Positions 1-64,000 of a stretch of 64,000 nt of DNA are shown here, piece after piece. Numbering within the stretch: position 1 is the stretch's first letter; each line of letters begins with the position of its first letter. The translations under genes were made by a program, and so were the position numbers. This DNA is from Coffea arabica (Eukaryota > Streptophyta > Magnoliopsida > Gentianales > Rubiaceae), in NCBI RefSeq assembly GCF_036785885.1, contig NC_092323.1:14702501-14766500 (forward strand), written 5' to 3'. The notes beneath the pieces are model-generated. The model was given only the letters and a program-made list of their open reading frames with translations, had not been told where the DNA came from and did no database searches.

Positions 1-583
1 CAATCTATCTCATGAAACAGCTGAGGATCTTTTTGTCGGTTGGTTGGGGAAATTGGACTGGAGTTGGCGAGTCATAGCAGGACAGAACCCAGCCTATGAT
101 CAGTTTCCATGCCAGTACCAACTGTTTTATAGAGGAAAGGCTAAAGGATCATTCTGGTATGAGCCAATATTTCAAGTAAGGACACTTGAGGGGAATTTGG
201 TCTGGAGAAGGCGAAAATACCGAGTTAGAAGAGGAAAGGTTCCAGCAACATTTCACTTCAGTGTCTTGGACAATGGAGTGGTTTCAAATGAGTTCTGGAC
301 AATCGTGGACGTCTCTGATGATTTTAGCTGGGGTTTATTCCATTACCATGGAGCTGCTCGAGTTGCAGGACAATCATATACTGGTGCCGTCCTTGTTAGC
401 CCGGATGGCATGTATCCAGATGAGACACAGAGACAAAGGCTGTTTTCAGCATTAGATAGATGTGATATCAAAGAATGGGAGCTCTTCAATGTGGATAATT
501 TGTCATGCCCAAATCCTCCTTTAGGCCTTCCAGAGGGTTCAAGACTGCATAGTAAGATTGAACCTGAAGACATGAAAGCATAA
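1..583 (+). CDS. Violaxanthin de-epoxidase-related protein, 3' part only
   Basis: The frame is open from base 2 and stops with TAA at 581-583, so the window holds only the C-terminal ~193 residues; the true start lies to the left. The protein matches my memory of the plant violaxanthin de-epoxidase-related (VDR) family, for example the segments AGQNPAYDQFPCQYQLFY, WRRRKYRVRRGK and SWGLFHYHGAARVAGQSYTGA, followed by a C-terminal part with NPPLGLPEGS. VDR is a plastid lipocalin-fold relative of violaxanthin de-epoxidase, the xanthophyll-cycle enzyme, but its own reaction is not established. No intron is needed in the visible part. A poly(A)-signal-like AATAAA follows at 779-784. Family assignment is from recognition, not a search. 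Confidence 0.85.
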   Translation, partial: NLSHETAEDLFVGWLGKLDWSWRVIAGQNPAYDQFPCQYQLFYRGKAKGSFWYEPIFQVRTLEGNLVWRRRKYRVRRGKVPATFHFSVLDNGVVSNEFWTIVDVSDDFSWGLFHYHGAARVAGQSYTGAVLVSPDGMYPDETQRQRLFSALDRCDIKEWELFNVDNLSCPNPPLGLPEGSRLHSKIEPEDMKA

Positions 584-934
584 TCAGTTGAGAGATTTGG
601 TATTGAGGATTGCTAAACTAAACTGGTCATTAGACATAGTCATTGAGCTAATTGCCAAGGGGAGTTGATTCGGTGAAAAACATGCACCAAGATGAATTTT
701 GTCCTTGGGGAAAATTGATGGTCAAATATGACCATTTGATGTATCAAAATAGATGTAACATGATCTGATTCAATCCAGAATAAAGTGAGTTTCTCATAGT
801 CTAAGCTAAAGGATCCATTTCCATGATCTAAAAAAGGCAGTTTAATTTTATCCGTTTACTTGCAAATATGTGCTTCAGCTGGAAATCATCTCTGGCTATG
901 TATAGAACGAAGGTGTTGACGTCAAAAGGAAAGA
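584..934 (+). other. 3' UTR and spacer after the VDR-like gene
   Basis: Non-coding. An AATAAA at 779-784 about 200 bases after the stop is a plausible poly(A) signal. Nothing else is visible before the tRNA gene. Confidence 0.5.
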
Positions 935-1005
935 TGCACCAGCCGGGAATCGAACCCGGGTCTGTACCGTGGCAGGGTACTATTTTACCACTAGACCACT
1001 GGTGC
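935..1005 (-). tRNA. tRNA-Gly (anticodon GCC)
   Basis: The minus strand folds as a 71-nt tRNA: acceptor GCACCAG pairs with CTGGTGC, the discriminator is A, the anticodon loop contains TGCCA (anticodon GCC), and the T arm is CCCGG-GTTCGAT-TCCCGG with an intact B box. It agrees with the standard plant nuclear tRNA-Gly(GCC) except for about one D-loop base. No intron; CCA is not encoded, as expected for a nuclear gene. Confidence 0.97.
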
Positions 1006-2538
1006 TGATTGCTTGGGTGTGTTAAATTTTTATATTTTATATCTAAAGCCAGTCCTTATTATCCAGTAAGAAAATTTATTTAAAATTCCTTTTATACTTT
1101 TTTTCTTTTAAAAAAACTAACCACTGCATGGGAGAAAGGAAAAAAAAAAAAAAAAAGAGTTCCAAATAAACTCTAATTTGTACATCCCTCAAGAATGTAT
1201 AGGAATCTCTCTACAGTTAAGAAAAAATGCATATTTCAAATGGATGAATGACCAGTTTTTTACATAGAACAAGTGGTACTTGTTTCATCCGTCACTTACT
1301 AATATCCTTGCTCGAATAGCATTCAAGACAGGTACAAGAATCTTTATATGGATAATAAATGTTTAAAAGTTCAGAAATAAGTTTTCTGTTGGATTGGCAA
1401 GGCTACATGCATAAGCAAAACCGGCTACAGCCCATAGATTAAGCATCTTTCTTCAAGTTTTCAATTGTCTTCTTGACGGGCAAAAAGTTTTCAAGTTTTA
1501 GTTCAGTGCATGAACTGATTCTTCAATTTGCTTTGGTAGGCTTTGCTTAGTGGAACAAGGACAGGCCTTCAATAACAAAGGCAATTAGGATGAAACAACA
1601 TGCAATTCATCTGCCCATAATTAGTGCAGTTAATCAAGAAAATCCACTTTGAGACATCTCAACCTGCTGCGATGATATGTTTGATTCTTGACCTGGAAAA
1701 CATGTGGATCTAGTTCCAGACACTTGCCACAGGGGCACAGGGCTAATACTAATATCCAATCCAACTGGTGGCCTTAAATAGCCAAAGTCCCCCAACTGAG
1801 TTCCTCATAGAGAAACTTCATGCATCGGTCGAAACTGAAGGGCATTCAGGTTTCTTCACATCATAGATCTTGACAAGAAAAGTTCATGAAAATTTGAACA
1901 GATAAGATCCATCTTCTAACAACATGAGCATAATGGGTCATAATGGGCATATTAACAGAAATTGTGTAGGAGGAAATCAAGGCCAAACAAATACAGGATA
2001 AGGGTCAAAGGGGCATGTCTTAACTCACCCCACCATATCTAATCAAATTAGTAGCAGACCACAATTTCACAATACGCGTAAAACAACAATTAACCTCTTC
2101 AAGACAACACCAGCACTAAGTTACAGTACAAGTTGAAGTCCCTGGCATCATGGCCTGCACCAAACTACATAACGTATCAGATTTACGATAAAAGACTTGA
2201 TTATGAATTACAAGAATGAAAGTGAAACATATCCTTGATCTAATCACAAGGCTCATCTTTCCAGCAAAATTTCAGAAAGAAACAAATGGAGTTGCTCCCA
2301 AGTGAAAGATGATATGCAACTGCATCTGTTAATGGGAGATGAATAACTTGTCCTTCGAGGCAAGGCCAATCTTATATGCCACCCTTCTCGTGCATACTTC
2401 GGAAAAGTAGTCTACAATCAATCTAATCAGCCGCATTGAAAGAAAAATCAACAATATACTATTTGCATATTACCACCAGAATCAACACACCTACGGTAAC
2501 ACAAAAATGGCCACACTAATTGGTCGTAAGAACTGACC
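1006..2538. other. Spacer and probable FGAM synthase 3' UTR
   Basis: No coding frame of note. It contains an A-rich run near 1137-1157 and ordinary AT-rich sequence. The minus-strand FGAM synthase gene ends at 2539, so the right part should be its 3' UTR, but I could not place a poly(A) site with confidence. Confidence 0.4.
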
Positions 2539-5500
2539 TCATGAACACCATTCTCTGGCATTCTGGAACATTTGCAACCATGGGCTGGGCCCCTTCTTGT
2601 CCATACTCCAGTGCTTTGGATACCAGGGGAACTGCCACATCAAAAAACAGCGCTCTGGATGAGGCATCATGGCGAGATGCCTCCCATCTGGAGAGCAAAT
2701 TGCTGCAACACCCAGGGGCGACCCATTCAGATTGAAAGGGTACACTTCTGTCGGCTTCCCATCATCATCACAATACCTCACTGGGGCCAACTTTGAGTTG
2801 AGAACAGAGTTCCACACACCTTCATCAGGGAAAAAAGCTCTTCCCTCACCATGAGCAGCCCATACACCCAATGTGCTACCCTCCATTCCTTTAAACATTA
2901 TAGCAGGTGATTCTTCTATCCTCACACTTGTGAAGCGACACTCAAACCTCCCAGACTCATTGTGGATGAACCTTGGCTGTGAAGGGTCCCCATTAACACC
3001 CATAACACCTCCAACCCTGGGGCCAGGGACCCAGCCCAACAAAGCCATAAGCTGGCAGCCATTGCAAACTCCAAGACTGAAGGTGTCTGGTCGTTCATAG
3101 AACTCTTGAAATTGATCCAAAAGAGGCCTATTAAATCGAATAGATGCAGCCCAACCCTTTGCTGAATCAAGGACATCAGCATAACTAAAACCTCCAACGA
3201 ACACAATCCCCCTGAAAGGGTGCAAAGAGATGGTTCCACTAAGGAGGTCGGACATTGTAATATCCCACGGTTCAAAGCCAGCAGCATAAAATGCAGCAGC
3301 CATTTCTCTGTCCCCATTGCTGCCTTCCTCTCTTATAACTGCTACCTTTGGTTTTGAAATGGCAGTCATATATTTCTCATCAGTATATGTAGGAGTGAAT
3401 GACAAGTCCCAGGAAGGTACCTGGCGATATTTCAGGCCATCTTTCTCTGATTCTACACAGGAAGCCAATCTTTGAAACTTTTCAAGTTGAAAGCTGGTTT
3501 CTTCCCATATATCCCTCAGTGCTGAAGTTTCTTCATTCAAAAAAGTAACTCCATCAATCCTCACATCAACCACCGGTGACACAGTTACACTTCCAATAAT
3601 CCCAGCAGAAATGCCTACATCAGATAGCTTTGCCATTACCATGTCCAAATGTTTCTTGCTGACCTCAAGGAGTAGTCCAAGCTCTTCTGCAAATAGTGTT
3701 TTGAACGGACTACCCTCCACCGAAGTCAAGTCCAAGGAAATTCCACAGTTCCCAGCAAATGCCATCTCAAGGGCACTTACAATCAACCCTCCATCGCTGA
3801 TATCATGACCAGCAGAGATCAAATCCTCACTAAGAAGCTCCTGAACCCTATTGAATACTGTTTTGAGGTAAGGAACATCGTCAAGGTCAGGACACTCATT
3901 CCCAACCTGATCAAAAACTTGAGCAAGAGCAGATCCGCCTAGACGCCGCTTCCCCTTTGCCAAGTCGATGTGAAGCAGTATGCCATTGTCTCCGAGTTTT
4001 AAATCTGGGGTCACTGTTTTTGTTATGTCTGGACAAGTTACATAGGTGCTGATTACAAGATTTCCAGGAGCCTTGACAACTTCCCCTGATGCATGGGCTG
4101 CCATTGAGAGACTATCTTTTCCCCCATCAATTGCAATACCAAGTTCAATCATTGCCTCTGAAAGAGCCAAGGCAGCATCATACATTGCTGCTCCTTCCCC
4201 ATCCATTTTAGCAGCATACATCCAATTTCCACTTGCTTTGACATCAGCGAGGGAAGTGACCTTTGCCCAAACTAGATTAGTAAGTGCTTCTCCAACTGCC
4301 AGTCGTGCCATTGCCTTTGGATCCAAAAGCCCTTTGATTGGTTGCTCCCCAATGGAGCATGCACCTCCTGTCAAGTCAGTGTAGCTTTGAGCAATAACAG
4401 CAACATCAGAAAGTGTAATTTGCAGGGGACCTACAGTTTGCTGCTGTGCCACAAGACCTGTGACACACCTATCAACTTTCGTAGTCAAGAATCGTTTCGA
4501 ACATACCGAGGGCAGCCTTAACACTCTCTTCAGAGAATCCTTTAAGGTTATCCCTGGTGCAATATCAATTGGCTCGCGCACATTAACTGTGTGATGGAAC
4601 TCAAAGGTTTTCTGTGGCATATCACCAAGCACTTTCTCAAGTTCAAGGTCCTCAGCTGGTGGTGGAGGCGGCAATCCCTTTGAAATGCATCTCTCAACAG
4701 CCAAACTGTCTATTAAGACAACACATCCCTCACCACTAATTGTTCCAATAACAGCCATAGAGACTCTTTCCCTTTCACAGATAGCCTGCAGCAGGCTGCG
4801 GCTTTCAGGCTTCACCAATATTGCATCTTGCTCCTGATACTCTGCACCCCAAATTTCCAAGACAGACATGGTGTTATCTCCAACTACAATTGCTCTTATA
4901 TCAATTTTAGCACCCTTTGGATATATTATTTCCTTGACAACATTACAGTTTCCACCAGCACCCTGATCATGGATACTTATGATGGGGTTCTTCTCTCCCA
5001 TCTCGATGCATGCGCGGACCACACGATATAACTTCTGAGCCATCTCTGCATCTCCACGTTGTACAGCATTAAAGTCAAGTTCAGCGTCATTCTGACCACT
5101 GACCATGCTGGATGCAGCACCCCCTCCCATTCCTATACGATATGCTGGGCCTCCAATCTTGACAACTAACATGCCAACTTCAGGCTCACCCTTTGTAACG
5201 TGGATGTGATCTATTTGTCCAATACCTCCGCTGAACATAATTGGTTTCAACCATTCACGCCTTTCCCCACTTGGGAGTCTCATTCCAAAAGTCCTTGTGT
5301 AACCTTGAATTAAGGGTTCCCCAAATTTGTTCCCATAGTCTGATGCACCATTACTAGCATCAATGAGAATCTGCAATGGAGAAGCCAAGTTAAGTGGGTA
5401 AGTGAATGATGGATCTTCCCATGGGGCATATGACCCTTCAATATTGAGATTTCCAACACAGTATCCAGCAGTAGATGCGACAACAAAAGAACCCTTCCCA

Positions 5501-6916
5501 GTTGCATGGGTGTCCCTAATGCGTCCTCCAGCTCCAGTTTCAGCCCCGGGATATGGTGCCACAGCGCAAGGAAAATTATGGGTCTCAGCAGTAAACAAGA
5601 TATCAAGGTCATGTTCGCTCATGTTTAAGGAGCATGTGGAACCAGGTTGAACTGGCCGCAACTGTTTCACGGGAAACCCTTGGATTGCACTAGAGTTATC
5701 CTTGAAGCCAATGACGGAATTGTTAGGGTTTGCCCGCAAAGTACTCTTGACAATCTGCATGAGAGTCCTGTCCATTGGTTTACCATCTATAACAATTTTC
5801 CCAGTAAAAAACCAATGTCTGCTGTGTTCGCTGTTGGACTGTGCAATATCAAACAGCTCAACATTGGTTGGGTTCCTCTTAATATCATGCCTGAAAAGCT
5901 TGGTGTAGTATTGTAGATCTTGTTCATCAAATGCCAAACCCATTTGCTCGTTGATTTCTTCCAGTGCCTTCCTTCCTTTCTCCATGACTGGTATATGTCT
6001 GACCTCCTCTGGAACTACATTTGTCTCAAAGGAAGTAAGCTTTTGTGCATAAACACATTCAGTCATCCGATCATGCACCATTGCAGCAAACTCAATAATT
6101 TGACCGTCCGGCAGAGAACCGCTACCAGGCTTAACATACAACAAGTACCTCCTCGATCGCTCCATTCTATTTATCTCTGTCAACCCACAAGCTCGGCAGA
6201 TTGACACAGCATTTGCCGACCATGCTGTGGTAAAAGACAGCCTAGGTCCAACTTCAACTAAGATTGCATTAGAGCTATTCTTCACCTCTTTATCAAGAAA
6301 ACTTTGAGCCCCCAGATTTTCAGGCTCATATGTTTCTCCTAACACCCATTGAAGCACTGAGAGCTTCTCACTAGAAAGCCTGGAATCGAGCCCGACATTG
6401 AAACAGTGCTCAGTTTTCAATCCAATTATTTGGTTTGATATTTTGGTCTGAATCGTTTTCAGAAGCTCACATGTGGCACTCTCTTGAATCAAAGGTACAC
6501 GATAAAAATGAATAACCTTTTCGTGCCCTATCCCCTCAACCTCACTTCGTTTTTCATCAACTGAGCTACCCACATTTCCTGAAACCACAGCTCTAACCTT
6601 TACTGGCAAATGGGATCTTAACCTAATACCCTTGTCATAATTTTTTCTCAAATGACTCTTTCCTTGGACTGTACCCCAAAGCAATCGATTCGTCCACCTT
6701 GGTGGATGTTTAGGCAAGATTAATTTTTGCCTACACGAACCCTGTAATAGTGATCAGACAAAAACCGAAAAATAATCAATACCGTCCATTTTCCAAGTAC
6801 TCTCGCATAATAAAATAAGTATTTCACTATTGGAAAAAGTAAAAAGAAAGAAATATGAAGAAAATGCATACGTGCAGAAACTCTGATGCTGTAATATCCC
6901 AAGCAGAAGCAGCCAT
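2539..6916 (-). CDS. PUR4: Phosphoribosylformylglycinamidine synthase (FGAM synthase)
   Basis: Catalyses the fourth step of de novo purine synthesis: FGAR + ATP + Gln to FGAM; in plants it is organellar. Two coding exons on the minus strand: exon 1 6872-6916 (15 codons, MAASAWDITASEFLH), intron 6742-6871 (GTATGC...TTACAG), exon 2 2539-6741, giving 1415 residues, close to the ~1407 of Arabidopsis. The frame runs in phase 0 across the intron; without exon 1 there is no good ATG, since the large open frame would have to begin at TTG 6717. Visible parts: a basic transit-like N terminus, PurM-type domains with AETHNFP, GGRIRD and GAGG.CNVV, and a class I glutamine amidotransferase domain with GVCNGCQLMALLGW (nucleophile about Cys1241) and MMPHPERCF. 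All key motifs are intact. The assignment is very firm; the exon 1 model is strong but unproven. Confidence 0.96.
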
Positions 6917-6925
6917 GAACTCAAT

Positions 6926-7171
6926 CTGCAACAAATGAGATAAATAAACATGCATAAGCAAAAGAATGCACAACTATTCAGCGGGGGCCAGGTAACAACC
7001 ATCAAAAAACAAATCTTGTAACCATCAAAATTTTTATCAAACCTCTGTAAATAGTATAATAAAAAAACTAAAACATGGAAAAAGACTCATTTAAATTTTA
7101 AAAAAAAAAAAAAAAAAACCTCTACCAAAGGTTCCATCACAAACCAGCAAGTCAGACCAAAAAAATTATAC
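6926..7171 (-). other. Leader (5' UTR) intron of FGAM synthase
   Basis: On the minus strand GAAAG|GTATAA at 7171 is a good donor and TTTGTTGCAG ending at 6926 a good acceptor, placed 9 bases before the proposed ATG at 6916. I recall a leader intron in the Arabidopsis gene too. Inferred from splice signals only. Confidence 0.55.
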
Positions 7172-7296
7172 CTTTCAGATTAAGAGACAAAGGCAGCTAT
7201 TGTTGTACTTTGTAATGGCGGGTTCAAGAGGTGGCGATGGTGGCCACTGGATTTGCCGAGGGGTGGTGGCGGGAGGAGGCCAGTCTGGCCAGTGAG

Positions 7297-7351
7297 TTTG
7301 CCGCCGTTGAGGAGTGAATTTGCCGCCGAGAGACTTTCCAGCTGTTTATAT
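7297..7351 (-). promoter_or_regulatory. FGAM synthase promoter and leader: TATA box and two E2F-like sites
   Basis: A minus-strand TATAAA lies at 7345-7350, preceded by an AGCCCTA (telo-box-like) element at about 7353-7359. Two copies of TTTGCCGC, which fit the plant E2F/DP consensus TTTSSCGC, occur at 7297-7304 and 7319-7326 (plus-strand reading), inside two near-identical short repeats in the likely leader. Position is consistent with a growth-regulated nucleotide-synthesis gene, but function is inferred. Confidence 0.4.
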
Positions 7352-7519
7352 GGCTAGGGCTTTAAGGACACTAGTGGAAAACTGCGGCTGGTGACGGACT
7401 TATTAATCATGTGCTACTAACGACTCTAACTAAAAACGGACAAGGATCCTTTTTCTAATATAATTCCAGCAAGTGACACAATTAAATAAAAGCAAGAGTT
7501 ATATTATTCCTAAAATAAT

Positions 7520-9540
7520 GGGATAATTTCAAAACCTCCCAGGAGGTTTCTGATAATTTCATTGAGTTCTCCTAAAGTTTGAAAAATTATACATATCTCC
7601 CTTATTATTTAAAATGGTAATTTTACCCTTTAAATATTTTAATGAAATTCCCTTATTTGGCATGCTTATACTTAGAATGAGTTTTAAAATTATTTTTTAT
7701 TATTTTTCCTTCTTATTCTTTTTTTTAAAATTTTTATCCAATAAAACTATAGAACTACCACTATTACCTCTAGTTCTTATTATAACCAAATGTTGAACTA
7801 GTGATTTTTTTGACAAATTAATTTTATATGTAATCCAATATTTTGCTGATCTTTGTTTTCTATGTTTTAGTATTAAAATTAACAATAAATCAAAAAAATT
7901 GCCCAAAACTATTATTAAATTATGATAATCTCACTACTCGAAAAATTCATATATTCTAAATAAATTGTTTCAACATTTTCTATTCTATCTTATAAATCTA
8001 AATCCATAATAAAATACCATCAAAAATACCATATCATAGTAATAAAATTATTATTATAGTTGTTTATCAAATAGTAGATATGGACATGAAAAATTTGGCA
8101 CCTTTGCCTTATAATTATACTAAATAATCTTATAATTGTATAAAAAATAAATTAAAACTCGTAATACAAGGGCTGATTCCTCCAATTATTGTTTGAAAAA
8201 AAAATTACCACGATAACGTTCTGATAGAGTTCTAGTATAAAACTATACCTGCTGAGCAAGCAAGAAAATTTTTTTTTTAATAAATGTTTGGCAACTGGGC
8301 TGGTTCAGCCGGCAGCCATTGGAATATCGGCCAAAAAGCTACCTGACTGTTAGGCCGACAACTTGCAGCTTCTTTTAAAAAAAAAAAAAAAAAAAAAACT
8401 TCAGCCCGGCAGCCATGATAAATTTCCAAAAAATCTGGCGGCCATCAAAAGTGAGAAAAAGGGTCTACATGGCCCCAATGTATAGCATACAACCGAATAC
8501 AAATATTCATCCTTTTTTTTTGTGGGAAACTCAAATGCAGATGCAAATGCAGGTTGTAACATGTTAGTAGTGGGACAGAGTAGTACTGTGGCGGTCAGTA
8601 GCTTCTTCTTCTTTTTTTTTTTTTCTTTTTTTGGGTAATACTTGTCCCACTAATACTACTTATAGATTCTGAAAAAAATTTAAAAACCTTTTTGATTTTT
8701 ATATTAAAAATTAAATGAAAAGGTTGTAGGAACAGGTGAAAATGCAGTGGGACGGAAGTGGAGAGGAAGGTGAGTGCATGCATGAGTGTGAGAGTCAGAA
8801 GACGAGAAGGAGGTCGGAGGTGGTGGAAAAAAGATAAAGGTAAGAATGGAGAGAGAGATATAAGGAGATTATATTGAACAAAAGAAGGGAAATGAGTATA
8901 TTGGTGTAGCAGTAGACCAGTAGTAATGTATCTTCTCTCATTCTTCACGTCCCTCAGCACCCTTATCTTCTTCTCTCGTCACTCTTTTTTTTTTTTTCTT
9001 ACCATTTCAAAGCTGCTGCTGCTGCTGCTGCTACTACTACTACTACTGCTGCTGATGAGGAAAATTCCACTCAAAAAAAGGCTGCCGGGCTAACTTGAAG
9101 TTTCAAAAAAAAAAAAACTGCAACCGGCCAGGCGTTTTTGAAATTTATCATGGCTAAGCCCGGCAGTCTTAAATTTTTTTTTTTTTTAAAAAGAGCTTTT
9201 TTGCAGATTTCCCAGTGACTGCTAGGTTGAACCAGCCCCGCTGCCAAAACATTTATTAAAGAAAAAAAAATTCTCTTGCTTGCCGGGCTGTGTCAGCCTT
9301 GCAGGCATAGTTTTGTACCAGAACTCTGTCAGAATGTTATTGTTGCGATTTTTTTTTTCGAACAATAATCAGAGGAATTAGCCTAATACAAGGACATTTA
9401 AAAAATTGACCAAATCAATATTATTTTAAGATTTTATTACTAAAACTATCAAATTAAGGGAGGTAAGTGTAATTTTTTAAACCTTATGAGAGCTCAATGA
9501 AATTGTTAGAAATCTCAGGGGAGGTTTCTGAAATTATCCT
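7520..9540. mobile_element. Non-autonomous Mutator-like DNA transposon with long inverted ends
   Basis: The 2021-bp element begins GGGATAATTTCAAAACCTCCC and ends with the inverse of AGGATAATTTCAGAAACCTCCC. It is flanked by a perfect 9-bp target duplication TAAAATAAT (7511-7519 and 9541-9549), the Mutator hallmark. A second inverted segment (about 8160-8440 against 9075-9400) sits inside the ends, and about 500 bp of extra AT-rich sequence (7620-8160) lies in the left arm only. The centre (about 8450-9070) is unrelated to the ends and holds a CT-rich stretch and a CTG/CTA trinucleotide run (about 9011-9055). No transposase frame is visible. It sits about 170 bp upstream of the FGAM synthase TATA box. 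Confidence 0.85.
9011..9055 (+). repeat. Trinucleotide run (CTG)n(CTA)n inside the Mutator-like element
   Basis: About 7 CTG/GCT units are followed by 5 ACT units and then more GCTs. It is not in a convincing reading frame. Confidence 0.8.
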
Positions 9541-9549
9541 TAAAATAAT

Positions 9550-9986
9550 TAATCACTCCTGGCTCCATAAGCAAATTAGAATCATTTCTAATTGATTAGC
9601 TGAAATTTCGAGCAAGGTTCACTTCAAATTCCGCAATGTCCACTTCAATGTCTGGACTTAACAATGGATTTTGGTTGCTTGGATGGTGGATTATTTACGC
9701 AAATTTATTTGCTTGTATCGTGAATAATTTGTTTAACTACTATTTTTTTATTTCATATATATCACATTAAGAAAATATTATAGTATTCTTTTTCAAATAA
9801 TTATTTCAAATAATTTAATATCCAAACATAATGAAACTACAGCCTTGTTTTTGATTGATTATTTTATTTCAATTTGAAATAATCACACAATGAAATTATA
9901 GGTTTTGTTTTGATTGATTATTTTATTTTAATTTGGAATAACCACAGTGTTCTCATTTGGTTATATATTTTTTAATGACAAAAAAA
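9550..9986. other. AT-rich spacer
   Basis: No gene seen. It contains a local repeat: a segment around TTTTGATTGATTATTTTATTT occurs twice (about 9847-9880 and 9905-9940). Confidence 0.4.
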
Positions 9987-11028
9987 GGATTAATATCACT
10001 TTACCCATTAAACTATATCACTACTATAATTTTTAGCCCATAATGTTATCTTTTAATTACTTTACCTCATAGGTAATTCAACTCAATATGTTAATAATTT
10101 TTGGACAAAAATGCCCTTTTATTTTATAGCATTACCATATTATTATTATCACTTTATCCTTTTAAATTATAGTAATACAATTGCTTTACTCCTTTACATT
10201 TTTTAGACATTTTACCCCATCGTTAATCTAACTGGCATGTTCAAAAAATTTTAAATGTATTTACCCTTTTTATATATAATTTAAAATTTTGGAATGGTTA
10301 TTCTTCCTTTTTTTCACTCTAAGAGTTTCAAAAACATAAAATAAAAGGATTTTCTCAAATTTCTTTTTTCACACTTATTAATACTAGGAAAAGAAAAAGA
10401 GATAGAAGAAATGGAGACAGAGAATTAGATTTTACAAATAAAGAAATTAAGGAAGAATCTAATATTATCGTATTACTTTAACATCGTCGAAATTAGAATT
10501 GGAATTGGGTGGTAAATAAAAAAGTAAAATAATTTTAAAATAACAAAAATATTGAATTCTTCCTTATTTTGTATTTAAAAGAAAAAAGAATTGAGCTCAC
10601 ACACTCTCTCTCCCTCCCCCTATCTTTCTATTTTTTTCAATATTAATAAGACTGCCAAGAAAAAAGAGATTAATGTTTTGACTTTTTTTCTTAATACTAA
10701 AAAGAAGAAGAGAAACTCTAAGTTTTTTATTGTTTTTATTACACAAAGAGAAGGGTAATTTCTTCTAAAGTTTTTTAACTTACTAAATTGGTTTAATGGT
10801 GGAATGAATTGTCTAAAAAATAACCCTAGAAGGTAAATTGATAATGAGACCATAGTTTATGGAGGTAAAGTGATAATAATTTTAAGAGTTAAACATATAT
10901 TTTAACTTAAATTAATAAACTCCATTAGCTTTGATCATTAATTTTGGGGGTAAAACGATTAAAAATAACATCAAGAAAAAAATTGATACTGACACCAAAC
11001 ATTGAAAAAATAAAGTGATAATAACCCT
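9987..11028. mobile_element. Degenerate Mutator-like (or other TIR) DNA element without transposase
   Basis: The left end GGATTAATATCACTTTACCC is matched by the inverse of the right end, GGGTTATTATCACTTTATTT, and the similarity continues for tens of bases. A second copy of the motif TTATTATCACTTTA occurs further in on both arms (near 10140 and 10870), so each arm carries two tiers of the same module. The flanks are A-rich on both sides, so the target duplication cannot be read. No coding capacity. Confidence 0.6.
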
Positions 11029-11731
11029 AAAAAAAATTAATCGATCAGAGAATAGTCTTTGCTCGTATAAGCATTTCTATTTTAGGAGAGTTGTAGAAAA
11101 TACAAGTCTTTTTTTGGTGGATTACACTTATGTATATCTAGAAAAGTTCCATCAACAATAAATGCATATAGATGAAACTCTTACAATATTGAGTTTATTG
11201 AAAAAACAAAAGGAACAACTTTTTTAAGGGAGGCTTTTCTACTCTTTTCTTCGATTGCTTTCTTCCTTGAAGCTCAATTTTTCTACTTCACGACCTAGTG
11301 TTATTAGAAATTAAATATATATACAACAAAAATGAAAATGCTTCTTTACTCTTCTAGTCATAACTATAGATATCACCACTAACTGCTGTTTATAGAATTA
11401 TTCGATGGCTAACATTCCCTACAGCATTTGATAATAAATTGATGAAGTGTTTGGCCTACCGCTATACTTGGTTGATTTACATAATTTCATTGCTATCCTT
11501 AAAAGTGATTGAATTAGAGTTTTTAGATAGCTTAACCTCTTAAGGAACAACTCAGCTTCAAAATAGATAGGGAAGCTCGATAGGCACCAATAAAGGTTCG
11601 AGGACTTCCTATATGTTTTAGTACAGGAGGACTATTTGTGCAATTTACCCCAAAAAAGAGGGGGAAAAAAGAAAAACAAAGAATTGCGGGAAGAAAACAA
11701 ACTAGACAAAATTAAATTATACAAAATAACA
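11029..11731. other. Spacer downstream of the tRNA-His guanylyltransferase gene
   Basis: AT-rich; the right end should include that gene's 3' UTR. No coding or RNA feature seen. Confidence 0.4.
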
Positions 11732-14700
11732 TCATCTGTTGTCCTCTTCAAGTATACTCGGGTGTGCTTTCCAAAAGCTTTTTTCAATTATATTGCAGTG
11801 TTCAACAACAATTTTCTTGCGAAACTTCTCAACCACTTCGTCATTGCTCAGTAAGGTCTTACTCTCCTGCACATCCAGTACAAAATATAAATAAATAAAT
11901 ACATACATAATGATACAGACAAAGGAAATTATCTAATAATCAATACAACTAAAAATTTATCTTTGTCAAGGCACCAAGAAAGTTCATACTAATGGTCAGT
12001 CTAAAGCATGTCAACAAAGTACTTTATCTGGTTAAAAATCACAGGAATACAGACAAATGTATGCACAGAGAGAGAGAGAGAGAGACCTTGTCCCAGAAGA
12101 CAGAGGACCCCTGGCGGAACATGGTTGGTAATGTGTTGTAATCAATGCCAAATTGGCAGCTGAGCAGCCCATTTTTCTCTTGAGTTTGAGTACCCTGGAT
12201 ATTAAAAGCATTTGTATGAAAAGTGACGAAGTACAATTATACACATAACGTCTTATCTAAACCAATAAAACATGAGTAGTTGAAATATATTATTTGGTAG
12301 TTGCTTGATACTGATGGAAATTGCAACTAGCAACAGTTCCTAATCACTGGATTTTATCTTTTCCTGCTCTTCCACGCTTGTTTCATTTTAGTCTTTTCTA
12401 TCTTTTGCTCTCCATTCTCTCAACTGGCAGCAGTGGGTCGAGTGGTTGCACAGGAATGAGTTAGTTCATCATGTTTGTTTTAACTAACATGAATATAGCA
12501 ACATTGTTCCATGGGAGAGAGTTGCCATTATTTCTTCTATAAGATTTCTTCACTCTGAGCCACATTTATTAAACATGAACAAAATTCCACTTCAAATATA
12601 TCCCTAGATCAAATCAGTCAAATCAGACCTGAATGCAATAAGGTTTAGTGTAGCCTATAATATTTCCTTCCAGCATTTTGGCATTCCAATTAATGTTCCA
12701 TTTTGAAACTTTATTTCTGTGCCATGCATGAGGTCTTGTCAATTTTCTCCACTCCTGCGTGGAGACCAATTTCCACCGTTAAACAAATTATAAAAAGCTA
12801 GAACCCAACTGGTTTTAACCCAACAAGTATAAGCAACCAATGGACAAAAATTTAACTAAGTGCTGGCACGAGATAGCCTTGAGACTCATGAACATGCCTA
12901 AAAGCACTCACTGACGTCCATGGATACATAAGATTAAAATTCCAGTAACTCTGATCTTGGCATGCCAACTTAGAATTGATAAGAACAAAAAAGCATGATG
13001 CCAAAGCAATGGAAAAGGCAAAGGAACAAACTTAAGGATGCAGAAAGCAATTGAATAAGACAGATGCCAATAAGTCAGCTTTCGCCCAAAGAATCACATT
13101 TTGTAACAGATAACAAATTTTCAAAAGCTCAATACCTTTAAACAGTTTTGGGCTTCACTTTTGCTCTTGCCAGACTTGACAAGCATCCAAAAGCAAGTGT
13201 TATACTGATTATTGATGTGGCCTGCAAGACATCAATGGGGATGACTAATAGCCTTTGTAAGCATTTCGGATACAATAATGAAAAATCTCTTTACAAGACA
13301 CACTCGATTACTTTACTGCTTTCTGGATAAGCAGAACGACCTTACATATTCTTAACTTTCAGAAGAATTAGAAGAGAAAAACACTCACAATCAACTTGTC
13401 TCCATGCCAGATAATCTTGAAGGATGTCGATGGATGGATAACAAACAGCTCGTCCATCAAAATATGGTGGGTATTTCATTTCTTTTTGTGCAAAGTACAA
13501 CTTCCATTTCATAACATACACTGAAGAGAAGAAAGATACAATTGCAGACACTATTTCACTGCAAAGTAGTTACAAGAGAAGTCAACATCTAAGAAGCTCA
13601 AATCGATACACTGCAAAAAAATTAAATAACAACATTAATTCCTGCCACACAATTATGGTGGAGGTCGCCGAACAAGGACCTTGAACCGTTCTAAAATTTT
13701 ACTACTAGTTTGTTTGGGCCATCTAGCTAATAAAATAGGTTAGAATTTTCTCTAATTATAGAATAAGAAGCGCCCTGAACCCTTTTTCCTTTCAGGACCC
13801 AAATAGAATTTAAAAAATGTTTTAAAAAAAAAAAGGAATACATATCTTCTCTATCCATGCCAAGTCCCTTCAGGGCCTAGTTCGCTTATTCATAGCGGAT
13901 TTGAAACCAACTACACCATCAGCAAGAAATCAAATATATTTAAGCACAGAAAACTATAGCTTTCCGAAGATCAGCACAAATCAACTTCAAAAATGGCGTT
14001 CCAAGTTATCACCCACCAGGGATCATCACATCAGATTAGCTTACCTCAACCACCAATCTGAGGAAAGGCAGGAAGAATTTGCATGAATTGGGATCATTGC
14101 ATGTAAAGACCATAGAACTGACACGAAAAATTTATCAACTGAGTATGGGAGAGATACCTTGCATGCCTTTCATAGAAGCACGAGTTCTTCTTTAGAACAA
14201 AGCTGTCACAAAGTCATAATTTAAAATATCAAAAAATGGCAAAGTCTAGATCAGCAAATAGAACAGCTAGGAGCAAATTAGTACCTGTACTCATCACTCA
14301 CCCCATAAGAGAAGACAACATCATTAAACTCCTCCACCACAGCCACTGCACATGAATTCATAAGATTCAGGGCATGCTCATCATTTGGCTTCTCAAATTC
14401 ATGAACTTCGGAAAATCTATAATGAAAGCAGAAAAAGGAAGCTATAGGTTACTTGAAAATAACCTTCATGCACTAAAAGCTCATAGCCAGGCTACCATTT
14501 AAAATGACAATAACCTGCAAAATAAAAATAAGGCAACCCCTAGGGAACAAGGTTCATTCCTAATTTCCCGGAAACATCTTAATCATTCTGAATATACCAT
14601 CGCATCTTAATAAATACATCTTTTAATTTATCGAGAACTAAATACCATACACTTGAAGTGATAATATTCTGATACCACCAGATGGTAAGAGTGATTGGGC

Positions 14701-17700
14701 CTTGGCTGCCCATGAAAGATCAGCCGACTTGGGCCCCGATCAGGCCAATAAAAATGAAATAAAGGATAATGGAAGTGAAAAGCAACAGGAGACTTAGCCC
14801 CGAAAGAGTTGACAGGAGATTATTTTATCAGTGCTCTAACAGATTGTTCTGCTTCTGATTCCTTGCTCTCTAATCACCCTAAGAGAACATTCCAGAAATT
14901 TAAATAGAAAAAACTCTCCATCTCTCAGAAAAATTACAAACTCTCTGTTCAAGAAATCCGTTTAAGCAAGTCTTAGCCATTACAGAAACAGAGATTTTGA
15001 AAAGCTGAGAAGGGGATTATTGAGTGAGTTAGATGCAAATAGTTCTGTCAACAAAAAATTCAAAAGGAAGCCTTAAGTAGTAGTTTTGCTGATATGCCTT
15101 TCATAGACTTGTGCTATGTTGTTTTTCAACTTAGTTGCTGGGTATTCCCCATGTACTTCATGTTCTCTCCCTTGCCCAAAAAAAATTTTACCCTTTAAGC
15201 TAAAAAGCAACACTGTTTTGTCATAATAAACTTCTAACACCAATGCAACATGAGTCAGAACAATACATAACAGCGGAGGAACTTTCCACACCAGGGAAAG
15301 GAAAAAAAAAATTACCAATCTCTGGAGGTTATACAGTCAGTCAGATGCTTTCATGAAAAAATGCCTACAATCATGTGTATCATTCAGAAGGAGAAAGCAA
15401 AATGAGTCTGGTGGACATTAGCATTTATCACATTTGAGGAAATGCACATAAACAATAAGTCCCACATCTTCAAGGGGATGGAAACTCAAAAAAAAGCTGT
15501 GCTTATCCAGTTCAAGCAACAAAGCATAAACAAAATAGCAGATACCTATGAAAATGGCAACCGTCAACACGAATGACAATCCAAGTAGATGGCATCAAAT
15601 TATTCTCAAATTGGAATGATTTGATATACTCAGGATTGATTTTGCTAATGTCCCCTTCGAAATGCCCCAGCTCCTTACAAAGACATGGATGCACATTCCA
15701 GAAGCTTCTTCCTGCTACATTTTCTGAATGAGTTAGTGTTATCTTCTTCCTCAATCTTTTTACAGGAGCACCATTTTCCTTGTACTTCACAATATCCTCA
15801 ACCTGCCAATCAAGTGGCACTTGGCTAAAAAGTCAAATATAAAAGATTTTTGACCTAACAACGGCAGTCGTAAAAAATTTCAGGTGCAAGAAGGAATGTG
15901 GGAAGGGAGGAACTGTGCACTAACGCAAGTGGCAAGGGGGAAAAGATGTTGAAGAAGTGGGATGAATAGAGAGTTAGAAGGTGGCCTAGGGATACCTCTG
16001 TCTTAAAAGCACATGATCCTTGACGAAAAATACTAGGAAGATCCTTGTAGTTAACTCCAAACTGTTGAAAAAGTATCTCGTTTTTCTCCTGTTTTTGAGT
16101 TCCCTGAAGAATACCAATAAAATAAAAAGGAATTAAACTGCTTCTACACCCACTTCTTCACCATAGAATGAAAGAAACACACACATGGCATTACGTGTGT
16201 TAGCAGGGAAAAAGAATCTTTTTAGATTGGAGAAAAATGAGGCTCACTCATTCTGTCCTCAGGTCTTACAGGTAAAGATATGACTTATAATGCACAATGT
16301 AAAAGGATAATCTGTTGTTTTCAGCCTAATCTTGCGGTTCCTTTGAACTTGTATGCATTCTTAATTTCCATAGACACTCTTTGCTTGCTAGGAAATCAAT
16401 CCAATACTTTCCCATATAAGAATATTAGGATATTCTACTTAAGTCAGTCGGGTGAATACAACTATTAACAGTTTGAAGTTACAAGTTAAAGCTAAAATGC
16501 CGTATGGAAAATCATACAGTGAAAATGATATTCGAAGTAAGAGGTAAAAAGAAGGGATAAGCAGAAGGAAAACATCACAACTTCAATACTACATTTGGTT
16601 GCTTCATCTTGACAACAGTAGAACATCAAATTACACAAACATGTTTTATCACAAAGAAAATAGTTATGAATATATAATACTCCCCAGCCAAATATCAGTA
16701 TCTACTGGTATATAAATTTGGTAATTATATTGATGCAAGATAAGTTTAGATATTCATCATGCTAGTGAATTAACAGGAATTAGAAAATGCTATCCATTAA
16801 TTACTAGAGAGAGGCTCCATACCCTTATCAACTTTTAATTTTCTCAGACAACTACTATTTGATTATTAGTCCACCACAAACAATGCTTAGGTAGAAATTT
16901 TAAATAAAAGGATAATAGATAGAAAAATTCACTACAAGAATTAGCTCATAACCAGGAATCTCCCACCCGCAACTTAAATGACCAAATATCAAACCAAACA
17001 TGCAGAATCTATCTGAAGGATTTAATACATAAGACTTAATAATGAAAAGTAAATAAAAGTAATCAACACAAATTATTTTTTCTTTTTCATAATTTTGTGC
17101 CACCACCTCCAACATTTCCTTTGCTTCCTTTTGAGACTTTCCGCATCCAATCAGCTTCCAGAAACAAGTATTAAATAGGTTTTCTAAATGACCTGCAAGA
17201 AAATTGTCATAGTGGCAATTAGTTACCAAAAGCCCTTTCCAGGTGTCAGAAGATTTACTATTTATGCAATGTCTGACACCAGTTACATAGAAATGCAGTC
17301 AGACATACAATAATTGTTTCAAAAAAAATTAGCACTTTAACTTACAAGCCCTTTGTCTCCACAAGATATATGTTTGAAGAACTTCCATTGTTGCACAGCA
17401 GATAACTCGTGATTTGAATGAAGGATGGAACATCAAATCCTTCTGAAGAGAGAATTCCTTCCATTTGGTGACGTAAACAGATGTGAAGAAAGATACAACA
17501 AGGGAATTTATTTTGCTGCAAGGCCACAAAGTGAGCTAACAATGAATGGTTTCACCGTGGAGAAACATTACATAAATTTCGTTTTGCATCTCTACAAGAC
17601 AATTTACATGGCCAGAACAATGAACAAAAACCTACGTATGCCAGTTCTATAGTAGCAGTGTAGCCAGACATGACTAAGGCCATTTAAGCTGGTCAGGCTA

Positions 17701-19118
17701 CATTTCTAGATGGATCCGATCTTCATGAGGCTCTCAATTCCATATATGCATTTTATTATAGCTCTTTTCTTCATCACAAATAGATCACCTATTCTAAAAA
17801 CATCTTACGAACTTTAGAGGTTAGAAAAGCATAGGCATTTTAATTCACATCCCATATTTAGCATTTTGCTTCTGGCATGAACTGGATATTCTCTATTATC
17901 TTCTTTATTTATGCATGTTAATATCTCTTGAACCTCCAAATACGCTAACTTTCATACAAGAACATAAAGAGATCATCAAACAAATCAAAAAATGCAAATA
18001 AAGAAATTTAGGTGATTGAGAGGCTACATGCGTTCATACCTGGCTCGCCTCTGGTAAAATTTGGTGTCTTTCTTGAATATGAAACTGCAAAAGAGGAAAG
18101 TAAAGTATAAAAGAGCCCAACCAATAGCAAGAGAAGAGAAACCAACTGGAAAATGGAGATGATGTACCTGTATTCATCACTAAATCCATATGCAAAGATT
18201 ATATCTGGAAACTCCTCCAGAACCGCAAATGCACAGGCATTCATCAAATTCAGAGCTCTCTCATCATTTGGTTTTTCAAACTCATGCACTTCAGAAAATC
18301 TGATAAAAGCTTCGAGACTCAATCATTTAAGAGCCAAAAGATTAAAGAGGAAAAGAAAGCATTGGGCCTGTTCTCAATTACCTAATTTTTGTGAAAGATC
18401 AAAATTAGAATTGAAAAGGCAGGTATGCTATAGTGTCTGATTACCATGAAAAAAGCCAAAAGCTGAAAGCAAACGCAGTTCAGAACATGACATAACAAAT
18501 CTTACAAAATCAGAAGCTAAAAGCAGGTCGAATGATGCAATTGAGAACAGGCCAATCAAATTCAAGGAGTACTAACACCCTTACACAAACAAAAACCTGT
18601 GATTTTATGCCTATGCATGCTAACATAGACATTTTTAGTCCCATGATAAATGTTGATCTATTGTGATCACTCAGATCGTTAAAAAGAAAAAAAAAACTCT
18701 CACCATTAACCATGCCTAATCAGAGTTTAGACACGTTGCATCTAGAAAATGTTCAGAATGTCTGAAAATGCTAATCTTTTCCAGACACCGAAGTTGCAAA
18801 AAATCAGTAACCTCTTGCTGTGAGCAGATCCATTGTCAATTTTTTTTTGGGGCACTGTCAGCAGATCTTATACACACCTATTCCATGCAAGAGCAAGCTT
18901 GTTCACCTCAACGGTAAGCTAACCACATCCACTTGCATAATTGGTACTACAAACATTTACGCCAGAAACTAACACGTATATGTGATGAATAAAGTAGTGG
19001 GGTGAGAATTTTACCGGTTAAAATCACGGCCATCCACTCGGACAACAATGATGTTTGGAAGCATGATTTCATCTTGAACTTCAAATGACTTCACATACTC
19101 ATACTTGCTATTCGCCAT
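11732..19118 (-). CDS. THG1: tRNA-His guanylyltransferase, two tandem Thg1 domains
   Basis: Adds the extra G(-1) to tRNA-His, the identity mark for histidyl-tRNA synthetase. I read 13 exons on the minus strand: 19015-19118, 18168-18299, 18040-18084, 17346-17515, 17107-17192, 15996-16103, 15546-15802, 14285-14416, 14158-14202, 13389-13558, 13136-13221, 12087-12194, 11732-11866. All introns are GT-AG and phases agree; the sum is 1578 nt, 525 residues plus stop (plant homologues are about 570). Each half has VRVDG, FSEVHEFEKPNDE and SDEYR (metal-binding Asp residues) and an NTCFW segment. The second half keeps DCHINNQYNTCFW; the first reads ACHLENLFNTCFW, so it departs from the HINN consensus. 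Exons 2-6 and 8-12 have identical lengths (132, 45, 170, 86, 108), showing that the duplication copied an intron-bearing gene. Confidence 0.93.
12066..12085 (-). repeat. (CT)n microsatellite abutting a THG1 splice donor
   Basis: On the minus strand exon 12 ends ACAAG|GTCTCTCTCTCT, so the dinucleotide run starts at intron position +3. The donor is weak (GTCTCT rather than GTAAGT), but no better site keeps the frame. Confidence 0.75.
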
Positions 19119-20692
19119 ATGAACTCACTTGGGTTCAAGGTAATTGTATAGTTTCCTTCGTTTTTTAATCAATTCAGAACAGATATTCTTCTCTTTCGGA
19201 ACAATTCATAAACACCTGGTGGGCAATGCTCAATCCTCCTCCTTCCCCCTCCCCAGGCTGTCTTTATTGAGAAACCAGGCAAGCCGTTAGAAGGTGGTTC
19301 GCTGAACTGTGTATCCTGCTCGTGGTGTGCAGCAGTGGTCTTGTGTAGGGTGACCGAGGAGTGCGGAAGCGAGAGGCTGCCGGAAATCGGCAGCAGTTCA
19401 GGGTAATCGGCAATTTTGTGTGATGAAAGGGATGGTTTTAAGAGGGTTTTCGATTATATTAGTTAGTATTTAGTTATTACCTTAAACGTATAATTTACAA
19501 ATGTGTAAAATAAAATAAACTAAAATAATATTGACTTTTTCTTTTTTCATTTGGGAGGGATCAGATTTAATTGGGAGGGAGATTTGAACCGAAAACTCAA
19601 CCTTAGTTACTGACCAAAGCTTTCTGAACAAAATAATTTGCTTTTTGTCAATGAATAATTTTAATTCATAATTATATTTTGTGACTCATTCATTTTAAAA
19701 GAAAATAAATTTTGTATTCTCAAATTTCACATTTCGAGATTGTCGATTATATGCCTATACTGTTATTGGTATATAGCTTAAAGTTGCCATTAATTACAAT
19801 TTTCACTTAATAATTCATTTGATATGATATTTGTTTCCTATTTTATGCATATCTTGCCTTCGGAAAATGCAAAATAATGAAATATCAAGAAATTAAAATA
19901 ACACTCATTTAGATTTTTTCAAAATAATCATCATGGTTTTCAATCAAAACATGACATGTGTGTATTTAATTACCTATATGCAAACTTCCACTACAAGAAC
20001 TATATTTACTAGAAAATGAAAAATGGAATAATATGGAGAAGGTTAAAACAGGGTATTTCTTTTAAAGGCTAATAACAAATACTATGAAGTATCTTTTAGC
20101 CAAAAAGAGGGAAAGAAAATAAATAAATAAATAAATAAAAGTAAAGTATTACAAAAGCTCAGCAGAAGCAATAGGAACTTGGATTTTTTTTTTCAAACTA
20201 AAAAATATATATATATTTTTTTAAATAAGATAGTCATTTAACTAGCCTTTTTAAAAAAAAAAAAAAATTCCATCATTAGAAGTATTTCCTTAGCATGCTA
20301 ATAGCACCAGAAAGACAATTGACTAGATACTCATATAGGTTTTTTTTTTTCCAAAAAAATATCTAGAAATCAAGAACTCCTAGATATTCCTAAGAATTGC
20401 AATTTACACAATATCTGGCGCCTAAATTTAGTAGCTCTTTATTGATGGTCTATATCTTGCGTTAACCATAAATTTCTACTCAAAACCATCAAGAACCTGT
20501 GAAATTACTCATTTTCCAGCCTGCATAGCCCTTCATTTCTTGCTAATTTCACGGTGTTACATTAGTTTACCTCCTCTCCCCACAATGCAGACACATTTTC
20601 TCCAACTTTCACCTATGCAGCTTGCTTTTCTATATCTGTCGCCTATGCATCTTTAACTGCAAATTTTTCTTGAACCATCATCATCATAAAAA
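19119..20692. other. Intergenic region between divergent THG1 and GH17 genes
   Basis: The left ~330 bases, less AT-rich, should hold the THG1 leader and promoter (-). The rest is AT-rich with a (TAAA)n microsatellite near 20118-20140 and several A/T runs; the last ~150 bases, with two CCTATGCA repeats, should hold the GH17 promoter (+). No TATA box stands out. Confidence 0.4.
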
Positions 20693-22317
20693 ATGGCCCA
20701 TATGGCATTAGCCAGAGCCCTGGGATGGGCCATTTTTGTGCTCCTGGTGACGGCAAATTTCGCCGAGTGCATCGGCGTGAACTGGGGTACTCAAGCAGCA
20801 CAGCCTTTGGATCCTAGCATCGTGGTTCAAATGCTTCAAGACAACAAGATTCACAAGGTTAAATTGTTTGATTCAGATCATTGGACTGTGAAATTCTTTG
20901 CAGGGACTGGCATTGAAGTCATGCTTGGCATCCCTAATGACCAGTTGTCTAAGCTTTCTCATTACCGTAATGCCAAAGATTGGGTGAAACAAAATGTTTC
21001 CACACATATATATGATGGAGGTGTTGATATCAAGTGAGAAGCTTGCAAGCCTTTTTATTTACACCTTCTTGTACGTGCATTTTCGTTCTCATGTACATAG
21101 TTACCTCTTGTAAAATCTTATTGCATTAGTTCAAAATACGTAAGATTTAGTCGAAACCGTGATGCGTGTAGAAATTTGTTTTAATCCTTTTCATGGTTTT
21201 CATGAATCTATGCTACAGGCATGTTGCTGTTGGCAATGAGCCATTCTTGAAGAGCTACAATGGTTCCTTTACACACACCGTTTTTCCAGCATTAAAGAAT
21301 GTTCAAAGGGCTCTTGATGAAGCTGGACTTGCAGACAAAATCAAAGCAACCATCCCACAAAATGCAGATGTCTATGACTCTGGTTCAGGGGGTCCATCAG
21401 AAGGAAATTTCCGCTCAGACGTTAGAGGTCTTATGATCGAAATAGTCAATTTTCTCAAGGAGAACAAATCCCCGTTTATTGTGAACATCTACCCCTTTCT
21501 CAGCTTGTATCAAAATCCAGATTTCCCCATTGGATTCGCCTTTTTTGATGGTAACGCGCAACCCATCAGGGACCACAATGTCCAATATACCAACATGTTT
21601 GATGCAAATCTAGACACACTGGTATCGTCCTTGAGAAAAGCTGGGGCTCCTAATTTGGAGATAATTGTGGGAGAGATTGGTTGGCCTACAGATGGAGACG
21701 TTTATGGGAATGCCACTATGGCTCAAAAATTTTATGACGGCCTTTTCAAGAAAATGGTAGCTTCCAAGAAAGGAAGTCCGCTGCATCCAGAACCTGTGGA
21801 GGTCTATCTTTTCAGTCTAACAGATGAGAATCTGAAAAGCATTGATCCAGGTTATTTTGAGAGGCACTGGGGGATTTTTCGCTACGATGGACAGCCTAAG
21901 TTTGCATTGGATTTTAGTGGCCAAGGGAACAACAAAATGCCGATTGGGGCAAAAAACGTTCACTACTATCCTGCACAATGGTGTGTGTTTGCCGGTGCAA
22001 AAGACATGAATATGGTCATACCTAATCTAGAATATGCGTGTCAGCGAAGTGATTGCTCAACCATGATAGCTGGAGGATCCTGTAGTAAATTGGACAAGAA
22101 TAAGCAGGTATCTTATGCGTTCAACATGTATTTTCAGATAAACAACCAAGACGTTGAAGCCTGTAATTTTCAAGGTATGGCCAAAATTATCGAAGGAAAT
22201 GCCTCAACATCAGAATGTCTCTTCCCAATAGCAATTGAGAGTGCTGGAGGAAGACTCGAGAATGGGATAGGAGTGAGCATTCTTGTTGCAATTCTGATCT
22301 CCCTTGTATTTTTCTAG
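20693..22317 (+). CDS. Glucan endo-1,3-beta-glucosidase, GH17 + X8 (CBM43), catalytically complete
   Basis: Two exons, 20693-21033 and 21219-22317, intron 21034-21218 (AA|GTGAGA...CTACAG|G); 479 residues. N-terminal signal peptide (residues ~1-26, ending NFAECIG), then GH17 domain starting GVNWGT, then an X8 domain (WCVFAGAKD...YACQRSDCSTM...GGSC...YAFNMYFQ) with six-Cys spacing, and a C-terminal hydrophobic tail (VSILVAILISLVFF) after small residues, which suggests a GPI anchor. It resembles the plant glucan endo-1,3-beta-glucosidase 8 group, which acts on callose in the wall. The active-site set is present: acid/base Glu121 in AVGNEPF, nucleophile Glu266 in VGEIGWPTDG, Glu317 in TDEN and Glu328 in FERHWGIF. 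It is the reference for the altered array at 30-50 kb. Confidence 0.93.
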
Positions 22318-22973
22318 GATATACAATTCTGTTTCCTGGATCGGCATATTCTGTAATTCCAACACTGGATTTCAATATATTAGGTAGGTAGAACCCCAGA
22401 TTGGCAAAAAGCTCTCAAAGAATAGCTGACAACCTTACAACCATCCTAAATAATATTGTAGAGACACCCCAAGATCATCTTATAAAGCAGAATTAAGTCT
22501 AGAAGAACTTTCTAACTCATGCATCCTAAAAGAGATGAGTTGGGAGCTTTACTCTTCATTAATTAGCTTTATCTTTCTCCGCAGATATTTGTTTTGTATG
22601 TTGTTCATGAGTAATCATGATTCAGTTCATGAAAAGCTATTAATTATTTAGACAACAACCTATTTCAAGAACAGAAAGAAGATGAGGACCAAGGTGCAAT
22701 TAGAAATCAATGGTAGGTGGATTCTGAAAGAAGGGAATAAAAGATAGTTTGATAGGCGAAGGGAGGGATACAACTTCACTGTCAACAATATCAATTGCTT
22801 GGAGTTTTACTTAATAACTGTCTTATTTTTTTTCCTTCATTATTTAGAGAGTTTCTTAGAAAGTTTAGTCAAAATAAACTTTGGGAATTCTAATCTGAGT
22901 TTTCTGATCGATCTAACGTAGCTCAATCTCGTTAGGAGTTAGCTCAATCTTGTTGGGAGTTGGTTTAACTTTA
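22318..22973. other. 3' UTR and spacer after the GH17 gene
   Basis: Non-coding. Near 22920-22965 the phrase GTTAGGAGTTAGCTCAATCT is present as a short direct repeat with small changes. Nothing else seen. Confidence 0.4.
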
Positions 22974-23678
22974 GGGTAAATTATCTTTTACCCCCTGTGA
23001 TTTGCTACTTTACAACGTAATCCCTATAGTTTAAAATCTATATATATAATCCCCTTGTAGTTTGGGTCAATGTGTCACGGTTAGTTTTTGCGTTAAAACT
23101 AACAATCAATAGTAAAAAGTCCAAGTCAAACAAATAAATTGACAAATTTACCACTTCATTATTTCTTTTTTTTTTGCCCCAAACATAAAAAAGAAGAAAT
23201 TGAAATAAAAAATAGATAAATAAGAACTGGAAACTACTAATTAAAGATTTGGTTTACAAACTTATAATGATATTTATAGTAAAAAAAAAAGATTTGATAT
23301 TTTTTGTTTTATATTTCCCTTCTATCTTTTTTGTTTCTTATTTATTTATTTTATTTCCCTTCCATCTCTTTTTGTATTTGGAGAAAATTAATATTTTGCA
23401 GGCCAAAGTATAGGTTTTTAAAATCATCTCTTCTCTTCCCAACAAAAAGAGAGAGAGAGAGAAAGAAAAGAAAACATAAAAAAGGAAAAAGTAGTAATTT
23501 ATTAATTTGACTTTGACTTTTTACTCTTGGCTGTTAATTTTAACAGAAAAACTAACGGTGAGACTGTAATTCAAATCATGAAGAGGTTATATATAGATTT
23601 TTAAACTATACGCTACATATATATATATAGGTTTTTAAACTATACGCTTCTACGTAGCAAAGCACCAACGTACAGGAG
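22974..23678. mobile_element. Mutator-like non-autonomous element with one altered end
   Basis: The left arm runs GGGTAAATTATCTTTTACCCCC, then TTTGCTAC..TATAGTTTAAAATCTATATATATA..GTTAGTTTTTGCGTTAAAAC. The right arm carries the inverse of the inner part (about 23500-23660), including the TAACAG..GGTTTTTAAACTATACG segments, but not the inverse of the first ~27 bases. A 9-bp TTAACTTTA nevertheless stands at both edges (22965-22973 and 23679-23687), consistent with a target duplication. No coding capacity. Confidence 0.6.
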
Positions 23679-23989
23679 TTAACTTTATCAAGCAACCTTC
23701 TTTAAAGCGAGTAAGATCTATGGCCTGATGAAGTTATACAGCTTCTGCGCCATAAACTTTTTGTTTACATATAGATATACTACAAAAAGTATCTGAATAA
23801 GCGAAATAGAAAAGTATCATTAATAGCTAATTGTAGATGTTGTAATACATCAACAGCTTCAAGTTATATTTCCTGAGAATGCAGCCTTGAATGGGGTACG
23901 TAGAGTCCTAACAGATGCATAGCTTTGTGACATAAAAATATGTAGTTTTTTGCTAGGGAATTTTTCTTTTTTAATCCTATGTCAAGAAA

Positions 23990-24262
23990 TCAGACAAAAT
24001 ATTTTTCTATTCATATCTTGGCAGCCTTGTACATGTTAGCTATCCTCAAAGCTTCATTAGGCCGTTGTTATAGTCAGTCCAATGTCACTGAGCCAAAAAG
24101 CTCCATTGAGCCAAAAAGCTTCACATTTTTATGCCATTTTGCAGCTTCATATCATCCACCATGGATGCGTGTGGCCATCCTTCCCCAAGTGATACCTACA
24201 TTACATATTGCAAACTGTATTCCAAACAAAAGAAATGAACAAGACCATACCAAAAATATGGC
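23990..24262 (-). pseudogene. Decayed GH17 first exon (relic of the array family)
   Basis: The minus strand reads VGITWGRMATRI in one frame, matching YLGMNWGRLATQRMI of the tandem genes. The DNA also aligns piecewise with their first exon: CAGTCCAATGTCA..., GAAAAGCTT-like segments, TTTTGCA, then CCACCATGGATG and CCTTCCCCAA.TGATACCTA, in the same order and orientation. Reading frames are broken and no second exon is seen nearby. It lies between the intact GH17 gene and the NLR, so the family once extended to this side. Confidence 0.7.
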
Positions 24263-24943
24263 TTGGTAAATTTTGTTGGAAAATCCACATGACAAGAACA
24301 GATTTCCCTTGTTGGGTAGAGGGTTTGGAGAATTTGAATCTAAATGCTGATTTAACCCCGCTAAGCAACTCATGGGCAATAGCAGATGAAGTTTGAATAT
24401 TGCAATCACTTTATGGTAAAAAAACTCCTTACACCTAATTAGCTGTTGTGTGTGCAATATTTGAATTGCTGAAATTCGAAAACCACGTTTGCAAATTCCT
24501 TGTCAAACTGTCCTGAATCGTAAGGCTTTTCTCATCTGCACAATAGGGGAAAAATTGGTGAGAATGCAGGGGGTTCATGCAGAATTAGTTGAAGGGACTT
24601 TGCATTTATTATCTGCTACATTTGGACGATAGTCATGCTCTCTCTGAAAAAGAATGGTTTTAGCTTTTTTGGTATATAAAAAGGAAAGGGAAAATGGCTA
24701 CTTTCATTCTTCACATTTCACCAAAATATTCTTTTTATCCCTGAATTCGTTTCTGACATTTAAAAACTGAGGCTATTACATTCTGAAATCAATTTTCAAT
24801 CTGAATCCAACCACCTAGCAACCCGGCCGCTTATAATTTTTGGGGATATAATTGGTAAATCACTTGATTAATTTAACTTGATATTCACGTGAAATTTAAT
24901 GAATTCAAAACGGAAAAACAAAAAACCATAACATAAAAAAGAA
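24263..24943. other. Spacer
   Basis: No gene seen. The start may contain degraded upstream sequence of the GH17 relic. Confidence 0.35.
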
Positions 24944-25096
24944 GGATTAATCTTTCATACATTGTCATTATATATAGTGACGGATCTAGATATCTGCCAC
25001 ATCATTTCAATTTAATTTAAATACCAAACTTTGTATGCATGATATATTTCAAGACTTGCAAGTGTATATACTAATGGTGTATGAAAAAATTTACCA
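24944..25096. mobile_element. Small MITE-like element
   Basis: The left end GATTAATCTTTCATACATTGTCATTATATATAG pairs in inverse with the right end, GTGTATATACTAATGGTGTATGAAAAAATTTACC (shared TTTCATACA..ATTA.TATATA core). About 150 bp with no coding capacity; the target duplication is unclear. Confidence 0.5.
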
Positions 25097-25715
25097 AAAA
25101 AAAAAATTCTGCTATTCCAAGACAAAGAACAACCTTTTTATGTTATAATTTTTTATTTTTTTTTTTATTTTTGGTTCAATAAATGTCATGTGAATCCGAT
25201 GGAGTTGATCGAATGATTTATCAATTCTATCCCTGAAATTTATTACTAGGTTATTGAATGGTTTGATTCAAATTGAAAGTTAGAGTTTAGGGATGTAATA
25301 GTTTTAATTTTTAAATATCAAAGATGAATTTGCTTCGTTTTAAAAGAGATGGATGAAAAAAATAATTTTGCGAAATATAAGGTATGAAACAGGCCATTTT
25401 CCCAAAAAGGAAATAAAAAAAAATGGTTCTTCGGAGGTTGGACGGTGGTTTACTCGGACGGAGGAGTTGACCTGGACCACGAAAAGATGAGGCAACTTCA
25501 GTAGCTTTTGTCTATAACTCTATACATTTTGTTTATAAATAAATATAATGTTTTCTTCACACGGAAAGAGGAGTAGACCAAAGTGGCGTGAGAAAGCAAG
25601 AAACAGCTATCAAATCCTATTAGCAGGTCAATCAAAGTAGATTTTGAGGTTTCCTCCTCTTCATTTGCTATCAAGAAACCTGAACTGAAGTTAAGAAAAG
25701 GTCCAACCGAGGGAT
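25097..25715 (+). promoter_or_regulatory. NLR promoter and leader
   Basis: A TATA box TATAAATAA lies at 25534-25542, about 175 bases before the ATG at 25716. A W-box TTGACC (WRKY target, common in defence genes) lies at 25467-25472, about 65 bases upstream of the TATA box. Sites are read from the sequence; function is inferred. Confidence 0.5.
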
Positions 25716-28700
25716 ATGGCTGTGTCTAGGTTCGATTATGCTTTGTTTGGTGCTGCATTACATGATCTCGAATCCATTGAAAGCTGGTTTCGTCGTGAGA
25801 GAGAGTATCCTGAGTATCGTGGCCTCTGGAAGATGAGGATGGAGCTGAAACTTCTCAGAACATTTTATACCTGTGCCCGTGAGTGGGGCAGCAAGTATGG
25901 ATTTTTGGAACATGAGCAAGATAAGCATGCAAGTCCGAGAGTTATCTTGATGACGATTGAAGATCTTGTTTGCAAAATTTCCAATGAAGCTCACTCCCTT
26001 TGTCTTGCATCAGATCACGATTATAGCCTGGTTTTGAACATGATATCTGGTTTTAGAACAACCGTAAGGGCTATGAAACGAGATGTTGTAAAACTGTCAT
26101 TCATGTTTTCAGCAAACTCTCTGGAATATCGACTCGTGGATATGATTCCTATCGTGATTACTAATTTTTTGGAAAATCTGATGGATCTTCTCTGCTGTGT
26201 CAATGATGAAGCTCTGCTTCAACTAATCGAAGCCCTTGTTGATAAGCTAAAGTTTTTCAACAATTTCATTCGCTTTACCAGGACGCAAGGTGTTGACTTT
26301 ATGCAATCCAAGGACTTGTATAGCCATGTTGAATTTGTTGCTGTCAAAGCAGCACGGCTGATCTTCATGTGGGGTTTTTATTTCAGAAATGATGGAGAAC
26401 TGCTCGCTCAGGTGCAATTGGAAAAGACTCAGCTGCTTGAGAAGATTAAGCTTGTTGATCCTCACATTGGACAGATTTGTGTCCAACTCCTTACAGCTGC
26501 AAAATTATCAGGATCATCGATAATTCTGACTTCCAAGAAGAATGGGGATATAGCAGCAGAATTCATTGATTCTCTGCTGTGTAGACTTTGGGGGCTATTT
26601 GATTATGATTCAAGCTTTATGATTTCTCCCAAGGACCAAATCCAAAGACTTTATGAAGGACTAAGATTCCTGAGAACCATTCTCCTTCAGCAGTACAAGG
26701 TCAAAGAGCTACTTGACAAAATACAGTATCACTTAAGACTTGTGGTCATTGATGCTGGAACAATAGTTTGCTCCATTTCTCGGAATGAATTGAAAGAAGG
26801 CTTGGCCAAGGAAAAGGATCTTCTCCTTTTTGATTTGTTGAAATTGATCAAGTATATTAAGTCAAGAGTTGCACAAGAGTACCTGTTAACATCATCATCT
26901 AGTTTTCCTACAACCAATGAGTTGGGTTTTTTGGATTCTCTCCAAGAGAAACTAGAGCAATTATCAAAGTGCGAGGCAGATTCAGTTGCTTTTCCAAAGG
27001 ATTGCATCCATATATTTCTGGAAAATCTTCTAATCTTGAGATCTTTCCTGAATAATATTGTGCACCAGCGAAACCAGAACGTAAAACTTCAAACTCTTTG
27101 GAGTCGTGTTATGGAGGTGGCTTACAAGGCAGAGATTATAATTGACTATGTGGCAGTAGGTGATAGACCTGATTGTTATCCGATGTCATTCGATGCCATC
27201 AATGAAGACATCAACTTTATTAAAACTGAGGCCTTAGAGATCTATGACAGGATGCAGCCTGATATTGGAGGCCAGAAAACTACCAATTCTTATAGTCACA
27301 TGCCATCACAGGTTAGCACTCCTATACTCGATGAAGTTGTGGTGGGATTGGATGATGAGGCAGAAACAGTTATTGAGAGACTTACAAGAGGAACAAGGCA
27401 GTTGGATGTTGTTCCAATCGTGGGTATGGCTGGACAAGGTAAGACAACATTGGCCAAAAGAGTATACAATGATCAGTTAATTATGTGCCACTTTCATGTT
27501 CGTGCATGGTGTTGTGTTTCACAAGGATATCAGAGGCTAAGTTTGTTATTAAAAATCTTAAGTGATATTATGGATAAGCTTCCTAGCCAATATTTACAGA
27601 TGAATGAAGATGATTTGGCTGTAGTTCTCTACAAACAATTGAAGGGAAACAGGTATCTGATAGTTTTGGATGATATATGGGGCATTGAGGCATGGAATGG
27701 GATGGAAAGATCTTTCCCCAATGACGCCAATGGAAGTAGAGTTCTCTGTACAAGTCGCCTTCACAATTTGTCATCAGAATTTAAGCAAGATTGCAAAGCT
27801 CACCCACTTCGCCTACTCACTGATGAAGAGAGTTGGGCTTTACTACAGCATAAGTTGTTTGCCAAGAAAGCTTGTCCTCCACAACTATGTGCTCTTGGGA
27901 AGCAAATAGCAGAGAGTTGTAAGGGGCTACCTCTTGCTGTTGTTGTTGTTGCTGGATTTCTTGCAACAATACAGCAATATCGCTGGGAAGAAGTTGCAAG
28001 AAGTCTAAGTTCCAGCGTTCTTTCTGACAATGAACTCTGCATGAACACATTTGAGTTGAGCTATAGACACTTACCTGATTATTTGAAGCCATGCTTTCTA
28101 TATTTTGGTGCATTTCAGGAAGACCAAGAAATTCCCATCCAAAGGTTGGCATTGCTATGGATCTCTGAAGGATTTGTGCAGAAGACTGGGGCAAAGAGCT
28201 TAGAGGATGCAGCAAATGAGTACTTGATGGATCTCATTGATCGAAGTTTAGTAATGGTTAGCCAACAAAGATCCATTGGTGGGGTGAAAACTTGCCAAAT
28301 TCATGACTTGTTGCATGAATTTGTCATCAGGAAAGCCAAAGAAGAAAGTTTTTTGCATATTTTACGTGGGTATGATGAGCTTTATACTTTCACTGCACCA
28401 TACAACCCATACAGGTTGGGTATCTATGCTGATGCAATGGCCTTTAAGAAGTCGAGGCTCTTCTGTCCTCATTTACGCTGTTTGCTCTTCTTTTCTAAGA
28501 CTCCTTTTGCTCTTGAACAGAAGCATGATTTTTCATTCATGTTTCGGATATTTAAACTTCTCAAAGTGTTGGACTTAGGGGACTATGATCTTGGTCAGAG
28601 CTTTCCATTGGAGGTAGTATTGCTGGTTCACTTGAGATACTTGGTGATTCAATGTAGTGTAAAGTCCATTCCGTCTGCGATATGCAAACTCTCGAGGTTA

Positions 28701-29480
28701 GAAACTTTTCAGTTGAAGGGAGCCACAACTTGTGTTGCGTTGCCAAACACAATCTGGATGATGAAGGAACTGAGGCATCTAAGCATTGCAAGTTCTCGTT
28801 GCTCCTTTGGTTTTATATTTCCCACTGACGATCTTGAAAGATACCCAGATTTGTCTCAATTAGGCAGCTGTATCCTTGTAATCGATTGCTGCAATGGTCA
28901 AAGTTTTGCAAAGATACTGGCAAAGTTACCAAACATCCGTAGACTAAAATGCGTATATGCGTCAAAAGAGGACATTCCTGTGCATTGCCATAAGGAAATT
29001 GTGCTGGACCGTCTGAGCCGACTACAATCACTCCGCATGGCTCGATTTTGGGCATTTAAACTGGATTTCCCCGTTAATTTGAGAAAATTGACTCTCTCAA
29101 GCAATAAGCAGCAGTGGAGTGAAATTTCAGAAATTGCAAAGCTGCCCAATCTAGAGGTGCTCAAATTACTTAATCGGTCCTTTGTGGGAAAAGAATGGGA
29201 AGTGACAGAAGGGGCATTCCCAAAGCTGAGATTCTTGAAACTGGAAGACTTGGAAATCGTCAGATGGACAGCCTCTGGCGATGATTTCCCCCCACTTGAG
29301 AAGCTGGTTTTATGCAGTTGTCGGATGCTGGAAGAGGTCCCTTCTTGTTTAGGGGACATTCCAACTATTGAAATGATTGAGATCAGATCGTGTCACAAGT
29401 CTGCTGTGAATTCGGTAAAGCAAATTCAAGAAGAACAGATGGACTTGGGAAATAAGGGTCTAAAGGTTGTAATTCATTAA
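25716..29480 (+). CDS. CC-NB-ARC-LRR immune receptor, R1 late-blight type
   Basis: Intronless, 1254 residues. Residues ~1-510 form the long helical N-terminal region typical of Solanaceae/Rubiaceae R1-type receptors, grading into a coiled-coil part. The NB-ARC follows: P-loop GMAGQGKTT at ~570-578, kinase-2 LIVLDDIW at ~648-655, RNBS-B GSRVLCTSR, GLPL (CKGLPLAVVVVAGFLA) at ~737, RNBS-D CFLYFGAF, and an MHD-position motif QIHDLLHEF at ~861 (IHD instead of MHD, common in this clade). From ~930 to the end are irregular leucine-rich repeats. All nucleotide-binding motifs are intact and the frame is unbroken, so it appears functional as an intracellular pathogen sensor; the recognised effector cannot be told. 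It stands between a GH17 relic and the GH17 array. Confidence 0.96.
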   Translation: MAVSRFDYALFGAALHDLESIESWFRREREYPEYRGLWKMRMELKLLRTFYTCAREWGSKYGFLEHEQDKHASPRVILMTIEDLVCKISNEAHSLCLASDHDYSLVLNMISGFRTTVRAMKRDVVKLSFMFSANSLEYRLVDMIPIVITNFLENLMDLLCCVNDEALLQLIEALVDKLKFFNNFIRFTRTQGVDFMQSKDLYSHVEFVAVKAARLIFMWGFYFRNDGELLAQVQLEKTQLLEKIKLVDPHIGQICVQLLTAAKLSGSSIILTSKKNGDIAAEFIDSLLCRLWGLFDYDSSFMISPKDQIQRLYEGLRFLRTILLQQYKVKELLDKIQYHLRLVVIDAGTIVCSISRNELKEGLAKEKDLLLFDLLKLIKYIKSRVAQEYLLTSSSSFPTTNELGFLDSLQEKLEQLSKCEADSVAFPKDCIHIFLENLLILRSFLNNIVHQRNQNVKLQTLWSRVMEVAYKAEIIIDYVAVGDRPDCYPMSFDAINEDINFIKTEALEIYDRMQPDIGGQKTTNSYSHMPSQVSTPILDEVVVGLDDEAETVIERLTRGTRQLDVVPIVGMAGQGKTTLAKRVYNDQLIMCHFHVRAWCCVSQGYQRLSLLLKILSDIMDKLPSQYLQMNEDDLAVVLYKQLKGNRYLIVLDDIWGIEAWNGMERSFPNDANGSRVLCTSRLHNLSSEFKQDCKAHPLRLLTDEESWALLQHKLFAKKACPPQLCALGKQIAESCKGLPLAVVVVAGFLATIQQYRWEEVARSLSSSVLSDNELCMNTFELSYRHLPDYLKPCFLYFGAFQEDQEIPIQRLALLWISEGFVQKTGAKSLEDAANEYLMDLIDRSLVMVSQQRSIGGVKTCQIHDLLHEFVIRKAKEESFLHILRGYDELYTFTAPYNPYRLGIYADAMAFKKSRLFCPHLRCLLFFSKTPFALEQKHDFSFMFRIFKLLKVLDLGDYDLGQSFPLEVVLLVHLRYLVIQCSVKSIPSAICKLSRLETFQLKGATTCVALPNTIWMMKELRHLSIASSRCSFGFIFPTDDLERYPDLSQLGSCILVIDCCNGQSFAKILAKLPNIRRLKCVYASKEDIPVHCHKEIVLDRLSRLQSLRMARFWAFKLDFPVNLRKLTLSSNKQQWSEISEIAKLPNLEVLKLLNRSFVGKEWEVTEGAFPKLRFLKLEDLEIVRWTASGDDFPPLEKLVLCSCRMLEEVPSCLGDIPTIEMIEIRSCHKSAVNSVKQIQEEQMDLGNKGLKVVIH

Positions 29481-30612
29481 GAAGATTGGGATGGCAAAGT
29501 TTCCTCAGGCCTGACATGAAGGAGAATCTATTTAATTCCTCACTTCACATGTTAACAGAGTTCAATGCTCGTAGATATGGAAATTTGTTTATGCAGATAA
29601 GGTTTCCTTCCTCAATTAACTGCTTGTGTTCTTTGTATCAGTTCAGTAATGAGTTCTTGTTTTCTTTTTTTTTTTGTCAAAGCAATTATTGGAATGTACC
29701 TATATTTTGGTTGGGCAACTTTTAATTTTAGTTATCAACATTTTTGGGATGTAATTTATTAAAATTATTCATTTTTCTTATTAGTGTTATGATTGAAATG
29801 CAATAACTCTATATTAAAAGATACGAGGGTAATTTAAGCATAACAAAAACTAAGATCAGATTACCAGGTTGGATGTGATAACAGAAATTCTAGTTAGGAT
29901 AAACTTCAGAACATCTGCCGAGCAGAAAACATAGATTTGATTAAAACGAAGTACGACAACTAAGTTTTCTACCATGCTGAACGTTGATCTAGACTTAATG
30001 CAATTCAGCAAGAAAAAGCCTTTGTCACTCATAATCTAGACCTGGAGAACTCAAAGATATATATGGTTTACATGTCATAGTTATAAAGATCAACGAACCA
30101 AATTTATTCAAGTAATACATGACCTGATCAATTTCTTATATTCTTGTTTCTGATTTTTTCTGTCATTACTGAACTAAATTGAAGAGCATTATAGAACAAT
30201 ACTAACAGAACTAGGCAAGGAAAGGCACCGAATTGGGAGTGCATGATAAGTTACTTGGCAACTTACACCCCAGATGGTTTGACAAAGCCGCGCGAGTATA
30301 AAACTGCATACAGAATATGTATTTTCTTGGAGATTCAACATGTCTTGATTAAGCATATAATCAGCATAAGATGTGATGAATACTGTTATGCATCACAGGA
30401 ATGTTTAATCTTACGTGGGTTAAGCCTTGACACATTTTAAAACTAAAAAAGAAAGAAAGAGAGACAAGGGAACCTTATACCTGAGAGTTAACATTTGACA
30501 TGGGGCTGATTTTAAATTGAATTTGAGGCCACACATATCTGATAGGTGAAAAAGTACATAAAAACCAGCATGAATGATTAACCTATGCTATATGGCCCCA
30601 AATCTATTATAA
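29481..30612. other. Spacer between the NLR and the GH17 array
   Basis: Convergent 3' regions of the NLR (+) and GH17 copy 1 (-). From about 30470 it is similar to the 3' flanks of copies 2-4 (CTTATACC.GAGAGTTAACATTTGACAT), which marks the left edge of the duplicated unit. Nothing else seen. Confidence 0.5.
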
Positions 30613-32522
30613 TCAGCATGTACACATCAAAGTGAAGCAGATGAACAACGTCTGCACAACAGCAATCATCAATGATATCGATGATGGCTTGAGAGCATGA
30701 GCCAGGCTTTGTGCGTATCCACTAAAATTAGGGATCTCAGCAGCTAGTATTTCGACAGGGAATGTGCAGGATGGAGTTGAAGGATCGTCTGAGACTATCT
30801 TACCATATCCGTTGTAATAACACGATTTGTTGGACACACGTTGGGATGCCTTCTGGAAGCCCATATTAAAGGCATACGAAAGCCTCTGCATGTATGTCAA
30901 ATTGCTGCATGACCCTCCAGGATCCAATGCCGTGCAATCTGCAGTGTCACATGCGTACTTTGCTTGATCATCAAAAACATTATAAGCAACTTTACCAATA
31001 TCTGATGCGTATCGGTCATTGAAAATGCACCACCTTTTAGGCATATGTGTAATGCCTATAGCTGGTACTAGCTTGACATCGTGCCCAAGCCCCTGAAGAT
31101 CAAAGTTAAACTTAGGCTGTCCATCAAATTTGTAGATACCCCAATGTCGCATGAAGGATCCGGCATTCTTGTTTATCTTATTTTCATCAGACAAATTATG
31201 GAGATAGACATCAATCGGACCAGGACGTCGAGGAGTTCCTTTCTTACTAGCTACAAATTTAGCCAAGCCCTGATAAAATCTCTGTGCATTTGGGATGTTT
31301 CCATCTTTTATTCCATCTGTTGGCCATCCAATTGCATCTATAATGATTGTCATGTTTGGACACCCCACTTTCTCTAATGCAACATCGAACATATCATACA
31401 TGACCTCTATGACATTTGAATAGGTTTTGTCCCCATCTTTGAACACTGAGGTAGAGTTGTTCTCAAGAAATGCAAATTCAGTGTCACCGTTAAACAAATC
31501 ATTAACATTAAGGAGTGGGAAAATAACCACTCCAATTGGAGCATTGTAGCTCTGCAGAATCTGACATGACCTAGTAATGTTTGGCTCTAAATCTTTTCTG
31601 AAAGCAGCCTCCGCTGGTTTCTTTACAGGGATGAGGACGTCAGTGAAATGATTCATTGTTGCTTTAATGTCACTTTTATTCATTAACTTAAGAGCTTGTT
31701 GCATCCAGTCCAATACCTGAATAGCTTCGGGATATGTTTGATTGAAAAATCTTGTCGATAATGGCATCGTCCCAACGCAAACATAGCTATAAAAAAAATC
31801 AAACAAAAGTTGACCAAAAATGAAAACATAATCAATAAGAGAGCTAAAAAAACAAAGGAGAAATTAAATTGTTAACCATTAAATTATACTCAAATTTATA
31901 ACCAAAAATTCATCTAATAATATCTCTTTCAAGGTGTAACGGGAGTTATAAGGTACAACATTCGGATTCATCCAGTGGCTAAGTAATGGCTCTTAGAGTC
32001 TTGCCTCACCGTCAGCATGGAGGATTCTCCTATGTGATAGGAGCTCATTCATTCAACTATTGGGATAGCTAAGTGGTGGCTAAGATAGAGCGCTTATCCT
32101 AGTTCGCAGGCAGGTCTAAGGATCAAATTCTAGGTCTGGAAATTGGGGGTTGGGAGTTTATAGAAAGAGGTAGGAGCTATTCAAAGAAAAACATACATGA
32201 AATGGACATTGGGATGGCTTACAATAATCTGAACCACCCACTCATCCACATCAGCCTGAGTTTTCATCTTCTGTGTAGATTGATTAGGCATTGTGATTTC
32301 CAGTCCAATGTCAGTCGCTGAAAAGGCTTCCAAGACATTGTCACTTGCACTGAAAAGCTTGACGTAATTGATCTTGTTTTGCATCAGCAAGTCAACCACC
32401 ATGGATGGTATCATTCTTTGTGTTGCCAACCTTCCCCAATTCATACCTAAATAACCCTCTACATAAAGGGTCTCCAATGAAAGAAATGAAATTGCACATA
32501 TTAAGAGATTGAAGCCGTTCAT
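30613..32522 (-). CDS. GH17 + X8 pseudoenzyme, array copy 1
   Basis: Two exons: 32197-32522 and 30613-31786; intron 31787-32196 (AT|GTATGT...TTTATAG|C); 499 residues. Signal peptide (~1-23), GH17 fold starting YLGMNWGRLATQ, X8 domain (RWCIFNDRY...YACDTADCTAL...GGSC...YAFNMGFQ) and a C-terminal hydrophobic tail. The catalytic sites are changed: VGNEP is VGTMP (Met116), GEIGWP is DAIGWP (Ala260), FERHWGI is FMRHWGI (Met321); only the Glu of SDEN remains of four conserved acidic positions. The fold-determining segments around them, GWPTDG and HWGI.KFDGQPKF, are conserved. It cannot hydrolyse glucan by the GH17 mechanism (inference from established family chemistry); a wall or callose binding role through X8 is the likely alternative. 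Compared with copies 3 and 4, its residues 116-170 carry a cluster of private changes. Confidence 0.92.
32062..32180 (+). mobile_element. SINE-like insert in the intron of copy 1 (also copies 2 and 4)
   Basis: The plus strand shows an A box, TAGCTAAGTGGTGG, and about 50 bases on a B-box-like GGATCAAATTC (GGTTCAAATCT in copy 4), the arrangement of a tRNA-derived promoter. Possible short duplication AGGAGCT..ATTCA flanks it. Present at 39210-39330 and 49001-49120; in copy 3 only the 3' part survives. Confidence 0.45.
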
Positions 32523-33652
32523 CCCACTTTGATCCCACTTTTAATATCAATATGTGGAGTTCAATCTGGTTCCCCAAATGAGGAAGAAAATTCGAAAAAG
32601 TGATCATTGGCATAAATATGAAAAAATGTACCAAAAAAGAGATAGTTTATCACAGGTTCTGTACAGGTAATCAATCAGGAAAACAAGGAATGACAACCAC
32701 TGAAATTGTATTGACAACTGTTGAAGGAAAAAGGTAAATTGAAAATAAGTGGTTCCCTTGTAGATTTGACCAACTAATACTACTTTTTTATTTGGCAATG
32801 TTTTCTAAATTAGGGAAAAAAGGTAAATTGAAGGAAAAAGGTAAATTGAAAATAAGTGGTTCCCTTGTAGATTTGACCAACTAATACTACTTTTTTATTT
32901 GGCAATGTTTTCTAAATTAGGGAAAAAAGGTAAATTGAAAATAACGGTTCCCTAGTAGATTTTACCAACTAATACTACTTATTTGGCAATTGATGTTTTC
33001 TAAATTAGTAAATTCCCTAGAATCTGGTTTCTATTTAGCACTGAAATAGGATACAGATTACAGACATAACCACTCAAGGTCCTCAAGGATCCTCCAGCTT
33101 TTTTTTTTTTGTGATTTATTTTAGTGTAAGTGGAAGATCTTAAACTCGGGAGCTTTCATTTACACTCTCTCCCCCTCCTCTCCTCTCCTCCCAACATCCT
33201 TTAGTTTTGAACAAATATAAGACAGATTTGATTTGATTTGTCATTCTCTAACCTAAAGAGATACAAAACAAAATCCTCAAAAGTTATAGGCTTATATAGC
33301 TCTATGACAAATATATCAAAAGCTTGATTTTTTCAGACAACTAATTAAATGATTTTAAGAAAGATTTAAATATGAATTAATTTTTATATATTGATAATGT
33401 ATACTTTGTTATAGTTGGATATATGATAACTAATCCGATTTGAAGTTTAAATTTAGTTATGTTTTAAAGATGAATAAAAAATAAGAAATCAATTGACGAA
33501 ATGATTTAATTCTTGCAAATAATATCTGATTTTTAAGTGTTAGATAAATTTTGTAGATTCAACGTATATATACACCTTTTTCGAAGTCATTACAAAATTT
33601 GTCAATATAAATAGGATAAGAGCCAATAAGATTCAGCCCAAGACATGTGCTA
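32523..33652. other. Upstream region of copy 1, shared by all four units
   Basis: Probable promoter region of copy 1 (-), AT-rich, alignable to 39671-40700, 43436-44467 and 49460-50590. It contains polypyrimidine stretches (about 33155-33195). No TATA box stands out. Confidence 0.5.
32723..32936. repeat. 107-bp tandem duplication private to unit 1
   Basis: The segment starting GAAGGAAAAAGGTAAATTG at 32723 is repeated from 32830 with almost no change. Other units have one fewer repeat at this place, so it is a recent local event. Confidence 0.85.
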
Positions 33653-34787
33653 GTAGGGGTGCAATCAAGTCGAATCAAATTTTGTCCTAATCAAACCGAG
33701 CATCGACTTAATTTTATTAGGGGTGGATAAAAATACCTGCTAACCCAAAAACCCACGACATTTGATCCTATCCGATTCAAAAATGAAGAATCCGATCCGT
33801 ATCATTTGATCAGGTTAAAAAAGGATCGGGTACCTATTTAGATGTGGGGCAGGTTAGGGTCACATAATTAAAAACCTGCAGATACCCGACCCGTTCTTCA
33901 TAATTTTTTTTTTATACACATACTATAAAATTATATATTTAGAGTTAAATAAGCAATTTCATTGAACAAATTACATTACAAATATGGGAGACTATAGTTT
34001 CTTATAAAATTCATTTGTAGAGGTCATGATCTTGTATTTTTTAAAAAAGAGTTTAATTAATGTGGACTACATATATTTAAAAAAAGTGCTACTTATTTCA
34101 AATTTTTATTGATTTTGAATTCTTTTAATTTTTTCCTTTTTCTTGTATTCTCTTCATATGCTTGTTTCTTCGTAGGAGACTTTTTTCGAGAAAAAATCTT
34201 TGTTAAATGTTAGATGAACATGTAAAATAAAAAATTAAATTAGTATAAATTATTTTTAAAAAAAATTAATTGATAAGTGGCGGAGTGGGTACCCATTGAC
34301 TCAATCCTACTTCGGAAGGTACTCGATAATCAGGTACCTGTTGATATGCAGAACGGGTAAGGGTCAAAAAATACCTGACATGCAAGATGTGGGACGAATC
34401 AGTCAAATGGTACATGGAGCGAGTAACCAACCCATGCCTACTCCTATATTTTATCAAGTTCAAACTCAAACTGAAACTCTTAATGTAAAGATCGAGTTCG
34501 AGCCGAGTCGAGAAAAAAATGAAAATTTTATTTTATTTTTTAAAAAAATGAATAAAATATTAGGAATATATATAATTTCACTATTAATATATATATGTAT
34601 GTATGTATGTATAATCGAGCTAGTTTGTGAGCTAATAAGTTAAGCATTTTTTAATTTGAATTCGAACTCGAGTTCAATTTAGTAAGTACGAACTCGACTA
34701 GAACTCGATATTGTCTGAACTCAATCCGAACTTTGAATCAAGCTACTCATGAACGGCTCACAAGTGACTCAACTTGTGTGCAGCCCT
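33653..34787. mobile_element. hAT-like non-autonomous element, unit 1
   Basis: Ends are TAGGGGTGCAATCAAGTCGA and, inverted, TAGGGCTGCACACAAGTTGAG; flanked by ATGTGCTA / ATGTGCTG, an 8-bp duplication with one change, fitting hAT. The interior has repeated ACCCGA/GGGTAC motifs. No transposase. The same element lies at 44468-45607 and, without its left end, at about 40700-41260 (right part lost as well) and 50590-51663, so it predates the gene duplications. Confidence 0.7.
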
Positions 34788-35065
34788 ATGTGCTGCCAAC
34801 CGTGTGATTTTTTTTTTTCCGCTTCTTTACTTGGTTCCCTGGTTCCATATGAGTCACTTGTGGCATTAGGTGTAGGATGTCAAGCTATTATCTCCCTCAA
34901 AATTCATCTTCCTTGGTTCCGCTTCTTTCTTCCCCTTTATCTTGAACTCTCTACTCTTTTCTCATTCTTTCCATTCTATTTTCTTCCCTCATATCTTTCT
35001 TTTCTTTTTTTTTCTTCCTTCATTCTCCCTATTACCGAGGGATCTTTCTTCTCTAATAATGTTTT
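34788..35065. other. CT-rich spacer
   Basis: Pyrimidine-rich sequence shared with 45608-45886 and about 51664-51976. Its open frame is compositional and not supported as a gene. Confidence 0.4.
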
Positions 35066-35535
35066 GGATAAATTAATTATAACGCCCAGTGATTTTATAT
35101 AATGTCAAATGACCCCTCTAAAGGTTTAAAATAGCAATATAACCCTCCTATGATTTTATGTAAAGTGAAAAATAGATGAAATGCACAATTAGTTATGATA
35201 TTTATACCAAGCGTACTCTAAAAGTGTGTGTGATAAAATTTTAATCTCCATAAAACTCTCTTAATATTTGTATAAATATTTACTTTATCCTCTGTGTTTT
35301 TTACATTTATCCATGTAATCCCCTTATGCTTTTATATAAGGTAGTTAAGTCATTGATTGATTCAGCATTTAAGTAAAAGTACTATTGGTATTTCAATTAA
35401 CGACATTATATAAGTTATTTTTGCTCAAGATACTACATTACATAAAACCATATGGGGTGAAATGAACATTTTGAAATGTTAAAGGGGTCATGTGGCAATA
35501 GATAAAACTACATGGGAGTTATATATAATTTACCC
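35066..35535. mobile_element. 470-bp Mutator-like element, unit 1
   Basis: Ends GGATAAATTAATTATAACGCCC and, inverted, GGGTAAATTATATATAACTCCC, with extended inverted similarity (ATGACCCCT segments). The 9-bp flanks TAATGTTTT and TAATATTTT differ at one base. No coding capacity. Confidence 0.75.
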
Positions 35536-36777
35536 TAATATTTTATATGACTTTCTCTATTCTTTGGAATTTATATTATTGTTCTTTTCAAAGCCTTCTT
35601 GAAAATATAATTTCCTTGGTCATATATTTTTTAGAGTATACTTGTATATTCAAGATACATTTGGTAAATCTGGACATATAAAGCTTTCATTGTTGTGTGG
35701 AAAATCAATGAGCTTACACATTTATATCCCGGAGCACCTCTAACTCGAATTTTGATTGAATAAACTCAATATTCGGCTAGCTCAATTAATGTGTGATACC
35801 CATTGAACACCGATACAACAGTTCTTTTATAGCTCTATTCATTAGACACCAACCACCTAATGGCTCAACAAAGCTTGGCCAATGGAAACATTGTCTTGAG
35901 TTATAATCAAGTAAACTTGGCTGAAGTTTTGCTCTCGGAAACTCCATAATGCTTGGATGAACACATATTAATTTGGATTTAGTATAATAGTAAGTATCTA
36001 TTGGATACCCGCTAGGAAAAAAATTTTTTATTTGCCACTTTATAGCCATTCCATTGGACAATTGTTAGAAAACCAATTTTCCACCCCTAATATCCTTGTA
36101 TAAAAATTAAAAAGAATCTATATGACTTCATTTATTTCTTCACAAGAAAACTTTGTTCTCTTATCTCCCATAAATAGGATGTACCTTTTAATTTTCAAAG
36201 AGTATTAGTATATTTGCATAAGTTCGGTAGTAAACTTCTAGTTGTTTCCCAAAAACAGTTATTGGAGGGGACTTGTACCCGATGTTTTGGTTTGGGAGAA
36301 TGGCAAGAACAGATCTGCCTCTTCTACATGTATCAATCTGAGTGACACGAAAAAATTTAATTTTTCTGAGAAAAAATAGCTCGACAGTCCAACTTTTTCT
36401 TTTTCCTCTTCTCTTCTTCTTCTGTTTCTGTCCTTTATACAAAGTATCCTCAAGAAAATTCAACAGCGTACAATTGTAAAACCAAGAAATTTTAATCTAA
36501 TTTGGATTAAGACCTGACCCAATATTTAAAACTACAAAGGAAAAAGAAGGACGAGGAAGGGACTGAAAGATAAAATGAATCTTATACCCGAGAGTTAACA
36601 TTTGACATGGAGCCGATTTTAATTGGATTTGAAGGCACTTGTTTCTTACAGGTGAAATTGTCAAACAAAATCATAAAGTCAGTTGTCATTTGAAGGTATG
36701 TGCATATTAATCTGTATGATTAGCCTATGCTACATGGCCCCAAATCCATTATAATCACATGTACACATCAAAGTGAA
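35536..36777. other. Shared spacer and 3' flank of copy 2
   Basis: AT-rich sequence nearly identical to 46357-47598. It ends in the common 3' flank of the array genes (from about 36580). No gene seen. Confidence 0.5.
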
Positions 36778-39670
36778 TCACATGAACAACGTCTGCACAA
36801 CAGCAATCATCAATGATATCGATGATGGCATGAGAGCACGAGCCAGGCTTCATGCGTATCCATTAAAATTAGGGATCTCAGCAGCTAATATTTCGACATG
36901 GAATGTGCAGGATGGAGTTGAAGGATCATCCAAGATTATCTTACCATATCCGTTGTAATAACACGTTTTTTTGTACACATTTTGAGCTGCCTTCTGGAAG
37001 CCCATATTAAAAATGTATGAAAGCTATTGTGTTTTTGTCAGATTGCTGCATGACGTTCCAGCTTCCATTGCTGTGCAATCTACAGTACTGTCACATGCAT
37101 CCAAAAATTTTTCTCTTGTTATATTATTAATATCATTTGCAACATCACCGTTGACAATGCACCATCTTTTAGGCATATGTGTAATGCCTACAGCTGGTAC
37201 TAACTACACATCATGCCCAAGCCCCTGTAGATCAAAGTTAAACTTAGGCTGTTTATCAAATTTGTAGATGCCCCAGTGTCGCCTGAAGGATCCGGTACTC
37301 TTGTTTATCTTATTTTCATCAGACAAATTACGGATGTAGACATCAATTGGACCAGGACATCGAGGAGTTCCTTTCTTACTTGCTACAAATTTAGCTAAGC
37401 CCTGATGGAATCTCTGTGTATTTGGGATGTTCCCATCTTTTATTCCATCTGTTGGCCATCCAATTGCATCGATAATGATTGTCATGTTTGGACACCCCAC
37501 TTTCTCTAATGCAACATCGAACATATCATACATAACCTCAAAACCATTGGAGTAGGTCTTGTCCCCGTCTTTGAAAACTGAGGTGGATTTGTGCTCAAAA
37601 AATGCAAATTCGGTGTCACCGTTGAACAGATCATTAACACTCAGGAGTGGGAAAACATCTAGTCCAATTGGAGCATTGTAGCTCTGCAGAATCTGACAAG
37701 ACCTAGTCATGTTTGGCTTTAAATCTTCTTTGAAAGCACCCTCTGATGGTTTTTTTACAGGGATGAGGACGTCCGTGAAATGACTCATTGTTGCTTTAAT
37801 TTCACTTTTATTCATTAAATTAAGAGCTCTTTGCGTCCAATCCAATACCTGAATAGCTTCGGGATATGTTTGATTGGAAAATCTTGTCAATAATGGCTGT
37901 GTCCCAACACAAACATACTTATAAAAAGAAAAAATCAAACAAAAGTTGACCAAAAATGAAAATATAATCAATAAGAGAGCTAAAAAAACAAAGGAGAAAT
38001 TAAATTGTTAACCATTAAATTAACCAAAAATTCATCTAATAATATCTCTTTCAAGGTGTGACGGGAGTTATAAGGTACAACATTCGGATTCATCCAGCGA
38101 CTAAGTAATGGCTCTTAGAGTCTTGCCTCATCGTCAGCAGGGAGAATTCTCCTATGTTATGTTTTCAAACTCGGACCGGACCGGTTGGACTGGTAACCGG
38201 CTAGATGTCCGGTTTGAGTGTTTCTAAAAACCCGTTTGTTTAAAACTCAGGCAAATCCGGTCAAAAGTCGGGTTGGACCGGAAACCAATGAAACCGGCGA
38301 GAACCGGAGTTTTTCATTTTTTTCTCCTTTTCACTCTAACCTGGAACCCATCTTCCTTGTTTGACAAGTCGCTCAAAACTTGCAAACCATCTTCCTCCTT
38401 TGAACAAGATCCCTTCATATCTAATCTTAAATGCATTTATTGAACAAGATCTAATCACACATGTATCAAAAAGGTGAAAAAGAAATAAAATAGTAAAAAA
38501 AAAGAGTTGAAAAAGAGAGAAGTTTAAAAAAAATAAGATAATTTTTTTATATTTTGTGAGTTTGAGGAGAAAAGACTAGCACGATGAAATCTGGAACGGA
38601 AAACGAAAAAAGAAAAAAAAAAGAGTCGAAAGAAGAAGAAGTTGCAGGGGAAGAAAGAACAGAGGCAGGACAAGAATGGATGAAAGTGACGGCAACATGA
38701 TTGCTTTAGGCTTGGAGTCAAAGAAGAAATATGAGAAAATTTCAGTTTGGGTTCAAAGTTTTAACAAATTTATGTTTTGACCTCTAAAGTATCTCAAAAT
38801 TGTTGACGTACTTAGAAATATTTAACAGATTATAGATAGTCCTAAATTTTAGTGTTTTATTTCAAATAAATCTCCAAAATTAATTCTTAACGATAAAATA
38901 AACATTAAATCATATGAACTATTAGTTGATTATTCTATGTTATTTGTATTTTTTTGTTAAATAATTTTGAAACATCAAACATCTACTAATATACTTTACT
39001 TGATATTAACCTATGGTTAGACATTTTACATAATATTTTAATTTTAATTAAATTATATTAATGACATCATGCTGACATCATCCGATTTTTGACACCAGTC
39101 GAACCCGATTGGACCAATTGACCTCTGACCCCTGAACTCTACCGAGTCTTTGTCCGGTCCGAGTTTCAAAACATAACCTATGTGACAGGAGCTCATTCAT
39201 TCAACTATTGGGATAGCTAAGTGGTGGCTAAGATAGAGCGCATATCCTAGTCTGTAGGCAGGTCTAAGGATCAAATTCTAGGCCTGGAAGTTGGGGGTTG
39301 GGAGTTTATAGAAAGAGGTAGGTGCTATTAAAAGAAAAACATACATGTAATGGACATTGGGATGCCTTACAATAATCTGAACCACCCAGTCGTTCACATC
39401 AGCTTGATTTTTCAGCTTCTGTGTATATACATTAGGCATTGTGACTTCCAGTCCAATGTCAGTCACTGAAAAGGCTTCCAAGACATTGTCACTTGCACTG
39501 AAAAGCTTCACGTAATTGATCTTGTTTTGCATCAACAAGTCAACCACCATGGATGGTATCATTCTTTGTGTTGCCAACATTCCCCAATTCATACCTAAAT
39601 AACCCTCTACATCAATGGTCTCCAATGAAAGAAATGAAATTGCACATATTAAGAGATTGAAGCCGTTCAT
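36778..39670 (-). pseudogene. GH17 + X8 array copy 2, disrupted
   Basis: Exon 1 (39345-39670) is intact and very like copy 4. The exon 2 acceptor reads TATAAG|T where copies 3 and 4 have TATAG|G, which moves the AG one base into the exon and shifts the frame. Exon 2 (about 36778-37917) also has an in-frame TAG at the Lys after GLGHDV (near 37204) and another TAG replacing a Lys codon in the X8 region (near 37023). The intron, 1427 nt against 311-410 in the others, holds an hAT element. Active-site positions show the family's altered pattern (VGTQP, DAIGWP, FRRHWGI), so loss of catalysis came before loss of the gene. Probably not expressed as a full protein. Confidence 0.9.
38158..39175. mobile_element. 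hAT non-autonomous element in the intron of copy 2
   Basis: 1018 bp. Ends TATGTTTTCAAACTCGGACC and, inverted, TATGTTTTGAAACTCGGACC; several CCGGT/ACCGG sub-terminal repeats follow. The flanks TCCTATGT and ACCTATGT match at 7 of 8 bases, and copy 4 shows the empty site (TTCTCCTATGTGACAGG). No transposase frame. Confidence 0.88.
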
Positions 39671-41624
39671 CCCACTTTGATCCCACTTTTAATATCACTA
39701 TGTGGAGTTCAACCTGGTTCCCTAAATGAGGAAGAAAATTCGAAAAAGTGATCATTGTCATAAATATGAAAAATATACCAAAAAAGAGATGGTTTATCAC
39801 AGGTTTTGTACAGGTAATCAATCAGGAAAACAAGGAGTGACAACCACTGAAATTTTATTGACAACTGTTGAAGGAAAAAAAGGTAAATTGAAAATAAGTG
39901 GTTCCCTTGTAGATTTGACCAACTAATACTACTTTTTTATTTGGCAAGTAATGTTTTCTAAATTAGGGAGAAAAGGTAAATTGAAAATAATTGTTCCCTA
40001 GTAGATTTTACCAACTAATACTACTTACTTGGCTAGTGATGTTTTCTAAATTAGTAAGTTCCCTAGAATCTGGTTTCTATTTAGCACCGAAATAGGATAC
40101 AGATTACAGACACAACCACTCGAGGTCCTCAAGGATCCTCCAGGTTTTTCTTTTTTTTTTTTGATTTATTTTAGTGTAGGTGGGAGATTTTGAACTTGGA
40201 AGCTTTTATTTACACTCTCTCCCCTCTCCCCCCCCCAAACGATCCTCTAGTTTTGAACAAATATAAGACAGATTTGGATTTGGTTGTGTCATTCTCTAAC
40301 CTTAAGAGATACAAAACAAAATCTTCAAAAGTTAAAGTCTTATATAGCTCTAGGACAAATATATCAAAAGCTTGATTTTTTTTAGACAACTAATTAAATG
40401 ATTTTAAAAAATTTTAATTATGAATTAATTTTTATATATTGATAATGTATACTTTATTATAGTTGGATGTATGATAACTAATCTGAATTCGAGTTTAAAA
40501 TTTAGTTATGTTTTAAAGATGAATAAAAAATAAGAAATCAATTGACGAAATGATTTAATTCTTGCAAATAATATCTGATTTTTAAGTGTTAGATAAATTT
40601 TGTAGATTCAACGTATATATACACCTTTTTCGAAGTCATTACAAAATTTGTCAACATAAATAGGATAAGAGCCAATAAGATTCAGTCCCAAAACATGTGC
40701 TGAAAAATACCTGCTAACATGAAAATCCGTCACATCCTATTTTATCTGATCCGAAAATTAGGATACCCGATCCGTATTATTTGATCGAGTTTAAAGAGGA
40801 TTGGGTACCCGCTTAGATGTATGATGAGTTAGAGTCACATAATTAAAAATCACAGATACCCGACCCATCCCGCATATTTATTTTTTTATATTTATACACA
40901 TACTAAAAAATAATATATTTAGAGCTAAATAAGCAATTTCATTGAACAAATGCATTACAAATATGGGAGACTATAGTTTGTTTACTAAATTCATTTGTAG
41001 AGGTCATGATCATTTTTTTTTTAGAAAAGAATTTAATTAATATGTAATATATATTTTAAAAAGGTGCTACCTATTTCAAATTTTTATTGATTTTGAATTC
41101 CTTTAATTTTTATTTTTATTTTTCTTGTATTTTCTTAGTATGCCTGTTTCTTGGTAGGAGACTTTTTTCAAAAAAAAAAATCTTTGTTAATCTTAAATGA
41201 ACATGTTAAATAAAAAATTAATTTAGTATAAATTATTTTAAAAAAAATTAAAGGGTTAAGAACAAAAAAGCCCCATGTGGTATATGTAATATACAGAAAA
41301 GTCCTCTGTAGTTTTAAAATATACAAAACGATACCTCATGTTTTGAACTAAATTATAAACTAACAGAATTTGTTAAACTTAACGAAAATGTCGGTTTCGG
41401 CAGTTAAATTACCGGATTCCGTTAAGTTTACCATTAAGATAAAAAGAATCTTATACCTGAGAGTTAACATTTGACATAGAGCCTATTTTAATTGGATTTC
41501 AAGCCACTTGTTTCTGACAGGTGAAATTGTAAAACAAAATCGTAAATGTCAGTTGTCATTTGAAGGTATGTGCACATTAATCTGTATGATTAGCCTATGC
41601 TACACGGCCCCAAATCCATTGTAA
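39671..41624. other. Upstream region of copy 2, truncated, and 3' flank of copy 3
   Basis: 39671-41260 aligns with 49460-51140. The alignment then breaks, and 41260-41440 holds what looks like one arm of another TIR element (GGGTTAAGAACAAAAAAGCCCC..., with ATTACCGGATTCCGTTAAG). From about 41445 the common 3' flank of an array gene begins. The junction marks the boundary between the two ~11-kb blocks. Confidence 0.55.
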
Positions 41625-43435
41625 TCAGCATGTACACATTAAAGTGAAGGAGATGTACAACGTCTGCACGACAACAGTCATCAATGATATCGATGATGGC
41701 TTGAGAGCATGAGCCAGGCTTTGTGCGTATCCAGTAAAATTAGGGATCTCAGCAGCTAATATTTCCACAGGGAATGTGCAGGATGGAGTTGAAGGATCAT
41801 CTGAGACTATCTTACCATATCCGTTGTAATAACACGATTTGTTGGACACACTTTGAGCAGCCTTCTGGAAGCCCACATTAAAGGCATACGAAAGCCTCTG
41901 CATGTATGTCAAATTGCTGCATGAACCTCCAGGATCCAATGCCGTGCAATCTGCAGTGTCACATGCGTACTTTACTTGATCATCAAAAACATTATAAGCA
42001 ACTTTACCAATATCTGATGCGTATCGGTCATTGAAAATGCACCACCTTTTAGGCATATGTGTAATGCCTATAGCTGGTACTAGCTTGACATCGCGCCCAA
42101 GCCCCTGAAGATCAAAGTTAAACTTAGGCTGTCCATCAAATTTGTAGATACCCCAGTGTCGCATGAAGGACCCGGCATTCTTGTTTATCTTATTTTCATC
42201 AGATAAATTATGGATATAGACATCAATCGGACCAGGACGTCGAGGAGTTCCTTTCTTACTAGCTACAAATTTAGCCAAGCCCTGATAAAATCTCTGTGCA
42301 TTTGGGATGTTTCCATCTTTTATTCCATCTGTTGGCCATCCAATTGCATCTATAATGATTGTCATGTTTGGACACCCCACTTTCTCCAATGCAACATCGA
42401 ACATATCATACATGACCTCTACGACATTTGAATAGGTTTTGTCCCCATCTTTGAACACTGAGGTGGAGTTGTTCTCAAGAAATGCAAATTCAGTGTCACC
42501 GTTGAACAAATCATTAACATTAACGAGTGGGAAAATAACCACTCCAATTGGAGCATTGTTGCTCTGCAGAATCTGGCATGACCTAGTAATGTTTGGCTCT
42601 AAATCTTTTCTGAAAGCACCCTCTGATGGTTTCTTTGCAAGGATGAGGACATCAGTGAAATGACTCATTGTTGCTTTAATTTCACTTTTATTCATTAAAT
42701 TAAGAGCTTGTTGCGTCCAGTCCAATACCTGAATAGCTTCGGGATATGTTTGATTGAAAAATCTTGTCGATAATGGCTGCGTCCCAATGCAAACATACCT
42801 ATAAAAAAAATTCAAACAAAAGTTGACCAAAAATGAAAATATAATCAATAAGAGAGCTAAAAAAAAGGAGAAATTAAATTGTTAACCATTAAATTATACT
42901 CAAATTTATAACCAAAAATTCATGTAATAATATCTCTTTCAAGGTGTGACTGGAGTTATAAGGTACAACATTCGGATTCATCCAGTGGCTAAGTAATGGC
43001 TCTTAAGAGTCTTGCCTCACCGTCAGCAGGGAGGATCAAATTCTAGGCCTGGAAATTGGGGGTTGGGAGTTTATAGAAAAACGTAGGAGCTAGTCAAAGA
43101 AAAACATACATGAAATGGACATTGGGATGGCTTACAATAATCTGAACCACCCACTCATCCACATCAGCCTGAGTTTTCATCTTCTGTGTAGATTGATTAG
43201 GCATTGTGATTTCCAGTCCAATGTCAGTCGCTGAAAAGGCTTCCAAGACATTGTCACTTGCACTGAAAAGCTTGACGTAATTGATCTTGTTTTGCATCAA
43301 CAAGTCAACCACCATGGATGGTATCATTCTTTGTGTTGCCAACCTTCCCCAATTCATACCTAAATAACCCTCTACATAAAGGGTCTCCAATGAAAGAAAT
43401 GAAATTGCACATATTAAGTGATTGAAGCCGTTCAT
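41625..43435 (-). CDS. GH17 + X8 pseudoenzyme, array copy 3
   Basis: Two exons, 43110-43435 and 41625-42798, intron 42799-43109 (AT|GTATGT...TTTATAG|G); 499 residues, intact. Exon 1 is the same as copy 1 at all but one residue. Domains as in copy 1: signal peptide, GH17, X8 (RWCIFNDRY...YACDTADCTAL), hydrophobic tail ending CFTLMCTC-like. Active-site changes: VGTQP (Gln116), DAIGWP (Ala260), FMRHWGI (Met321). The intron has lost about 130 bases relative to copy 1, with both breakpoints at AGGAT, which suggests slippage between short repeats. Residues 110-170 share states with copies 2/4, the rest with copy 1. Confidence 0.92.
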
Positions 43436-44467
43436 CCCACTTTGATCCCACTTTTAATATCAATATGTGGAGTTCAATCTGGTTCCCCAAATGAGGAAGA
43501 AAATTTGAAAAAGTGATCATTGGCATAAATATGAAAAAATGTACCAAAAAGGATATGGTTTATCACAGGTTTTGTACAGGTAATCAATCAGGAAAACAAG
43601 GAATGACAACTACTGAAATTGTATTGACAACTGTTGAAGGAAAAAGGTAAATTGAAAATAAGTGGTTCCCTTGTAGATTTGACCAACTAATACTACTTTT
43701 TTATTTGGCAAGTAATGTTTTCTAAATTAGGGAAAAAAAGGTAAATTGAACAGAACGGTTCTCTAGTAGATTTTACCAACTAATACTACTTATTTGGCAG
43801 TTGATGTTTTCTAAATTAGTAAATTCCCTAGAATCTGGTTTCTATTTAGCACTGAAATAGGATACAGATCACAGACATAACCACTCAAGGTCCTCAAGGA
43901 TCCTCCAGCTTTTTCTTTTTTTTTTATTTATTTTAATGTAAGTGGGAGATCTTGAACTAGGGAGTTTTCATTTACACTCTCTCCCCCTCCTCTCCTCTCC
44001 CCCCAACAGCCTCTAGTTTTGAACAAATATAAGACATATTTGATTTGATTATGTCATTCTCTAACCTAAAGAGATACAAAACAAATCTTCAAAAGTTATA
44101 GGCTTATATAGCTCTACAACAAATATATCAAAAGCTTGATTTTTTAAGACAACTAATTAAATGATTTTAAGAAAGATTTAAATATGAATTAATTTTTATA
44201 TATTGATAATGTATACTTTATTATAGTTGGATGTATGATTACTAATCCGAATTCATGTTTAAAATTTGGTTATGTATTAAAGATGAGTAAAAAAAATAAG
44301 AAATCAATTGACAAAATGATTTAATTCTTACAAATAATATCTTATTTTTAAGTATTAGATAAATTTTGTAGATTCGATGTAGATATACCCGTTTTTCGAA
44401 GTTATTACAAAATTTGTCAACATAAATAGGATAAGAGCCAATAAGATTCAGCCGAAGACATGTGCTG
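43436..44467. other. Upstream region of copy 3
   Basis: Shared with 32523-33652 but without the extra 107-bp unit. Probable promoter region on the minus strand; no clear TATA box. Confidence 0.5.
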
Positions 44468-45607
44468 TTAGGGGTGCAAGCGAAATTTTGACCGAATCAA
44501 ACTGAGCATCGACTTAATTTTATTAAGGGTGGATAAAAATACCCACTAACCCAAAAACCCACGACATTTGATCCTATCCGATTCGAAAATTAAAAATTAG
44601 ATCCGTATCATTTGATCGGATCAAAAGAGGGTTAGGTACCTACTTAGATGTGGGGCGGGTTAGGGTCGCATAATTAAAAACTTGCAGATACCCGACTCGT
44701 CTTTCATATTTTTTTAAATTTTTTATTTTTATACATATACTATAAAATAATATATTTAGAACTAAATAAGCAATATCATTGAACAAATTGCATTGCAAAT
44801 GTAGGAGACTATAGTTTCTTATAAAATTCATTTGTAGAGGTCATGATCTTATGTTTTTTAAAAAAGAGTTTAATTAATGTGGACTATATATATTTAAAAA
44901 ATGTGCTACTTATTTCAAATTTTTATTGATTTTAAATTCTTTTAATTTTTTTCCTTTTTCTTGTATTCTCTTCACATGTTTATTTCTGGGTAGGAGACTT
45001 TTTTTGAGAAAAAAATCTTTGTTAAATGTTAGATGAACATGTAAAATAAAAAATTAAATTAGTATAAATTATTTTTTAAAAAATTAATTGATAAGCTGCG
45101 GAGTGGGTACCCATTGACTCAATCCTACTTCGGAGGGTACTCGATAATCAGCACCCGTTAATATGCGGAACGGGTAAGGGTCAGAAAATGACTGACCTGC
45201 AAGGTGCGGGACGGGTTAGTCAAATGGTGCATGGAGCGAGTAACCAACCCATGCCCACTCCTAAATTTTATCAAGCTCAAGCTCAAACTCAAGCTCTTAG
45301 TGTAAAGCTCGAGGTTGAGCTGATCTGAGAAAAAATGAAATTTTGTTTTATTTTTAATAAAATGAATAAAATATTAGGGATATATATAATTTTACTATTA
45401 ATATATATATATATATGTATGTATGTTTGTATAATCGAGCTACTTTGTGAGCTAATGAGTTAAATATTTTTTAATTTGAATTCGAACTCGAGTTCAACTT
45501 AGTAAGTTCAAACTCGACTTAAACTCGATATTGACTGAAGTCAATCCGAACTTTGAATTGAGCTACTCATGAACGGCTCACGAGTGATTCAACTTGTGTG
45601 CAGGCCT
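44468..45607. mobile_element. hAT-like non-autonomous element, unit 3
   Basis: Same element as at 33653. Here the 8-bp flank ATGTGCTG is perfect (44460-44467 and 45608-45615), which supports the hAT assignment for both. Confidence 0.78.
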
Positions 45608-45886
45608 ATGTGCTGGCAACCGCGTGATTTTTTTTTATTCCACTTCTTTACTTGGTTCCCTGGTTCCATATGAGTCACTTATGGCATTAGGTGTAGGGTG
45701 TCTAGATATTATCTCTCTCAAAATTTATCTTCCTTGGTTCCGCTTCTTTCTTCCCCTTTATCTTGAACTCTCTACTCTTTTCTCATTCTTTCCATTCTAT
45801 TTTCTTCCCTCTTATTTTTCTTTTCTTTTTTTTTCTTCTTGCCTTCTCCCTATTACCGAGGTATCTTTCTTCTCTAATAATGTTTT

Positions 45887-46356
45887 GGATAAATTAATTA
45901 TAACCCCCAGTGATTTTATATAATGTCAAATGACCCCTCTAAAGGTTTAAAATAGCCATATAATCCTCCTATGATTTTATGTAAAGTGAAAAATAGACGG
46001 AATGCACAATTAATTATGATGTTTATACCAAGCGTACTCTAAAAGTGTGTGTCATAAAATTTTAATCTCCATAAAACTCTCTTATGATTTGTATAAATAT
46101 TTACTTTACCCTCTGTGTTTTTTGCATTTATCCATGCAATCCTCTCATGCTTTTATACAAGGTATTTAAATCATTGATTGATTCAGCATTTGAGTAAAAT
46201 CACTATTGGTATTTCAATTAACGACATTATATAAGTTATTTTTGCTCAAGATTCTACATTACATAAAACCATATGGGGTGGAGTGAACATTTTAAAATGT
46301 TAAAGGGGTCATGTGGCAATAGATAAAACTACATGGGGGTTATATATAATTTACCC
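45887..46356. mobile_element. 470-bp Mutator-like element, unit 3
   Basis: Same element, ends and position as at 35066-35535. Its presence at the same place in both blocks shows it was copied with the block rather than inserted twice. Confidence 0.75.
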
Positions 46357-47598
46357 TAATATTTTATATGACTTTCTCTATTCTTTGGAATTTATATTCG
46401 TTATTGTTCTTTTCAAAGCCTTCTTGTAAATATAATTTCCTTGCTCATATATTTTTTAGAGTATACTTATATATTCTAGATACATTTGGTAACTCTGGAC
46501 ATATAAAGCTTTCCTCATTGTGTGGAAAATCAATGAGCTTACACATTTATATCTTGGAGCATCTCTAACCTGAATTTTGATTGAATAAACTCAATATTCG
46601 GCTACCTCAATTAATGTGTGATATCCATTGAACACCAATACAACAGTTCATTTATAGCTCTATTTATTAGACACCAACTACCTAATGGCTCGATTGAGCT
46701 TGGCCAATGGAAACATTGTCTTGAGTTTTAATCAAGTAAACTTGGCTGAAGTTTTGCTCTCGGAAACTCCATAATGCTTGGATGAACACTTGTTAATTTG
46801 GATTTAGTATAATAGTATCTATTGGATACCCATTAGGAAAAAAAAATTTTATTTGCCACTTTATAGCCATTCCATTGGACAATTGTTAGAAAACCAATTT
46901 TGCACCCCTAATATCCTTGTATAAAAATTAAAAAGAATCTATATGACTTCCTTTATTTCTTCACAAGAAAACTTTGTTCTCTTATCTCCCATAAATAGGA
47001 TGTACCTTTTAATTTTCAAAGAGTATTAGTATATTTGCATCAGTTCGGTAGTAAACTTCTAGTTGTTTCCCAAAAACAGTTATTGGAGGGGACTTGTACC
47101 CGATGTTTTGGTTTGGGAGAATGACAAGAACAGATCTGCCTCTTCTACATGTATCAATCTGAGTGACACGAACAAATTTTATTTTTCTGAGAAAAAATAG
47201 CTCGACAGTCCAACTTTTTCTTTTTCTTCTTCTCTTCTTCTTCTGTTTCTGTCCTTTATACAAAGTATCCTCAAGAAAATTCAACAGCGTACAATTGTAA
47301 AACCAAGAAATTTTAATCTAATTTGGATTAAGACCTGACCCAATATTTAAAACTACAAAGGAAAAAGAAGGACGAGGAAGGGACTGAAAGATAAAAAGAA
47401 TCTTATACCTGAGAGTTAACATTTGACATGGAGCCGATTTTAATTGGATTTGAAGGCACTTGTTTCTTACAGGTGAAATTGTAAAACAAAATCATAAAGT
47501 CAGTTGTCATTTGAAGGTATGTGCATATTAATCTGTATGATTAGCCCATGCTGCATGGCCCCAAATCCATTATAATCACAGGTACACATCAAAGTGAA
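46357..47598. other. Shared spacer and 3' flank of copy 4
   Basis: Nearly identical to 35536-36777. No gene seen. Confidence 0.5.
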
Positions 47599-49459
47599 TC
47601 ACATGAACAACGTCTGCACAACAACAATCATCAATGATATCGATGATGGCATGAGAGCACGAGCCAGGCTTCGTGCGTATCCATTAAAATTAGGGATCTC
47701 AGCAGCTAATATTTCAACAGGGAATGTGCAGGATGGAGTTGAAGGATCATCTGAGACTATCTTACCATATCCGTTGTAATAACACGATTTGTTGTACACA
47801 TTTTGAGCTGCCGTCTGGAAGCCCATATTAAAAACATACGAAAGCTTCTGTGTTTCTGTCAGATTGCTGCATGACGCTCCCGCTTCCATTGCAGTGCAAT
47901 CTACAATACTGTTACATGCATCCAAAAATTTTTCTCTTGTTGTATTATCAATATCATTTCCAACATCACCGTTGACGATGCACCACCTTTTAGGCATATG
48001 TGTAATGCCTACAGCTGGTACTAACTTCACATCACGCCCAAGCCCCTGTAGATCAAAGTTAAACTTAGGCTGTCCATCAAATTTGTAGATGCCCCAGTGT
48101 CGCCTGAAGGATCCGGTACTCTTGTTTATCTTATTTTCATCGGACAAATTATGGATGTAGACATCAATCGGACCAGGACGTCGAGGAGTGCCTTTCTTAC
48201 TTGCTACAAATTTAGCTAAGCCCTGATGGAATCTCTGTGCATTTGGGATATTCCCATCTTTTATTCCATCTGTTGGCCATCCAATTGCATCTACAATGAT
48301 TGTCATGTTTGGACACCCCACTTTCTCTAATGCAACATCGAACATATCATACATAACCTCAAAAACATTGGAGTAGGTCTTGTCCCCGTCTTTGAAAATT
48401 GAGGTGGAGTTGTTCTCAAAGAACGCAAATTCGGTGTCACCGTTGAACAGATCATTAACACTCAGGAGTGGGAAAACATCTAGTCCAATTGGAGCATTGT
48501 AGCTCTGCAGAATCTGACATGACCTAGTCATGTTTGACTCTAAATCTGCTCTGAAAGCGCCCTCTGATGGTTTCTTTACAGGGATGAGGACGTCAGTGAA
48601 ATGACTCATTGTTGCTTTAATTTCACTTTTATTCATTAAATTAAGAGCTCTTTGCGTCCAATCCAATACCTGAATAGCTTCGGGATATGTTTGATTGGAA
48701 AATCTTATCGATAATGGCTGCGTCCCAATGCAAACATACCTATAAAAAAATCAAACAAAAGTTGACCAAAAATGAAAATATAATCAATAAGAGAGCTAAA
48801 ACAACAAAGGAGAAATTAAATTGTTAACCATTAAATTAACCAAAAATTTATCTAATAATATCTCTTTCAAGGTGTGACGGGAGTTATAAGGTACAACATT
48901 CGAATTCATCCAGTGACTAAGTAATGGCTCATAGAGTCTTGCCTCACCGTCAGCTGGGAGGATTCTCCTATGTGACAGGAGCTCATTCATTCAACTATTG
49001 GGATAGCTAAGTGGTGGTTAAGATAGAGCGCTTATCCTAGTCCGTAGGCAGGTCTAAGGTTCAAATCTAGGCCTGGAAATTGGGGGTTGGGAGTTTATAG
49101 AAAGAGGTAGGTGCTATTAAAAGAAAAACATACATGAAATGGACATTGGGATGCGTTACAATAATCTGAACCACCCAGTCGATCACATCTGCCTGATTTT
49201 TCAGCTTCTGTGTATATACATTAGGCATTGTGACTTCCAGTCCCATGTCTGTCGCTGAAAAGGCTTCCAAGACATTGTCACTTGCACTGTAAACCTTCAC
49301 GTAATTGATCTTGTTTTGCATCAACAAGTCAACCACCATGGATGGTATCATTCTTTGTGTTGCCAACCTTCCCCAATTAATACCCAAATAACCCTCTACA
49401 TCAATGGTCTCCAATGAAAGAAATGAAATTGCATATATTAAGAGATTGAAGCCGTTCAT
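47599..49459 (-). CDS. GH17 + X8 pseudoenzyme, array copy 4
   Basis: Two exons, 49134-49459 and 47599-48739, intron 48740-49133; 488 residues, intact. It is 11 residues shorter than copies 1 and 3 because the stop comes earlier in the C-terminal tail (VVVQTLFM). Active-site pattern: VGTQP (Gln116), DAIGWP (Ala260), FRRHWGI (Arg321). The X8 domain differs clearly from copies 1/3 (RWCIVNGDVGNDIDN...LDACNSIVDCTAM...GASC), so binding specificity may differ. Closest relative in the window is pseudogene copy 2. Confidence 0.92.
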
Positions 49460-51976
49460 CCCACTTTGATCCCACTTTTAACATCAATATATGGAGTTCG
49501 ATCTGGTTCCCCAAATGAGGAAGAAAATTCGAAAAAGTGATCATTGTCATAAATATGACAAAATGTACCAAAAAAGAGATGGTTTATCACAGGTTTTGTA
49601 CAGGTAATCAATCAGGAAAACAAGGAATGACAGCCACTGAAATTTTATTGACAACTGTTGATGGAAAAAAATGGTAAATTGAAAATAAGTGGTTCCCTTG
49701 TAGATTTGACCAACTAATACTACTTTTTTATTTGGCAAAATGTTTTCTAAATTAGGGAAAAAAGGTTAATTGAAAATAATGGTTCCCTAGTAGATTTTAC
49801 CAACTAATACTACTTATTTGGCTAGTGATGTTTTCTAAGTTAGTAAATTCCCTAGAATCTGGTTTCCATTTAGCATTGAAATAGGATACAGATTATAGAC
49901 ACAACCGCTCAAGGTCCTCAAGGATCCTCCAGCTTTTTTTTTTTAGTTTGTTAAATTTTGTATATTACTCAATTAATAGTTATTGAATTTTAAGAAATAA
50001 AAAATAACTAAAACATGATATTTATGTTGGAGAAATAACAATATAATAAAAAGTGGGACAGAAAATAGCACAGAGTGTGGGACAGAAGATCTGTTGCGCT
50101 CCCTCCCCCTTCTCTCTCCTCCCCCCCCAATGATCCTCTAGTTTTGAACAAATATAAGATAGATTTGGATTGGTTGTGTCATTCTCTAACCTTAAGAGAT
50201 ACAAAACAAAATCTTCCAAAGTTATAGGCTTATATAGCTCTAGGACAGATATATCAAAAGCTTGATTTTTTTTGGACAACTAATTAAATGATTTTAAGAA
50301 ATATTTAAATATGAATTAATTTTTATATATTGATAATGTATCCTTTATTATAGTTGGATGTATGATAAGTAATCCGAATTCGAGTTTAAAATTTAGTTAT
50401 GTTTTAAAGATGAATAAAAAATAAGAAATCAATTGACGAAATGATTTAATTCTTACAAATAATATCTGATTTTTAAGTGTTAGATAAATTTTGTAGATTC
50501 GACGTATATGTACACACCTTTTTCGAAGTTATTACAAAATTTGTCAACATAAATAGGATAAGAGCCAATAAGATTCAGCCCCAAAACATGTGCTGAAAAA
50601 TACCCGCTAATCTGAAAATCCGTCACATCCTATTCTATCTGATCCGAAAATTAGGATACCCGATCCGTATTATTTGATCAGATTAAAAAAGAATTGGGTA
50701 CCCGGTTAGATATAGGACGGGTTAGAGTCACATAATTAAAAATCGCAAATACCCTACCTGTCCCGCATATTTATTTTTTTATTTTTATACACATACTATA
50801 AAGTAATATATTTAGAGCTAAATAAGCAATTTCATTGAACAAATGCATTACAAATATGAGAGACTATAGTTTGTTTACTAAATTCATTTGAAGAGATCAT
50901 GATCTTTTTTTTTTTAGAAAAAAATTTAATTAATATGGAATATATATTTAAAAAAGGTGCTACTTATTTCCAATTTTTATTGATTTTGAATTCTTTTAAT
51001 TTTTTCCTTTTTCTTGTATTCTCTTCGCATGCTTGTTTCTTGGTGGGAAACTTTTTTGAAAAAAAATCTTTTTTAAATCTTAGATGAACATGTAAAATAA
51101 AAAATTAAATTAGTATAAATTATTTTTTAAAGAAATTAAATGATAAGCGGGGCGAAATCGGTACCCGTTGATCCGACCCTATTTCGGAGGGCACCCGATA
51201 ATTGAGTACCCGCTGATATGCGGAGCGAGTAAGGGTCAAAAATAACTGAACTGTAAGGTGCGAGTCAGGTCAACCAAATGGTGCATAGGGTAGGTACCCG
51301 ATCCATGCTCACTCCTAAATTTTATCAAGTGGAAACTTGAATTCAAGCTCTCAATGTAAGGTTTGATCTCGAGCCGAGTCAAGAAAAAATAAAATAAAAA
51401 TTATTTTATATTTTTAAAAAATAAATAAAATAATAATTTTTTAAAAAATAATAAAATATTAGAGATATATATAATTTTAATATATACATATGTATGTATG
51501 TATGTATGTATAATCGAGTCAATTTAGGAGTTAATGAGCTAAATATTTTTGAACTCGAATTCGAACTTGAATGCGACTTGATTAGTTTGAATTTGACAAA
51601 AACTCGATATTGACCGAACTACTCACAAGTGGCTAGCGAGTGATTTGACTCATGTGTAGCCCTATATGCTGCCACTCGTATGACTTTTTTTTTTTTTTTT
51701 TGTTTCTGCTTCTTTCCTTGGTTCCATGGTTCCATATGAGTCAGTTGTGGCATTAGGTGTAGGGCATCTAGGGTTTAGACATTATCTCTCTCAAAAATTA
51801 TCCACCATTTCTTGTCTTCTTCCTTGGTTTCACTTTTTTCTTCTCCTTCATCTTGAACCCTCTACTCTTTTCTCATTCTTTCCTTTCTATTTTCTTCCCT
51901 CTTATCTTTCTTTTCTTCTTTTTTCTTCCTTCTTTCTCCCTATTACCAAGGGATCTTTCTTCTCTAATAATGTTTT
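49460..51976. other. Upstream region of copy 4
   Basis: Shared with the upstream regions of the other copies. At about 49945-50095 a private AT- then CT-rich segment replaces the common polypyrimidine part. The hAT-like element is present without its left end (50590-51663), followed by the CT-rich spacer. Confidence 0.5.
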
Positions 51977-52252
51977 GGTTAAATTAATTATAACCCTCAG
52001 TGATTTTACATAATGCCAAATGACCCCTCTAAAGGTTTAAAATAGCCATATAACCCTCTTATGATTTTATGTAAAGTGAAAAATAGGCGGAATGCATAAT
52101 TAGTTATGGCGTTTATCCCAAACGCACTCTAAAAGTGTTTGTAATAAAATTTTAATCTCCATGAAACTCTCTTTTGATTTGTATAAGTATTTACTTTACC
52201 CTTTGTGGTTTCTGCATTTATCCATGTAATCCAATCATACTTTTATACAAGG
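51977..52252. mobile_element. Left part of the 470-bp Mutator-like element, cut by the LTR element
   Basis: Aligns with the first ~270 bases of 35066-35535, then breaks at 52253 where the LTR element begins (TACAAGG|TGTCGCG). The rest of the host element should lie beyond the right window edge. Confidence 0.75.
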
Positions 52253-55200
52253 TGTCGCGCCCCATTTTTTGATAAATAAATAAAATGGTTTAAAAAATGT
52301 ATTTTTTGATTCAATTTGTGATTGGAAAATGAATTGTGATTTAAAAGAAAAATGGGTCTAAATGGGGGTTTGAAAATGCGACGATTTGACCCAAAATTAT
52401 AGTTTAAAAAGGGTTTTTGAAAAAATGGGAGTCGCCACTTGGTAATGAGTTAAGGTGTACCAAGTCACCTAAAAATGAATTTTTTAGGAAAAAGTTGTAA
52501 GAAACCCCTTTTAAACGACTCCTAGTCTACGTAAACCAATGAAAAAGGTTCGGGAGTCACATTTGACGAAGGGGAAGGCAAGGATAAAAATCCAAGGCAC
52601 CCCTTCGACCTAGTCAAGGCTAGTTGCGTTGATTTAATCAAAGATTTTCTTGTTTTAACCAAAGAATTTATTACACTTGGATGTACTACATGAATGCAAA
52701 ACCCTAGACCTAGGGGTATTGGGGGAAAATTTCCCTTCAAAGGTTGAGTGGTGCCAATCACATTAATTGTGAAGCCCAATAACGATCCTTTGAAGAAGTC
52801 ACGAATAATGCAAGTGGGATGCAAATGAATGGAATGCATGTATGCAATGTGAGGATATGTGAAATGAGAAAAATAGTAAAAATAATGGGATGCAAGTGGA
52901 GGTGTGCAAATGTATTTACAAGTGTTTGTGTGCAAGTGAAGGGATAAAAGGTGTACGTGTGCAAATGGGAGGAAAAAATGAAAGTGTAATGATAGAGTGG
53001 ACTTAGAATGCATGAGCCTAGGGAATTCATGCATATTGGGACGGGGAGACCTAAATCGTGACTCAATTTGCCCTTTTATAGAGGGAATACAAGCGTGCTA
53101 AGGCTTAGAGAAAGCCACACTCGTCTATATCCCATATTTAGGGGGACTCTCAAGCAAATGAACCTTATAACTAGCATGAAATGCAAAAATCCTAAAATGG
53201 AGGGAAAAGGGGTTCGAGGGGCATGTAAAATGATAAAACTAAAAAGAATGCATGACATGTAATGAACATGCAAACATGTACTAACGAGGAGAAATCCCTA
53301 AGGGTCTAGCGTTGGACTAGCCCATTCTATGAATTCCGACTAGCGTTGGACTAGTGGAAACGTACATTCATCCATTCCATTCATCCACATTATAAAAAGC
53401 GAGTAGACATGTGAATCACTTATAAACACGTAGCACATAACATTTAGCATGCTTGACTAGATGCAAGGACCTAATAAAGCGATTAAACACTTAACACGTA
53501 GGCATGCAACCAAACTAATGAACCTATTACATTCACTAACTAAAACAAAAAGGGAAGGGGAAAATGGACCAAATTGCTCGCCACAGCCCTATCTATTACA
53601 AGCCAAGAGGTGTACACATACCCCATTAAAAGAATAAGTTAATAAAGCAAAAGTAAATGAAAGGAATGAAAGGAATTAAAGAAATGTAAAGAAAGCAAAG
53701 TAGACATGCAATTCACTTAGCACCTTGGATCATATAAGAGAGACAAACAAAGATAAAAGAAAGTTATACCTCATCGCAATGGTAAGCAAATGATGGAAAA
53801 TGGCTTCAAAACAAAAAAAGGGGTCAAGGCACCAATTGAATAGTAAAGTATAAGGAAAATCACCAAAATTCCCCTAATTGCAACTCAAATGAAATCACAC
53901 AGTGCCTAATTACCAAGAAAGTGGAATGATCCATCAAATTCCCAAAAATAGCAACTATTAAGGACCCAATTGCAATATTAATCAATCACCCAAACCCAAT
54001 TCAAACATTTTAGGAAATTCAAGGGTCCAAAAGCAAAGAGAGAGGCAAGTAATGACTCAAAATGCACCCATCTTAGGACCTAATTGCAAGACATTGGAAT
54101 GTAATTGGGCCATAATGCATTGCTGCAAAAATCACAGGGACTCAATTGATTAGTTTTCTCAATTTTGTGGGTCATAATAGCATAAAGAGAAACTTGAGGG
54201 GGTTAAGAGGCAATTTTGAAGAATTATTTCATGCATGCTACGTAGAAACTTAAGATTCTGCAACTAAACCAAAAGCTACTCCCTTTTATTTTCCAAAGCT
54301 TCGGCAATGTCCAACAACAATTACATCCATTTCATCATACAAACAAATTCATCAAACCAGAAATTGTTGACTAAATCAAAGCATGAAATTTGTTTGCAGG
54401 ATTAAGATGGCAAATCTGATTTTGATCGACAACAAAAGAAAGAAAGAAAACTGCAGCAAGGTTTCTTTCTCTGCAACATGCTGGGTTTCTCAAATGCAAT
54501 TTCATATCCATCCAAACATAAGTAGTGGCTCCAATCAACTAAACCAGGGATCAAAGTGAGAAGATAACCACACATTTTTCCACTTTTAGACATGACACTT
54601 CAGTACAGAATTCGTAGGAAAAGAATATGTTCAATCTAAAAACGAATTTCTGCAACTTTCTTGACTATGCTTTGAAATTTCAGCAATCTCATGCGGCCAG
54701 ATTCAAGGATCATATCAAACAAGGATCCAGCCGAAAACACATACTAAGCATACAAGGGAAAAGGAAAGAATTGGGCGACATTACTACAAGCAAACAAGCC
54801 AAGGCCATACAAACTGCAGGTTTAAAGACCAGAAATTCATGCAATTACAAAGAATCAACGTTCTGCAATTTTGATGCAGAAAATTCGTGTCAGGCTTGAA
54901 CCAAAGTCAACAGACCCATCACTCGAAACTCTTAACAACAATGAATATTTTGATTAACACAACCTAATTGTAAACACCAAACCATTGAAACCCCAAACGA
55001 GGCGTCAAATGAGCAATACAGAAGCCACAACTAGATTCTTGGGTTTATCTTTAACAAGCTCCGCATGAGTCATCCAAATCAAAAGCTACCCATGTCACAA
55101 ACTCAATCAAACATCACATAACCCTAAAATTAGATCTACAAATGATCCTAATCAAAACAAGACCATACAACCTCAGGTTTCGAACAAGAGAAACGGCAAA

Positions 55201-57081
55201 TTAAGCTAGCATGGAGGAACCAGAAATGAATGGAAACAAAAAGCGTAGACAGCCACAGCAAGCAAGAAATTCAAAACCACGACTCAACAAAGAACGAAAA
55301 GGAAAGGGACTAAGACACCAATCTAGGAGAGTACCTACCCGAGCCTTTTTGGATCAAAATCCGGACAGGAGAACGCCGTGAAAGAACTGCTGCAGTCGTC
55401 CCTTTGCGGTTTCGAAACCGCACCAGTGGAACCGAGCTGTGGATTTTGGAGCTGAATTTGGGAGCCTTCCCAACGTTGTTTGTGAAAGTAATCTGAACAA
55501 AGCTTCTTCTATTAACTACCTAATGTGTGCAGAAACTGAAATCTCCTCCAATTGAGCAATCAGAAAAAAGATAATCACGCTGCGAGCGGTGCCGAAAACC
55601 AGCCCGTTCGGATGAAATTTTTGGCAGAAAAATGTTTCTGGTTTTGTTTTTTTTTCTTCCAAACTCAGCCGTCGTTCTACTCTCGGACTCTCCCTCGATC
55701 GTTTCTTTTCCTCGGCCCAAAGTTCCCTTCTTTCTTCCCCGGCTTCCTTGTTTCTTTTCTGGCAGCCCGAAGCTCGCTTTCCCGTCGCTCTCTTTTCACT
55801 CTATCTCTCTCTCGGCCCCTTTGGTGTTGCCCGTCGCTCTTTTCCAGTTTCAGTCACCTCTCTTGCTGCTGCCGAAAGCCCTCTTCTCCTCTGCCTTTTC
55901 TCTCTAAACCCTCACGGCTGATCCTTCCTTCCTACTTGCCCAAAGCCCGTAACCTTCCTTTTGCTGGTTCTCCTTTTCCCGTCACACACACTCTCTACTT
56001 CCTCAAGATTTTTCAGCCGCCACTCTACTCAGCTCTCTGTATGCTCTCGGTTCCCTCTCTTTCACTCTCTCAGCCTATCCGTCTCTACCTCTCAAACTCT
56101 CAGTTTTTCAATCTTAGCCGTCACTTTTTTTTTCTCTCTGCCGTCAGTCACTCTATCTTCTTACTCTCTCCCTTCTCTCTGCCATCTGTTTTTTTTTCTC
56201 TTCCCCTTTTGCTTGTTTCTGATCTTTCTTTTTGCTTGCAGCCGTCACGTACTCTCTCTCTGTATGCTCCCCCTGTCGGCTGCTGCCCCAAAAATGCAAC
56301 CTCTCTTCCTCTCGGTTTTCTTCCTCAGAAACTCTCCGTAGCTTTTCTTTTTCTTTGCTGTTGTCGACCTTCACTCCCCTTTTGCGGCTATCCTTCCTCT
56401 GTCCATTTATATCAGCAAAACCAACCCTAAAACAACTCAGCCCTCTTGCCATATTTGCAGCTAAGGGCCGCTAAATCCTTTGTTTGCAAGCTGCGTAAAA
56501 ACGCAGCTTGCAGCCGCGTATCATCTTTTTTTTTTTTTTTTTTTCTTTCGAAACTATTAATACCAAAACGATAACATATAAATAATAACAAATTAACAAA
56601 ATTGACAACAAAACCTAAATAATAATAATAATGAAAACAAATTAAAAAAAACAAATTAAACAAATAAAAACAACAAAAATGGCCATTTTCAATTTTTCTT
56701 CATTTTCCCTTTTTTTTTTTTCTCTTTCAAAATAAATAAACAAAATGCCAACAGATTGAACTTAAAAGAAATGCACGTATTTTTGTGAACCATTTTCTTT
56801 TTTTTCCTTTTTTTTTTATTATTTTTCATTTTCATTCTCATTTTTGCCATTTTTCCAAGAAAACATTGAATTTAAATCAAAACAAGTAAAACATATATTT
56901 ATATATTTTTTTTTTGAATGCTTTTCTTTTCTTTTCGAGAAATCCTATGCTAAAAACTTAAAAATAATAATAATAACACAAAAAAATTAAAAAAACTAAA
57001 AACTAAAAAGTGAATAAAACGAGCACAAACTAAAAAAAAAATAAATAGTAAATGAAATTACACCAAAATTTGGTGTCTACA
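52253..57081 (-). repeat. 3' LTR (4.8 kb) of a Ty3/Gypsy-type element
   Basis: On the minus strand it begins TGTAGACACCAAATTTTGG and ends GGGGCGCGACA, so it has TG...CA ends. It abuts a purine-rich tract (AAAGAGGGGCAAAC, minus strand, 57082-57095) that fits a polypurine tract, and its outer end interrupts a recognisable older element. The interior is CT-rich on the plus strand (about 55640-56480); no gene is supported there. The partner LTR is outside the window, so LTR status is inferred. Confidence 0.65.
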
Positions 57082-57167
57082 GTTTGCCCCTCTTTGTCTG
57101 AGTTTTGAAAAAACTTGAGACAAAGAAGTAGACACCAAATACTTACCTGTGTTATTGGGCTGCAAAA

Positions 57168-57466
57168 GATTCCCACGAACAGGAATTATAACACGGGACT
57201 GACCCGAACATGAAAAATAAAACGGGACTGACCCGATCCAGAATTGAAAACAGGACTGACCCGAACATGAAAAATAAAACGGGACTGACCCGAACAGGAA
57301 TTTAAAACGGGACTGACCCGAGCAGGAATTTAAACGGGACTGGCCCGAACAGAATTTAAACGGGACTGACCCGAACAGAAATTTAAACGGGACTGATCCG
57401 AACAAGAATTTAAACGGGACTGACCCGAACAGAATTTAAACGGGACTGACCCGAACAGAAATTTAA
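57168..57466 (+). repeat. Tandem array, ~27-bp unit
   Basis: About ten units around the core CGGGACTGACCCGAACAG followed by A/T-rich linkers of slightly different length. Inside the LTR element, next to its 3' LTR. Confidence 0.9.
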
Positions 57467-57589
57467 AGTTATGAATTGAAGTGAGATGGAGTCTTAGTGG
57501 GATTGACCCATGTTTACTGGTGATGTAAATGAAAGAAGTGAAATGAAATGTTAATGGGACTGACCCATGTTTGTTAGTGATGCAAATGA

Positions 57590-58400
57590 AATGCTCACTG
57601 GCGGGACTAACCTCACGCTCCAGTGGCTGTGAAAACGGAATGCTCACTAGTGGGACAAACCCAACGGCTAGTGGCGAATGCAAATGAAAGGCACACTAGT
57701 GGGACAAACCCAACGGCTAATGGCGATGAAAATAAAAGGCACACTAGTGGGACACACCCAACGGCTAGTGGCAATGAAAATAAAAGGCACACTAGTGGGA
57801 CACACCCAACGGCTAGTGGCGAATGCAAATGAAAGGCACACTAGTGGGACAAACCCAACGGCTAATGGCGATGAAAATAAAAGGCACACTAGTGGGACAC
57901 ACCCAACGGCTAGTGGCAATGAAAATAAAAGGCACACTAGTGGGACACACCCAACGGCTAGTGGCGAATGCAAATGAAAGGCACACTAGTGGGACACACC
58001 CAACGGCTAATGGCGATGAAAATAAAAGGCACACTAGTGGGACACACCCAACGGCTAGTGGCAATGAAAATAAAAGGCTCACTAGTGGGACAAACCCAAC
58101 GGCTGGTGGCCAATGTAATTAAAAGGCACACTAGTGGGACAAACCCAACGGCTAGCGGTGATGAAGATGAAAGGCTCACCAGTGGGACAAACCCAACGGC
58201 TGGTGGCAATGAAAATAAAAGGCTCACCAGTGGGACAAACCCAACGGCTGGTGGCAAATGCAATTAAAAGGCACACTAGTGGGACAAACCCAACGGCTAG
58301 CGGCGATGAAGATGAAAGGCTCACCAGTGGGACAAACCCAACGGCTGGTGGCAATGAAGAATGAAATGCTTACTGGCGGGACAAACCCAGCTCCAATGGC
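57590..58400 (+). repeat. Tandem array, ~48-bp unit with 145-bp higher-order period
   Basis: Units of the type GGCACACTAGTGGGACAAACC + CAACGGCTAGTGGC + variable A-rich linker. Three linker types (GATGAAAAT, AATGAAAAT, GAATGCAAAT) alternate, so the pattern recurs every 145 bases (57678, 57823, 57968). Long open frames on both strands here follow from the repeat length and are not genes. Confidence 0.92.
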
Positions 58401-59808
58401 AATGTAAATGAAATGTTTTGACAATCAGACAGTGGGATTAAACTTGAGCCTGTCGTGATGAAATTTGATTTGATTTTTTGATTGATGATTTTCTTTTCTT
58501 TTTGCTTTTCTTTTTGACTTTTGAGAATCTTTCCAAAAAATTAATTTGCCCCAGTATGATGAATTTTTGCAATGTGAGTCCAGAGTCGATTCTGTATCGC
58601 CATGCTGTTGCATTTTGACGAAATTTGCTTGCGACATTTTCAATCTGCCTTTGTTCACCAGAGGACTCCTTCCAACATCGATTCCAGTGCGAGGTGTGAT
58701 TGTTTTCATCTGTGCCTGCAATTTTCTGCAAAAGAGAAAAAACAAAAGAAATTGCCACCATCATTTGCCCCGTTTTCCTTTGAGAATCGTGTAAACATGA
58801 GTCTTTCGACGCCTTTATCAACTTTTGCTACGACAGCCGATTGAGTTGGATTTCTCGCCCTAAGGCTTTTCCGATTTTCAAACTGACCAGGTATATGCTT
58901 TGCCATATTATGAAGTTTGTGTAGCTGGCTTGGCGGGATTTCAACTGTTTCCAAAGGATGACTGAATCCAAGTATACTTTTTGAAATAAATCACAGGGAT
59001 TGTCATTTATCACAATTCAACGATAAAAAATGAGGTATGCAAGAAAATTCACATGTCATGTAAAAATGAATATGCACAAGAATGCACATACAACCATGTG
59101 TGCTTAAATTCTACAAAAATGTCATGAATACAAGTAATTTGGGAAAAAATGAGTTTCCTAAGAATGTATGTGCAAAAGAATGTGTTTTTTTTTTTCAAAA
59201 TGACACAGCTTTGGCCAACGGATGTCATATTCAAGTCTTTGGATATCTTAGTTCCGGAATTCAATGTTGCCAGAGGTATGACAAAAATGAGGAGAAATCT
59301 AAATGGACCAAACCACCAGTTGTTCCTCTTTGTGCTTTCTCATTGCAGAAACCTACCTCAGCGCCCATTCGGGTTTTCACCAAGGTTGCCCCCACCCTTT
59401 TTGTTGGTTTTTCTTTCTTTTCCTTTTTTTTTTTCTTTTTTCCTTTTTTTTTCTTTTTTTCTTTCTCTCGAGGTGCCCTTGTGGATTTTCACTTAAGGAA
59501 ACAATGGAAAAGCTCAACCATAGTCGACTCAGGAATGTAAGTTGAAGATTGCTGGCATCAGTAAAATGCTCTTCCCTTATAAACTTAAACGAAGGCATTA
59601 TGGACATCACCTGCCAGTTGATTAGCAAAATTCCTAATAGAAATGCAGCAAGTGACGAAAGCCAGGACTTTGGGCTTTTGTAATGAGGTCAGGTGGGGTG
59701 TTTTTCAAGAAAAGTTGAGGCTTGAAAGCAGGTTTGATGAAAGGTGTGAAATAACCTGAGATTGCATCATTTTGAAAATATCTCTAATTTTGAACGAAAC
59801 CGAGGAAA
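58401..59808. other. Non-coding interior of the LTR element
   Basis: Unique sequence with T-rich runs (59410-59470). I see no retroelement enzyme domain on either strand. Confidence 0.5.
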
Positions 59809-60071
59809 TTTGCCCCAGTTTGATTGGATTTTCTCTTTCTTTGCATTTTCTTCATTGCATTTTTCTCACTTTTTGTATTTTCCTTCAAAAACTAAATTTG
59901 CCCCAGTGTGGGGTTCTTTCTTCCTTTTCATTTTTCTTTCAAAGATAAATTTGCCCCAGTGTAGGGTTCTTTCATTTTCCCATATCTCTTTCAAGGATAC
60001 ATTTGCCCCAGTGTGGGGTTTTCCTTTTCTTTTTGATCACTTTTTAAAATGAATTTGCCCCAGTGTGGGGT
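59809..60071 (+). repeat. Tandem array, ~60-65-bp unit
   Basis: Four to five units sharing TTTGCCCCAGTGTGGGGTT with T-rich linkers; the core contains the small inverted repeat CCCCAGTGTGGGG. A related TTTGCCCC occurs at the polypurine tract and near 58550. Confidence 0.85.
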
Positions 60072-60524
60072 TTGCAATTCTCAGGGGTTGCCAAACGAAA
60101 ATTATTGTTCTGATAGTTCAAAGGGGATGACTAGGGATAAATGTTTTGATTGGAAAGGAAGATGGCCTGACTTTTGCCTCGTCTCTTGCATGATTTCCTA
60201 AAAGAAACTTTGCATAATCAAATAAAAAACATCTTACACATGTCCGAATCGATAGGTTGAGGGAATGTCTGTCCTTCCATCTCTCCTTTGAACACCCAAT
60301 AAGCTTTGCCGATTTGAAGCAAATTTGCCTTTGACTTCATTTTTCATCACTTTAGCACTTTGTTTCCTTCTTCAGAAGATCGGTGGCGGATCCTTTTGCT
60401 ATGAACATAGGCCATGCGTTTTGACAACATTGGTCATGGCACATAGCATTATCAATCAGAATCAATCGTTAATGATACTGCTTTGACCAATCAACTTTTA
60501 ACCTGGCTGGAAAGGAAGGAATTT

Positions 60525-60755
60525 TCTCAAATGAAGGGATTTATCAATGAAGGAATTTCCAAATGAAAGGATTTTTCAATGAAGGGAAATGAAGGCTTTT
60601 TCAAAGAAGGGATCTCTTAATGAAGGCCTTTTCAAAGCAGGGATTTCTCCATGAAGGGTTTTCTCAATGAAGGCTTTCTCAAAGAAGGGTTTTTTCAATG
60701 TATGGTCTCAAAGAAAGAATTTCTCAATGAAGGGATTTTTCAATGAAGGCTTCAT
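60525..60755 (+). repeat. Degenerate short tandem array
   Basis: Repeats of about 20-24 bases around CAATGAAGGGATTT / CAAAGAAGGGATTT / CAATGAAGGCTTT. Confidence 0.8.
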
Positions 60756-61103
60756 CGGATTCCAGAATAGTGATATTCAAAGGGTCAAATAATTTTATTT
60801 TGGCCATCGAAAGAATTTAGAATGAAATTGAACCAATAAACAATCAATATAAACAAAATGGTATTAACAAAATAATGAAAAGATGTGACTATGCATGCTA
60901 TCGAAAGAAAACAACATAGGAGCTTGATAATGCAAAAATGCTTTAGTCAAAACTTAATTAAACATGATAAAACTATTTACTCAAAAGCAAACGGTGACGA
61001 GTTTCATGAAGTTTAACAAATAACAATCCCCGGATTCATCCCAAATTCCCTTTGCGAGAGAAGATACTTGGCAATCCAATTGTGCAAGGTTTCTTCAAGA
61101 TTT

Positions 61104-62993
61104 TCAAATGTTTTCATTGGAAGTGGATGCCTCAAAGGTGTCCTTATGTTCAGGAAAAGGATTTGTATTTATGCTCGGTCCTTGTCCACCTTTCTTTTTT
61201 AGCACTATTTCACCTGCCTCGATCATGTCTTGGACTCTATGCTTAAGTGCTCTACAGTCAGTAGTTGGGTGGCCGGGTGCTCCCGAATGATAGGCACAAG
61301 TGTACTGCGAGTCGTAGTTGGCAGGGACGCCATGAGGGTGAGATGGAGGGGGAATTACGCTGATTTTACCGGCAGCTTTTAATTGTTCGTACAATTGGTC
61401 CAAGGGCCTGCCAAGATTGGTAAAGGTACGATAATGGTTTTGTTTTTGGGGTTCAATGGGTCGGGGGTAATTATAGGTGGGCCTACTTGGTGGAGGGAAT
61501 TGTTGATTATAGGGAGGTCGGGGTCGAACTTGTTGGAAGTTAGGTTGAGATATTTGAAAAGGGGCCATAGGAGAGTTGTTGTAGTTAGGCCGAGGTCGAG
61601 GATGAATGGTATTGGTGTGATAAACAGGATGAGGGCTTGAATAGTAAGGGTTTGAGTAGGTAGGGTATTGTCGAGATCTGGGTCTTGGAATAGGGCTTCG
61701 ATTCCAGACAAAAACAGTTTCCCCCTCTTGCCTTTTGGACTGTTGCTTCTTCCCATTACTACCTTGGCTTTGCAGAGCATCCAACTGCGATTTGAGGGCA
61801 GACACATTAACAATCTTTCCAGCTTTCACGAAATCATCAAATTCTTCAAGTTTATTAACAATTGCGGCAAATGAGCATCCAGTCATGCGGAAAATTTCTT
61901 CAAAGTACGGCGGATCATGTGCCTTAATGAAAGTTCGTATGATTTCGTCCTCCGTCATTGGTGGCTCGACTTTTGCAGCTACTTTCCTCCACCTCTTAGC
62001 ATAAGTCTTGTGATCCTCGGAGGGTTTCCTCTTTGTCCCTTCCAACGTGGTTCGTGTTGGAGCCAACTCGCAATTATACTCATATTGCCTTACGAAAGCC
62101 TTGGACAAGTCAATCCAGGTTCTTACGTCTTCAGGTTTCAGATTTGAATACCAGTCAAGTGCGTCCCCTTCCAGACTTTCAGGGAACAACCTTAGAGGCA
62201 AGTTTTCATCGTCCACAGGCTTTCCCAATTTGTTTGCAAATAGTCGGAGGTGCGTCTTGGGATTACCCGTCCCATCGTATTTGTTAAACTTAGGAGTTTT
62301 GAACCCCTCAGGCAGTTGCACATTCGGAAAGAGACACAGCTCATCGTAATCCAAAATTCCTTGCTTGTTCAGCACCTGACTTTTCCTCATGAATTCATCG
62401 AAACGGTCCAGGCGCTTTAATAACTTCACATCAATGGGAGCAGAGGATCCTCCCACCTCTGGTTTGGTTTGAATAAAATGGTCCGGCAGATAAGGCTCAG
62501 TGGTGGGGTAATAAAAAGCTTGTGTCTCAGGTGGTATATTTGCAGTGACTTGAGGTTGTGGGCCTTGCATATGAGTAGGGAAAAATGAAGGATTAGAAGG
62601 GTAAGTGTATGGCAGATGAACGGTGGGGTAGGTGAAAGTCCCTTCGGGTGGACCTTGCATGGGAACAGTAGTTTGAACTGTAGGAATAACAAAGGGTTCA
62701 GATTGCAATTGTATTACGTGGGGAAGCTCCGGCTGTACCCCGCTACTGACAAGCTCATCTATTAATTTCTTTTGGGCGGCCATTTCAGAGGCCATTTCCC
62801 CAAACTTAGCAAGTAACTCGGCCAACTGGACTCCAGGACTCGTGACTTCCGGCTGTGTAGTCGCTGTAGTCTTGTCGGATGATTCTGGTTGAATATTCAT
62901 GTTTACACGATTCCTTTGAGCTTTACTTCGGGATCGCGTAATAATGGGGCTTTTCCGGAAAGTTATTTTTGGAAATTTTACCTGAGAATGCAA
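61104..62993 (-). CDS. Retrotransposon Gag polyprotein (Ty3/Gypsy type)
   Basis: Open frame of 629 residues; looks whole. The likely translation start may be the later Met in NRVNMNIQPES rather than the first one. Parts: Pro/Gln/Thr-rich N-terminal third; central Gag domain at about 230-400 with LRLFANKLG, LEGDALDWYSNL and TYAKRWRKVAAKV; Pro/Tyr/Asn-rich linker; then a C-terminal metal-binding-like motif CAYHSGAPGHPTTDC close to the end (Cys-x2-His...His...Cys). This is the structural protein that packages the element RNA. No pol frame follows on the same strand. Confidence 0.9.
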   Translation of the reverse strand: MHSQVKFPKITFRKSPIITRSRSKAQRNRVNMNIQPESSDKTTATTQPEVTSPGVQLAELLAKFGEMASEMAAQKKLIDELVSSGVQPELPHVIQLQSEPFVIPTVQTTVPMQGPPEGTFTYPTVHLPYTYPSNPSFFPTHMQGPQPQVTANIPPETQAFYYPTTEPYLPDHFIQTKPEVGGSSAPIDVKLLKRLDRFDEFMRKSQVLNKQGILDYDELCLFPNVQLPEGFKTPKFNKYDGTGNPKTHLRLFANKLGKPVDDENLPLRLFPESLEGDALDWYSNLKPEDVRTWIDLSKAFVRQYEYNCELAPTRTTLEGTKRKPSEDHKTYAKRWRKVAAKVEPPMTEDEIIRTFIKAHDPPYFEEIFRMTGCSFAAIVNKLEEFDDFVKAGKIVNVSALKSQLDALQSQGSNGKKQQSKRQEGETVFVWNRSPIPRPRSRQYPTYSNPYYSSPHPVYHTNTIHPRPRPNYNNSPMAPFQISQPNFQQVRPRPPYNQQFPPPSRPTYNYPRPIEPQKQNHYRTFTNLGRPLDQLYEQLKAAGKISVIPPPSHPHGVPANYDSQYTCAYHSGAPGHPTTDCRALKHRVQDMIEAGEIVLKKKGGQGPSINTNPFPEHKDTFEASTSNENI

Positions 62994-63480
62994 AAGACTG
63001 CTTTAAATAAACCAATCGTTATTGAATTTCTGCAATTTATTCAAAAAAGAAAAAGAAAAAGACATGAGTTAGTAACTATTCGAACAATTCGGATGCATGT
63101 CCTATGGGGGGACCCTTTTTGTGCCAAGGGTAGGCCTAGCATGAAAATGCAATCCTCTGAGGTAGGCACTATACCATACCTGATGGATCTGATCAACTCA
63201 TTGAGTGAAAATAATTTTTTGAAAAATTTGGTCAATTGGAGTGAGAAGAGACGATGGTCAAAATGAGGACCTCGTCCGAAGGGATTGATCACTTTTGATC
63301 GATACAAGAATTGGCAAAAACGCGCAGGTTTGACCTTGACGAACTTCCTATCGAAGAGATTGGAATTCCTTGATAAAATTTTCTCAGTGAAACGCGGGTC
63401 AAAATTCCAACTGATCAAATGTCTTGATGCAATGAATGGTTTTCTCAAAAATCGACTAAGTTTTGAAATTGAAATTCGTC
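62994..63480. other. Leader region of the LTR element
   Basis: Sequence upstream of gag on the minus strand. A 135-codon open frame (63041-63448, -) has no recognisable domain and is not called. Confidence 0.4.
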
Positions 63481-64000
63481 ATTGAAACCCTACTCGGTCA
63501 ATTGGGTTGAACGAAATTGACAATTTTATTTAAAATCGACCGCATTACCCTAAAAAGGGAATCGGGTCAAATGAATTGAGTGAAATTTAAAAACTTACTC
63601 AAAATTGACCGAATCATTCTAAAAAAGGGATTTGGTCAAATGAAATCGAGAATTTATTCAAAATTGACCGGATCGCCCTAAAAGGGTAAACTGGTCAAAT
63701 GAATCGGACGAAATTAATGATTTACTCGAAATCGATAAGATCGCCCTAAGAATGGAAAAATTGGTGATTTATTCAGAAAATCGACTAGATGAAGATTTAT
63801 TCAAAAATCGACCAAATGACCCTAAAAAGGGTAAATTGGTCAAATGAATTGACGATTTATTCAAAATCGACCGGATGACCCTAAAAAGGGTAAATTGGTC
63901 AAATGACCCTAAAAAGGGTAAATTGGTCAAATGACCCTAAAAAGGGTAAATTGGTCAAATGAATTGACGATTTATTCAAAATTGACCGGATGACCCTAAA
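63481..64000 (+). repeat. Minisatellite in the leader of the LTR element, running off the window
   Basis: Imperfect ~60-bp units of GGTCAAATGAATTGACGATT, TATTCAAAATCGACCGGAT and GACCCTAAAAAGGGTAAATT. From about 63830 a 27-bp sub-unit (GACCCTAAAAAGGGTAAATT + GGTCAAAT) is repeated exactly several times. The core CCCTAAAAAGGG is palindromic. Confidence 0.9.

What the first reader, a model, noticed from the sequence alone, without database searches (positions are those of the whole stretch)
30613..49459. Tandem family of GH17-X8 genes with three of four active-site Glu residues replaced but open frames kept
Seen: all four copies have VGTQP/VGTMP for VGNEP, DAIGWP for GEIGWP, and FM/FR before RHWGI for FE. 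The signal peptide, GWPTDG and HWGI.KFDG surroundings, X8 domain and C-terminal tail remain, and copies 1, 3 and 4 have full frames of 499, 499 and 488 residues. Known: GH17 enzymes need the acid/base and nucleophile Glu. Inference: the array encodes wall or membrane-anchored glucan-binding pseudoenzymes that have been amplified, perhaps as callose or pathogen-glucan sensors or decoys next to an NLR.
Basis: partly seen in the sequence, partly recalled or inferred. Interest (0 to 1): 0.85.

Follow-up and report, generated by a model that had tools for sequence, protein, structure and literature searches.

The report
Dead glucanase genes kept by selection
Coffee carries a small tandem family of cell-wall sugar-cutting enzyme genes whose cutting residues have been lost, yet the intact copies are still being preserved by natural selection, so the protein probably does a non-cutting job such as binding or signalling at the cell wall.

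Summary
Four minus-strand GH17-X8 genes lie at 30613-49459. Three have full two-exon frames (499, 499, 488 aa); copy 2 is broken. All replace the acid/base Glu (Q/M), the nucleophile Glu (A) and a third cleft Glu (M/R), and keep a fourth. The genome is an allotetraploid coffee (inferred). The family has ten members: four here, four in the homoeologous array, two moved to another chromosome; 7 are intact. Intact lineages have omega 0.50 (2dlnL 27.0 against 1); the three broken copies have 1.08, not different from 1. The dead GH17 barrel is the best-constrained part (0.42); signal peptide plus tail is at 0.97. The array's closest relative is the catalytic gene 8 kb away (moderate support). Both types of copy share the loss, and their split is roughly 12-41 My old. 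Of 68 other coffee GH17 loci read, 4 (one separate lineage) also lost the Glu pair. The precedent is ZERZAUST, a GH17 protein that seemingly does not degrade callose. Best reading: a maintained, secreted pseudo-glucanase that works by binding or scaffolding. Simple decay is rejected; glucan binding and expression are untested; the NLR link is weak.

The parts
30613..32522 (-). copy 1 (type A), exon 1 32522-32197, exon 2 31786-30613, 499 aa; VGTMP / DAIGWP / SDEN / FMRHWG
36757..39670 (-). copy 2 (type B), broken: splice acceptor AG lost, stops at codons 347, 407, 465 (laid on copy 4)
41625..43435 (-). copy 3 (type A), exon 1 43435-43110, exon 2 42798-41625, 499 aa; IGTQP / DAIGWP / SDEN / FMRHWG
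47599..49459 (-). copy 4 (type B), exon 1 49459-49134, exon 2 48739-47599, 488 aa, C-terminal tail shortened; IGTQP / DAIGWP / SDEN / FRRHWG
30571..52253 (.). array built as a two-gene block of about 10.8 kb present twice (copies 1+2 and 3+4); end coordinates approximate
20693..22317 (+). neighbouring GH17-X8 gene with the catalytic residues (VGNEP / GEIGWP / FERHWG), 479 aa, exons 20693-21033 and 21219-22317; closest relative of the array in the tree
25695..29480 (+). single-frame NLR (NB-ARC, R1-type, 1261 aa, stop to stop) between the catalytic gene and the array; probably unrelated to it

Best explanation
The array is a lineage of secreted GH17-X8 pseudo-glucanases. Most likely a copy of the catalytic neighbour lost its acid/base, nucleophile and a third cleft Glu (inferred from the tree), evolved fast on a long stem, and was then maintained and amplified for a non-hydrolytic role. 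SHOWN: the residues are gone, seven frames are open, the intact copies are under purifying selection that lies mainly in the dead barrel, the broken sister copies drift at about the neutral rate, and by the nucleotide tree the four-copy array existed before the two homoeologous regions split. INFERRED: the protein goes to the apoplast (signal-peptide-like start, 11-12 sequons, X8 with six Cys) and acts by binding, as a ZERZAUST-like wall or signalling adaptor whose barrel holds a protein or glucan ligand without cutting it. I put 0.85 on 'maintained pseudoenzyme', about 0.5 on a ZERZAUST-like adaptor or signalling role, and about 0.3 on true beta-1,3-glucan binding in the old cleft.
For: Frames and motifs. 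Codon ML: functional branches omega 0.50, 2dlnL 27.0 against 1 (p 2e-7); broken-copy tips 1.08; the two classes differ by 8.5, p 0.004. The one-ratio likelihood equals IQ-TREE's to 0.001. 7 intact copies alone: 0.498, 2dlnL 25.2. Intact tips alone: 0.44, 2dlnL 14.0; GH17 part 0.416, 2dlnL 26.5. The catalytic neighbour and its homoeologue give NG86 0.39, so constraint is similar. Four copies in both homoeologous regions. Array sister to the adjacent catalytic gene, aLRT 93.8 / UFBoot 80, stem 1.17 against 0.49 substitutions per site. Nucleophile replaced by Ala as in the potato glucanase chain 4gzi; chain 3ur7 has Glu at that place. Published precedent for a GH17 protein that seems not to degrade callose: ZERZAUST (passages in PMC7897608, PMC9412048, PMC6643898).
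Against: No transcript or protein evidence. The one coffee apoplast proteome I looked into names, in the passages seen, a single GH17 entry, a basic beta-1,3-glucanase, and nothing recognisable from this family (PMC4484983). Omega 0.5 is only moderate constraint. Signal peptide plus tail is at 0.97 and X8 is weakly constrained (0.547, 2dlnL 5.3, p 0.02), so the targeting and carbohydrate-module story is less secure than the barrel story. Three of ten members are broken, so single copies are dispensable. With only the two stop-bearing copies as broken class the difference shrinks to 2dlnL 4.8, p 0.03. The exon-2 protein tree does not recover the copy-1 / copy-3 split (support 35/52), which rests on the nucleotide tree. 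The model of exon 2 alone had pLDDT 45.8 and shows nothing. No partner or ligand is known.
Confidence: 0.7

Rival explanations
1. Simple decay: dead copies of a glucanase gene that happen still to be open.
For: 3 of 10 family members are broken; signal peptide plus tail evolves at omega 0.97.
Against: Intact lineages 0.50, 2dlnL 25-27 against 1, while the broken copies sit at about 1 on the same tree. The dead state is shared by types A and B, whose split (NG86 dS 0.17-0.24 over 12 pairs) is about 3 to 7 times deeper than the homoeologue pairs (dS 0.029, 0.037, 0.067).
Confidence: 0.07
2. Apoplastic decoy: the dead barrels bind pathogen inhibitors or effectors aimed at the active glucanase next door, or are watched by the adjacent NLR. 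A recalled analogue, from no call, is the inactive GH12 paralogue that Phytophthora sojae uses as a decoy for its active xyloglucanase.
For: Tandem amplification, sister relation to an active neighbour, X8 that differs between types A and B (pairwise omega 0.69-0.73), barrel conserved while catalysis is lost.
Against: The NLR has no frame over 319 aa in the homoeologous region, so it is not co-maintained. Average omega gives no sign of positive selection in the barrel (0.42; sites were not tested singly). The closest described precedent is developmental.
Confidence: 0.15
3. Non-cutting glucan lectin: a natural substrate-trap form that binds callose or beta-1,3-glucan in the old cleft plus X8.
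For: E to A at the nucleophile, as in chain 4gzi. Four of five published aromatic cleft positions are still aromatic (W29, F/Y57, F198, F213). X8 keeps six Cys. X8 is described as beta-1,3-glucan-binding CBM43 (passage in PMC12540407).
Against: Asp57, Phe275 and the conserved Asn and Lys around the catalytic centre are replaced, and three of the five lost cleft positions differ between copies. That the cleft varies more than the rest of the barrel is not shown (4 of 10 against 59 of 324 positions, Fisher p 0.10). X8 is less constrained than the barrel.
Confidence: 0.3
4. Changed catalysis with the remaining Glu (for example transglycosylation or another sugar).
For: Glu310 (barley Glu280) is invariant in all 7 intact copies.
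Against: Both residues of the retaining mechanism are gone, and the former acid/base place differs between copies (Q or M).
Confidence: 0.03

Closest known systems
ZERZAUST (ZET) and ZETH of Arabidopsis: beta-clade, GPI-anchored 'atypical' beta-1,3-glucanases acting with the STRUBBELIG receptor kinase
   Same: Secreted GH17 proteins; ZET apparently does not degrade callose (PMC7897608 passage; PMC9412048 passage). Beta-clade GH17 of peach all carry X8 (PMC12540407 passage), as the array does.
   Different: ZET/ZETH is described as a duplication of the Arabidopsis lineage (PMC6643898 passage); the coffee genes are a tandem array with three Glu lost and a very long stem. I could not align them with ZET (no sequence held; the Development 2017 paper is not held), so orthology is not claimed, and which residues ZET lacks I did not see.
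Catalytic GH17-X8 glucanases of the same clade, such as the neighbour at 20693-22317
   Same: Two-exon layout, signal-peptide-like start, GH17 plus X8, hydrophobic tail; sister in the tree.
   Different: Array lacks acid/base, nucleophile, third Glu, cleft Asp57 and Phe275, has three extra barrel Cys (112, 183, 251) and 11-12 sequons against 5.
Potato GLUB20-2 with Ala at the nucleophile (PDB 4gzi, 4gzj)
   Same: Ala at the nucleophile place.
   Different: Recalled as a single engineered change that keeps the rest of the cleft; here the cleft is rewritten and the change is natural.
Second coffee pseudo-GH17 lineage, VGDDP / GQIGWP (L033-L036, C1 and C2)
   Same: Acid/base and nucleophile Glu both lost (to D and Q); WC motif followed by at least six Cys at the X8 place.
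   Different: Separate position in the tree; keeps the FERHWG Glu and 22 of 26 near-universal GH17 columns against 16 for the array.

Membership tests
GH17 (Pfam PF00332) | profile match over the curated cut-off | tested here: met
   96-106 bits against 28.2 for exon 2 of the four copies
GH17 (Pfam PF00332) | two catalytic Glu (acid/base and nucleophile) | tested here: not met
   Q/M and A in the 7 intact copies and in copy 2: a GH17-fold homologue, not filed as a GH17 enzyme
X8 / CBM43 (Pfam PF07983) | profile match and six conserved Cys | tested here: met
   27.8-27.9 bits against 25.7 for copies 1, 3, 4; six Cys from residue 362 to 446/449 in the 7 intact proteins
beta-clade plant GH17 with X8 | groups with X8-bearing GH17 paralogues | tested here: met
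   groups with the 20 nearest paralogue loci, sister to L021/L022; 18 of those 20 show a WC motif followed by at least six Cys, Pfam X8 was run only on the neighbour; the clade name is taken from passages, not from a tree with named beta-clade genes
GPI-anchored proteins | C-terminal hydrophobic GPI signal | tested here: inconclusive
   hydrophobic tail in type A; shortened in copy 4 and followed by 10-12 residues in the other type B copies; no GPI predictor at hand
ZERZAUST-type atypical glucanase | does not degrade callose, acts in SUB signalling | not testable with these tools
   needs enzyme assay and genetics
ZERZAUST-type atypical glucanase | orthology to ZET/ZETH | not tested
   no plant protein collection and no ZET sequence at hand
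maintained pseudoenzyme (not pseudogene) | open frames under purifying selection after loss of catalytic residues | tested here: met

The most novel reading that the evidence does not exclude
An old coffee (perhaps Rubiaceae-wide) family of catalytically dead glucanase barrels was rebuilt into a new apoplastic binding protein: cleft rewritten, three new Cys, doubled N-glycan sequons, two types with different X8 domains. It has been amplified and sent to a second chromosome, and serves as a protein-binding adaptor or as a decoy that shields active glucanases.
Probability: 0.3. Interest if true: 0.7.

Novelty: new variant of a known kind. Interest (0 to 1): 0.5.

Why it matters
GH17 gene counts in plant genomes are normally read as glucanase counts. 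Here a tandem family that annotation by homology would call endo-1,3-beta-glucosidases cannot be expected to hydrolyse by the GH17 mechanism and is nonetheless kept by selection. With the broken sister copies as an internal neutral control, it is a clean case of enzyme-to-pseudoenzyme conversion, and it makes the open question of what ZERZAUST-like atypical glucanases do testable in a second lineage, with an active neighbour gene as control.

Tried and rejected
Decay as explanation: rejected by codon ML. Faster evolution of the old cleft: 4 of 10 against 59 of 324 positions, p 0.10, not significant; former clade-invariant, fully lost positions 8 of 32 variable against 33 of 169, p 0.48. Folding exon 2 alone: pLDDT 45.8, so no fold search was made. 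Coffee literature: 7 papers hold Coffea, glucanase and GH17 (listing; passages of one of them, PMC4484983, seen), none of the listed titles a study of this family; one paper for 'glucosidase 8-like' with Coffea, a vesicle review (listing only). GH17 pseudoenzymes in plants: the listings show no title on such an array; most of the listed papers were not opened, and the library holds open-licence papers only. A search for the potato E259A mutant found nothing. Omega on the stem branch was not estimated: the array shares only 36-39% protein identity with its nearest relatives, too far for synonymous sites. Cross-species presence outside the two subgenomes could not be tested: no plant collection is offered.
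Full report
What is there. The window is G000:C14:14702501-14766500 of a 1.198 Gb plant genome in 131 contigs; matches fall on 22 large contigs that behave as 11 pairs. An exon fetched from C1 is identical over its first 128 residues to the dimethylxanthine methyltransferase of PDB 2efj (recalled as a Coffea canephora protein). With the size and the paired contigs this makes the genome an allotetraploid coffee, very probably Coffea arabica. The name is my inference; the tool gives none.

Gene models. Each gene has two exons joined by a GT-AG intron. Copy 2 has lost the acceptor AG and, laid on copy 4, has stops at codons 347, 407 and 465. The four genes form a two-gene block of about 10.8 kb present twice: copy 1 pairs with 3 (type A) and 2 with 4 (type B).

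Active site. Aligned with 68 other GH17 loci read from the same genome, the array has VGTMP, VGTQP or IGTQP for VGNEP, DAIGWP for GEIGWP, and FM or FR for FE; the DEN Glu stays. Of those 68 loci, 63 keep both catalytic Glu, 4 (one lineage, VGDDP / GQIGWP) do not, and 1 did not reach the acid/base motif. The third Glu is also lacking in 2 of the 63 (L075, L077). Against ten cleft residues named for barley glucanases (passage in PMC11080057; mapped by hand on the 1aq0 alignments), the neighbour at 20693-22317 keeps the class of all ten. The array keeps five (Glu280, and aromatics at 5, 33, 170, 186) and loses five (Glu93, Glu232, Asp57, Phe275, Glu288). Chain 4gzi of potato glucanase carries Ala at the same nucleophile place; chain 3ur7 carries Glu.

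The family in the genome. A six-frame search finds ten members at 76-100% identity to copy 3; the next match has 38% (100 of 143 candidates scored). Four are here, four in the homoeologous region of C13 (13.05-13.07 Mb; copies 3 and 4 intact, 1 and 2 broken) and two on C7 (copies 3 and 4, both intact). On C7 the left flank matches C8 at 99%, while the right flank matches C13 at 95%, and C8 has no copy among the listed matches; the C7 pair looks like a transposed segment. The nucleotide tree groups copies by place in the array rather than by chromosome (bootstrap 87-100 for the four groups), so the four-copy array predates the split of the two homoeologous regions; the C7 copies group with C13 (78 and 99). 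The exon-2 protein tree does not resolve copy 1 from copy 3 (35/52). The split of the two parent species is given as 4-6 million years (passage in PMC11018527).

Selection. I wrote a codon likelihood of the Goldman-Yang type with branch classes; its one-ratio likelihood (-4116.8486) equals IQ-TREE's (-4116.8484) on the same tree. One ratio: 0.61. Two classes: functional branches 0.50, tips of the three broken copies 1.08. Fixing the functional branches at 1 costs 27.0 in 2dlnL; fixing the broken tips at 1 costs 0.1; making both equal costs 8.5. With only the two stop-bearing copies as broken class the values are 0.547 and 1.121 (23.3, 0.13, 4.8); the seven intact copies alone give 0.498, 25.2. 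Intact tips alone: 0.44, 14.0. By part: GH17 0.416 (26.5), X8 0.547 (5.3), signal peptide plus tail 0.966 (0.01). Pairwise, copy 3 here against the three type B copies: GH17 0.23-0.30, X8 0.69-0.73. The catalytic neighbour and its homoeologue give 0.39. The constraint sits mainly in the barrel that should no longer cut.

Age. NG86 dS between types A and B is 0.17-0.24 over all 12 pairs of intact copies. The homoeologue pairs give 0.029 (copy 3), 0.067 (copy 4) and 0.037 (the catalytic neighbour). Scaling 0.20 by 4-6 million years gives 22-33 million years with the neighbour as yardstick and 12-41 over all three yardsticks. Both types share the lost residues, so the loss is older than that. This is a rough clock.

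Origin. In a tree of the 20 nearest coffee paralogue loci (9 lineages, the neighbour among them), 7 array members and 10 outgroup loci, the array is sister to the neighbouring catalytic gene (aLRT 93.8, UFBoot 80) on a stem of 1.17 substitutions per site against 0.49. The VGDDP lineage sits elsewhere, so the Glu pair was lost at least twice. The array has three invariant barrel Cys (112, 183, 251) that the neighbour lacks, and 11-12 sequons against 5.

Function. The nearest described protein is ZERZAUST. A review says it does not seem to degrade callose and sits in the wall despite its GPI anchor (PMC7897608, passage); another that it works with the STRUBBELIG receptor and that the anchor is dispensable (PMC9412048, passage). 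The primary paper was not held. By analogy I propose a secreted, non-cutting adaptor. The unconstrained tail fits a protein for which the anchor matters little. Whether the ligand is glucan or protein is open: most aromatic cleft positions remain, but most polar ones are gone and X8 is only weakly constrained. The NLR idea is weakened: the NLR at 25695-29480 is one open frame here, but the longest frame at the corresponding place of C13 is 319 aa.

Limits. No expression data, no plant protein collection, no reliable structure model. A coffee leaf apoplast proteome names one GH17 entry, a basic glucanase, in the passages seen (PMC4484983), which neither supports nor excludes these proteins.

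Noticed in passing
L033-L036 (G000 C1 and C2): A second, separate GH17 lineage without the catalytic Glu pair (VGDDP / GQIGWP), four loci, two on each of C1 and C2, open frames of 398 aa.
   Followed up: partly
window 25695-29480 and L039-L040: R1-type NLR with one open frame of 1261 aa here; in the homoeologous C13 region the longest frame is 319 aa.
   Followed up: partly
L043-L044 (G000:C7:9335022-9342850): Segment with array copies 3 and 4, both intact, apparently moved from a C13-type array to C7; no copy on C8 among the listed matches.
   Followed up: partly
L041 (G000:C13, copy 2, about 13057662-13058849): The 5' end of exon 2, with the acceptor and the former acid/base motif, is replaced by other sequence, and a 387-residue frame runs on from it.
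   Followed up: no
copies of types A and B, residues 358-453: Types A and B differ most in the X8 domain, with both dN and dS raised there, perhaps a trace of exchange with a more distant copy.
   Followed up: no
L075 and L077 (G000 C5 and C6): A GH17 pair with both catalytic Glu but without the third Glu (GTARHFG).
   Followed up: no
window 57176-58389: Minisatellites with units of about 27 and 48 bases.
   Followed up: no
window 61104-63002: Long minus-strand frame of 632 aa that looks like a retrotransposon gag (by eye, not searched).
   Followed up: no
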